DNA of 41,853 nucleotides, taken from positions 1 through 41,853 of IMG/VR virus record IMGVR_UViG_3300020421_000050. One strand, 5' to 3'. The position numbers were made by a program, and so were the translations under genes. Each line of letters starts with the position of its first letter. The stretch's first letter is position 1. Shown here one piece after another: positions 1-41,853 of this stretch. The notes beneath the pieces are model-generated. The model was given only the letters and a program-made list of their open reading frames with translations. It was not told where the DNA came from and ran no database searches. The stretch is from a virus.

Positions 1-156
1 GTTCCAACATTACAAGCAGACAATTCTGCAGGTATGGAAGAGATTAAAAAGAAGAAAAAGAAAAAAGGCAAGAAGATTAAAGGTAAAGCAGGAAAAGGTA
101 AAAAAGGCGGTTGGGGCTTATTTAAAGCTAAGTGGAAGAAAAAGAAAGCAGGCTAA
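1..156 (+). CDS. 3' end of a lysine-rich protein (partial)
   Basis: Reading frame 1 is open from the first base of the window and ends at a TAA at 154-156, giving the last 51 residues of a protein whose start lies upstream. The visible part is dominated by lysine and glycine, with a run of seven lysines and repeated GK/KG pairs, and one short aromatic patch (GGWGLFKAKW). Such a tail would be strongly positively charged and could bind nucleic acid or be a disordered terminal extension. That is inference, and I do not recognise the family. The next gene starts one base after the stop (ATG at 158), so the two are probably co-transcribed. Confidence 0.55.
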   Translation, partial: VPTLQADNSAGMEEIKKKKKKKGKKIKGKAGKGKKGGWGLFKAKWKKKKAG

Positions 157-157
157 A

Positions 158-451
158 ATGAATAATCCTATAGCAAAATTTTATCAATGGCAAGTTAATT
201 CAGGTGCACTAGATGGCTGGACATCTTATCATTTAGCTGCAGGGTTGTTTATTGCAAAAGTTGCTCAGTGGTTAGGATCATCAGATTTCTGGGCTGTCAT
301 GTGGGTTGTTATCATTGGCATTGCATGGGAAATCTTTGAAGTTTATGTTGAGGGTACAGAAGAAACCTACGGCACAAAAGAAAGATGGGCATGGAATACT
401 GGAACGGATTTATTCGTAGAGATAGCAGCAGCATGGTGGATGGTCCTTTAA
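158..451 (+). CDS. Small integral membrane protein, unknown function
   Basis: A 97-residue protein rich in Trp, Ala, Ile and Val. Two or three hydrophobic stretches are visible: roughly residues 25-38, residues 43-60 (FWAVMWVVIIGIAWEIF) and the C-terminal end 84-97 (LFVEIAAAWWMVL). It therefore probably sits in the host inner membrane. The arrangement of His, Gly, Trp-Glu and a polar loop between hydrophobic segments vaguely recalls small VanZ-like membrane proteins, but this is not enough to assign a function. It follows the upstream gene by one base and overlaps the next one, so it belongs to the same plus-strand transcription unit. Confidence 0.65.
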   Translation: MNNPIAKFYQWQVNSGALDGWTSYHLAAGLFIAKVAQWLGSSDFWAVMWVVIIGIAWEIFEVYVEGTEETYGTKERWAWNTGTDLFVEIAAAWWMVL

Positions 452-1290
452 AATCTTATCGACACTTTCGTAAGTATACTGATCCTGAAATCAGAGATGA
501 GCAGGACGAGTATTTTGATAATGATGCTACAAAGCAATCTGCACCTGGTCTTTTTCGTGATAGAGATGATGTAACTTATTATATAAAAGACTCTAGACTA
601 GAACTTCTTGATATTGAAGAGTTAAAGTCTTTGAAAAATTCTGATGTTGCGGAGATTCTAAAACACAACAAAAAAGATATTAGGTTAAAATCAGCTATTA
701 AGTTAGCTAAGCATTATGGTAAAGATTATGAATCTATACTTAAGGCATTTCGCAACAATTACAAACTACCGCCCCCATTAGTTATAAGAGATAAAAACAA
801 TAGCATGTATCTAATGTCAGGAAACACAAGAATGATTCTAGCTGTATCGCTTGGTTTTAATATGCCTGTTAAGATTATAAAATATAAGAAAACACTCCAG
901 ACAGAAAACTTTAAATTAAATAAATCAAAAATGATAGATGTTGCTAAATGGCTAGTAAAACAGCATAAGTTAAGATCAAAAGTTCAAATATCTAGAGACA
1001 AGAATAACAGAGGTAACTATTACTGGGATACTGATACTATAGTAATTTCAAATAATCCTAGTAATATGCTGGATTTTGTAGAAACAGTTTTGCATGAGAT
1101 AGATCATGCTAAGGAGAGAAAGAAGCTTGGAGCAGAAAAATACGAAGTACAATATACGCAAGCTGGTCAAGAAGCTGTTGATAAGGGAAAAGATTTCCAC
1201 GATGACAACCCATTCGAAATACAAGCAGAGAAGTATGCTGAGAAAAATGGTAAAAAATGGCTTAAAAAAATATTGCATTTTTTGAAATAG
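433..1290 (+). CDS. ParB/sulfiredoxin-like domain fused to an HExxH zinc metallopeptidase-like domain
   Basis: The frame opens at 385, but I prefer the ATG at 433 because it overlaps the preceding gene by 19 rather than 67 bases; this gives 285 residues. Residues about 115-145 contain a ParB-like core with S129-G-N-T-R133, the signature of the ParB/Srx nucleotide-binding fold. The C-terminal part has H221-E-I-D-H225, a zinc-binding HExxH motif. About 37 residues later NPFE262 followed by IQAEKYA looks like the third zinc ligand glutamate of gluzincin-type peptidases. Seen: both motif sets. Inferred: a metal-dependent peptidase joined to a nucleotide- or DNA-binding module. The substrate is unknown. 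Anti-host or virion-processing roles are possible, but nothing nearby decides between them. Confidence 0.7.
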   Translation: MVDGPLKSYRHFRKYTDPEIRDEQDEYFDNDATKQSAPGLFRDRDDVTYYIKDSRLELLDIEELKSLKNSDVAEILKHNKKDIRLKSAIKLAKHYGKDYESILKAFRNNYKLPPPLVIRDKNNSMYLMSGNTRMILAVSLGFNMPVKIIKYKKTLQTENFKLNKSKMIDVAKWLVKQHKLRSKVQISRDKNNRGNYYWDTDTIVISNNPSNMLDFVETVLHEIDHAKERKKLGAEKYEVQYTQAGQEAVDKGKDFHDDNPFEIQAEKYAEKNGKKWLKKILHFLK

Positions 1291-1492
1291 CAAGTATATA
1301 TATTATTGTACATGTACAGGTTTTAGTTAAATCTAAAATTAAACTCTTTAAATACTGAGATAAAAGTGTATACTGAGTTTGTTTTTGTAATTTAATTTTA
1401 GCTAATAACTACTAAGCTAAAGCTACTATAAATTACTAATTCTTAATAACTAAAACACTACAAAACAACTAAAACTAAAGGTTTAAAACAAT
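1291..1492. other. Intergenic spacer with a palindrome and possible promoters
   Basis: About 200 AT-rich bases between the metallopeptidase-like gene and the replication/recombination operon. A perfect 12-base palindrome (TGTACATGTACA) lies at 1307-1318. A TATACT at 1369-1374 could be a sigma70-type -10, but its -35 is poor. TATAAATT at 1427-1434 differs in one base from the T4 late -10 consensus TATAAATA. No open frame with a convincing start was seen here. Confidence 0.35.
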
Positions 1493-1849
1493 ATGAAACC
1501 TAGAAGCGCTAAAGCAAAAGGTAAAAGGTTACAAAATAAAGTTACACAGCTATTGCAAGAAAAATATTCTTCTGTATTAGAATCAGGAGACTTTAAGTCT
1601 ACTACTATGGGGGAACATGGTATGGATGTACAGTTATCTCCTTCTGCAAGAAAAGTATTTCCATTTGCAATAGAATGTAAAAATCAAGAGCAGCTAAATA
1701 TCTGGAAGAGTCTAGAACAAGCAGAATCAAACTGTGAAGGTCTGACACCTCTGTTAGTATTTAAGAGAAATAAGACTAAAATATATGCAGCTTTAGAAAT
1801 AAGTGACTTTTTAAATTTATTAGATGGAAATAAAAAAGAGACTAACTAG
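1493..1849 (+). CDS. PD-(D/E)XK-type nuclease, resolvase-like
   Basis: A 118-residue protein with a basic N-terminus (residues 1-20) followed by a restriction-endonuclease-fold core. Asp45 lies in the segment GMDVQL and the E61-C-K63 triplet in the strand FAIECKNQ, together forming the D...ExK catalytic pattern of PD-(D/E)XK nucleases. Its size and layout resemble small Holliday-junction resolvases and related phage nucleases. Cleavage of branched or damaged DNA during recombination-dependent replication is the likely role, but the exact substrate is an inference. The gene heads an operon whose next members overlap: the primase start lies 26 bases inside this gene. Confidence 0.7.
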   Translation: MKPRSAKAKGKRLQNKVTQLLQEKYSSVLESGDFKSTTMGEHGMDVQLSPSARKVFPFAIECKNQEQLNIWKSLEQAESNCEGLTPLLVFKRNKTKIYAALEISDFLNLLDGNKKETN

Positions 1850-2741
1850 TATATTAGATAACGTACTCGGCAAAAGAGGCGTATCAGGTGGTGCTAATGA
1901 AATAGCTTATTGCTGTCCTTTCTGCAATCATCACAAACCAAAACTACAGATAAATGTAGAGACACAACAGTGGCATTGTTGGGTTTGCGATGCTAAAGGT
2001 AAGTCAGTATTTACTTTAGTTAAGAAGCTTAAAGCACCAAAGACTGTATATGAAGAACTATCACAGATTTATAAGAACACAAAGTTCACAAAGTATGAAA
2101 AGCAAAAAGATGCATTTGTAAAATTACCAGAAGAGTACATACCTATGGCATTTCTACAGTCTGATTCTCTTTCGTATCAGCATGCAAAGAACTACTTAGA
2201 AAAAAGAAGCATAACAGAAGAAGACATAATAAAGTACAGCATAGGATACTGTGTAGATGGTGATTATGGAGGAAGGATAATAGTACCTTCTTATGATGCT
2301 AACGGAAACTTAAATTACTTTGTAGCAAGATCATTCTATAACTCACCTCTAAAGTATAAAAATCCACCAGCACCAAAAGATACAGTAATATTTGACCTAT
2401 ACATAAACTGGAATATGCCTGTTGTTTTGTGTGAAGGTGTTTTTGATGCTATGGCAATTAAAAAGAATGCTGTACCACTACTTGGTAAAACAGTACAAGA
2501 TACACTTCTTAAAAAATTAGTTAACAATACAAAAGAAGTTATAGTATGCTTAGATGCAGATGCACAAGATACTATATACAAAGTTACAGAAAAGCTCCTT
2601 AGAAATGGAGTTAAAGTTTCTAGAGTAAATTTAACAGATGGAGATCCTTCAGATTTAGGATTTCAAACAATGAATTTTGCTCTAACAAAAGCAATACCTG
2701 TAAATGAATACGACTTAATAAGGCAAAAAATAAACATATGA
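1824..2741 (+). CDS. 61: DNA primase, T4 gp61-like (CHC2-type zinc finger plus Toprim)
   Basis: A 305-residue primase. The N-terminal zinc finger uses C31-P-F-C34 and C52-W-V-C55, flanking a short beta region (KLQINVETQQWHC), as in bacterial DnaG and T4-type primases. The Toprim catalytic domain is visible as VVLCE204GVFDAMA and CLD244AD246, supplying the acidic metal-binding residues for RNA primer synthesis on the lagging strand. The length is similar to T4 gp61. The gene overlaps the upstream nuclease and its last four bases overlap the start of the Mre11-Rad50 fusion, suggesting translational coupling of replication and recombination genes. The family assignment is strong. The T4 gene number is by analogy. 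Confidence 0.88.
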   Translation: MEIKKRLTSILDNVLGKRGVSGGANEIAYCCPFCNHHKPKLQINVETQQWHCWVCDAKGKSVFTLVKKLKAPKTVYEELSQIYKNTKFTKYEKQKDAFVKLPEEYIPMAFLQSDSLSYQHAKNYLEKRSITEEDIIKYSIGYCVDGDYGGRIIVPSYDANGNLNYFVARSFYNSPLKYKNPPAPKDTVIFDLYINWNMPVVLCEGVFDAMAIKKNAVPLLGKTVQDTLLKKLVNNTKEVIVCLDADAQDTIYKVTEKLLRNGVKVSRVNLTDGDPSDLGFQTMNFALTKAIPVNEYDLIRQKINI

Positions 2742-5700
2742 AACTAAAAACAAAGTTTAGATCACTAAAAAAGATCTATCATATATCTGATATACAGATA
2801 AGAAACTTAAAAAGACATAAAGAATATGAGCAGGTATTTGAGAATCTGTACGATTTTCTCAGAAAAGATCCAGATAATTCTGTAGTCTATATAGGTGGAG
2901 ATATTGCACACAGTAAAACAGATATGTCTCCAGAGCTGGTAGATGAACTTTCTAGACTGTTTAAGAATCTAGCCGATATATGTCCCACATTAATTATCGC
3001 AGGGAATCATGATTGTAATTTGAACAATAGATCTAGGTTAGATGTACTTACTCCTATTGTAGATAACTTAAATCATCCTGATTTGCACTATCTAAATGAA
3101 ACAGGTATTTATTATGCAGGTGATGTGGGATTTGCTGTTTTAGAAGTTAGAGATGATGAAGCAAACTTACCAGATCCTTCTACAATTAATGCAAAAACAA
3201 AAGTACTGTTGTTTCACGGTACTGTTGATAAATCACAAACAGATTTAGGATTTGCATTACCTTCTGCTGTTAAATTAAAAGACTTTGACGGTTATGATAT
3301 CGTGATGTTAGGTGATATTCATAAAATGCAAACAATGCAAGAATATAAAGAAGGAAAAGTAAAGAAGCCAATCGTAAGATATTGTGGATCTTTAGTCCAA
3401 CAAAATCACGGTGAAACATTGCTAGGGCACGGTGTATCTGTATGGGATGTTAAAACTAGAACTTTTGTTCATCAAGAAATACACAATGAATATGGTTACT
3501 ACACAATAGATATTGAAAATGGATTAGTACCAAAAGTAGATGATCTACCAAAGCAGGCAAGATTAAGATTGAGAGTAAAAAATACTTCACCTACTGATCT
3601 TAAAAAAGCTCTCACAATCATAAAACACAGACATAACATTAAAGAAATGTCAATTATAAGAGAAGACAATTACAAAGTAGATGCAGGTAATTCTTCAACA
3701 ATAGACTTTGGCGATGTTTCAGATCCTGATGTACAAAATGGGCTGATAGAGAATTATCTAAAGAACAATACGACAGCTGATGATGATACAATTGAAAAAG
3801 TAAAGAAAATCAATAAAGAATTAAGCAGCTCTATTATAGGTGAAGAAGTTTCTAGAAATATAAATTGGAAACCTACTAGATTTGAATTTTCAAATATGTT
3901 TAGTTACGGCGAAGATAATGTTATAGATTTTAAAAGATGTAACGGAATAGCAGGATTATTTAGTCCAAATGCAAGTGGTAAGTCAAGTATATTAGATGCA
4001 ATAACATTCTGTTTATTTGATAAGTCAACAAGAGCTTATAAAGCAGAAAATGTTATGAATCATGCAAAATCAAATTTTAGCTGTAAATTAGAATTTGATG
4101 TAGGTAATGATAAGTATGTAATTGAAAGAAGAGGAAGAATACAGAATAATAAAGCAGCATCTACTAGAGTTGATGTTGACTTTTATAGAATAGATGATGG
4201 TAAGAAGTTTTCTCTAAATGGTGATCAAAGAGCGTCGACAAATAAAAACATAAGAAAATTAGTTGGTACATATGAAGATTTTATAATGACCAGCTTTTCA
4301 TCTCAAGGCAACTCAGATATGTTTTTAGGTCTTAATCAAACAGAAAAGAAAGAAATACTAGGTAAATTTTTAGGCTTATCTGTTTTTGATCAGCTATATA
4401 AACTTGCTAAAGAAGAGTCTAGCGGACTACAATCGATGCTTAAAAACTTTTTAGATGTAGATTATGACCAGCAAATAAGCGATATTGAAAATGAAATTAA
4501 TTCTGTTGTTGAAGTTATAGAGAAGCTAAATAATTCGTTACAAGAAAAAGAAGATTCTAGAGATGTTTTTAAAGACAAGGTTATTGACTTAGTAAAATTG
4601 ATCAAGCCGATAGATAGCACTTTAAAACCTATAGATGAGTTAGAAAATGATTATTCTAATGCTGATGCTCAATTACAATCATTAACTGCAAGATTAGAAT
4701 CTACAAAAACAAAACTACAGAACAGCAAAAAAGACGAAGAAATATTAAAAAATAGATTACAGTCTGAAAAATATGCAGATATTGATTCTAGAGTAAATGA
4801 ACATGAGCTACTCTCCACACAGAGAGACGATACAAAAATTGAAGTTGATTCTTTGAAAGTAGAAGTAAAAAATAAACTAGATAAGATAGAAAAACTAGGA
4901 AATCTAGAGTATGATAAAGATTGTGACTTTTGTATGAATAATATATTTGTAAAAGATGCTATCAAGACAAAAGAAGATTTAACAAATGATAAGACTAGAG
5001 CTAGTGTTCTGGTGGCAAAACTAAAAACACTTGAAAATAAAATACAAATAAATAATGATGTTTTAGAAATAAACAGAGAATTTAAGAGTTTAAATCTAGA
5101 GTTGAATAATACAATAAACAATATAACATCATACGATAGAAGAATTAGTGAGATAGAAGATTCTTATAAGACTGTTAAAACTTTAAAAAGAACAGTAAAG
5201 AGTGAAATTAAAAGAAGTCAATCATATCAAAAAGACATAGACTTTAATTCTGAGCTGCAACAAAAAATAGATGATTCAAAAAACTCTGAGTCAATAGTCA
5301 ATACAGAGATAAAAGCAATCAACAACGACATACAACAATATGTTGGTAAGAAATCTGCATTAGAAGCTAAAAAAGAAGAGATAATGCAGGTAATAAATAA
5401 AGTAACAGACTTAGAACAAAAATATGAAGCATACAAATATTATCTGATGGCAGTTGATAAAAATGGTGTAAGTTATGATTTAATTTCACAAGTTCTTATA
5501 AATGTAGAGACAGAAGTTAATGACATACTTGCACAAATAGTAGACTTTCAAATTATATTTGAGATGGATGGTAAAAACATTAATAATTATATTGCTTATG
5601 ACGATGACAAATCTTGGTCATTAGAAATGGCATCTGGAATGGAAAAATTTATTTCGACATTGGCAATAAGAATTGCTCTTACAAATATATCAAATCTACC

Positions 5701-5902
5701 TAGACCGAATTTTATTGCAATCGATGAAGGATGGGGAACAATGGATAGTGATAATCTAAATTCACTATACCAACTATTTCAGTATTTAAAAAATATATTC
5801 CAGTTCTCATTAATTATATCACATATAGATACAATGAGAGATTTTACTGATATTCTACTTGAAATAAAACAAGAAGAAGGCTTAAGTAAAATAGTATTTT
5901 AG
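2738..5902 (+). CDS. Single-chain Mre11-Rad50 recombination nuclease (gp47-gp46 fusion)
   Basis: One uninterrupted 1054-residue frame combines two proteins that are normally separate. Residues 1 to about 340 are a metallophosphoesterase (T4 gp47/Mre11/SbcD type): D18-I-Q20, GGD55IAH58, GN90H91D92, H160 and GD193IH195. Residues about 385-1054 are an SMC-type ATPase (gp46/Rad50/SbcC): Walker A SPNASGK415SS, a long charged coiled coil, zinc hook C729-D-F-C732 at its apex, signature MASGME (964-969), Walker B IAID996E997 and H-loop His1029. The complex resects DNA ends for recombination-dependent replication and helps degrade host DNA. Odd points: the fusion itself, and Gln20 and Asp193 at positions that are usually metal-binding or catalytic histidines. 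Confidence 0.9.
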   Translation: MKLKTKFRSLKKIYHISDIQIRNLKRHKEYEQVFENLYDFLRKDPDNSVVYIGGDIAHSKTDMSPELVDELSRLFKNLADICPTLIIAGNHDCNLNNRSRLDVLTPIVDNLNHPDLHYLNETGIYYAGDVGFAVLEVRDDEANLPDPSTINAKTKVLLFHGTVDKSQTDLGFALPSAVKLKDFDGYDIVMLGDIHKMQTMQEYKEGKVKKPIVRYCGSLVQQNHGETLLGHGVSVWDVKTRTFVHQEIHNEYGYYTIDIENGLVPKVDDLPKQARLRLRVKNTSPTDLKKALTIIKHRHNIKEMSIIREDNYKVDAGNSSTIDFGDVSDPDVQNGLIENYLKNNTTADDDTIEKVKKINKELSSSIIGEEVSRNINWKPTRFEFSNMFSYGEDNVIDFKRCNGIAGLFSPNASGKSSILDAITFCLFDKSTRAYKAENVMNHAKSNFSCKLEFDVGNDKYVIERRGRIQNNKAASTRVDVDFYRIDDGKKFSLNGDQRASTNKNIRKLVGTYEDFIMTSFSSQGNSDMFLGLNQTEKKEILGKFLGLSVFDQLYKLAKEESSGLQSMLKNFLDVDYDQQISDIENEINSVVEVIEKLNNSLQEKEDSRDVFKDKVIDLVKLIKPIDSTLKPIDELENDYSNADAQLQSLTARLESTKTKLQNSKKDEEILKNRLQSEKYADIDSRVNEHELLSTQRDDTKIEVDSLKVEVKNKLDKIEKLGNLEYDKDCDFCMNNIFVKDAIKTKEDLTNDKTRASVLVAKLKTLENKIQINNDVLEINREFKSLNLELNNTINNITSYDRRISEIEDSYKTVKTLKRTVKSEIKRSQSYQKDIDFNSELQQKIDDSKNSESIVNTEIKAINNDIQQYVGKKSALEAKKEEIMQVINKVTDLEQKYEAYKYYLMAVDKNGVSYDLISQVLINVETEVNDILAQIVDFQIIFEMDGKNINNYIAYDDDKSWSLEMASGMEKFISTLAIRIALTNISNLPRPNFIAIDEGWGTMDSDNLNSLYQLFQYLKNIFQFSLIISHIDTMRDFTDILLEIKQEEGLSKIVF

Positions 5903-6075
5903 ACACTTTCGCTTTTAAGTACGTTTTTCTTAGAAACTGACTCTATTCTGGATTTATGATCTAACATCAACTTGTTTAAGAAAGAACTAAAGCTCCTATA
6001 ATCGCTAATCGCGTTCTTTTTAATCCATTCAGATAGTTCAACATCTAAATAAACACACATACGTGATCTTTTCAT
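5899..6075 (-). CDS. Small ribbon-helix-helix (Arc/CopG-like) DNA-binding protein
   Basis: A 58-residue minus-strand frame starts at 6075 (complement of CAT at 6073-6075) and stops at 5901-5899. It reads as a beta strand RSRMCVYLDV, helix LSEWIKKNAI, turn, then helix FSSFLNKLMLDHKSRI and a basic tail, which is the beta-alpha-alpha layout of ribbon-helix-helix repressors that act as dimers. An AAGGTG sequence lies just upstream of the start as a ribosome-binding site. A TATAAT on the minus strand (6123-6118) could be its -10. It is the only minus-strand gene I support. Its stop overlaps the stop of the convergent Mre11-Rad50 gene. A regulator of the early/late boundary is a reasonable guess, no more. 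Confidence 0.72.
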   Translation of the reverse strand: MKRSRMCVYLDVELSEWIKKNAISDYRSFSSFLNKLMLDHKSRIESVSKKNVLKSESV

Positions 6076-6117
6076 GTGTACACCTTGTTTTAAGTTAAGT
6101 ATAACAATAGTATAAAA

Positions 6118-6123
6118 ATTATA
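6118..6123 (-). promoter_or_regulatory. Possible -10 box for the minus-strand RHH gene
   Basis: On the minus strand the bases read TATAAT, a perfect sigma70 -10 hexamer, about 43 bases upstream of the start codon at 6075. No good -35 is seen 16-18 bases further upstream. The surrounding region is very AT-rich, so chance occurrence is possible. Confidence 0.3.
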
Positions 6124-6164
6124 TAACTTAAATAAAATAGTTCGTCTCTAATTTGAGTAACAAA

Positions 6165-6173
6165 ATATTTATC
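6165..6173 (+). promoter_or_regulatory. Candidate late promoter element (ATATTTATC) before the giant fibre gene
   Basis: ATATTTATC lies 17 bases upstream of the ATG at 6191. It matches eight of nine bases of the ATATTTATA element that recurs before other structural blocks in this window (26394, 28970, 31855, 35997). The function is inferred from position only. Confidence 0.35.
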
Positions 6174-6190
6174 TACAAACCGTTTAATAT

Positions 6191-9100
6191 ATGTCTAAAA
6201 TCCAAAAAACAGCATTTTTACAAAACTTACAAGATATAGATGCATTTGAAAATGAAGAAGGAATAACTTCTAAATATTTCAATATTACTGATATACCTTT
6301 AGAGCTACCGATGGGAAAGTCTTCGATGCTCATAATGGGGTCGAAGTTTTTAAAGAATGATGTTGTTTTAAAATTAGAATTAACTGACAGTCTTGGAAAT
6401 CCAGTTTATTTAGAGCCTGTCTACGATTATGAAGAAAGTGGCGGAGTAAGAGTAGGTATAGAAGTTTACAAAAACACAGCAGCAGGATCTGCAACATTAA
6501 CAATTTTAGGTGAATTAGATCCAGCAGAATTTGATGGTGTCATACCTCCAGAATTTCAAGGAATATACAATGTAAAATATACTAGACCACTTACTATAAA
6601 CAAAACAATAGCAAATGATAGACCAATAAGGTTCTATAAAAAGCCAGAAGTAAATGTTACTGAAATAATAAAAGGACAAGTATCATTAACATCAACATCT
6701 ACTGGATCAAATGTTCAGAATGTAGGTTTTATAGAAGGATTTCCAGTACCTAATACAGAAGGAAATCAATTTACAATAGATGGTGATAATTTTGGCGAAG
6801 TTCAGTCTTATAATGACCAGGTTTATGGTTTTAGCCCTATAGGTAATTATGAATCTTATGATACATCAGACCCAAGATATACTTTTAAAATAGGAAATGC
6901 AGACTTTTCATCTTCTATGGTAGGTGGAACATTAACAATTTCACAACCAAATGCTATTACACCATTTCAAACATCAAGCAATACAGTAGTACCTCCTTAT
7001 TCTTCTAGAATAACAAAAGTAATAAATAAAAAGACTATTGAAGTTCAAAAACCTTTTGGTGTTTATGATTCTGGAAGTGGATTTTATAGAATTGCAGGGA
7101 TAGGATCAGGTTCTTATCAGATAAACTGGCCAAAAGAACATGAGTATGATACTAGCAGTATAAATTTTAAATCATTTGCTGATGTAAGGCTTAAGAAATT
7201 AAGAACTTTTTCTGGAGACATTAATAGAGTAGCAGCTTATATTAAAAACAATGGTCCATTTAGTAACTGGCAAAAAGTTATTGATACACCCGTAGAATCT
7301 CCAGAGCTACTATTAGATCCTACATCAATGACAGGAACATCAAGAATAGGTGTTTTTAGCTCTGACTCTGTAATAAACACTTATTGGACTGCAACAGGAG
7401 GACAATTTGGAACAGAGACTTCAGCAACAGTTCAAACATTCTCAGATAATGAGTATTTATCAGATTCTGTATTTGTATCTGCATCAGCAGCATCTATGCT
7501 TGATGATGATAGTAATGAGTGGATAAAATTACAGTTAAAATCAAACTATTCTATGAACTTCATAGAAGATACAGAATACAGAATAAAAGCAAAACTTTTC
7601 TGTGACAATACAAATGGTCTACAAAATTCTGTCAAAGCTGTATTTCATATGTCAGGATCTGCTTTTGGTATGTCACCATCTTTATCAGACTCAAATTATG
7701 GTAGAGCAATAGCAAAAGTTCAATTTGATAACATCGCAAATAAAACAGACCAGCAAGATTTAGAGGCAACATTTGTACCAGACTCTTCTGGCAACGCAAT
7801 ACTTCAAGTAAGATTTACAGGTGGACATTGGCACATGTCACAAGTATCTATAAAGCCAAATTCAGATACAAATTTTTCTCCTGAATTTATAAGACTTATT
7901 GCACCTGTACCACCACTACAAACAAGACCAGATAATTTAGATTTTGCATTTGAATTTTATGACATAAACAATAACAAAGCAAAAACTGTTTTAACCACAA
8001 TACCTGATAATCCAAACGGCGTAGAGTTTGCAGGTGAGAACATGAATATTCTCGGTGATGATAATATGATAGGAGGATCTGTATTTGTAGGTGGTGATGC
8101 AATAGGTGCAGGAATACAGTTTGGTGGTGTAAACTCAACATTACCAGAAACAGGAGAATCAGCAGCAGAAGGATCAGGATTTATAAGATCAGTAAAATAT
8201 CAAGGATTTACATCTGCAAGCTTAAGCACAGATAATACAGGTTTTATGATTTATAGTGGTTCTGTTTTACCAGACTCAGGTGATAATTACTCAGGTGTTG
8301 GTTTAGAATTAGTTGGTGAAAGTGGAAGCCTTAGGTTTGGTACAAAGCCTTCTAGGTTTGAAGTAATAGCTGATGCATTTTTTGTTGGAAGTGATAACAC
8401 ACAGTTCATTTCTGGTTCAGGAGGTATTATAGAAATAAGCTCATCAGCATTTCACTTATCATCTTCAGGTGATGTAGTAATATCTGGATCCGTAACTGCT
8501 GTAGAAGGCAACATAGCTGGATGGAAAATAGTTGATAATAAATTAAGTGGTAGTAATGCAACATTAGACGCATTTGGATCTGCACTTTATAAATCAGACG
8601 AAGGACCAGATACAAATCCAAATGATGGCTACTATATAGACTTCACACCTTCTTCAAATAATCCTTTCTTTGTAAGATTTGGACAAAATTTTGCTGTATC
8701 TTCATCAGGAGTTTTAATTGCAAGTGGAGCATTAATCGAAGGACAGTTAACTGCATCTACTGGTAAAATCGCAGATTGGAATATTGGCTCTAATACAATA
8801 AGCAAAGCAACAAATAATAAATTTACAGGTCTATCATCTGCAGGTGATACTAGATTCTTTGCTGGTGCATCATCTTTAACTAATAGTGGAAGTGCTCCGT
8901 TCAATGTAAAGTCAGACGGATCAATAACAGCATCAAATTATAGATTTGACGGTGATGGTTTAATTACAGGTTCTGTTACAGTTGGTGAAAGTGTTACTAT
9001 ACTAGGTGCAATATCTGCTAATACGATCAATACGCCAGCTGCAGGCCCTTTTAAAGCTTCAATAACAAATACAGGATTTGCAAGATTTGTATCAGCTTCT

Positions 9101-12100
9101 ATTGGAGGCTGGAATGTAGATGAAGATGCTATATTTAGCGGAGACAAAGTTATAGATGGAAGTTATGCTACATCTGGAAGTATGACAATAACAGGAAGTG
9201 GTGGAATACACGCAAATCAGTTTATAATATCAGCATCTGGTGAAGCATTTTTTAAGGGTGAATTAGATAATACAGCAAAATTTGGTGGTGGTGCTGGTGG
9301 TGTTAGGTTTAATGATTTCTTTGAAACTGAAACAATAGATGGAACACCAAGAATAGTACAAAAACCAACAGCAGTATTAAAAAGTGCAACAGGACAAATT
9401 TTATCTGCGAATGACTTAAGTGGTAGTTATGGTGAAGCTAATGTATCTGCATCATTTTCAATAAGTGCATCTGGAGTTTCAATAGAACAAGCAGAAGTAT
9501 CAACACAAAAAGCACAACAATCAAGTCAATTTGCACAGTCTTCTGCAGGATCTGCTACACTATCAGCAGCATCAGCATCAGTAGCTAGCCAAAAAGCTCA
9601 AGATGCTAATTCTTCTGCACAGCAATCTGCAACTGGCGCTTCACAGGCACAAGCTGGAGCATCGACAGCTCAACAAGGTGCAATATCATCTGCAGGATCT
9701 GCTACAGTTTCTGCTGCATCTGCTTCAGCAGCAGATCAATCTGCTCAAGCTTCTACTCAAGCTAGGAATGCAGCAAGAATAGCATCAGGGTCTGCAGAAG
9801 TAGCTTCACAGACATCACAAGCTGGTGCAACAACAGCACAACAAGGTGCACAATCATCTGCAGTATCTGCAACACTATCAGCAGCATCGGCATCTGCAGC
9901 TTCTGCATCATCAGCTCAAGCTGGTCAAGCTAGATCTCAATCACAAACTGCAGCTTCACAAGCTGGTACATCAGCACAGCAATCAAATCAATTTAGACAA
10001 GGCTCATTAGCAGCAGCAACTGGATCTTTATCTTCTAGTTTTGCATCAAGAGATTCTGCTTCTTTTTCAGAAACAAAAGCACAACAATCAAATCAGTTTG
10101 CACAATCTTCTGCAACATCAGCAACAACATCAGAGGCTTCTGCACAATCTTCTAATCAGAGTGCGCAGACTGCTAATCAAAAAGCACAACAAGCATCATC
10201 ATCTGAAGGTGTTGCATCTACTGGTGCACAACAAGCAGCAGCTTCTGCTACAACATCAGAGGCATCTGCACAAAGCTCAAATCAAGCTGCTCAGTCTTCT
10301 AATCAAAGTGCTCAAGGTGCAAATACATCAGCACAGGCTTCTAACCAAAGTGCTCAATCAGCAGCAACTGGTTCTTCACAAGCACAAGCTGGTGCAACTT
10401 CAGCTCAGCAAGGTGCATCGCAAGCTCAGCAAGGAGCTTCGGTTTCACAGCAAGGTGCACAATCAGCAGCAAGTTCTGCTACAACATCAGAGGCTTCAGC
10501 ACAATCATCTGCTGCATCAGCAACTGAAGCAGATGCTTCTGCATCATTAGCAACACAAAGAGCACAGTCTGCTAGTACAAGTGCACAACAATCTGCAACA
10601 GGTGCATCACAATCTCAAGCTGGAGCAACATCAGCTCAGCAAGGAGCTTCGGTTTCACAACAAGGCGCACAATCATCTGCGACTTCTGCTCAATCATCTG
10701 CTGTATCAGCAACTGTATCAGATGCTTCGGCATCAGCAGCTGCACAATCTGCGCAAAGTTCAAATCAAAGTGCTCAGTCTTCTGCAACAGGAGCTTCACA
10801 ATCTCAAGCAGGTGCTACATCAGCACAACAAGGTGCACAATCTTCAGCAACATCAGCAACATCTGCAGAAGGATCTGCACAGACAGCAAATCAAAAATCT
10901 CAAGATGCTAATTCAAGTGCACAACAGTCAGCTGCAGGAGCATCGACAGCTCAACAAGGAGCAATATCATCTGCAGGATCTGCGACATCTGCGGCTGGAT
11001 CAGCAACAGAAGCTGATGCTTCGGCATCATTGGCAACGCAAAGAGCTCAGGCTGCAGACACTAGCGCACAACAATCTGCAACAGGAGCTTCACAATCTCA
11101 AGCAGGTGCTACATCAGCACAACAAGGAGCAGGTGTAGCACAACAAGGTGCATCAACATCTCAGCAAGGAGCACAATCTTCGGCAGCATCAGCAACATCA
11201 GCTGAAGGATCTGCACAAAGTTCAAATCAGTCAGCTCAAGGAGCAGCTGGATCTGCTAATACAGCACAACAAGGTGCACAAACATCACAAGCTGGAGCTT
11301 CGACAGCACAACAAGGTGCATCAACATCTCAGCAAGGAGCATCAACTGCTCAACAAGGTGCACAATCTTCAGCAGCATCAGCAACATCAGCAGCCGGATC
11401 AGCAACAGAAGCTGATGCTTCGGCATCATTGGCAACGCAAAGAGCACAGTCTGCTAGTACAAGCGCACAACAATCTGCAACAGGAGCTTCACAAGCTCAA
11501 GCTGGTGCTACGACATCACAACAAGGGGCACAAACATCTCAAGCTGGTGCATCAACTGCACAACAAGGAGCAGGTGTAGCACAACAAGGAGCAGGTGTAG
11601 CACAACAAGGTGCATCAACATCTCAGCAAGGTGCACAATCCTCAGCAGCTTCCGCTACAACATCTGAGGCATCTGCGCAAAGTTCAAATCAGTCAGCTCA
11701 AGGAGCAAATACTTCAGCACAGTCATCAGCAGGATCAGCAGATACAGCAAATCAAAAAGCTCAAGACGCGTCTAGTTCTGCTCAATCATCTGCAGGATCA
11801 GCTACATCAGCAGCTGGTTCAGCAACAGAAGCAGAAGCAAGTGCATCAGTTGCAAATCAAAAAGCACAAATATCACAACAAGGAGCATCAACTTCACAAC
11901 AAGGAGCTCAATCTTCAGCTGCTTCAGCAACATCAGCTGAAGGATCTTCGCAGACAGCAAATCAAAAAGCTCAAGCTGCAAATACTTCAGCACAGTCTTC
12001 TGCAGGATCTGCGACAACTGCTAATCAAAAAGCACAACAAGCAAGTACATCAGCAACAGGTGCATCACAGTCAGCACAATCTTCAGCAGCTTCAGCAACT

Positions 12101-15100
12101 GTAGCAGATGCTTCGGCATCAGCAGCTGCACAATCTGCACAAAGTTCAAATCAGTCTGCACAAACATCTCAAGCTGGTGCATCAACTGCACAACAAGGAG
12201 CTTCAACAGCTCAATCAGGTGCATCAACAGCACAACAAGGTGCACAATCCGCAGCAAGTTCTGCAACATCTGCAGAAGGATCTTCACAGAGTGCAAGTCA
12301 ATCAGCTCAAGGAGCAGCAGGATCAGCAACAAATGCAAATACATCTGCTCAAGGTGCAAATCAATCAGCACAAGGAGCAGCTGGTTCAGCAACATCTGCA
12401 GAAGGATCTGCACAGTCATCAGCAGGATCAGCAACAACTTCACAGCAAGGGGCTTCAACTTCTCAAAGTGGTGCTTCTACTGCTCAACAAGGTGCAAGTA
12501 CTGCACAGCAAGGTGCACAATCCGCTGCAAGCTCTGCTACAACATCTGAAGCTTCAGCACAGAGCTCTAATCAAGCTGCACAATCATCACAAGCTGGAGC
12601 TGCATCATCTCAACAAGGAGCACAAAATTCAGCAGGATCTGCAACAGAATCTGCACAATCCGCAGCACAGTCTGCAACAAAAGCATCACAGGCTGCATTA
12701 CAAGCTCAAGGTGCCGCAGCATCAGCATCAGCAGCAGAAGATGCTGCACAGCAAGCAGCAACAAAAGCTCAACAAGCATCAACAGCTGCACAGCAAGCTT
12801 CAACAAAAGCATCTGATGCAGAAACTTCTGCACAGCAAGCAGCAGCTAAAGCTCAAAATGCAGCAAGCTCTGCACAGACAGCAGCAGTTTCAGCAACAGC
12901 TGCAGCAGCATCAGCATCGTTAGCTTCTACATCATCTCAACAAGCTTCTAATGTTGCAACACAAGCTTCACAAATTGCATCACAAGCAGCAGCATCTGCA
13001 ACCGCAGCAGCTCAAGAAGCAGCAGCTTCATTGGCATCTGCACAACAATCAGGTGGTTCTGCTCAGGCATCAAGTCAAAGTGCACAGAGTTCTAACCAAA
13101 GTGCACAGGGCGCAGCAGGTTCTGCTACAACTGCAAATCAAAAAGCTCAATCTGCAAATACAAGTGCTCAAAGCTCTAGCCAAAGTGCACAATCATCAGC
13201 AGGTTCTGCTACAACTGCAAATCAAAAAGCTCAACAAGCTTCTAGCTCTGCACAAACTTCAGCTGTTTCAGCAACATCAGCAGCCGGATCTGCAACAGAA
13301 GCAGAAGCTTCTGCATCTGTAGCTAACCAAAAAGCACAAATAGCTCAACAAGGAGCTTCAACTTCTCAAAGTGGTGCTTCAACAGCACAACAAGGTGCAA
13401 GCACTGCACAGAGTGGAGCAACATCAGCACAACAAGGAGCTTCATCTGCAAATACTTCTGCACAATCATCAGCAGGATCGGCTACATCTGCTAATCAAAA
13501 AGCACAACAAGCTTCTAGCTCTGCTCAATCATCTGCGACCTCAGCAACTTCAGCTGAAGGATCTGCACAAACAGCAAACCAAAAATCTCAAGATGCATCA
13601 TCATCTGCACAAACAGCTAATCAAAAAGCACAGCAAGCTTCTGCATCTTCTACATCTGCAAATACTTCTGCACAAACATCAGCAGTATCAGCAACTGTAT
13701 CAGCTGCATCGGCTTCAGTAGCAAATCAAAAAGCGCAAGTAGCTCAGCAAGGAGCAAGTACTGCTCAAAGTGGTGCTTCGACTGCTCAAAGCGGTGCAAC
13801 ATCTGCTCAGCAAGGTGCTTCACAAGCTCAATCAGGGGCACAATCAGCAGCAAGCTCAGCAACATCAGCTGAGGGATCTTCACAGACAGCAAATCAAAAA
13901 GCTCAAGCTGCAAATTCATCTGCACAATCATCAGCAGGATCTGCTACAACTGCAAATCAAAAAGCACAGGACTCAAATGCTTCAGCACAATCATCAGCAA
14001 CAGGTGCTTCACAAGCACAAGCTGGTGCTACATCTGCACAACAAGGAGCAAGTACTGCACAGAGTGGAGCATCAACTGCTCAGACAGGTGCATCACAGGC
14101 AAGTACTTCTGCACAAACATCAGCAGCGTCAGCTACAATTTCAGCAGCATCGGCATCAGTAGCAAATCAAAAAGCACAGTCTGCTAATCAATCAGCACAA
14201 GGTGCAGCTGGTTCAGCAACAAGTGCAAATTCATCTGCACAATCATCAGCAGGATCTGCTACAACTTCACAACAAGGAGCAAGTACTGCACAGAGTGGAG
14301 CTTCAACAGCTCAAAGTGGTGCAACAACAGCACAGCAAGGAGCAAGCTCTGCTCAAAGCGGTGCACAATCTGCAGCAAGTTCTGCGACATCAGCTGAAGG
14401 ATCAGCACAGAGTTCTAATTCTTCTGCACAACAATCAGCAGCAGGAGCAACATCAGCTCAGCAAGGTGCTTCAACTGCACAAAGTGGTGCTTCAACAGCT
14501 CAAAGTGGTGCAACAACAGCACAGCAAGGAGCAAGTACTTCACAGAGTGGAGCATCTACATCACAGACAGGTGCATCACAAGCAAGTACTTCTGCACAAT
14601 CATCTGCAACATCAGCAACAACATCAGAGGCTTCTGCACAAGGATCAGCTGCATCAGCTTCTGCATCTACTCAGTCAGCTCAATCGTCTCAGCAAGGTGC
14701 ACAAAATTCAGCAGCATCAGCAGCAGAATCTGCAGCTTCTGCAAATGCTTCAGCACAATCTGCCAATACTTCGGCACAATCAGCAGCAGGCTCTGCAACA
14801 ACAGCACAACAAGCTGCATCATCTGCAACATCAGCTTCACAAAACGCAAGTGCAGCGGCAACATCAGCTCAGCAAGCAGCAGATGAAGCAACCGATGCAA
14901 GTCAAGAAGCAACAACAGCATCACAAAAAGCTTCACAAGCATCAGCAGATGCAACAACAGCATCACAAAAAGCTTCACAAGCATCATCAAATGCAACTGC
15001 AGCTTCACAGTCTGCAGCAAACTCTGCAACATCAGCTCAGCAAGCTGCAGATAAAGCAACCGATGCAAGTCAAGATGCAAACACAGCTTCACAAAAAGCT

Positions 15101-18100
15101 CAACAAGCTGCATCAAATGCAACTGCAGCATCACAATCTGCAAATACTTCTGCACAATCAGCAGCTGGATCAGCAACTAGTGCAAATCAATCAGCAACAA
15201 AAGCATCACAGGCATCAACATCCGCAGCAGCATCTGCAGCATCAGCATCAGCAGCTTCACAAAAAGCACAACAAGCTTCTAGTTCAGCAACATCTGCAGC
15301 AGCATCAGCTACAATTTCAGCTGCGTCAGCATCGGCAGCATCAACTATAGCAACACAGGCAGCAGCATCTGCAACCGCAGCAGCTCAAGAAGCAGCGGCA
15401 TCATTGGCATCTGCACAATCTTCAGATGGATCTGCACAAAACTCTAATTCAAGTGCACAAAATGCAAATACTTCAGAAACTAATGCAAATAGCTCAGCAC
15501 AGAATTCAAACTCTTCAGCTCAGACATCAGCAGCATCAGCTACTATTTCAGCTGCATCGGCATCTGCAGCAAAATCAAGCGCACAAGGTGCAGTGAATGC
15601 TGAATCACAAGCTTCTACATTGAGAGGACAAGCATCTACATTGCAAGGACAAGCATCTACAATTAGATCACAAGCAGTATCAATATCTTCTTCTACAAAC
15701 TTAAGAGCAGAAGGAATTCAAGACATACTATCAGGCTCTTTAGGAAACAACACTTCAGTAGTTAATCTACCTAATATTCTAGCAACAGGATCAGGAGTAA
15801 TAGCAGGCTGGACAATTGATGCGAACTCTATAACTTCTGCTGGAACTACAAGCAATAAAATAGTATTAAGAGGTGCTCTAGGGTCAGGAACAGGTAATGA
15901 CTCCGGTACTATCGGTGATGTAATTGCGATGTCATCTTTTTCAGAGGCTAGATTTGGTGCAGCTGGTGTTACAATTGGTGCTATAAAATCATCTAACGAT
16001 GCTGGTATCATTGATATGAAGAGAAGATGGAACTTCTTAACTAGTTGTTTTATTGGTGGCACAAAAGTTTTAATGTCTGATGGCAGCGAAAAAAATATTG
16101 AAGATATAACTGAAGGAGAAACTGTACTAGCATATATTTCAGGGTCAATAGTACAAGAAAAAGTAACAATTACTGACATGATAATGCATGGTGAAACAGT
16201 AAAAATAGAACTAGAAAATATTGATATAACACCAACACCAGCTCACCCAATATTTGTAAAAGATAAAGGATGGAGCTCTGTTTGGCCTGAAGAAACATTA
16301 GCTAATGCTAGTTACGGCCTAGAAGAATGTGCTCAGATAGAAGTAGGAGATAAGTTATTACAATACGATAATAATGAGATAGTTGAGGTAGAAGTATTAA
16401 AGATAAATGATATTCAAGAAAAAGCAGTTAAAACTTATTCGTTAGGTGTAGAAAATGCACATAATCACTTTGCTAATAATATTTTAGTTCACAATGCGCA
16501 AGCTTATCAAGCAACTGCTTGGGGAAGTGGTACAACCCAAACATTCCCAGTCATTCAAGGAGATGCAGAATTTGATGGTTCTACAGTAAGTATAGAGTCT
16601 GGTACAGTTCGTCATGTAAGTGCAGGTGTTTATGGAAGAAATGTTGGAAGTGCAAATACAGGTAACTTAGATCACGTGGGAATCTTAGGATATGCTACAG
16701 GTTCTAATGGCGCTGTTAATAATCAACAATATCTATCAGGTTTATTTCTTGGTTCTCCTGTTGCTATTCAATCAGCACTATGGTTAGGCGGTGGAAGACC
16801 ACATAGTAGTTTAGTTGGAGCCACAAATGGTTTAAATTTAGGTTATGGCACAGTAATATCAAATTTGTCTGGTTTTAATCCAGACACCGACAATACTGCA
16901 AAAACTACTGCTGCTTATGGTATAAACTTTGGTGGTGATGTATCTTTATATAGGTCAGGTGCTAATGTATTATCACTAGGAGATAATGATAAGCTTTCTC
17001 TTGGTGGTACCAGTTCCACAGGCGGTGAAATTAGAATAGGTACAACAACATCATTAGGTTATATTGGTATTAGAAATAATACAGGAGCAGCTGCTACTGG
17101 ACTCTTCGGAGGAACACAAGGGTATATCGCTATGATGGACGGAAATGCCCTTACTATGGAATTATTATCTATAACTAATGAATATGGTGCTATAAAACTT
17201 TATAATAACGCAAATGTTAAAATTACAATAGACGCAAACGCAGGTATAACTCTAGCATCAGATGTAAGAATAAATTTTGATTCTACTGACACATACATTT
17301 ATGCAAATAGTCAAAGTACAGAAGACTTAGTTCTAGGTGCTGATGATGATATTATATTGGAGCCAGACGGTGAAGTACGAATAACAACAGACTTATACAT
17401 TACAGATGACTTATTTGTAGATGATTTTGCCAGAATAGACGCTCTAAGAGTTGGTAACACATCAACAGATCCTGGTGATGGAAATCTATATGTTGAAGAT
17501 TACATATATGCACCAGGTTTAGGAACTGGAGCAGACAATTCAGTAGTAATATTAGACTCAGACAATAGACTAAAAACAGATGAAATAGACGCTCGTGTTT
17601 GGGGAACTACTTTATTAGATGGTTCAAATGGAAGTAATAATGAACTAGCAATATTCACAGATTCAAACTCTGTAGAGGGTGTTAGTACGCTAACATATGA
17701 TAATCAAACGCTTAATATTGGAAATGGTGACTCTTTACCAAGACTTTTTATTGATTCAACTAGTAGTGGTAATAATTGGACTGCTCAAGGTGCTTGGGCA
17801 TCAATAGGAGAATCTCCTGGTGGCGCTGCTTCTTTAGATTTAACATATACTGGAGATGGTTACGGTAGAATAGGTATGGGTACTGTTACTAATGGTATTC
17901 CAGAATACGGTGAAATAAAGTTTTACTATGCTGGTGATAGAATAGAAATACCAAGTGCTGATGTTGAAATACATAATGCTCTTTCTATAGGACACACAGG
18001 AACACCAGCAGGTACATTAGATGTTCGTAGTTCATCTGATACTTATATGGGTATTTTTAGAAATACTACCTCGACCGATGGTGACAATTCATACATACTA

Positions 18101-18796
18101 AACTTATGGCACTCACAAGAAGATAGTATTAGTAGCACAGATTTTGATACCAGCGAACACTGGATTCAATTTTCAGATAATAGTGGAACATTTTTAGGAG
18201 AAATTATAGATGAAGTAACCTACTCCACATTTACAGGAGGTCACGTATCACAAATTATAAGTGGCTCAGCTATAGACAATGAAAATGAGATGAAAGCTTG
18301 GAAACCAGGTATGATTCTATCAGCAACAGGAAACTTAAATGTAACTGGAAGTACTATAGGATTAGCTTGGCCGGAAGTTTCTATTACAACAACTGAAAAA
18401 GATAAAGCTGTAATGGGTGTCTACAAAGATATTAAGCCCGGTAGTGGTTCAAATTGGGTAGGTGTGTATAATAACAAAAATGCAGTAAGTAGTTCTACAG
18501 GAGACTGGGGCATAGGACACAATATGCATGGTTTAGATCCTATAAAACCAGCATTGGACTATAATGCGGTTGGTGAAGGAATGGTCTTGGTAACAGATAC
18601 TAATGGTAATATAGAAACAGGTGACTATATTTGTTCATCGGCTAGAACTGGTCACGGTGAAAAACAGGACGATGATTTACTACATAACTATACAGTAGCA
18701 AAAGCTACACAACCAATGGATTTCTCAACTGTATCAGATGATTCTGATTTAGGATACAAATCAGTACTAATTGCATGTACTTATCACTGTGGATAA
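6191..18796 (+). CDS. Giant tail-fibre protein with heptad-repeat stalk and Hint domain
   Basis: A 4201-residue protein encoded by 12.6 kb. Residues 1 to about 1090 are Gly/Ser/Asn-rich beta modules typical of phage fibres, including three copies of a GxIxGWxI unit at about 773, 858 and 969. Residues about 1100-3166 are Ala/Ser/Gln heptads of the pattern (S/G/K)-A-x-x-(A/S)-x-x, similar in style to the lambda side tail fibre Stf. A fourth GW unit (3202) follows, then a Hint domain (3286-3435) and a beta-rich C-terminal part. The last 80 or so residues (GEGMVLVTD...DYICSS...QDDDLLHNYTVAKAT) resemble C-terminal chaperone/self-cleavage regions of phage fibres. It probably forms a trimeric adsorption fibre. 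There is no clear Shine-Dalgarno sequence before the start. Confidence 0.88.
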   Translation: MSKIQKTAFLQNLQDIDAFENEEGITSKYFNITDIPLELPMGKSSMLIMGSKFLKNDVVLKLELTDSLGNPVYLEPVYDYEESGGVRVGIEVYKNTAAGSATLTILGELDPAEFDGVIPPEFQGIYNVKYTRPLTINKTIANDRPIRFYKKPEVNVTEIIKGQVSLTSTSTGSNVQNVGFIEGFPVPNTEGNQFTIDGDNFGEVQSYNDQVYGFSPIGNYESYDTSDPRYTFKIGNADFSSSMVGGTLTISQPNAITPFQTSSNTVVPPYSSRITKVINKKTIEVQKPFGVYDSGSGFYRIAGIGSGSYQINWPKEHEYDTSSINFKSFADVRLKKLRTFSGDINRVAAYIKNNGPFSNWQKVIDTPVESPELLLDPTSMTGTSRIGVFSSDSVINTYWTATGGQFGTETSATVQTFSDNEYLSDSVFVSASAASMLDDDSNEWIKLQLKSNYSMNFIEDTEYRIKAKLFCDNTNGLQNSVKAVFHMSGSAFGMSPSLSDSNYGRAIAKVQFDNIANKTDQQDLEATFVPDSSGNAILQVRFTGGHWHMSQVSIKPNSDTNFSPEFIRLIAPVPPLQTRPDNLDFAFEFYDINNNKAKTVLTTIPDNPNGVEFAGENMNILGDDNMIGGSVFVGGDAIGAGIQFGGVNSTLPETGESAAEGSGFIRSVKYQGFTSASLSTDNTGFMIYSGSVLPDSGDNYSGVGLELVGESGSLRFGTKPSRFEVIADAFFVGSDNTQFISGSGGIIEISSSAFHLSSSGDVVISGSVTAVEGNIAGWKIVDNKLSGSNATLDAFGSALYKSDEGPDTNPNDGYYIDFTPSSNNPFFVRFGQNFAVSSSGVLIASGALIEGQLTASTGKIADWNIGSNTISKATNNKFTGLSSAGDTRFFAGASSLTNSGSAPFNVKSDGSITASNYRFDGDGLITGSVTVGESVTILGAISANTINTPAAGPFKASITNTGFARFVSASIGGWNVDEDAIFSGDKVIDGSYATSGSMTITGSGGIHANQFIISASGEAFFKGELDNTAKFGGGAGGVRFNDFFETETIDGTPRIVQKPTAVLKSATGQILSANDLSGSYGEANVSASFSISASGVSIEQAEVSTQKAQQSSQFAQSSAGSATLSAASASVASQKAQDANSSAQQSATGASQAQAGASTAQQGAISSAGSATVSAASASAADQSAQASTQARNAARIASGSAEVASQTSQAGATTAQQGAQSSAVSATLSAASASAASASSAQAGQARSQSQTAASQAGTSAQQSNQFRQGSLAAATGSLSSSFASRDSASFSETKAQQSNQFAQSSATSATTSEASAQSSNQSAQTANQKAQQASSSEGVASTGAQQAAASATTSEASAQSSNQAAQSSNQSAQGANTSAQASNQSAQSAATGSSQAQAGATSAQQGASQAQQGASVSQQGAQSAASSATTSEASAQSSAASATEADASASLATQRAQSASTSAQQSATGASQSQAGATSAQQGASVSQQGAQSSATSAQSSAVSATVSDASASAAAQSAQSSNQSAQSSATGASQSQAGATSAQQGAQSSATSATSAEGSAQTANQKSQDANSSAQQSAAGASTAQQGAISSAGSATSAAGSATEADASASLATQRAQAADTSAQQSATGASQSQAGATSAQQGAGVAQQGASTSQQGAQSSAASATSAEGSAQSSNQSAQGAAGSANTAQQGAQTSQAGASTAQQGASTSQQGASTAQQGAQSSAASATSAAGSATEADASASLATQRAQSASTSAQQSATGASQAQAGATTSQQGAQTSQAGASTAQQGAGVAQQGAGVAQQGASTSQQGAQSSAASATTSEASAQSSNQSAQGANTSAQSSAGSADTANQKAQDASSSAQSSAGSATSAAGSATEAEASASVANQKAQISQQGASTSQQGAQSSAASATSAEGSSQTANQKAQAANTSAQSSAGSATTANQKAQQASTSATGASQSAQSSAASATVADASASAAAQSAQSSNQSAQTSQAGASTAQQGASTAQSGASTAQQGAQSAASSATSAEGSSQSASQSAQGAAGSATNANTSAQGANQSAQGAAGSATSAEGSAQSSAGSATTSQQGASTSQSGASTAQQGASTAQQGAQSAASSATTSEASAQSSNQAAQSSQAGAASSQQGAQNSAGSATESAQSAAQSATKASQAALQAQGAAASASAAEDAAQQAATKAQQASTAAQQASTKASDAETSAQQAAAKAQNAASSAQTAAVSATAAAASASLASTSSQQASNVATQASQIASQAAASATAAAQEAAASLASAQQSGGSAQASSQSAQSSNQSAQGAAGSATTANQKAQSANTSAQSSSQSAQSSAGSATTANQKAQQASSSAQTSAVSATSAAGSATEAEASASVANQKAQIAQQGASTSQSGASTAQQGASTAQSGATSAQQGASSANTSAQSSAGSATSANQKAQQASSSAQSSATSATSAEGSAQTANQKSQDASSSAQTANQKAQQASASSTSANTSAQTSAVSATVSAASASVANQKAQVAQQGASTAQSGASTAQSGATSAQQGASQAQSGAQSAASSATSAEGSSQTANQKAQAANSSAQSSAGSATTANQKAQDSNASAQSSATGASQAQAGATSAQQGASTAQSGASTAQTGASQASTSAQTSAASATISAASASVANQKAQSANQSAQGAAGSATSANSSAQSSAGSATTSQQGASTAQSGASTAQSGATTAQQGASSAQSGAQSAASSATSAEGSAQSSNSSAQQSAAGATSAQQGASTAQSGASTAQSGATTAQQGASTSQSGASTSQTGASQASTSAQSSATSATTSEASAQGSAASASASTQSAQSSQQGAQNSAASAAESAASANASAQSANTSAQSAAGSATTAQQAASSATSASQNASAAATSAQQAADEATDASQEATTASQKASQASADATTASQKASQASSNATAASQSAANSATSAQQAADKATDASQDANTASQKAQQAASNATAASQSANTSAQSAAGSATSANQSATKASQASTSAAASAASASAASQKAQQASSSATSAAASATISAASASAASTIATQAAASATAAAQEAAASLASAQSSDGSAQNSNSSAQNANTSETNANSSAQNSNSSAQTSAASATISAASASAAKSSAQGAVNAESQASTLRGQASTLQGQASTIRSQAVSISSSTNLRAEGIQDILSGSLGNNTSVVNLPNILATGSGVIAGWTIDANSITSAGTTSNKIVLRGALGSGTGNDSGTIGDVIAMSSFSEARFGAAGVTIGAIKSSNDAGIIDMKRRWNFLTSCFIGGTKVLMSDGSEKNIEDITEGETVLAYISGSIVQEKVTITDMIMHGETVKIELENIDITPTPAHPIFVKDKGWSSVWPEETLANASYGLEECAQIEVGDKLLQYDNNEIVEVEVLKINDIQEKAVKTYSLGVENAHNHFANNILVHNAQAYQATAWGSGTTQTFPVIQGDAEFDGSTVSIESGTVRHVSAGVYGRNVGSANTGNLDHVGILGYATGSNGAVNNQQYLSGLFLGSPVAIQSALWLGGGRPHSSLVGATNGLNLGYGTVISNLSGFNPDTDNTAKTTAAYGINFGGDVSLYRSGANVLSLGDNDKLSLGGTSSTGGEIRIGTTTSLGYIGIRNNTGAAATGLFGGTQGYIAMMDGNALTMELLSITNEYGAIKLYNNANVKITIDANAGITLASDVRINFDSTDTYIYANSQSTEDLVLGADDDIILEPDGEVRITTDLYITDDLFVDDFARIDALRVGNTSTDPGDGNLYVEDYIYAPGLGTGADNSVVILDSDNRLKTDEIDARVWGTTLLDGSNGSNNELAIFTDSNSVEGVSTLTYDNQTLNIGNGDSLPRLFIDSTSSGNNWTAQGAWASIGESPGGAASLDLTYTGDGYGRIGMGTVTNGIPEYGEIKFYYAGDRIEIPSADVEIHNALSIGHTGTPAGTLDVRSSSDTYMGIFRNTTSTDGDNSYILNLWHSQEDSISSTDFDTSEHWIQFSDNSGTFLGEIIDEVTYSTFTGGHVSQIISGSAIDNENEMKAWKPGMILSATGNLNVTGSTIGLAWPEVSITTTEKDKAVMGVYKDIKPGSGSNWVGVYNNKNAVSSSTGDWGIGHNMHGLDPIKPALDYNAVGEGMVLVTDTNGNIETGDYICSSARTGHGEKQDDDLLHNYTVAKATQPMDFSTVSDDSDLGYKSVLIACTYHCG
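8507..9132 (+). repeat. GxIxGW repeat units 1-3 in the giant fibre
   Basis: Three related protein units begin at residues about 773 (GNIAGWKIVDNKLSG), 858 (GKIADWNIGSNTIS) and 969 (ASIGGWNVDEDAIFSG), each followed by Ser/Gly/Thr-rich beta sequence. A fourth copy (GVIAGWTIDANSITSAG, residue 3202, base 15794) sits on the other side of the heptad stalk. The spacing between copies 1 and 2 is about 85 residues and between 2 and 3 about 110. Confidence 0.7.
9490..15690 (+). repeat. Heptad-repeat array (about 295 heptads, 21-bp unit) in the giant fibre
   Basis: About 2,060 residues can be cut into consecutive seven-residue words without losing phase. Examples are SAQSSNQ, SAQGAAG, SATTANQ, KAQQASS, GASTAQQ, GATSAQQ, SATSAEG, SATEADA, SASLATQ, RAQSAST and GASQAQA. 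Position 2 is nearly always Ala and position 5 nearly always Ala or Ser, giving the 3-4 spacing of coiled-coil a/d core positions with very small side chains (Alacoil-like). Some stretches (about residues 1195-1215 and 1260-1300) vary in composition but keep the phase. Codons for the same word differ between copies (GCA/GCT, TCA/TCT/AGT/AGC), so the DNA is less repetitive than the protein. Confidence 0.92.
16046..16495 (+). other. Hint domain (intein-like, BIL type A-like) embedded in the giant fibre
   Basis: Residues 3286-3435 form a 150-residue Hint module. Block A starts with Cys3286 (CFIGGTKVLMSDGSEKNIED), block B carries TPAHPIF with the TxxH histidine, block F is TYSLGVENAHNHFANN, and block G ends ILVHN with the His-Asn pair. 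No homing endonuclease domain is present. The residue after the terminal Asn is Ala (GCG at 16496), not the Cys/Ser/Thr needed for classical splicing. This points to a bacterial-intein-like domain that may splice by an alternative route or only cleave. If it cleaves at both ends, pieces of 3285 and 766 residues would result. Confidence 0.85.
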
Positions 18797-18865
18797 AAAT
18801 TTTTTTATTTTCAAAAAGTATGAAAATATATATTAACAAACTAACTTAAAATAAGGAGAATACAA

Positions 18866-19156
18866 ATGGCAGTATCTAAGAAAGTCCGAATCCCTGGAAC
18901 ATTTAGACTAGAGGTGGGAAACCACTCTTGTGTACATGAAGATCCAGAAACATCTTTTGGTGGCGGATACGAATCTGGTTCTGTTGAAGACTATCTCTCA
19001 AAAGGTAAGATGTGTGTTATAGAAGCACCTAACGGTGGTGATGATTTTGAAATGGAATGTTTCATAGTCGCACAAAACTTCTTTACAGGATTCCCATCTT
19101 ACACAGGAGAGAAGAACGCAGAAGGCTGTACAGTATACGTTGAAAAAAAGAACTAG
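18866..19156 (+). CDS. Small protein of unknown function
   Basis: A 96-residue protein preceded by a strong ribosome-binding site (AAGGAGAA, eight bases before the ATG). The sequence is soluble-looking, with alternating beta-type segments (TFRLEVGNHSCVHED, MCVIEAPNG, MECFIVAQNFF, CTVYVEKK) and four cysteines. I do not recognise the family. It lies between the giant fibre gene and the endolysin with only nine bases to the latter, so it is probably co-transcribed with it. A small virion or fibre-associated protein is conceivable, given the strong translation signal and position. Confidence 0.65.
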   Translation: MAVSKKVRIPGTFRLEVGNHSCVHEDPETSFGGGYESGSVEDYLSKGKMCVIEAPNGGDDFEMECFIVAQNFFTGFPSYTGEKNAEGCTVYVEKKN

Positions 19157-19165
19157 GAGAACAAA

Positions 19166-19642
19166 ATGAAAACATCATTTGATGAAATTATTGAAGTTGT
19201 CCTACACCACGAAGGTGGGTATGTAAATGATCCTAAAGATCCAGGTGGCGAAACTAATTATGGTGTATCTAAACGCGCCTATCCAGATGTAGACATTAAA
19301 AATCTTACAGAAGATGGCGCGAAAGATATTTATAGAAGAGATTACTGGGAAAAGTATCGCTGCAATGAACTTCCTGAAGACCTCCGACACATTTATTTTG
19401 ATATGTGTGTTAATATGGGTGCTGGACGTGCAACAAAAATAATGCAAGAGACAGCAAACGCTAAAGGAGCTAATCTAAAAGTAGACGGAGGCATGGGACC
19501 AAAAACAGTAGCAGCAATGCAAAACGTAGAATTAAAAAGAGTCAGAGCGTATAGAGTAAAATACTATGCTAATCTTATTGTAAGAAAACCTGACTTAGAA
19601 AAATTCTACTACGGTTGGTTTAATAGAAGTTTAGAAGTTTAG
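19166..19642 (+). CDS. Endolysin, GH108-type lysozyme with peptidoglycan-binding C-terminus
   Basis: A 158-residue muralytic enzyme that would cut host peptidoglycan for lysis. The N-terminus has the family 108 signature HHE16GGYVNDPKDPGGETNYG, in which Glu16 is the expected catalytic acid. FDMCVNMGAGRA follows as in GH108 proteins. Around residues 105-125 VDGGMGPKTVAAM matches the peptidoglycan-binding module that normally completes this family (PG_binding_3). There is no signal peptide, so it would need a holin or other export route; none is identified here. An AGGAGAA ribosome-binding site precedes the start. The assignment is strong and the length is normal. It could alternatively act in the virion, given its position among structural genes. 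Confidence 0.9.
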   Translation: MKTSFDEIIEVVLHHEGGYVNDPKDPGGETNYGVSKRAYPDVDIKNLTEDGAKDIYRRDYWEKYRCNELPEDLRHIYFDMCVNMGAGRATKIMQETANAKGANLKVDGGMGPKTVAAMQNVELKRVRAYRVKYYANLIVRKPDLEKFYYGWFNRSLEV

Positions 19643-19652
19643 GAGAAATGCA

Positions 19653-19931
19653 ATGGCATTAGAAGATGCAACAACACCAGACGTAAAACCACTTGGAAGT
19701 CCTGTAGGAAGATTCGCAGAATCTCCCTTAGCAGACACTTCTATGGGATCAGCAACTTATGATAATCCTGCAGATAAACTTGCAAGAGAAGGAGCGTCAG
19801 TAACAGGAATACCAGGTAAAGATCCATTAAAAAGATTTTCACCTGTTGGTAGACATAATCAAGAATCTAGAACATTTGGCACAGGAACACCTGCTGATTT
19901 AAGTAAAAACGATCCGTTTGGCAATCTATAA
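19653..19931 (+). CDS. Gly/Pro/Asp-rich small protein, unknown
   Basis: A 92-residue protein that looks intrinsically disordered: many Pro, Gly, Ser, Asp and Ala residues, no hydrophobic core and no cysteines. A loosely repeated SPVGR(F/H) segment occurs twice (about residues 16-20 and 64-68). It has a strong ribosome-binding site (AGGAGAA) and lies 10 bases after the endolysin stop and six before the next gene. I do not recognise it. A minor virion or linker protein would fit its composition and context but is not shown. Confidence 0.6.
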   Translation: MALEDATTPDVKPLGSPVGRFAESPLADTSMGSATYDNPADKLAREGASVTGIPGKDPLKRFSPVGRHNQESRTFGTGTPADLSKNDPFGNL

Positions 19932-19937
19932 TATAGA

Positions 19938-22496
19938 ATGTCAGACTACATTAAAAGGCTCGTTAATGAAGCAGTATACGGTGTAGACTGTTTAGTTTTA
20001 GATAACACAACAATAGAAGAATTCTTAGAATGGAGAGAGAATCTTCATGAGGGAAGTCAAGTACAAGGCGTGTATTCAGACGAAGGTTTATATGATTTCT
20101 TTGCTGGGTTTAAAGACTATGAAAGAATATCAAAAGCCAATGCTGCTAGAATTATTGGATGGCCAGTTGTAAACTACATCATAGATAATAAAGCAGATGA
20201 TCCATTTTACCAGATGGACATGTTAGATGATGACTGGAAGGGCAGAGCAAATACTGTATCACACGGTGGAACAGTACTCACAGGTGACAGCACTTTAAAG
20301 TCAGGTGATTATAAGTGGATGAAGCAGATAGAAGGTGTTATTGATGCTTTAGGATGGGAAGTTATAGACTGGATAGGATGTGGTGTAGATAGGAAAAGTC
20401 AAGTAGTTGTTATACCAACCAAAGACCAAAAAGTAAATGAAGCAATAAAAATACAGATAAAAGAAGAATTTGGTGCACCTTCAGGTATGTTGCCTTCTCC
20501 AAGCAGAAAAGGTGTAAAGAAAGCAAAGAAGAGAAAAGATAAGTCTATATACACAGAAAAAGAAGAATATACATTTGGTCCAGACTGGATTCCTACCAGC
20601 TTGTCTCAAAGAAAAAAGATGAAGAAGATGCACGGTAAACTAAACAGAAGCATACGTGAACAAGAAAATAATATTGAAAAATTAATTGCAGTATATCCTG
20701 GCAGGTTTCAACCATTTGGGCCACACCACAAAGCAACATATGAATTTTTAAAAAAGCGTTTTGATGAAGTTTTTATAGTTACTAGTAATAAGCAAGGAGG
20801 AAGTAGACATCCCATGAGTTTTTCACAAAAGAAAAAACACATGATGAAGATGGGAATACCTTCAAAGGCTATAGTGCAAGAAAAACAGCCATATATACCT
20901 AAGGGCTTGTTGTCAAAGTATGATGGTGATACAACCGCAGTGGTCTTCGCAGTTGGTGCGAAGGATGAAGGAAGACTATCAAGTGGAAAGTACTTTAAAA
21001 AGTACAGAAAAAATTATATGAGACTAAAAGGTTACAAAGAGCATGGATACACATTGCAGGCACCACACATATCAGTAAAAGTTGGAGGTCAAGAAGTAAG
21101 TGGAACAACAATGAGAATGCTTTTAGGATCTGACAAATATGACTTAGACTTAAAGAAGAGGTTTTTTAAGAAGATGTTTGGATATTTTGATCAAAAAACA
21201 TTTGATCTTTTTACTTCTTCATTTACAGAAGGAGCTAAAAAGAAAAATAAGTCTGTAATTATCGAAGGTGGTGCTTATGGTCACATGGCACATCCTTTTG
21301 ACGATTATGGTTTAACTTTTGGTGAACTAAAAGACATAATAGACTTAGGTTTACAAGGCAAATTAGACAAAGAAGAAGCAGTCACAGAAAAATTAGACGG
21401 ACAAAATATAATGATTTCTGCAATCAATGGTAAAGCTGTTGCTGCAAGAAATAAAGGTGACCTAAAAAGAGGTGGCATGAGTCTAAAAGGAGTTCAGGCA
21501 AAATTTGCAAATCATATACCGAGTGTTAGAGATGCTTTTGTATTTTCAATGAGAGATATTGCAAATGCAGTTGAAAAGATGTCAAAGAAAGATCAAGTTA
21601 CACTCTTTAACAATGGTAAAAACTGGGCAAATATAGAAATAATTTATCCAGAAAATTTAAATGTAATAGACTATGATGGACCTGCTACAATAGTTTTCCA
21701 CGGTATTTTAAAATATAATCAAGCTTGGACACCTTCTGGAGAGGTAAAGTCAGGAGGAAAAAGAATAGCTGACATTATAAACAAAGTAAACAAAGGAATA
21801 CAGACAAAATTTGCGTTTAAAGGTCCAAATGTAATTAAGATGCATAAGCCAAAGAACTACGGAGCTCTAAGACAAAAATATATTGGTTCTTTGAGTAAGT
21901 TGCAGAATATATATAGACTGAAAGATAGTGATGAATTATCGTTATATCACCAACACTTTTGGCTAGAATATGTTTTAAATGGTGCTAACTCCACTGATTA
22001 TAAAAATATACCAGACAATGTCTTATATCCTCTTATGAAGAGGTGGGCTTTCTCTGATAAAAGTTATAAAATGACAGAAATTAATAAATTAAAAGAAGAA
22101 CACCCAAAGTTTGTTGAATGGGTGAGAGCAACAGAAAAAATAGATCATGCTAAAATGCTTAAAGACAATATGAAGCCATTTGAAGAGATATTCTTTGGAG
22201 TAGGTGCAGAAATTTTAGATAATGCTAGTAATTACTTAAGTGCAAATCCAAATAAGACTTCTAAAAAATTAAGAGATGATTTAGATAAGGCTGTAAAAGC
22301 TCTTAAGTCTAAAAAAGACTTTTCCAACATTGATAAGTTAAAAGCACAATTAAAGAAATTAAAATCAATGCCAAGCATCACTAAAGCAGCACCGTCAGAA
22401 GGTCTAGTTTTCAAATACAAAGGCAAAGTTTATAAATTTACAGGATTCTTTGCACCAATCAACCAAATACTTGGTTTAGAAAAATTTTCGAGGTAG
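19938..22496 (+). CDS. Nucleotidylyltransferase (HxGH-type) fused to KxDG ligase-like domain
   Basis: An 852-residue multidomain protein. Residues 1 to about 235 are an unrecognised region. Residues about 248-400 begin VYPGRFQPFGPHHKATYE, the G-x-F-x-P-x-H-x-x-H loop of NMN/pantetheine-type adenylyltransferases (HIGH superfamily). GGQEVSGTTMRMLL (about 380-395) fits the C-terminal ISxTxxR-type motif. The C-terminal part carries the covalent nucleotidyltransferase set: TEK485LDGQNIM (motif I, lysine to be adenylated), WANIEIIYP (about 563-571, motif III), E821GLVFKY (motif IV) and KVYKFTG (motif V), as in RNA/DNA ligases. A nucleic-acid repair enzyme or NAD-related enzyme is likely; substrates are unknown. 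It lies directly upstream of the packaging genes. Confidence 0.8.
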   Translation: MSDYIKRLVNEAVYGVDCLVLDNTTIEEFLEWRENLHEGSQVQGVYSDEGLYDFFAGFKDYERISKANAARIIGWPVVNYIIDNKADDPFYQMDMLDDDWKGRANTVSHGGTVLTGDSTLKSGDYKWMKQIEGVIDALGWEVIDWIGCGVDRKSQVVVIPTKDQKVNEAIKIQIKEEFGAPSGMLPSPSRKGVKKAKKRKDKSIYTEKEEYTFGPDWIPTSLSQRKKMKKMHGKLNRSIREQENNIEKLIAVYPGRFQPFGPHHKATYEFLKKRFDEVFIVTSNKQGGSRHPMSFSQKKKHMMKMGIPSKAIVQEKQPYIPKGLLSKYDGDTTAVVFAVGAKDEGRLSSGKYFKKYRKNYMRLKGYKEHGYTLQAPHISVKVGGQEVSGTTMRMLLGSDKYDLDLKKRFFKKMFGYFDQKTFDLFTSSFTEGAKKKNKSVIIEGGAYGHMAHPFDDYGLTFGELKDIIDLGLQGKLDKEEAVTEKLDGQNIMISAINGKAVAARNKGDLKRGGMSLKGVQAKFANHIPSVRDAFVFSMRDIANAVEKMSKKDQVTLFNNGKNWANIEIIYPENLNVIDYDGPATIVFHGILKYNQAWTPSGEVKSGGKRIADIINKVNKGIQTKFAFKGPNVIKMHKPKNYGALRQKYIGSLSKLQNIYRLKDSDELSLYHQHFWLEYVLNGANSTDYKNIPDNVLYPLMKRWAFSDKSYKMTEINKLKEEHPKFVEWVRATEKIDHAKMLKDNMKPFEEIFFGVGAEILDNASNYLSANPNKTSKKLRDDLDKAVKALKSKKDFSNIDKLKAQLKKLKSMPSITKAAPSEGLVFKYKGKVYKFTGFFAPINQILGLEKFSR

Positions 22497-22499
22497 GTT

Positions 22500-23039
22500 A
22501 TGAATAGTGAAGATAGAGCATTAAAGAATATTTTACAAGGTCAGCCGGTCACAAAAAAAGTAATGGTTGGCTATGAAGGCAAAAAGCAAGAAAGCGGTGA
22601 CCAAAAAAGCAGACTGACTGATATTATGGCAGGTGTTAGAATGCCGTGGTTTTGCCCTAAGTGTGATAAGATAATGAAAAAGAATCTTGACAATAAAATG
22701 TGGAGGCTTTACCAACACTGTTTTGATTGTCAAATAGAAGAAGAACACGAATTACGTTCCAAAGGGTTATTTAAGCAGTGGGAAGACAAAAAAATATTAA
22801 TTAATAAAAGAAGCATTATAGAGGGCCAGATAAAAGAAATAGAAGAATTTATTAATATGGGAGATACAGAAGTTGTTGAACCTGTTAATATAGACACTGG
22901 TTATGTTCATGTTGAAAAATATGAATTAGATGCAAAGGTAAAGAAAGAAGCAAAAGAAGCATTAGTATCGCTAGATGCAGCACTTACAAATGTTAACAAG
23001 ACAATAAAGAAATTAGATGCAGAGCTCGAAGAAAATTAG
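22500..23039 (+). CDS. Zinc-ribbon protein in the small-terminase position
   Basis: A 179-residue protein with a CPKC...CFDC zinc ribbon (about residues 57-81). A charged, mostly helical C-terminal half follows, probably two coiled helices (about 95-120 and 145-179). It starts three bases after the previous stop, with AGGTAGG as ribosome-binding site, and overlaps the start of the large terminase gene by 23 bases. In T4 the gene in front of gp17 is the small terminase gp16. I see no sequence signature that proves gp16 identity, and the zinc ribbon is not a known feature of T4 gp16. It could be a DNA-binding packaging accessory or a divergent small terminase. Confidence 0.7.
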   Translation: MNSEDRALKNILQGQPVTKKVMVGYEGKKQESGDQKSRLTDIMAGVRMPWFCPKCDKIMKKNLDNKMWRLYQHCFDCQIEEEHELRSKGLFKQWEDKKILINKRSIIEGQIKEIEEFINMGDTEVVEPVNIDTGYVHVEKYELDAKVKKEAKEALVSLDAALTNVNKTIKKLDAELEEN

Positions 23040-24588
23040 AGAAGGAATAAAGCAAGAGTACGTAAAATGTGCTCTTGACCCAATATACTTTATGAAAGAG
23101 TACTGTTATATTCAGCATCCTGTCAAGGGTAAGATGAAGTTTAATCTTTATCCATTTCAAGAGAAGACATTAGGCGCTTTAAAAGACCACGATTATAATA
23201 TTATCTTAAAAGCGAGACAGCTAGGCATATCTACATTAAGTGCTGGCTACTCTCTCTGGTTAATGAATTTTCATTTAGATAAAAATATACTTGTTATTGC
23301 AACAAAACAAGAAGTAGCAAAGAATCTTGTTACTAAAGTAAGAGTAATGCATAAAGAATTACCTAACTGGCTAAAACAAGGCTGTGTTGAAGATAATAAA
23401 TTATCGTTGCGATATAAAAACGGTTCACAAATAAAAGCAATATCATCTACAGGTGAAGCAGGTCGTTCTGAAGCACTATCTCTTTTAATAATTGATGAGG
23501 CTGCATTTATCAAAAATATAGATGAAATATGGGGAGCAGCTCAACAGACTCTTGCTACTGGAGGTAAATGTATTGCATTATCTACACCAAACGGTATGGG
23601 AAATTGGTTTCATAAAACCTGGTCAGCAGCTGAAACTGGTGAGAATAATTTTAACTTTATTAAACTTCACTGGACAGTACATCCAAATAGAGGACAACAG
23701 TGGAGAGATGATCAAAATGCATTATTAGGACCTGATATGGCAGCACAGGAATGTGACTGTGATTTTATAAGTTCCGGACAAACAGTAATACCTGGACCTA
23801 TTTTAAAAGAATACCAAGATAATTTTGTACAAAATCATATTGAAGACAGATACAGTGGGAATATGTGGATATGGAAGCATCCAGAACCGAGCAAAAAATA
23901 TTTAATGTCAGCTGACGTTGCTCGTGGTGATGGTGCAGACTTTTCTGCATTTCATATCTTAGACTTAGAAACATTAGAGCAGGTTGCAGAGTATAAAGGA
24001 AAAGAAGACACGACCAGATATGCAAGTATACTAATGTCTGTAGCAACTGAATATAATGATGCTCTTCTAGTAGTAGAGAATAATAATGTAGGATGGGCAG
24101 TATTACAGTCACTAATTGATAGAGACTATAAAAACTTATTCTGGATGAAAAAAGATTTAAAGTATGTTGATGCAAATAAGCAACATACAAACAAATATAG
24201 AAACGAAAATAAATATATGGTTCCAGGATTTACTACTAGTATGAAAAGTAGACCTCTCATCATAGAAAAACTAGCACAATTTATTAGAGAAAAATCAATT
24301 AAAATTAACTCAATAAGATTGGTAGAGGAATTATTTGTTTTTATATTTAATAATGGGAAAGCGGAAGCTCTTAAAGGATATAACGACGATTTAGTTATGA
24401 GTATGGCAATAGGACTTTGGATAAGAGAAACCGCACTTAAATTACACGCTGAGAATATTGCTCTACAAAGAGAAGCAGTAAAAAGTGTAGATGCAAATTC
24501 AGGTGTCTATACAGTAGAAGAGGAAGAAGACTACGGTTGGAAGCAGCATGTAGGAGATAAAAAAGAATCACTAACTTGGTTAATATAA
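23017..24588 (+). CDS. 17: Terminase large subunit (gp17-like)
   Basis: A 523-residue DNA-packaging motor and nuclease. The ATPase domain shows the P-loop LKARQLGIST (64-73), typical of terminases with Arg in the Walker A, and Walker B LLIID160E161. It is followed by a coupling segment (ALSTPNGMGNWF). The C-terminal RNase H-like nuclease has D300 in SADVARGDG, E354 in LVVENNN and D457-D458 in GYNDDLVMSMA, the three acidic positions that bind metal. The protein docks on the portal, pumps concatemeric DNA into the prohead and makes headful cuts. It overlaps the upstream zinc-ribbon gene and is separated by one base from the portal gene; in T4 the sheath and tube genes lie in that interval. Confidence 0.96.
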   Translation: MQSSKKIREGIKQEYVKCALDPIYFMKEYCYIQHPVKGKMKFNLYPFQEKTLGALKDHDYNIILKARQLGISTLSAGYSLWLMNFHLDKNILVIATKQEVAKNLVTKVRVMHKELPNWLKQGCVEDNKLSLRYKNGSQIKAISSTGEAGRSEALSLLIIDEAAFIKNIDEIWGAAQQTLATGGKCIALSTPNGMGNWFHKTWSAAETGENNFNFIKLHWTVHPNRGQQWRDDQNALLGPDMAAQECDCDFISSGQTVIPGPILKEYQDNFVQNHIEDRYSGNMWIWKHPEPSKKYLMSADVARGDGADFSAFHILDLETLEQVAEYKGKEDTTRYASILMSVATEYNDALLVVENNNVGWAVLQSLIDRDYKNLFWMKKDLKYVDANKQHTNKYRNENKYMVPGFTTSMKSRPLIIEKLAQFIREKSIKINSIRLVEELFVFIFNNGKAEALKGYNDDLVMSMAIGLWIRETALKLHAENIALQREAVKSVDANSGVYTVEEEEDYGWKQHVGDKKESLTWLI

Positions 24589-24589
24589 T

Positions 24590-26389
24590 ATGGCAAAACA
24601 AGATACATTTTTAGATAGAATACAACGCTTATTTTCATCAAATGTTATAGTCAGAAACATAGGTGGAAAAAAGCTAAGAGTCGTTGATACAGACGAAATT
24701 CAAGCAGGCTCTAAAACTTTAATGGACAGATATAGTAGGCTATACTCAACACAGGGTTCTGGCGGATACATGCAATTTGCAGGTGAATTAGCAAAAGCAC
24801 AAAGACTTGCACTGTTTAGAGACTATGAAGCAATGGATGATGACTCTATTATATCATCAGCATTAGATGTTTATGCAGATGAGTCAACAATGAAATCTGA
24901 GTATGGAAATGTTTTAGAGATACAGTCTAATAATTCACAAATACATGAGATACTTCATAATTTATTTTATGATATTTTAAATATAGAATTTAATCTCTGG
25001 CCGTGGATAAGAAATCTTGTAAAATACGGTGACTTCTTTTTACACCTAGAAATAAAAGAAAAATACGGTATCATAAATGTTGCACCATTCTCACCGTATG
25101 ATATGTCAAGAATAGAGGGATATGATCCAGACAATCCGCACGCTGTAAAATTCATAATGGATTCTTCAGATCCTTCAGGAGGTGGAGGTAGGAAGTCTAG
25201 AAATGAATTTGAAAATTTTGAAATAGCACACTTTAGAATGTTATCAGACTCTAATTACATACCTTACGGTAAGTCAATGATTGAAGGTGGAAGAAGAGTT
25301 TGGAAACAATTAAGCCTTATGGAAGATGCTATGTTAATTCATAGAATTATGAGGGCACCAGAAAAAAGAATTTTTAAGATAGATATTGGTAATTTACCTC
25401 CTAGCGAAGTAGACAGCTACATGAAGCGTATTATGGACAAAATGAAAAAAGCACCTGTTATAGACGAACAAACAGGCCAGTATAATTTAAAATATAATAT
25501 GCAGAATATTACAGAAGACTTTTACCTTCCGGTTCGTGGTGGTGACAGTGGAACACAAATAGAATCATTACCAGGATTAACTTACGAAGCAGTAGAAGAT
25601 ATTGAATACTTAAAAAATAGGCTTTTAGCTGCTCTAAAAATTCCAAAAGCATTTTTAGGATTTGAAGAAGGAATAGGATCTAAAGCAACACTAGCAGCAG
25701 AAGACGTAAGATTTGCAAGAACAATTGAAAGAGTTCAAAGGATAGTTATTAGTGAGCTAACTAAAATTGCAGTAGCACATCTATACTCACAAGGATTTAC
25801 AGATGCAGCTTTAGTTGACTTTGAACTAAACTTAACAAATCCTTCTACAATATATGAGCAAGAAAGATTAGAGCTATGGGAAAAGAAAAATAGTATTGCT
25901 AGAGATATGAAAGCAGAAGCTCTAGTATCTAAGCAGTGGATATATGATAATGTATTTAACTTTACTGCAGATGACATTAAGAAGATACAAGCAGAAGTAG
26001 TTGAAGACAAGAAGCAAGAGTTTAGACTTTCAACAATTGAAAACGAAGGAGCAGATCCTGCAAATCCTCCAAAAACAGATCAGATGACAAGCCCTGATAG
26101 TTCTCCTAGAAAGAAAGAAGAAGATGATGATAAAAAAGCATCTAGTAGAGATGTAGAAGATAGAGATACTTACGGTGTGAGAGATGTTTTAGGTAAGTAT
26201 GATTACACTCATGCGACAAGAAAAGATAATACATCAGATACAGGACACAAATACAGAAAGAGTCCACTAGCATTGGCACACTTCGATAGACTAAAAAAAG
26301 CATTTGATCAAAAAGAAATGAAAATGTTAAACGAAGTTCAAGATATTGAAGACAAGCTTGATGATAAAAATAATGACAAAAACAAATAA
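24590..26389 (+). CDS. 20: Portal vertex protein (gp20-like)
   Basis: A 599-residue portal protein of the T4 family. Recognisable conserved stretches include DYEAMDDDSIISSALDVYADE near residue 85, WIRNLVKYGDFFLHLE, the IPYGKSMIEGGRRVWKQLSLMEDAMLIHRI segment, PEKRIFKIDIGNLPP, and ALKIPKAFLG followed by the ATLAAEDVRFARTIERVQR helix. The last 90 or so residues are highly charged and probably disordered. It forms the dodecameric ring at one capsid vertex through which DNA enters and to which the neck attaches, and it nucleates prohead assembly. It directly follows the terminase gene. The length is somewhat larger than T4 gp20 because of the charged tail. Confidence 0.95.
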   Translation: MAKQDTFLDRIQRLFSSNVIVRNIGGKKLRVVDTDEIQAGSKTLMDRYSRLYSTQGSGGYMQFAGELAKAQRLALFRDYEAMDDDSIISSALDVYADESTMKSEYGNVLEIQSNNSQIHEILHNLFYDILNIEFNLWPWIRNLVKYGDFFLHLEIKEKYGIINVAPFSPYDMSRIEGYDPDNPHAVKFIMDSSDPSGGGGRKSRNEFENFEIAHFRMLSDSNYIPYGKSMIEGGRRVWKQLSLMEDAMLIHRIMRAPEKRIFKIDIGNLPPSEVDSYMKRIMDKMKKAPVIDEQTGQYNLKYNMQNITEDFYLPVRGGDSGTQIESLPGLTYEAVEDIEYLKNRLLAALKIPKAFLGFEEGIGSKATLAAEDVRFARTIERVQRIVISELTKIAVAHLYSQGFTDAALVDFELNLTNPSTIYEQERLELWEKKNSIARDMKAEALVSKQWIYDNVFNFTADDIKKIQAEVVEDKKQEFRLSTIENEGADPANPPKTDQMTSPDSSPRKKEEDDDKKASSRDVEDRDTYGVRDVLGKYDYTHATRKDNTSDTGHKYRKSPLALAHFDRLKKAFDQKEMKMLNEVQDIEDKLDDKNNDKNK

Positions 26390-26393
26390 GTTT

Positions 26394-26402
26394 ATATTTA
26401 TA
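26394..26402 (+). promoter_or_regulatory. Candidate late promoter element (ATATTTATA)
   Basis: ATATTTATA lies in the 38-base gap after the portal gene, 25 bases before the ATG at 26428. The identical nine bases recur at 28970, 31855 and 35997, always in gaps before structural genes. An identical copy also occurs inside the endolysin gene (19326-19334), so the motif alone is not proof. Confidence 0.4.
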
Positions 26403-26427
26403 GACGATAACTTAGCTAAGGGTTTAA

Positions 26428-27267
26428 ATGAAGCATTCTAAATACAGAAATACAGGGCTTTTATTTGAATTGCTGACAAGGCAAATTACTACTGACATTT
26501 TAAACAATGAAAGCAGTTCTAAGGCATCAGCAATCTTAAAAAAGCATTTTAATAAGAAATCACAACTTTTTAAAGAAAACCAGCTTTTTAATGTTATACT
26601 TGAGTCTAAATTTAAAGATGAGAATAAAGCAAGCCACCTTGTAGAAACTACACAGAAGGCTTATTCTAGAGTTATAAATCAAAAATCTATAAAATTAGAA
26701 AAGTATAATTTAATAAAAAGTATAAAAGAGAACTTTAATTTAGATGACTTTTTTAAGTCTAGAGTAACAAATTATCGACTACTTGCGGCTATACATAACG
26801 TTATATCTGAAAATTATGACAATCCAGTTGTAACTTCTAAGAGCCATTTTACACTTTTAGAGTATATGACAAGGAAAACTGAGACTAAAGAATCAGAAAT
26901 ACTAGCATCACTTAGAAAAGAAAACAAAGATCTAAGGCATATAACATATAAGATTCTAGTAGAAAAATTTAATAACAAATATAAGTCACTAACTAAAGAA
27001 CAAAAAGATGTGTTAAGAGAATATATTAATAACATATCTAACTCTTCAGGTCTTGCAGACTTTTTAGAAGGTAGATTTAAAGACATATCTTTTAATCTTA
27101 AAAAACAATTACCTAAAATAGAAGACAAAGTAGTTAAGATTAAAATTAAAGAGTGTATTAATCTCGTAAATAATACAAAAATAAACAATGCAGAATCAAC
27201 AAGTAATGTTTTAAAGTTAATGAGATTTTATCAGCTTTTAGAGGACGTAAAGAATGCAACTCGATAA
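26428..27267 (+). CDS. Unknown protein between portal and prohead protease genes
   Basis: A 279-residue, lysine- and asparagine-rich, mostly alpha-helical protein with no recognised motif. It begins KHSKYRNTGLLFELLTRQI and contains several amphipathic helices, with no cysteine pairs, membrane segments or signal peptide. Its position between portal (gp20) and protease (gp21) is where T4 encodes small prohead-core proteins (gp67, gp68), but the length and sequence do not resemble these. A structural or assembly role is inferred only from position. The end overlaps the next gene by 14 bases, indicating coupled translation. Confidence 0.65.
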   Translation: MKHSKYRNTGLLFELLTRQITTDILNNESSSKASAILKKHFNKKSQLFKENQLFNVILESKFKDENKASHLVETTQKAYSRVINQKSIKLEKYNLIKSIKENFNLDDFFKSRVTNYRLLAAIHNVISENYDNPVVTSKSHFTLLEYMTRKTETKESEILASLRKENKDLRHITYKILVEKFNNKYKSLTKEQKDVLREYINNISNSSGLADFLEGRFKDISFNLKKQLPKIEDKVVKIKIKECINLVNNTKINNAESTSNVLKLMRFYQLLEDVKNATR

Positions 27268-27682
27268 ACTAAGAGAGTTTATAAGAGAGCTAATTAAAAA
27301 AGAATTAGCAGAAGCCAGTGTTACAGGCAATATTGACGGAGGAGAAGGTCCACCAAGAACACCATACGCATTTAAAGATCCAAAAGACGATGATAAAGAT
27401 GAAGATGATCTAAAGCTTTCTGATGGTATGTCTATTGTAAAAGAGAATTATTACGCATGGAGAAATGATGACTCTATGTCAACAAAACAAAAATTAGCCA
27501 AATCTATGACAGAGATTAGAGATGGTATATCTATGTTAGAAAGAGCAGTAAAATATAACGTTAAACTTAAAAGAGAAATGAAATTTGAGTCTGATCAATA
27601 TATGAAAAGAACCAAAGTTGCTCTTGGTAAAATATCAGAAAAACTATTAAGACTTTCAGCAAGAGTAAAGGACATGATATAA
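27254..27682 (+). CDS. Small helical protein, possible prohead-core component
   Basis: A 142-residue protein with three parts: an amphipathic N-terminal helix (LREFIRELIKKELAEAS), an acidic disordered linker (about 30-55, rich in Asp, Glu, Gly and Pro), and a C-terminal helical region with many Lys and Met residues. No family is recognised. It overlaps its upstream neighbour by 14 bases. Its stop overlaps the start of the protease gene (TAATG), a classic coupled junction. Being sandwiched between portal and protease, it may be part of the prohead core, comparable in position to T4 gp67/gp68. This is inference from position. Confidence 0.62.
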   Translation: MQLDKLREFIRELIKKELAEASVTGNIDGGEGPPRTPYAFKDPKDDDKDEDDLKLSDGMSIVKENYYAWRNDDSMSTKQKLAKSMTEIRDGISMLERAVKYNVKLKREMKFESDQYMKRTKVALGKISEKLLRLSARVKDMI

Positions 27683-28269
27683 TGGAAAAACAATTATTAG
27701 TTAACACAATTCCTTTTGATATATCAAGAGAGAAGATTCAAGAGTCTATTAACACAAACGGTAAGCTTGTTGTAAAGGGTGTATTACAAAGAGCAGAGGC
27801 TAAAAACCAAAATGGTAGAGTTTATCCTAGAGAGATACTCGTAAGAGAAGCTAAAAAATACACATCAGAATTTATTAAAGAAAGAAGAGCTATGGGAGAA
27901 TTAGATCATCCTGATAGTTCTGTTGTCAACCTACAAAACGTATCTCATAATGTATTAGAGATGCATTGGGCAGGAAACGACTTAGTTGGAACAGTTGAGG
28001 TCTTATCAACACCAGCTGGTAATATATTAAAAGAATTATTTAAAGGCGGAATTAAATTAGGCATAAGCTCTAGAGGCTTAGGTTCTATAAAACAAGAATC
28101 TGCTGGCGATGAAGTTCAAGATGATTTTGAACTAATTGCTTTTGATTTCGTATCTAATCCTTCAACACACGGCGCATTTTTAAGCCCAGTTAATGAGTCA
28201 GTTCAAAAAGTTGATCAAAAATGGTCACGTGTTGAGACATCAATAAGAAATATTTTAACAGGAAAATAA
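27682..28269 (+). CDS. 21: Prohead core protease (gp21-like)
   Basis: A 195-residue serine protease of the T4 gp21 / herpesvirus-assemblin-like fold. Conserved features are NQNGRVYPREIL (about 42-53), the histidine motif GELDH76P and the serine motif GISS130RGLGS (about 127-135). FELIAFDFVSNPSTHGAF (about 149-166) is the family's typical C-terminal block. Inside the prohead it cleaves the scaffold and capsid proteins after (I/L)xE-type sites, clearing space for DNA. A matching site is visible in the major capsid protein downstream (LIDE63/A). Translation is coupled to the preceding gene through TAATG. The assignment is strong, and the length is close to T4 gp21. Confidence 0.93.
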   Translation: MEKQLLVNTIPFDISREKIQESINTNGKLVVKGVLQRAEAKNQNGRVYPREILVREAKKYTSEFIKERRAMGELDHPDSSVVNLQNVSHNVLEMHWAGNDLVGTVEVLSTPAGNILKELFKGGIKLGISSRGLGSIKQESAGDEVQDDFELIAFDFVSNPSTHGAFLSPVNESVQKVDQKWSRVETSIRNILTGK

Positions 28270-28270
28270 A

Positions 28271-28759
28271 ATGAGTATGAAGCTAAAAGATATTATAGAA
28301 GAGGGTATTGGCGGTTTTGTAGGAATACCTGCAATCGGCAAAATGGAAAGCAGACTGGAAGAAAAAGACAGTGCTTCCCTTCTTAAAATCGCAAAGCAAT
28401 TAGTTGCTAAGGAACAAGATGACAAACTTATGAATCGTGAAGATTTAATAAAACAAGTCAGTGAATTTGCTTCATACGGACCCTCAATATATAAGAAGCA
28501 TAATCTTGCAGAAGTTGCTAAAGTATTCAGTGAAATCGCAGCAGCTGCAGGAAAGCATGTTGTATCAGAAACTGAAGATTGGTTTGACAGAGTTACAGTT
28601 CAAAGAAATATGAATGATCTTAAAAAGCAATCAGCGCAATTTAATAAGATTGCAAATGAAGCTCAAGCAATGCAAGACAGAATGGCTGCCTTATATGAAG
28701 ATATGGGTGTAATATTAAATCGTTATTTTGAAATTAAAGAGATACAAAAAGAGGACTAA
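28271..28759 (+). CDS. Unknown helical protein between gp21 and bS21
   Basis: A 162-residue protein, largely alpha-helical. Its C-terminal half (about 105-155) is rich in Gln, Asn, Met and charged residues in a coiled-coil-like pattern (MNDLKKQSAQFNKIANEAQAM). No cysteines, membrane segments or catalytic motifs are visible and I do not recognise the family. It begins one base after the protease stop and ends directly before the bS21 start. Position within the head cassette suggests a core or assembly factor, but nothing in the sequence confirms this. Confidence 0.62.
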   Translation: MSMKLKDIIEEGIGGFVGIPAIGKMESRLEEKDSASLLKIAKQLVAKEQDDKLMNREDLIKQVSEFASYGPSIYKKHNLAEVAKVFSEIAAAAGKHVVSETEDWFDRVTVQRNMNDLKKQSAQFNKIANEAQAMQDRMAALYEDMGVILNRYFEIKEIQKED

Positions 28760-28957
28760 ATGGCAATAGAAGTTAAGGTTATAAATAACAAGTACGAGTT
28801 TGCACTTAGAAAATTTAAAAAGAAAGTAAAAGATTCAGGCATACTGCATGAATTACAAGAGCGTCAGTTCTATGTTAAACCCTCAGCGATAAAGAGAGAC
28901 AGAAGAGCCAAGGGTAGATTAAGGGCACAAATACGTTCAAAAAAAGCGTTACTTTAA
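28760..28957 (+). CDS. rpsU: Ribosomal protein bS21 homologue
   Basis: A 65-residue basic protein matching bacterial small-subunit protein S21: N-terminal strand (EVKVINN), then the diagnostic helix FALRKFKKKVKDSGILHELQ, the RQFYVKPS segment, and a lysine/arginine-rich C-terminal helix (RRAKGRLRAQIRSKK). In E. coli the equivalent core is [27 protein letters not shown]. S21 binds near the anti-Shine-Dalgarno end of 16S rRNA and influences initiation. A phage copy could replace the host protein and favour phage mRNAs; that role is inferred. Virus-encoded bS21 is known from many marine phages. It lies, unusually, inside the head cassette between protease and scaffold genes, abutting the upstream stop. 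Confidence 0.93.
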   Translation: MAIEVKVINNKYEFALRKFKKKVKDSGILHELQERQFYVKPSAIKRDRRAKGRLRAQIRSKKALL

Positions 28958-28969
28958 AATATATCTAGT

Positions 28970-28978
28970 ATATTTATA
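28970..28978 (+). promoter_or_regulatory. Candidate late promoter element (ATATTTATA) before scaffold/capsid genes
   Basis: An exact copy of the recurring nine-base element, 12 bases after the bS21 stop and 105 bases before the gp22 start. The long leader that would result contains a hairpin (28992-29010). Confidence 0.4.
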
Positions 28979-28991
28979 TCTAAATCTAATG

Positions 28992-29010
28992 CACCTACAT
29001 TCGTTAGGTG
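28992..29010 (+). other. Hairpin in the leader of gp22
   Basis: CACCTA (28992-28997) pairs with TAGGTG (29005-29010) around a seven-base loop. There is no following T-run, so it is not a standard intrinsic terminator. It could be an RNA-stabilising or processing structure in the 126-base gap between bS21 and gp22. Confidence 0.4.
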
Positions 29011-29083
29011 TTCCTAATTAATCGAACCTGATTATAGTTCCCAATAACTATACAATGTAAAACCTCTTTAAAGGAGAATCCAA

Positions 29084-30151
29084 ATGGATAAATTATTGCA
29101 AGATGCAATTGCTGATGCAAAAGCAGTACGCGAAACTGCCTTAGCAAATGCTAAACTAGCACTCGAAGAGGCCTTTACTCCACATCTGAAATCAATGCTC
29201 TCTAAGAAGCTACAAGCTGAAATGGAGAACGAAGATGAGGAATCACACGATGAAGGTTATCACGGCGAAGAAGAAGAAGAGAAAGACGAATCTGTCTCAG
29301 AGGAAGCAGACTCTTCAGGAATCGGCGCAAGTGATAATAAGGATCCAGAAGATGAAGCTGGTGACACTTCCGATATAGGACAAGGTCCTGAGTCTGAAGG
29401 CGGTGATGAAGACGGTGGCGACGAAGATGAAAATCTTGAAGACGCACCTGATCAGCCAATGGGCGAAGGAATGGAAGACGAAGAAATGGAAGACGAAGAA
29501 ATGGAAGACGAAGAAATGGAAGAAGGCGAGCACATGGAAGACGAAGATGACGATATCGCTGAAGTCCTAAAACAGTTGGAAGCAGAAATGGCTGATGAAG
29601 ACGAAGAAGTCGAAGAAGGCTATCATGACGACGAAGAAGAGAAAGATGAATCCGTTTCTGAAGAAATGGAAGACGAAGACATGGAAGACGAAGACATGGA
29701 TGAAGAAATCGATCTTGACGAAATCATCAAAGCTCTAACTGAAGAAGAAGAAGGTGAAGAAGAAGAAGAAAAAGCTGAAGAAGCTATGGTACCTGCTGCT
29801 GAACTCGATGAGTACAAGCAAACAGTACAATATCTAAAAGATAAGCTTTCTGAAGTCAATCTTCTTAACGCAAAGCTTTTATACACTAACAAGTTATTCA
29901 GAAGCAGAAATGTATCTGAAGAGCAAAAGATGAAAGTTATTGAGCAATTTGACAGAGCTGCTAACGTACGCGAAGTTAAACTTGTTTTTACAACTTTCGC
30001 TGAATCTATTGCACGTAAGCCTGTTAATGAATCAGCTAAGCGCGTAAGCAAAGCTTCTAAGCCAGTAGCTTCTACTGAATCCAAAAAGCCAATCATCGGT
30101 GAAAATACGGACTTCAAAAGCCGTATGAAGAAATTAGCTAACATTATTTAA
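29084..30151 (+). CDS. 22: Prohead scaffold / core protein (gp22-like)
   Basis: A 355-residue scaffold protein. The N-terminal helix (1-45) is followed by an extremely acidic, low-complexity region (about 46-245) of Glu, Asp, Met and Gly. The C-terminal helical part (about 250-355) ends KSRMKKLANII and includes YTNKLFRSRNVSEEQKMKVIEQFDRA, a recognisable gp22-type stretch. It forms the inner core of the prohead and is destroyed by the gp21 protease during maturation. It has a strong ribosome-binding site (AAAGGAGAA) and sits directly before the capsid gene, as in T4. The acidic region is longer than in T4 gp22 and contains tandem DNA repeats. Codon choice differs from the rest of the window. 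Confidence 0.9.
   Translation: MDKLLQDAIADAKAVRETALANAKLALEEAFTPHLKSMLSKKLQAEMENEDEESHDEGYHGEEEEEKDESVSEEADSSGIGASDNKDPEDEAGDTSDIGQGPESEGGDEDGGDEDENLEDAPDQPMGEGMEDEEMEDEEMEDEEMEEGEHMEDEDDDIAEVLKQLEAEMADEDEEVEEGYHDDEEEKDESVSEEMEDEDMEDEDMDEEIDLDEIIKALTEEEEGEEEEEKAEEAMVPAAELDEYKQTVQYLKDKLSEVNLLNAKLLYTNKLFRSRNVSEEQKMKVIEQFDRAANVREVKLVFTTFAESIARKPVNESAKRVSKASKPVASTESKKPIIGENTDFKSRMKKLANII
29471..29515 (+). repeat. 15-bp tandem repeat in gp22 acidic region
   Basis: ATGGAAGACGAAGAA occurs three times in perfect tandem, encoding MEDEE units. A related unit, ATGGAAGACGAAGAC, occurs twice at 29666-29695. Near-identical DNA repeats suggest recent expansion by slippage or unequal recombination. Confidence 0.9.
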
Positions 30152-30164
30152 TTGGAGAAACTCA

Positions 30165-31766
30165 ATGTCTTATAACAATCAATTGAAAGACGTAATGGGC
30201 GGATACAATCCTCATAATGAGCTTCTAGCTTCCTCTCGTAAATTGGTTTCTAAATGGGAGCCAACAGGTCTTTTAGAAGGTCTAAAAAATGAGAGTGAAT
30301 CTGCCGGTATGGCTGTTCTCTTGGAAAACCAAGCAAAACAGTTAATCGATGAAGCTTCACAAGTTGGTACTTCAGCTAATCAAGAGCAGTGGAGTGGCGT
30401 TGCCCTTCCATTAGTTCGCAGAATTTTTGCTGAATTATCATCACAGGAATTTGTTTCTGTTCAACCAATGAACTTACCTTCTGGTCTAATTTTTTACTTA
30501 GACTTCAAGTACGGTTCAACACAACAGGGTGGAAAATTACACGCGAAGAGCACAGATCTTCACGGTGATACTTCTAGCTCTGGCGACCCAGCTGGCGGTC
30601 TTTATGGCGCCGGTAAATGGGGTTATTCTATAAATGACAAGAACGCTGCAGCTACTGTTGCTATCGCAGCTTCTGCATCTGCTGCAGATGTACGTCATGA
30701 CGCTAACCTATCAGCTTCTGCTGTTGCTGGTGATCTTTCACTAGTTACTTTTACAGCTCCTGCTGATGGTGACTTAGACGGTGTCAAGGCGTGGTCAATT
30801 ACTGGTTCTGCCGGTAAAGTTGCTGCATTCTATCCAGCATTCACATCTATTAGCGGTACTACCGTTACTATGATCGTTTCTGGTTCGCTTGCTAACGGCA
30901 ACGCTGTTGACGTTCAGTATCACGCAGCACCAGGTGAAACATCACGTGGTGACTTCGAAACTTCATTTGCTTCTGAAGGATCTAATCCTGAAGAAGACAA
31001 TGTAGGAATACCTGAAGTCGACATACAGATGAAGTCAATTGCTATTACTGCGAAAACACGTAAGTTAAAAGCTGTATGGACTCCTGAGCTTGCTCAAGAC
31101 CTTAACGCTTATCACGCTGTTGACGCTGAAGCAGAATTGACTGCTATGCTTTCTGAGTACGTTTCTATGGAAATAGACTTGGAAATCATCGACATGTTAA
31201 AGTTAAACGCTTCTGCTAAAACTGAAAACTGGTCCGCTAAAGTTGGTTATGAAATCAACAATGCTGGAACAGCTTTCGAAAGCACAGCTGCTAACGCATC
31301 TGCTTACACAAAAGGTGAGTGGTTCCAAACTCTTGGCAACAAGATACAATCAGTTTCTAACGCAATTCATAAGAAGACACTACGTGGTGGTGCTAACTTC
31401 ATCGTGATTTCACCTGAAGTTGCTACTATTCTTGAGTCTATCCCAGGATTCGCAACAGACGCTGATGGCGACCCAACCAAGTCCTACGCAATGGGTGTAC
31501 AGAAGATTGGTGCATTAAATAACAGGTTTAACGTTTATAAGAACCCATACTTACAAGATGATCAGATTCTTGTTGGTTTTAGAGGTGCTCAGTTCCTAGA
31601 AACAGGTGCTGTTTATGCTCCTTACGTTCCTATGATCTTAACACCAGTTGTTTATGATCCAACTAACTTCACTCCACGTAGAGGTGTGATGACAAGATAC
31701 GCGAAGAAGATGGTTAGATCCGAATTCTACGGTCTTGTTAACGTTGCAGATTCAGGACTTGTGTAA
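30165..31766 (+). CDS. 23: Major capsid protein (gp23-like)
   Basis: A 533-residue T4-type major head protein. The diagnostic N-terminal block EQWSGVALPLVRRIFAEL followed by SVQPMNLPSGLIFYLDFKYG is present, as is the C-terminal block with FVVISPEVATILES-like sequence and LVGFRGAQFLETGAVYAPYVP. A predicted gp21 cleavage site, LIDE63/A64, sits where T4 gp23 is cut (after residue 65), so a 63-residue propeptide would be removed. An Ala/Ser/Gly-rich segment around residues 165-260 corresponds to the insertion domain. It has a GGAGAA ribosome-binding site 14 bases after gp22 and more CGT/CGC arginine codons than neighbouring genes, consistent with high expression. An intrinsic terminator follows. 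Confidence 0.97.
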   Translation: MSYNNQLKDVMGGYNPHNELLASSRKLVSKWEPTGLLEGLKNESESAGMAVLLENQAKQLIDEASQVGTSANQEQWSGVALPLVRRIFAELSSQEFVSVQPMNLPSGLIFYLDFKYGSTQQGGKLHAKSTDLHGDTSSSGDPAGGLYGAGKWGYSINDKNAAATVAIAASASAADVRHDANLSASAVAGDLSLVTFTAPADGDLDGVKAWSITGSAGKVAAFYPAFTSISGTTVTMIVSGSLANGNAVDVQYHAAPGETSRGDFETSFASEGSNPEEDNVGIPEVDIQMKSIAITAKTRKLKAVWTPELAQDLNAYHAVDAEAELTAMLSEYVSMEIDLEIIDMLKLNASAKTENWSAKVGYEINNAGTAFESTAANASAYTKGEWFQTLGNKIQSVSNAIHKKTLRGGANFIVISPEVATILESIPGFATDADGDPTKSYAMGVQKIGALNNRFNVYKNPYLQDDQILVGFRGAQFLETGAVYAPYVPMILTPVVYDPTNFTPRRGVMTRYAKKMVRSEFYGLVNVADSGLV

Positions 31767-31795
31767 GCTAATTTAGCTTTTAAGTCTTAATCTAG

Positions 31796-31826
31796 AAAAA
31801 GGGGTTCTTGTTTGAGCCCCTTTTTT
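31796..31826 (+). terminator. Rho-independent terminator after the capsid gene
   Basis: GGGGTTC (31801-31807) pairs with GAGCCCC (31814-31820) across a six-base loop, with one G-T wobble. It is flanked by five A upstream and followed by six T (31821-31826). It lies 30 bases after the gp23 stop and would end the head transcript. It is the clearest terminator in the window. Confidence 0.92.
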
Positions 31827-31854
31827 GTTTTCCTAATCTATTCCTACTTACACG

Positions 31855-31863
31855 ATATTTATA
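31855..31863 (+). promoter_or_regulatory. Candidate late promoter element (ATATTTATA) before the neck module
   Basis: An exact copy of the recurring element, between the gp23 terminator and the gp13-like gene and 29 bases before its ATG. Because a terminator lies just upstream, a promoter is needed here, which makes this the best-supported of the copies. Confidence 0.5.
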
Positions 31864-31892
31864 AAAGGAAACGTTTCTAATCGGAGAATAAA

Positions 31893-33047
31893 ATGGCAGT
31901 AACTATATGGTCAGGTACTAGTGCATTCCAAGCTGGTCAAACTCCTTATGGGTTTTATGATTCTGATAATGCATTCACATCATCCGCTGATCAGTTTGCA
32001 GACTGGGCAGCAAAAAGATTAGGTTATCCAATAGTAGATGTAGAATTGCAGTCAGGGTCTTTTTATGCATGCTTTGAAGAAGCTGTAACAGAGTACGGAT
32101 CACAAGTCAATCAATTTAATATAAGAGATAATATGCTCCACTTGCAAGGACAATCAACAGGGTCTGCGCTTACAGGAAAGAAAATAACACCAACATTAGG
32201 TAGAACTATATTCTTAAGCCAGCAGTACGGAACAGAAGCAGGTGCAGGTGGTTTTGTCGACTGGAAAAAAGGCAGTATAAGTGTTGTTAGTGGTAGTCAA
32301 GAGTATGATCTAAATGCTTTATATGGAGAAGCATCAGAATCAGGCAAAGCAATGGAAATTAAGAAAGTTTATCATGAGGCACCTGCAGCAGCAAATAAGT
32401 ATTATGATCCTTATGCAACAACAGGAACAGGAACAGCAAATTTTGTAGACGGATTTTTTGGAACAGGCCAATTTTCTCCAGCTGTATCATTTGTCCTCAT
32501 GCCTGTATTTGAAGATATGCTGAGAATGCAAGCAATAGAACTAAATGATCAAATGAGAAAATCAGCATATTCTTTTACATTGATAAACAATAAATTAAAT
32601 ATTTTTCCTAATCCAACAACAAACTATAAGTTGTATTTTGACTACATATTAACTGATCAGAGGAACAACACGTTAATAACAGGTAGTGGTGAACCAGAAT
32701 CAGTTATATCTGACTATTCTAATGCACCTTATAATAATATGGTTTATGAATATATTAATGATGTTGGAAAGCAATGGATTAGAAAGTATGGACTTGCACT
32801 GTGTAAAGAACTGCTAGGTAATATAAGGAGTAAATTTGGTGCAATACCAATACCTAATGCAGAAGTAAATTTAGATGGTGAAACTCTAAGATCAGAAGCA
32901 ACCACAGAAAAAGAAGGACTGATTGCAGAATTAAGAGAAACTCTGGAGCAAACAAGCAGAAAAATTTTGATGGAAGCAGACAGTGAAGAGAGCACAAGAT
33001 TACAGGAGAAACTTAATAAAGTACCACTCAATATCTACATAGGATAA
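31893..33047 (+). CDS. 13: Neck protein (gp13-like)
   Basis: A 384-residue structural protein. The C-terminal third (VYEYINDVGKQWIRKYGLALCKELLGNIRSKF, then PIPNAEVNLDGETLRSEA and a charged helix ending in VPLNIYIG) resembles the neck proteins gp13 of T4-type marine phages, which complete the filled head and form the connector to the tail. The N-terminal part (SADQFADWAAKRLGYPIVDVEL) also fits this group. It opens the block after the capsid terminator, with CGGAGAATAAA before the start, and is followed after four bases by the gp14-like gene. The gene-number assignment rests on sequence style plus the 13-14-15 order and would need a profile search to confirm. Confidence 0.75.
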   Translation: MAVTIWSGTSAFQAGQTPYGFYDSDNAFTSSADQFADWAAKRLGYPIVDVELQSGSFYACFEEAVTEYGSQVNQFNIRDNMLHLQGQSTGSALTGKKITPTLGRTIFLSQQYGTEAGAGGFVDWKKGSISVVSGSQEYDLNALYGEASESGKAMEIKKVYHEAPAAANKYYDPYATTGTGTANFVDGFFGTGQFSPAVSFVLMPVFEDMLRMQAIELNDQMRKSAYSFTLINNKLNIFPNPTTNYKLYFDYILTDQRNNTLITGSGEPESVISDYSNAPYNNMVYEYINDVGKQWIRKYGLALCKELLGNIRSKFGAIPIPNAEVNLDGETLRSEATTEKEGLIAELRETLEQTSRKILMEADSEESTRLQEKLNKVPLNIYIG

Positions 33048-33051
33048 CTTA

Positions 33052-33540
33052 ATGGCTGGTAGATTCATAAGAACAAGAGATTTAGAATTCTTTGATACAA
33101 TAAATAAAGAATTAGTAGGTGATCCTGTCAACTCAAAAGATGGTATTATAAATCAAGAAGTAGTAATTTATAAAGTAGATGTATATGAAACTTCTACTAA
33201 TATCTACGGTGAAAGCTCTTCCGGAAGGACTTATAGAAAAGGCGTAAAATTAAATTGTATTATAGAAGCTGAAGATTTTGATTTTGAAACTACAGAGTTT
33301 GGTCCTGATTTAAATCAAAACGGAACCTTCTCTTTCCTAAGACAATCACTAATAGATGCAGACAACTTTGTTCCAGATATTGGTGATGTTATTGATTGGA
33401 ACTACACTTACTGGGAAGTCAGCTCAATAAATGAAAATCAGCTTCTTGGTGGAATGCAAGAAAATAATCATTCAGTAGTTTTATCTGCTTATTTAACAGA
33501 ACCAACGAGGCTTAATATACAAAGACTGAGGTCTAGCTAA
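33052..33540 (+). CDS. 14: Neck protein (gp14-like)
   Basis: A 162-residue protein, shorter than T4 gp14 (about 256). It begins AGRFIRTRDLEFFDTINKELVGD, has VYETSTNIYGESSSGRTYRKGVKL in the middle and ends with GDVIDWNYTYWEVSSINENQL and a beta-rich tail. These features match short gp14-type neck proteins of marine T4-like phages. It would join gp13 on the head side to the tail terminator. The stop codon overlaps the ATG of the next gene (TAATG), so translation is coupled. The assignment depends partly on gene order. Confidence 0.68.
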   Translation: MAGRFIRTRDLEFFDTINKELVGDPVNSKDGIINQEVVIYKVDVYETSTNIYGESSSGRTYRKGVKLNCIIEAEDFDFETTEFGPDLNQNGTFSFLRQSLIDADNFVPDIGDVIDWNYTYWEVSSINENQLLGGMQENNHSVVLSAYLTEPTRLNIQRLRSS

Positions 33541-34310
33541 TGGCTAAGATAATACCACCTCAATTACAAACTAATCAAGACAAGATTAATAGAGGAAATG
33601 AAGTAAGAAGAGATACTGATAAAACCAAAAATATTTCAGTAGGGCTTTTAGAAGTAGATTCCGCACTATTTTATTATTTTGAACACGTTATAAAACCAGA
33701 AATTGAAGAAGCAGGTGAAACTGTAAAAGTACCATTAGTATATGCAAACGCAGAAAGATGGAAGTCAATAAGAAAAGAAGGCTACGCAAGAGATCATAAA
33801 AATAAAAGGCTTACACCAGTTATAGCATTTAGAAGAACAAGCTTTGCTAAAGATACTAATATGCCAGTAGATAAGCTAGATCCTCTAAATCCGAAAATAC
33901 ACAGGACATATCAAGCACAATACACAAGAGAGAACAGGTACGATAAGTTTTCTGCAACACAAGGTATTGTGCCAAAAAATGAATATTATTCTGTAGCAGT
34001 ACCAGACTATGTAACTCTAAGTTATGACTTCATAATATGGACAAACTTTACTGATCAGATGAATAGTATAGTTGAAAAGATTAACTGGTCAGAAGGTTCA
34101 TACTGGGGAGATGAAAGCAAATTTAAATTTAGGGCAACTATTGATAGTTTTGAAGACGCAAGTGAATATGAGACAGCAATAAGAAATATAAAGACAAACT
34201 TTTCTGTGACAATACATGGGTACTTATTGCCAGAAACATTTAGCAATGTAACAACAACACAAAAGTATTTCTCAAAGAAGAAGATAATGCTTAACGAGAC
34301 AGCAGAATGA
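33540..34310 (+). CDS. 15: Tail sheath stabiliser / tail completion protein (gp15-like), copy 1
   Basis: A 256-residue protein with the gp15 pattern: a helix (LEVDSALFYYFEHVIKP) and a strand VKVPLVYANAERW. An arginine-rich middle follows (PVIAFRRTSFAKD), then VAVPDYVTLSYDFIIWTNFTDQMNSIVEKI and a C-terminal GYLLPETF. T4 gp15 (272 residues) forms the hexameric tail terminator that stabilises the contracted sheath and docks to the neck. Start and stop overlap both neighbours (TAATG and ATGA junctions). The immediately following gene is a clear paralogue. Assignment to gp15 is by motif arrangement, length and position after gp13/gp14. Confidence 0.75.
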   Translation: MAKIIPPQLQTNQDKINRGNEVRRDTDKTKNISVGLLEVDSALFYYFEHVIKPEIEEAGETVKVPLVYANAERWKSIRKEGYARDHKNKRLTPVIAFRRTSFAKDTNMPVDKLDPLNPKIHRTYQAQYTRENRYDKFSATQGIVPKNEYYSVAVPDYVTLSYDFIIWTNFTDQMNSIVEKINWSEGSYWGDESKFKFRATIDSFEDASEYETAIRNIKTNFSVTIHGYLLPETFSNVTTTQKYFSKKKIMLNETAE

Positions 34311-35419
34311 ATAAATTAGTACCAGCAAACAGACAAGTCAGGACTGACAAAATCAATAGAGGAAGAGAACTAACTCGTACAGGTGACAAAGTAAGAGGCG
34401 TTACAGTTGGGCTACAAGATATTGATTCTGCATTATTTTGGTATTTTGAAAATATCATAAAACCTGACATAAAGGAAGCAGGTGAAAGAGTTAAAGTTCC
34501 TGTTATGTATGCCAATCCTGAAAGATGGGCTTCAATACAAAGGTATGGGTTTATAAGAGACAATAAAAGAAAAATTATGGCTCCTGTTATAGCATTTAGA
34601 AGAACATCTATGACAAAAGACACCAACATACCAGTAGATAAATTAAATGCAACTGATCCTAAAATACATTACATTATGCAGTCACAGTACTCTAAGGTCA
34701 ACAGGTACGATAAGTTTTCTGCAACAAGAGGGAAAATTAAAAAGCATGAAATGTATTCAGTAGCTGTTCCTGACTATGTAGTATTATCGTATGACTTTAC
34801 TGTATGGACAAATTATACCGACCAGATGAACAGCATAATAGAAAAAATAAATTGGTCAGAGGGTTCATACTGGGGCGAAGAAGGAAAATTTAAGTTTAGA
34901 GCAACTATTGATAGCTTTGAAGATGCTAGTGAATTTGATTCAAATATAAGAAATATAAAGACAAATTTTTCTGTAACACTAAATGGCTATCTTTTACCAG
35001 ATGCTTATCCACCAACAGCAGATACAACACAGCAATTTATTACACCTTCTCAATTGACAATGAATGAGAACGGTGATTCTACAATATTAAGTGGAGATGA
35101 TGCATTACCAGGGGATGGAACAACAATACTTCCAAACAATCCTGGAGGAGTTCAAAATACAACGACAGGCACAGGAGCATCTCAAGGAACATTTGGTGAA
35201 ACTCTCACACTACAAGCAGGTGCAAATCTAGTATTTTCTGATATATTATTTGACGGATCTAGTCCTGTTACAGCAACAATAGCAATGTCAGACACACCTG
35301 TCTTTACATCTGTTTCAGCATCTACATTCTCTTCAGAGGGAACAGCATCTTTTGCAGCATTAGTTGTTGACGGTGATGCTGTTGGTCCTGGACAAGAAAT
35401 TGATGGTGGTACTTTTTAG
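34307..35419 (+). CDS. Tail completion protein (gp15-like), copy 2 with C-terminal extension
   Basis: A 370-residue protein whose first 240 residues are strongly similar to the upstream gene, with long identical or near-identical runs such as the one containing TDQMNSI-EKINWSEGSYWG and KFKFRATIDSFEDASE. The last 130 or so residues are unrelated to copy 1: Thr/Ser/Gly-rich, low-complexity, with SDTPVFTSVSASTFSSEGTASF, a style seen in phage fibre proteins. It probably arose by tandem duplication followed by fusion to a fibre-like tail. The two copies could form a mixed ring or serve different rings of the tail terminator. The extension could anchor fibres or collar material; this is speculation. 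Confidence 0.75.
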   Translation: MNKLVPANRQVRTDKINRGRELTRTGDKVRGVTVGLQDIDSALFWYFENIIKPDIKEAGERVKVPVMYANPERWASIQRYGFIRDNKRKIMAPVIAFRRTSMTKDTNIPVDKLNATDPKIHYIMQSQYSKVNRYDKFSATRGKIKKHEMYSVAVPDYVVLSYDFTVWTNYTDQMNSIIEKINWSEGSYWGEEGKFKFRATIDSFEDASEFDSNIRNIKTNFSVTLNGYLLPDAYPPTADTTQQFITPSQLTMNENGDSTILSGDDALPGDGTTILPNNPGGVQNTTTGTGASQGTFGETLTLQAGANLVFSDILFDGSSPVTATIAMSDTPVFTSVSASTFSSEGTASFAALVVDGDAVGPGQEIDGGTF

Positions 35420-35441
35420 AAAAAACAATACTTATCTATAA

Positions 35442-35477
35442 GGCTATATAGCCGCAAACATATGAGTATATACTCAT
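35442..35477. repeat. Two adjacent perfect palindromes upstream of a fibre gene
   Basis: GGCTATATAGCC (35442-35453) and ATGAGTATATACTCAT (35462-35477) are perfect inverted repeats eight bases apart in the 87-base gap before the gene at 35507. They can form hairpins in RNA or be sites for a symmetric DNA-binding protein. No T-run follows either of them. Confidence 0.75.
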
Positions 35478-35506
35478 CCACATAAACTTAGGAGTGCTGT
35501 TAGATA

Positions 35507-35959
35507 ATGGCTCAAACTGTTAAGATACGAAGATCCGCAGTAGCGAATAGAGTACCGGGTACTGGATCACTTGAACTCGGAGAATTGGCTGTCAATACAA
35601 AAGACGGCAAACTTTATTTTGTCAAAGAAGATGGAGACAAGACTGTAGAGCAGATACTCACAACATCTGCAAATATTACAGGATCACTTCAAATAAGCGA
35701 TCTTACATTAAATGATTCATTTAGTTACGGAAATACAGTTTGGAATGAGACTAGCGGCATTAATCAACTATCAGGGTCGAGCTTTCAGTTCAGGTCTGGA
35801 ACACCTCCAGAACTACAGATACATAATGGCAACGATGAAGTTATCTTTAAAGTAGACGACAAAGTAGTTGTACTAGGTGCAAGAACAACAACACCAACAG
35901 CAGTTGCAGGAGGAATGTTTTACTCAGGCAGTGGTGAATGGTTTGTTGGAGTTGATTAG
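35507..35959 (+). CDS. Short tail-fibre / appendage protein with Mtd-like N-terminus
   Basis: A 150-residue protein. The N-terminus (KIRRSAVANRVP...LELGELAVNTKDGKLYFVKEDG) is the small beta module found at the start of many phage fibre and receptor-binding proteins, including the major tropism determinant type; it usually attaches the protein to the tail. The rest is Ser/Thr/Gly-rich beta sequence ending in MFYSGSGEWFVGVD. AGGAG lies about 14 bases before the start. It begins a series of three fibre-type genes that continues to the window end. The receptor target is unknown. The module identification is good, but the exact role (adaptor or small tip) is uncertain. Confidence 0.75.
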   Translation: MAQTVKIRRSAVANRVPGTGSLELGELAVNTKDGKLYFVKEDGDKTVEQILTTSANITGSLQISDLTLNDSFSYGNTVWNETSGINQLSGSSFQFRSGTPPELQIHNGNDEVIFKVDDKVVVLGARTTTPTAVAGGMFYSGSGEWFVGVD

Positions 35960-35996
35960 TATATATAAAAAAAAGAATTTATTGTATAATAAAACA

Positions 35997-36005
35997 ATAT
36001 TTATA
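35997..36005 (+). promoter_or_regulatory. Candidate late promoter element (ATATTTATA) before fibre genes
   Basis: An exact copy of the recurring element, 33 bases upstream of the ATG at 36039 and within the 79-base gap after the short fibre gene. Confidence 0.4.
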
Positions 36006-36038
36006 CATAGAACTAGATTTGCTTAATAGGAGAATATA

Positions 36039-37439
36039 ATGGCAACATGGAAAAAGGTGATCGTAAGTGGTTCGTCCGCAGCACTTTCGGCGCTACAATT
36101 AGATACTGCACTACCGATAGCATCAGGTGGTACAGGTGCAAAAACAGCAGCTGCAGCTAGAACTGCTCTTGGTGTTGACGCAGCAGGGACGGACAATTCA
36201 ACAGCAGTAACAATTGCTTCAGGAATATCAACTCCTGACTATATTACAATTAGTGGACAAGAGATCACTCCAGGTCTAATTGACTTGGCAAGTGATGTCA
36301 CAGGTGTTCTTCCTTCAGCAAATTTAGACGCAGATACTGCACACTTAAGTGGAACACAGACATTTTCTGGAGATAAGACATTTAGTGGTACTCTTACAGC
36401 TAATGGAGATGCAAACTTTGGTGATGATCCTGCATCAGATACTATAACTATAAGAAGTAGAGTAGCATCATCACTTGTCCCATCCTCTGACAGCAGTGTG
36501 GATTTAGGTTCTACTTCACTTTATTGGGCAAATGCATATATCGATGCAATAACCACAACAGGAAATATTAATGCGGGCGGGATGGTCTCAGGATCTTTTA
36601 TTAGTTCTTCTAGAGAAGTACACATTAAAGGTATGGCGGTTTCTGCTTCAATAGCATCTTTATCTGCGGCATCTGGTGAAGCTAATGAATCTGCATTTAA
36701 AACAATTAGTATATCAACTAATATGAGTGCACAAGCAGTTGTTGCAGACACCGATGCTGACACATTAAGTATTGCTGAAGGTGCAGGACTTGCTATAACA
36801 ACTAATGCAGGCACTGATACAATTACATTTGCTACTGATGGCGTGCTAGAAGACTTAGACACATTAGGTGCAGCAAGTGCTGATGGAGAATTTATCGTAG
36901 CAACAGGTGCAGGAGCATTTGCATATGAGTCTGGTAATACTGCAAGAACATCTCTAGGATTGGGAACAGGTGACGCACCAACATTCGCTACTGTTAACAC
37001 AGGGCAAGGTGCAAACGAATTATACGCTATGAATCAGAACGTCAGAACTTCTGATAGCCCTACATTCGCATCACTAACACTATCAGGAGACTTGGTAGTT
37101 GAAGGTGATACAACAACCCTGTCAACATCAAACTTAACAGTTGAAGATAGATTCGTTTTTATCGCGACAGGATCAGCAGCTGCTAACGTGGATGGTGGTA
37201 TTGTTGTTCAGAGTGGTTCATCAGCAGACACAGGATCAGCATTGTATCATGATAAAGACTCACAAAGATGGGCAGTTGCTAAAGCAATAAAAGCAGAAGC
37301 AACAGCAGTCACACCACTATCATTTGTATCTACAGTAACAACAAATGCTACGGCTCCAAATACAGCATCTGGATCGTACGGTGTTGGTGAGATGTGGGTT
37401 GAGACTGATACACAGGACATTTATATAAGAACAGCTTAA
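36039..37439 (+). CDS. Tail-fibre protein, modular
   Basis: A 466-residue fibre-type protein. It starts MATWKKVIVSGSSAALSAL, an N-terminal tag shared with the gene at 37755. It then has the fibre motif IASGGTGAKTAAAARTALG, a module (DYITISGQEITPGLIDL...DVTGVLP) also found in the 37755 gene, and repeated DTLSIAEGAGLAITTNAGTDTI-style beta units. The C-terminal domain contains SNLTVEDRFVFIATGS and GEMWVETDTQDIYIRT. AGGAGAATATA precedes the start. It is likely part of a side or long tail fibre, or a baseplate-wedge appendage. There are no cysteines or enzymatic motifs. Confidence 0.8.
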   Translation: MATWKKVIVSGSSAALSALQLDTALPIASGGTGAKTAAAARTALGVDAAGTDNSTAVTIASGISTPDYITISGQEITPGLIDLASDVTGVLPSANLDADTAHLSGTQTFSGDKTFSGTLTANGDANFGDDPASDTITIRSRVASSLVPSSDSSVDLGSTSLYWANAYIDAITTTGNINAGGMVSGSFISSSREVHIKGMAVSASIASLSAASGEANESAFKTISISTNMSAQAVVADTDADTLSIAEGAGLAITTNAGTDTITFATDGVLEDLDTLGAASADGEFIVATGAGAFAYESGNTARTSLGLGTGDAPTFATVNTGQGANELYAMNQNVRTSDSPTFASLTLSGDLVVEGDTTTLSTSNLTVEDRFVFIATGSAAANVDGGIVVQSGSSADTGSALYHDKDSQRWAVAKAIKAEATAVTPLSFVSTVTTNATAPNTASGSYGVGEMWVETDTQDIYIRTA

Positions 37440-37454
37440 TAGAAGAGGTTACGT

Positions 37455-37676
37455 ATGGCTTTGATTGCTAAAAACAAAGCAAAAGTATTACTTGATGATG
37501 TTCTTAAATTTGATAAGACTGAATTAGAATTCTTATACAAATTAATACAATCATCAATGATACCGGGAAAATATCTTAATCAAGCAGTAAGTGTAAGATC
37601 TAAGATCGAAAACATGTACAAAGTATCTGATATGGGATCAGAGCTTACTGCTACGATTTTGGAAGAAAATAAATAA
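37455..37676 (+). CDS. Small helical protein between fibre genes, unknown
   Basis: A 73-residue protein of alpha-helical character (KAKVLLDDVLKFDKTELEFLYKLIQSSM, then SVRSKIENMYKVSDMGSEL). It has no motif I recognise. It starts 15 bases after the previous fibre gene with AGAAGAGG as a ribosome-binding site, and is followed by a gap with a strong hairpin. A short gene placed between two fibre genes could be a fibre chaperone or a connector, but no feature proves this. Confidence 0.6.
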   Translation: MALIAKNKAKVLLDDVLKFDKTELEFLYKLIQSSMIPGKYLNQAVSVRSKIENMYKVSDMGSELTATILEENK

Positions 37677-37688
37677 TTAAACTATTGG

Positions 37689-37712
37689 CTCGAGAATAGG
37701 CATATTCTTGAG
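37689..37712 (+). other. Ten-base-pair hairpin in the leader of the last fibre gene
   Basis: CTCGAGAATA (37689-37698) pairs with TATTCTTGAG (37703-37712) around a four-base loop, with one G-T wobble. There is no T-run, so it is not a classical terminator. It could act as an RNA-processing or stability element between the 73-residue gene and the long fibre gene. Confidence 0.55.
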
Positions 37713-37754
37713 AAGTGGGCTCTAAAGAGTAACCAACCGTAGGAGAAAAATTAA

Positions 37755-40700
37755 ATGCCAAGCTGGAAAAAAGTTATCACATCGGGCAGCTCTGCCCACG
37801 TATCACATGTAACTGCAAGTGGAAATGTGGAAGTAAATGGAGATTTATTCGCCACACAGTATATCAAACATAAAGGTGATGCAGACACATTCATAAACTT
37901 TACTGATAATAGAATTCGACTTAAAGCAGGTAATATCGGATTTTTTGATATGGAACAAGATGGTTCTGCTCCTTATCCTGCTACAATTAATCCTGGTGGT
38001 AATAGAGTTAACTTTAGGGCTATGGATAGAAATACTGATCTTCTTCTAAAGACTGATTCTGAAGAATTCAACGTTAAACTATATCATGCAGGTAATCAAA
38101 AATTAGTAACAACAGCAACTGGTGTTGAAGTTACAGGTAATGTAAGCGGTTCATCAACTTCAACTGGTTCGTTTGGAAGAATTGAAGCTACTAATATTTC
38201 AGGCACATTTTCAGGTACAACACAAGGCAACAATTCAGGTGATGTAACAATCGCTTCAGGAATGGCAACTCCTGACTATATTACAATCAGTGGACAAGAA
38301 ATTACACCTGGTCTTATAGATCTAACAACAGATGTTACAGGAACTTTGCCTGTAGCAAATGGCGGTACAGGTGCGACAAGTTTAAATAATTTAATTACTC
38401 TAGGCACACATACAACAGGTGACTATGTTCATTCATTAACAGCTGGAACAGGTATTGATTTAGCAAACAACAGTGGTGAAACAGCATCACCAACTGTATC
38501 AGTTGATGTTTCAGACTTTATGACAAACGGCTCTGACAATAGGGTTGTGACTGCAACTGGCACGGATGCGATGAATGCAGAAGCAAATCTTACATTTAAT
38601 GGTAATGCATTGTCAGTAACAAGTGCTGCCGATCCAATACTTGTATTAAATAAAACTGGTGGTAATAATGGAGCAATTCATTTTCAGGCAGCTGGGGCTG
38701 CTAAAGCTTACATATATTCAGATGCGAATGGTGTTTTAAAGTTTGGAAATACAACAACAAATCCTGTACTAACACTAAATACGAATGGTACTATAGCAAT
38801 AGCGAGTACAATAGATGGAAGAGATTTAGCAACTGATGGTTCAAAGCTAGACGGAATAGAATCAGGAGCTACAGCTGATCAAACAGCATCTGAAATCAGA
38901 GCACTAGTAGAATCAGCATCAGATTCAAATGTTTTTACAGATTCAGACCATTCAAAGCTTAATGCGATAGAAGCAAGTGCAACTGCTGACCAAACTATTA
39001 CAGCTGGAAGCGGATTAACGGGTGGAGGAACAGGTGATGTGACTCTAAATGTTGGCGCTGGAACAGGTGTTACTGTAAATGCTAACGATATAGCTATTGG
39101 ACAGGCAGTTGCAACATCTGATAATGTTACATTTGGTAGTGTAACTACAACAGGAAACGTAAGTGGCTCATCAACCTCAATTGGCTCGTTTGGTGAGCTG
39201 ATAGTAGCAGGTAATATAACAGCAAAACAATATATAGTCAGTGCTTCTACAACTTATATGACGACATCATTCTCTGATGGTAATACAAAGTTTGGTGACT
39301 CATCTGGAGATGTTCATCAGTTTACTGGATCATTTAAAGTTCAAGGGTCAATACTTACAAATGACTCTGTCACAATAGGATCAGAAGAACTAGAATCAAA
39401 CTTCTCATCATCAATAGCAGGTAGGGTAAACACTCTTTCTGCAGCAGGTTCGGGTATTACAATATCAAATAATTCAAATAACAGGATTTTAACAGGTGAC
39501 GGAACAAATGCAAATGCAGAATCTAATCTAACATTTGATGGAGCAGTACTCGGAGTAACATCTTCAGCAAATTCACCAAGTCCTACAATACAAATGGTGA
39601 ATACAAACACATCACAATTAAGTGGTTCTAGAATAGAGTTCTACAGAGATAAGACACATAATTCTGGTGATGAAATAGGTGCTATTGATTTTTTCCATAA
39701 GAATACTAATATTGAAAAAATACGTTATGCTGCTATAAACGCAAGACAGTGGGCGACTGTAAATGGAAATGAGGGAGCATTCTTTGCAATAAGAGCAAAA
39801 ACAATAAGTGTCGCAGACAATCCTATAGGACTAATGCAGTTTACAGGATCTGGCTATGGAACACTAAGACTTGGTGACCACAGGACTATCATAACAGGAT
39901 CATCAAATTCAACTGCTTCATTTGGAAAAATTGTTGGTGATACATTCCACGGAGATGGATCTAATTTAACAAATATAACAGCAACAACTGCAACCACTGC
40001 AACAAATGTAACACTGACTGCTAATAATTCTAATAATGAAACTGTATATCTAACTTTTGCAGATGGTGTATCAGGAGGTCAGGGACTAGAGACAGATTCA
40101 GGTTTGACCTACAACCCAAGCACAGAAATTCTTCACACTACAACATTTGACGGTGCACTTACAGGTAATGCTACTACAGCAACTACTGCAACAAATGTGA
40201 ATGTAACAGCAAATAATACTGAAAATAGTAATGATATTTACTTAACTTTTGTCGACGGCGCATCAGGAGCTCAAGGCCTAGAAACAGATTTAGGTTTGAC
40301 CTATAATCCAAGCGTAAATACTCTCACAACAACTACTTTTGATGGTAATGCAACTACAGCTACAACTGCAACAAATGTGAGTGTAACAGCAAATAATACT
40401 ACTAATGAAAATGTATATCTGGCTTTTGCTGATGGTACGTCAGGAGCACAAGGAATAGAAACAGATACTAACTTGACTTACAACCCAGCCACAAATACAT
40501 TAGCAACAACAACCTTTTCTGGTAATGCCACAACAGCAACCACAGCAACAAATGTGAATGTAACAGCAAATAATACTTCTAACGAAAATATTTATGTAAC
40601 TTTTGTTGACGGAACAAGTGGAGCACAAGGAATAGAAACAGATACTAACCTAACTTACAACCCAGCCACAAATACATTATCATCAACAAACTTTTCTGGT

Positions 40701-41853
40701 ACTGCTACAACAGCTACAAATGCAACAAATGTAACTTTAACAGCAAATAATACTGAAAATGTTTCAGCATATCTAACTTTTGCTGACGGTTCATCAGGAA
40801 CACAGGGATTAGAGACAGACGCTAACTTGACTTACAACCCAAGCGTAAATACTCTCACAGCAACTACTTTTTCAGGTAATGCAACCACAGCAACTTTAGC
40901 ATCAACTGTAACTTTAACAGCTAACAATAGTTCTAACGAAAATGTATATCTGACTTTTGCAGATGGCGTGTCAGGTGCAAAAGGGCTGGAGACAGATTCT
41001 GCTTTAAGCTATAATCCAGCCTTAAATACTCTCACAGCAACAAACTTTTCTGGTACTGCTACAACTGCGACCACAGCAACAAATGTGACAGCCACAGCAA
41101 ATAATACTGAAAATGTTTCAGCATATCTAACTTTTGTAGATGGAGCATCAGGAACACGGGGAATAGAGACAGACAGTTCTTTAAGATATAACCCCTCAAC
41201 TGATACACTGTCAGCAACAAATTTTAGTGGAACAATAACATCAGCAACATCAGCAACGACTGCGACAAATGTAACTCTTACTTCTAATAACTCTGCTGAT
41301 GAGACTGTATACATACCTTTTGCTGATGGCTCAACAGGAACACAGGGACTAGAAACAGACACAAATCTTACTTATAATCCTCAAGACAACCAACTAAATG
41401 CAGGAACTTTTAATGGAAATCTAACAGGAAATGCTACAACTGCAACAACTTCTACAAGCATAACTCTTTCTTCTAATAATGCTGCTGATGAGACTGTATA
41501 TCTAACTTTTGCTGACGGCCAAACAGGCACTCAAGACCTAGAGACAGATGGAAATCTTACTTGGAACCCATCAACAAATATACTGAATGCAGGAACTTTT
41601 AATGGAAGTCTAACAGGAAATGCTACAACTGCAACATCCACATCAAACATAACTCTTACTTCTAATAATGCTGCTGATGAGACTGTATATCTAACTTTTG
41701 CTGACGGTTCATCAGGAACACAGGGACTAGAAACAGACGCAAATCTTACTTATAATCCTCAAGACAACCAACTAACTGCAGGAACTTTTAATGGAAATCT
41801 AACAGGAAATGCTACAACTGCAACAACTTCTACAAGCATAACTCTTTCTTCTA
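37755..41853 (+). CDS. Long tail-fibre protein with tandem repeats (3' end beyond window)
   Basis: An open frame runs from the ATG at 37755 (preceded by AGGAGAAAAATTAA) to the window edge with no stop: 1366 residues visible. The N-terminus MPSWKKVITSGSSAHVSH matches the tag of the 36039 gene. Residues about 170-205 repeat that gene's DYITISGQEITPGLIDL module, followed by VANGGTGATSLNNL. Further along are fibre units such as DGRDLATDGSKLDGIESGATADQT, twice in variant form. From about 40000 onward it consists of tandem repeats of about 60 residues. It is probably a long adsorption fibre subunit. The C-terminal receptor-binding or chaperone domain is not in the window. Confidence 0.85.
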   Translation, partial: MPSWKKVITSGSSAHVSHVTASGNVEVNGDLFATQYIKHKGDADTFINFTDNRIRLKAGNIGFFDMEQDGSAPYPATINPGGNRVNFRAMDRNTDLLLKTDSEEFNVKLYHAGNQKLVTTATGVEVTGNVSGSSTSTGSFGRIEATNISGTFSGTTQGNNSGDVTIASGMATPDYITISGQEITPGLIDLTTDVTGTLPVANGGTGATSLNNLITLGTHTTGDYVHSLTAGTGIDLANNSGETASPTVSVDVSDFMTNGSDNRVVTATGTDAMNAEANLTFNGNALSVTSAADPILVLNKTGGNNGAIHFQAAGAAKAYIYSDANGVLKFGNTTTNPVLTLNTNGTIAIASTIDGRDLATDGSKLDGIESGATADQTASEIRALVESASDSNVFTDSDHSKLNAIEASATADQTITAGSGLTGGGTGDVTLNVGAGTGVTVNANDIAIGQAVATSDNVTFGSVTTTGNVSGSSTSIGSFGELIVAGNITAKQYIVSASTTYMTTSFSDGNTKFGDSSGDVHQFTGSFKVQGSILTNDSVTIGSEELESNFSSSIAGRVNTLSAAGSGITISNNSNNRILTGDGTNANAESNLTFDGAVLGVTSSANSPSPTIQMVNTNTSQLSGSRIEFYRDKTHNSGDEIGAIDFFHKNTNIEKIRYAAINARQWATVNGNEGAFFAIRAKTISVADNPIGLMQFTGSGYGTLRLGDHRTIITGSSNSTASFGKIVGDTFHGDGSNLTNITATTATTATNVTLTANNSNNETVYLTFADGVSGGQGLETDSGLTYNPSTEILHTTTFDGALTGNATTATTATNVNVTANNTENSNDIYLTFVDGASGAQGLETDLGLTYNPSVNTLTTTTFDGNATTATTATNVSVTANNTTNENVYLAFADGTSGAQGIETDTNLTYNPATNTLATTTFSGNATTATTATNVNVTANNTSNENIYVTFVDGTSGAQGIETDTNLTYNPATNTLSSTNFSGTATTATNATNVTLTANNTENVSAYLTFADGSSGTQGLETDANLTYNPSVNTLTATTFSGNATTATLASTVTLTANNSSNENVYLTFADGVSGAKGLETDSALSYNPALNTLTATNFSGTATTATTATNVTATANNTENVSAYLTFVDGASGTRGIETDSSLRYNPSTDTLSATNFSGTITSATSATTATNVTLTSNNSADETVYIPFADGSTGTQGLETDTNLTYNPQDNQLNAGTFNGNLTGNATTATTSTSITLSSNNAADETVYLTFADGQTGTQDLETDGNLTWNPSTNILNAGTFNGSLTGNATTATSTSNITLTSNNAADETVYLTFADGSSGTQGLETDANLTYNPQDNQLTAGTFNGNLTGNATTATTSTSITLSS
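40003..41853 (+). repeat. Tandem protein repeats of about 59-63 residues in the last fibre gene
   Basis: At least ten full copies and the start of an eleventh are visible. The core is N-V-T-L-T-A-N-N ... V-Y-L-T-F-A-D-G-x-S-G-x-Q-G-L-E-T-D ... L-T-Y-N-P-x-x-N-x-L ... F-x-G-N-A-T-T-A-T. The DNA unit is 177-189 bases. Later copies (after about 41260) share the NAGTFNG-LTGNATTAT variant and are more alike at the DNA level than the first ones. The array continues past the window end. Confidence 0.92.

Follow-up and report, generated by a model that had tools for sequence, protein, structure and literature searches.

A single open reading frame in the window (the whole 41,853 nt stretch of viral DNA analysed here) contains 296 consecutive Ala/Ser heptads in one register, and we put at about three in four the probability that this array forms the trimeric, Ala/Ser-core coiled-coil shaft of the tail fibre of a T4-like phage, with a length of ~280–310 nm. 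This is the best explanation for the register, a core of only Ala and Ser, evolution by whole heptads and the presence of such arrays in other contigs, taken together with a predicted helix.

Matches to the T4-type portal, major head protein and terminase, as well as to a gp15-type sheath stabiliser, identify the virus as a T4-like, contractile-tailed phage; the nearest relatives of its terminase are from Microcystis phage Mel-JY01 (53%) and Flavobacterium immuto phages (51%). The fibre ORF is preceded by primase and SbcC-like genes and followed by genes for a glycosyl-hydrolase-108 lysozyme, a nucleotidyltransferase-like product and the terminase, and the gene order in Mel-JY01 (primase, AAA/SbcC-like, fibre-like match) coincides with that of the window. 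The N-terminal part of the product matched no Pfam or PHROG family, and a PDB search with a 16-member profile of this part retrieved no match. The coordinates of the features discussed are collected in Table 1, where related contigs are designated by L numbers.

Table 1. Features of the tail-fibre gene in the window.
Feature	Position (nt)	Strand	Residues	Basis or remarks
Whole tail-fibre ORF, 4201 aa	6191..18796	+		Single open frame, intact; syntenic fibre ORF in L001-L004
N-terminal part	6191..9466	+	1-1092	Alignment; residues 1-595 anchor-like, a family common to at least 154 viral contigs
Stalk: 296 Ala/Ser heptads in a single register	9467..15685	+	1093-3165	2072 residues between landmarks
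Uninterrupted run of 250 heptads, Ala/Ser at positions 2 and 5	10223..15472	+	1345-3094	Longest perfect run
Conserved Phe/Arg node, candidate hinge	9911..10099	+	1241-1303	Phase kept; AlphaFold2 helix breaks
Start of distal domain (SSSTNLRA...)	15686..16045	+		Common to L004, L291 and L300
Predicted Hint / bacterial-intein-like domain	16046..16495	+	3286-3435	Pfam, PDB and TIGR01445 matches
Conserved C-terminal tip	18044..18796	+		Nucleotide match to L004 resumes at 18044, with 88% identity, and extends beyond the gene

The landmarks SGVSIEQA (residue 1094, nt 9470) and SSSTNLRA (residue 3166, nt 15686) are separated by 2072 residues, or exactly 296 heptads; an earlier note on this DNA had estimated about 295 heptads and 2,060 residues at 9490–15690, coordinates that are right within about 20 nt. 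The pattern that it described, Ala at position 2 and Ala or Ser at position 5, also agrees with the composition by heptad position: Ala fills position 2 in 93% of the heptads and Ser in 4%, nine having Arg, Glu or Gln there, and position 5 is Ala (59%) or Ser (41%) in 296/296. Both rules are satisfied in 287 heptads, and the nine exceptions (residues 1192, 1248, 1269, 1339 and 3096, plus the last heptads) are in-phase substitutions at position 2 that preserve position 5, such that the array as a whole is free of phase breaks, in line with the note, which found none in the parts that it parsed. The longest perfect run of 250 heptads compares with a maximum of 13 in 1000 composition-preserving shuffles. 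Likewise, the Fourier spectrum of Ala has one very sharp peak, at period 3.500, with a power of 63, whereas the shuffles never exceeded 2.6; no signal beyond noise is seen at 3.6, 11/3, 15/4 or 18/5, and the lack of power at 11/3 and 18/5 rules out a hendecad or stutter-containing coil.

Position 1 is also occupied mainly by small residues (Ser 52%, Gly 26%), plus 10% of Lys that includes 29 of the 30 lysines in the array, and the words with Gly are clustered, with at most eight heptads per block. Positions 2 and 5 lack Thr, Val, Ile, Leu and Phe in 291 heptads, even though Thr occurs often at positions 3, 4 and 7 and large hydrophobic residues are found elsewhere, mainly at position 4. There is no Pro in the 2072 residues of the array, versus 69 in the other 2129 residues of the ORF, and Cys, Met, Tyr, Trp and His are also absent from it. 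The final heptads switch to Leu or Ile at position 1 (LRGQAST LQGQAST IRSQAVS), which looks like a cap. With only 99 charged residues out of 2072, and four opposite-charge pairs at lag 5 for 2.5 expected, interhelical g-e′ salt bridges are unsupported as a register lock. An excess of opposite-charge pairs is seen at lags 7, 9 and 11.

Codon usage also differs by heptad position: the core serines at position 5 are encoded by TCN and AGY codons in a ratio of 120:0, compared to 329:71 in other positions of the array (p = 3e-9), and the core serines from L004 display the same bias (121:2; p = 3e-8). This is as expected if Ala (GCN) and Ser (TCN) are swapped by single G/T changes and the intermediates are not tolerated.

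Being very hydrophilic, rich in Ser, Thr, Gln and Gly, with few charges and without a large hydrophobic core, the array could also be a soluble disordered or elastic tether, an Ala/Ser/Gln/Gly polymer and not a coiled coil. We find this improbable, because a register is unnecessary for disorder and yet 296 heptads are in phase, with only Ala or Ser at positions 2 and 5, except for the nine substitutions at position 2, and with no Pro; additionally, AlphaFold2 predicts a helix, and a prophage stalk of this type, though shorter, forms a trimeric helix (PMC3368898).

The AlphaFold2 model of residues 1771–1980 (210 aa, no alignment) is a single helix spanning residues 2–209 of the slice with a mean pLDDT of 87, from a program that was run on native slices as monomers and that favours helix for Ala-rich sequences; this is at odds with the disorder or beta structure that the earlier note considered as evidence against a coiled coil. 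Owing to its Ser, Thr, Gln and Gly, the array has only a moderate mean helix propensity (0.37 kcal/mol per residue, versus 0.31 for the lambda Stf segment), and PDB searches with array slices returned nothing useful. A 397-residue slice over the N-terminal boundary, with L004 as the second sequence, was modelled with low confidence (pLDDT 58) as beta structure followed by helix from residue 1101, where the heptads begin; this helix is broken at 1241–1247 and 1273–1290 and then resumes. The breaks lie in an irregular node (QQSNQFRQG...SFASRDSASFSETKAQQSNQF) that contains four of the array's five Phe and that, from residue 1261, shows higher conservation than the sequence immediately preceding it (76% vs 38%). 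Since the phase is kept through it, the Phe/Arg node may be a hinge or clamp, and not a register break. The proposal of a fully helical stalk is in agreement with the model of the 210-aa slice, although this conserved node may interrupt the helix.

Such a node leads to an alternative in which the stalk is helical but segmented, with hinges at the node and perhaps at the Gly-rich blocks, or is folded back along the tail, with a reach well under 300 nm. The two breaks in the model, the conservation of the node and the frequency and clustering of Gly at position 1 are compatible with this idea, as are the kinks in the long fibres of T4 (PMC3004832). However, the phase is unbroken through the node and every Gly block, and the 210-aa slice, Gly words included, was modelled as one helix, so we consider a segmented or folded rod unlikely.

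Comparison with related contigs suggests how a single register was maintained in an array of this size. The fibre from L004 has 3819 aa and exactly 268 heptads between the same landmarks, comprising 156 distinct words that are largely different from the 170 present in the window, and the two proteins are 94% identical over the N-terminal 1090 residues, with a nucleotide identity of ~86–88% downstream. The length of the stalk therefore differs between these relatives by a multiple of seven (296 vs 268 heptads). In an alignment without heptad constraints, 14 of the 16 gaps were multiples of seven and the other two (3 and 11, totalling 14) flanked a misaligned block of five residues, with indels of 7, 14, 21, 35, 70 and 91; this test is partly circular, because aligning periodic sequences tends by itself to produce gaps of whole periods, a tendency that does not affect the counts from landmark to landmark. 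Amino acid identity between both arrays was highest at heptad position 2 (92%) and lowest at position 7 (65%). L291 contains the same family of words in an array that ends at the contig edge, and its Ala phase, counted from the distal landmark, is also the same. Judging from the exact 268 heptads of L004 and the indels of whole heptads, the register of the array appears to be under selection, and the window, L004 and L291 constitute a natural series to follow how the register persists while length drifts.

The earlier note had also contemplated that the array might result from misassembly of a shorter repeat region, as could happen with a repetitive region in an environmental contig; indeed, L291 and L300 stop inside the array. 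Nevertheless, exact repeats reach no more than 54 nt in the window and 71 nt in L004, more than half of the heptads in the window are distinct and in an intact frame, and L004 is an independent contig with its own 268 heptads. We thus reject an assembly artefact as highly improbable.

The idea that the array is a fibre stalk was reinforced by the organization of homologous genes. Three out of four tested relatives of the N-terminal part (L014, L017, and L053) end in a Peptidase_S74 domain, as does L291 (57 bits), whose distal end also resembles gp37 of phage RB16 (28% over 281 aa); the window protein showed no Pfam match to Peptidase_S74, its own C-terminus included. In the same locus, L326 has a collagen Gly-X-Y stalk with 161 consecutive triplets (PF01391, 1.5e-60), the same gene order (lysozyme, nucleotidyltransferase and terminase downstream) and the shared distal segment, and in L001–L003 an N-terminus with 68% identity is accompanied by other, apparently beta, repeats at the site of the stalk. 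Collagen is necessarily three-stranded, and S74 chaperones work on trimeric proteins. The collagen stalk in L326, together with the S74 ends in L291 and the N-terminal relatives, suggests that the stalk is most likely a parallel homotrimer. These comparisons also indicate that the type of stalk is exchanged as a module in a single locus, among predicted coiled-coil, collagen and beta-like repeats, and the shaft would serve as an interchangeable spacer that links a conserved anchor to a variable tip.

Most long helical proteins of tails serve as tape measures, with ~0.15 nm per residue, and the array could accordingly be thought to set a tail of ~300 nm. This hypothesis is highly improbable, because the gene is placed outside of the head-tail block, with primase/SbcC genes on one side and the lysozyme gene on the other, and belongs to a family that ends in fibre chaperones and swaps the stalk for collagen or beta-like repeats.

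The distal part of the window fibre contains a predicted Hint domain with matches to AXH (46 bits) and Intein_splicing (32.5 bits) in Pfam, to 2lwy (E = 1.7e-6) and 6tmm in PDB, and to TIGR01445 (21.3 bits, just below the cut-off). Its motifs (a block A Cys in CFIGGT, a TxxH-type TPAHPIF and a C-terminal VHN followed by Ala, with no +1 nucleophile) fit an A-type bacterial-intein-like (BIL) domain. The domain is absent from L004, L291 and L300, and we found no relatives of it in viral_contigs. As A-type BIL domains cleave at their own Asn without a following nucleophile (PMC7765530), the distal part of the fibre might be cut off or processed by this domain.

From these data we infer an extended trimeric rod, in which three parallel alpha-helical chains would wind into a single left-handed heptad coiled coil whose core consists of small residues (Ala/Ser). 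The product would be a thin, mostly neutral polar rod spanning from the proximal N-terminal part to a putative receptor-binding tip at the C-terminus. Full helicity would give it a length of 308 nm (2072 residues at 0.1485 nm each, by arithmetic from the sequence), and scaling from the measured PCoil coiled coil (16 nm, ~116 residues) an estimated ~286 nm. The rod would keep the tip far from the baseplate, allowing receptors to be reached at a distance or beyond surface layers, and its length would shift by gain or loss of whole heptads, because indels of any other size would put all three chains out of register. Given the almost complete lack of a hydrophobic core, its stability would need length, cooperativity and tight helix packing. 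A more detailed version, which we propose tentatively and at somewhat below even odds, envisages a single parallel coil of almost 300 heptads, free of interruptions and stutters and with a pure Ala/Ser core, reaching ~300 nm or twice the T4 long fibre, with a length tuned by whole-heptad expansion and, in one lineage, an autocleaving Hint domain near the tip. If true, this would be a natural small-core protein rod well beyond the characterised coils of phage fibres. Such an extreme case could serve to test what holds an Ala/Ser-core coiled coil together, and the predicted reach of ~0.3 micrometre is relevant to the way in which phages in the environment find their receptors.

Pattern scans of 2.9 million viral contigs showed, among the matches listed, that at least hundreds of environmental contigs carry stalks with Ala/Ser at two positions, arrays of 16 to 28 heptads being common. 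The 283 arrays sampled had a median of 33 and a maximum of 67 heptads, less than a quarter of the length in the window, and their words consist mostly of A/S/T/N, instead of the Q/G of the window. A complete scan (19 heptads, AT-ending codons) retrieved 43 stretches, of which only that from the L004 contig is of comparable size; the status of longest array hence covers AT-rich arrays fully and other arrays by sample. A scan of genome contigs yielded one match, L085 (Comamonadaceae), without the array, and tblastn of the array against named phages gave no match, with the low-complexity masking of BLAST in place.

The type of stalk is therefore already known, and its novelty is in length and strictness. 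The same type occurs as the PCoil of the E. coli prophage collagen-like fibre proteins EPclA and EPclB, a shorter stalk that is a trimeric helix (PMC3368898); consequently, the all-Ala/Ser core is indeed unusual, as had been remarked, but has an experimental precedent in phage fibres. The PCoil is the sole such shaft studied in the laboratory, and has ~116 residues, about eighteen times fewer than the array; moreover, its periodicity is 'loose' rather than strict, and its X positions are often charged, whereas those in the window are mostly neutral (Gln, Ser, Thr, Gly). The flanking domains of the EPcl/lambda Stf family, PfN, Pf2 and PfC (Phage_tail_N, Phage_fiber_2 and Phage_fiber_C), gave no Pfam match in the window fibre, either with the complete ORF or with its N-terminal part and slices of the array. 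The shaft of lambda Stf shares single-register Ala/Ser heptads and is shorter, as the earlier note stated, with about 31 heptads overall and a longest perfect run of 11; lambda, however, is a siphophage, and the flanking domains of Stf have no detectable homology to the window fibre. Honeybee silk resembles the array in its Ala-rich type of core, having an Ala-rich a/d core, small g and e residues and a small superhelical radius (PMC12284834), but it is an antiparallel heterotetramer of 24 heptads made of unrelated protein. Finally, the long tail fibre of T4 (gp34-gp37) is also the long fibre of a T4-like phage, but it is a kinked structure of 144 nm assembled from several proteins (PMC3004832), whereas in the window one chain would provide a predicted shaft of about twice that length.

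At the locus of the window's fibre gene, the related viral contig L326 encodes a collagen-like Gly-X-Y stalk in place of the Ala/Ser heptads, indicating that stalk modules have been swapped. The laminin-G/concanavalin-like ORFs that follow in this contig may encode fibre-tip or decoration proteins.

Features of the window and of contig L326
Feature	Location	Strand	Remarks
Conserved node containing Phe/Arg	window 9911-10099	+	ca. 150-210 residues into the stalk
Gly-initial words, GASTAQQ type	window 9470-15685	+	in blocks within the stalk
Hint/bacterial-intein-like domain	window 16046-16495	+	part of the fibre ORF, on the distal side of the stalk
Glu/Met/Asp-rich ORF	window 29084-30151	+	15-nt repeats
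Collagen-like Gly-X-Y stalk	L326 1-3321		161 consecutive triplets; same locus as the window fibre
Three small laminin-G/concanavalin-like ORFs	L326 3667-5867		between collagen-stalk fibre and lysozyme; identified by eye

Within the Ala/Ser stalk, the Phe/Arg node is in phase with the heptads and coincides with a predicted helix break, and could possibly be a hinge or attachment point. The Gly-initial words form blocks of up to 8 heptads separated by Ser/Lys words, and spacings of 7, 9 and 11 along the stalk (9470-15685) are enriched for opposite charges.

The Glu/Met/Asp-rich ORF had no family match; it lies immediately upstream of the gene for the major head protein, a position that points to a role as scaffold or core protein. 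A large ORF (37755-41853, + strand) continues beyond the contig end; it contains tandem repeats of 177 and 189 nt, of the LTFADGTSGAQG type, and matches PHROG 34255 and 36982, families without assigned function.

The Hint domain of the fibre, not found in the sister contigs L004, L291 and L300, ends in His-Asn followed by Ala; its closest matches among named phages are Vibrio phage proteins, the majority of them annotated as DNA helicase.
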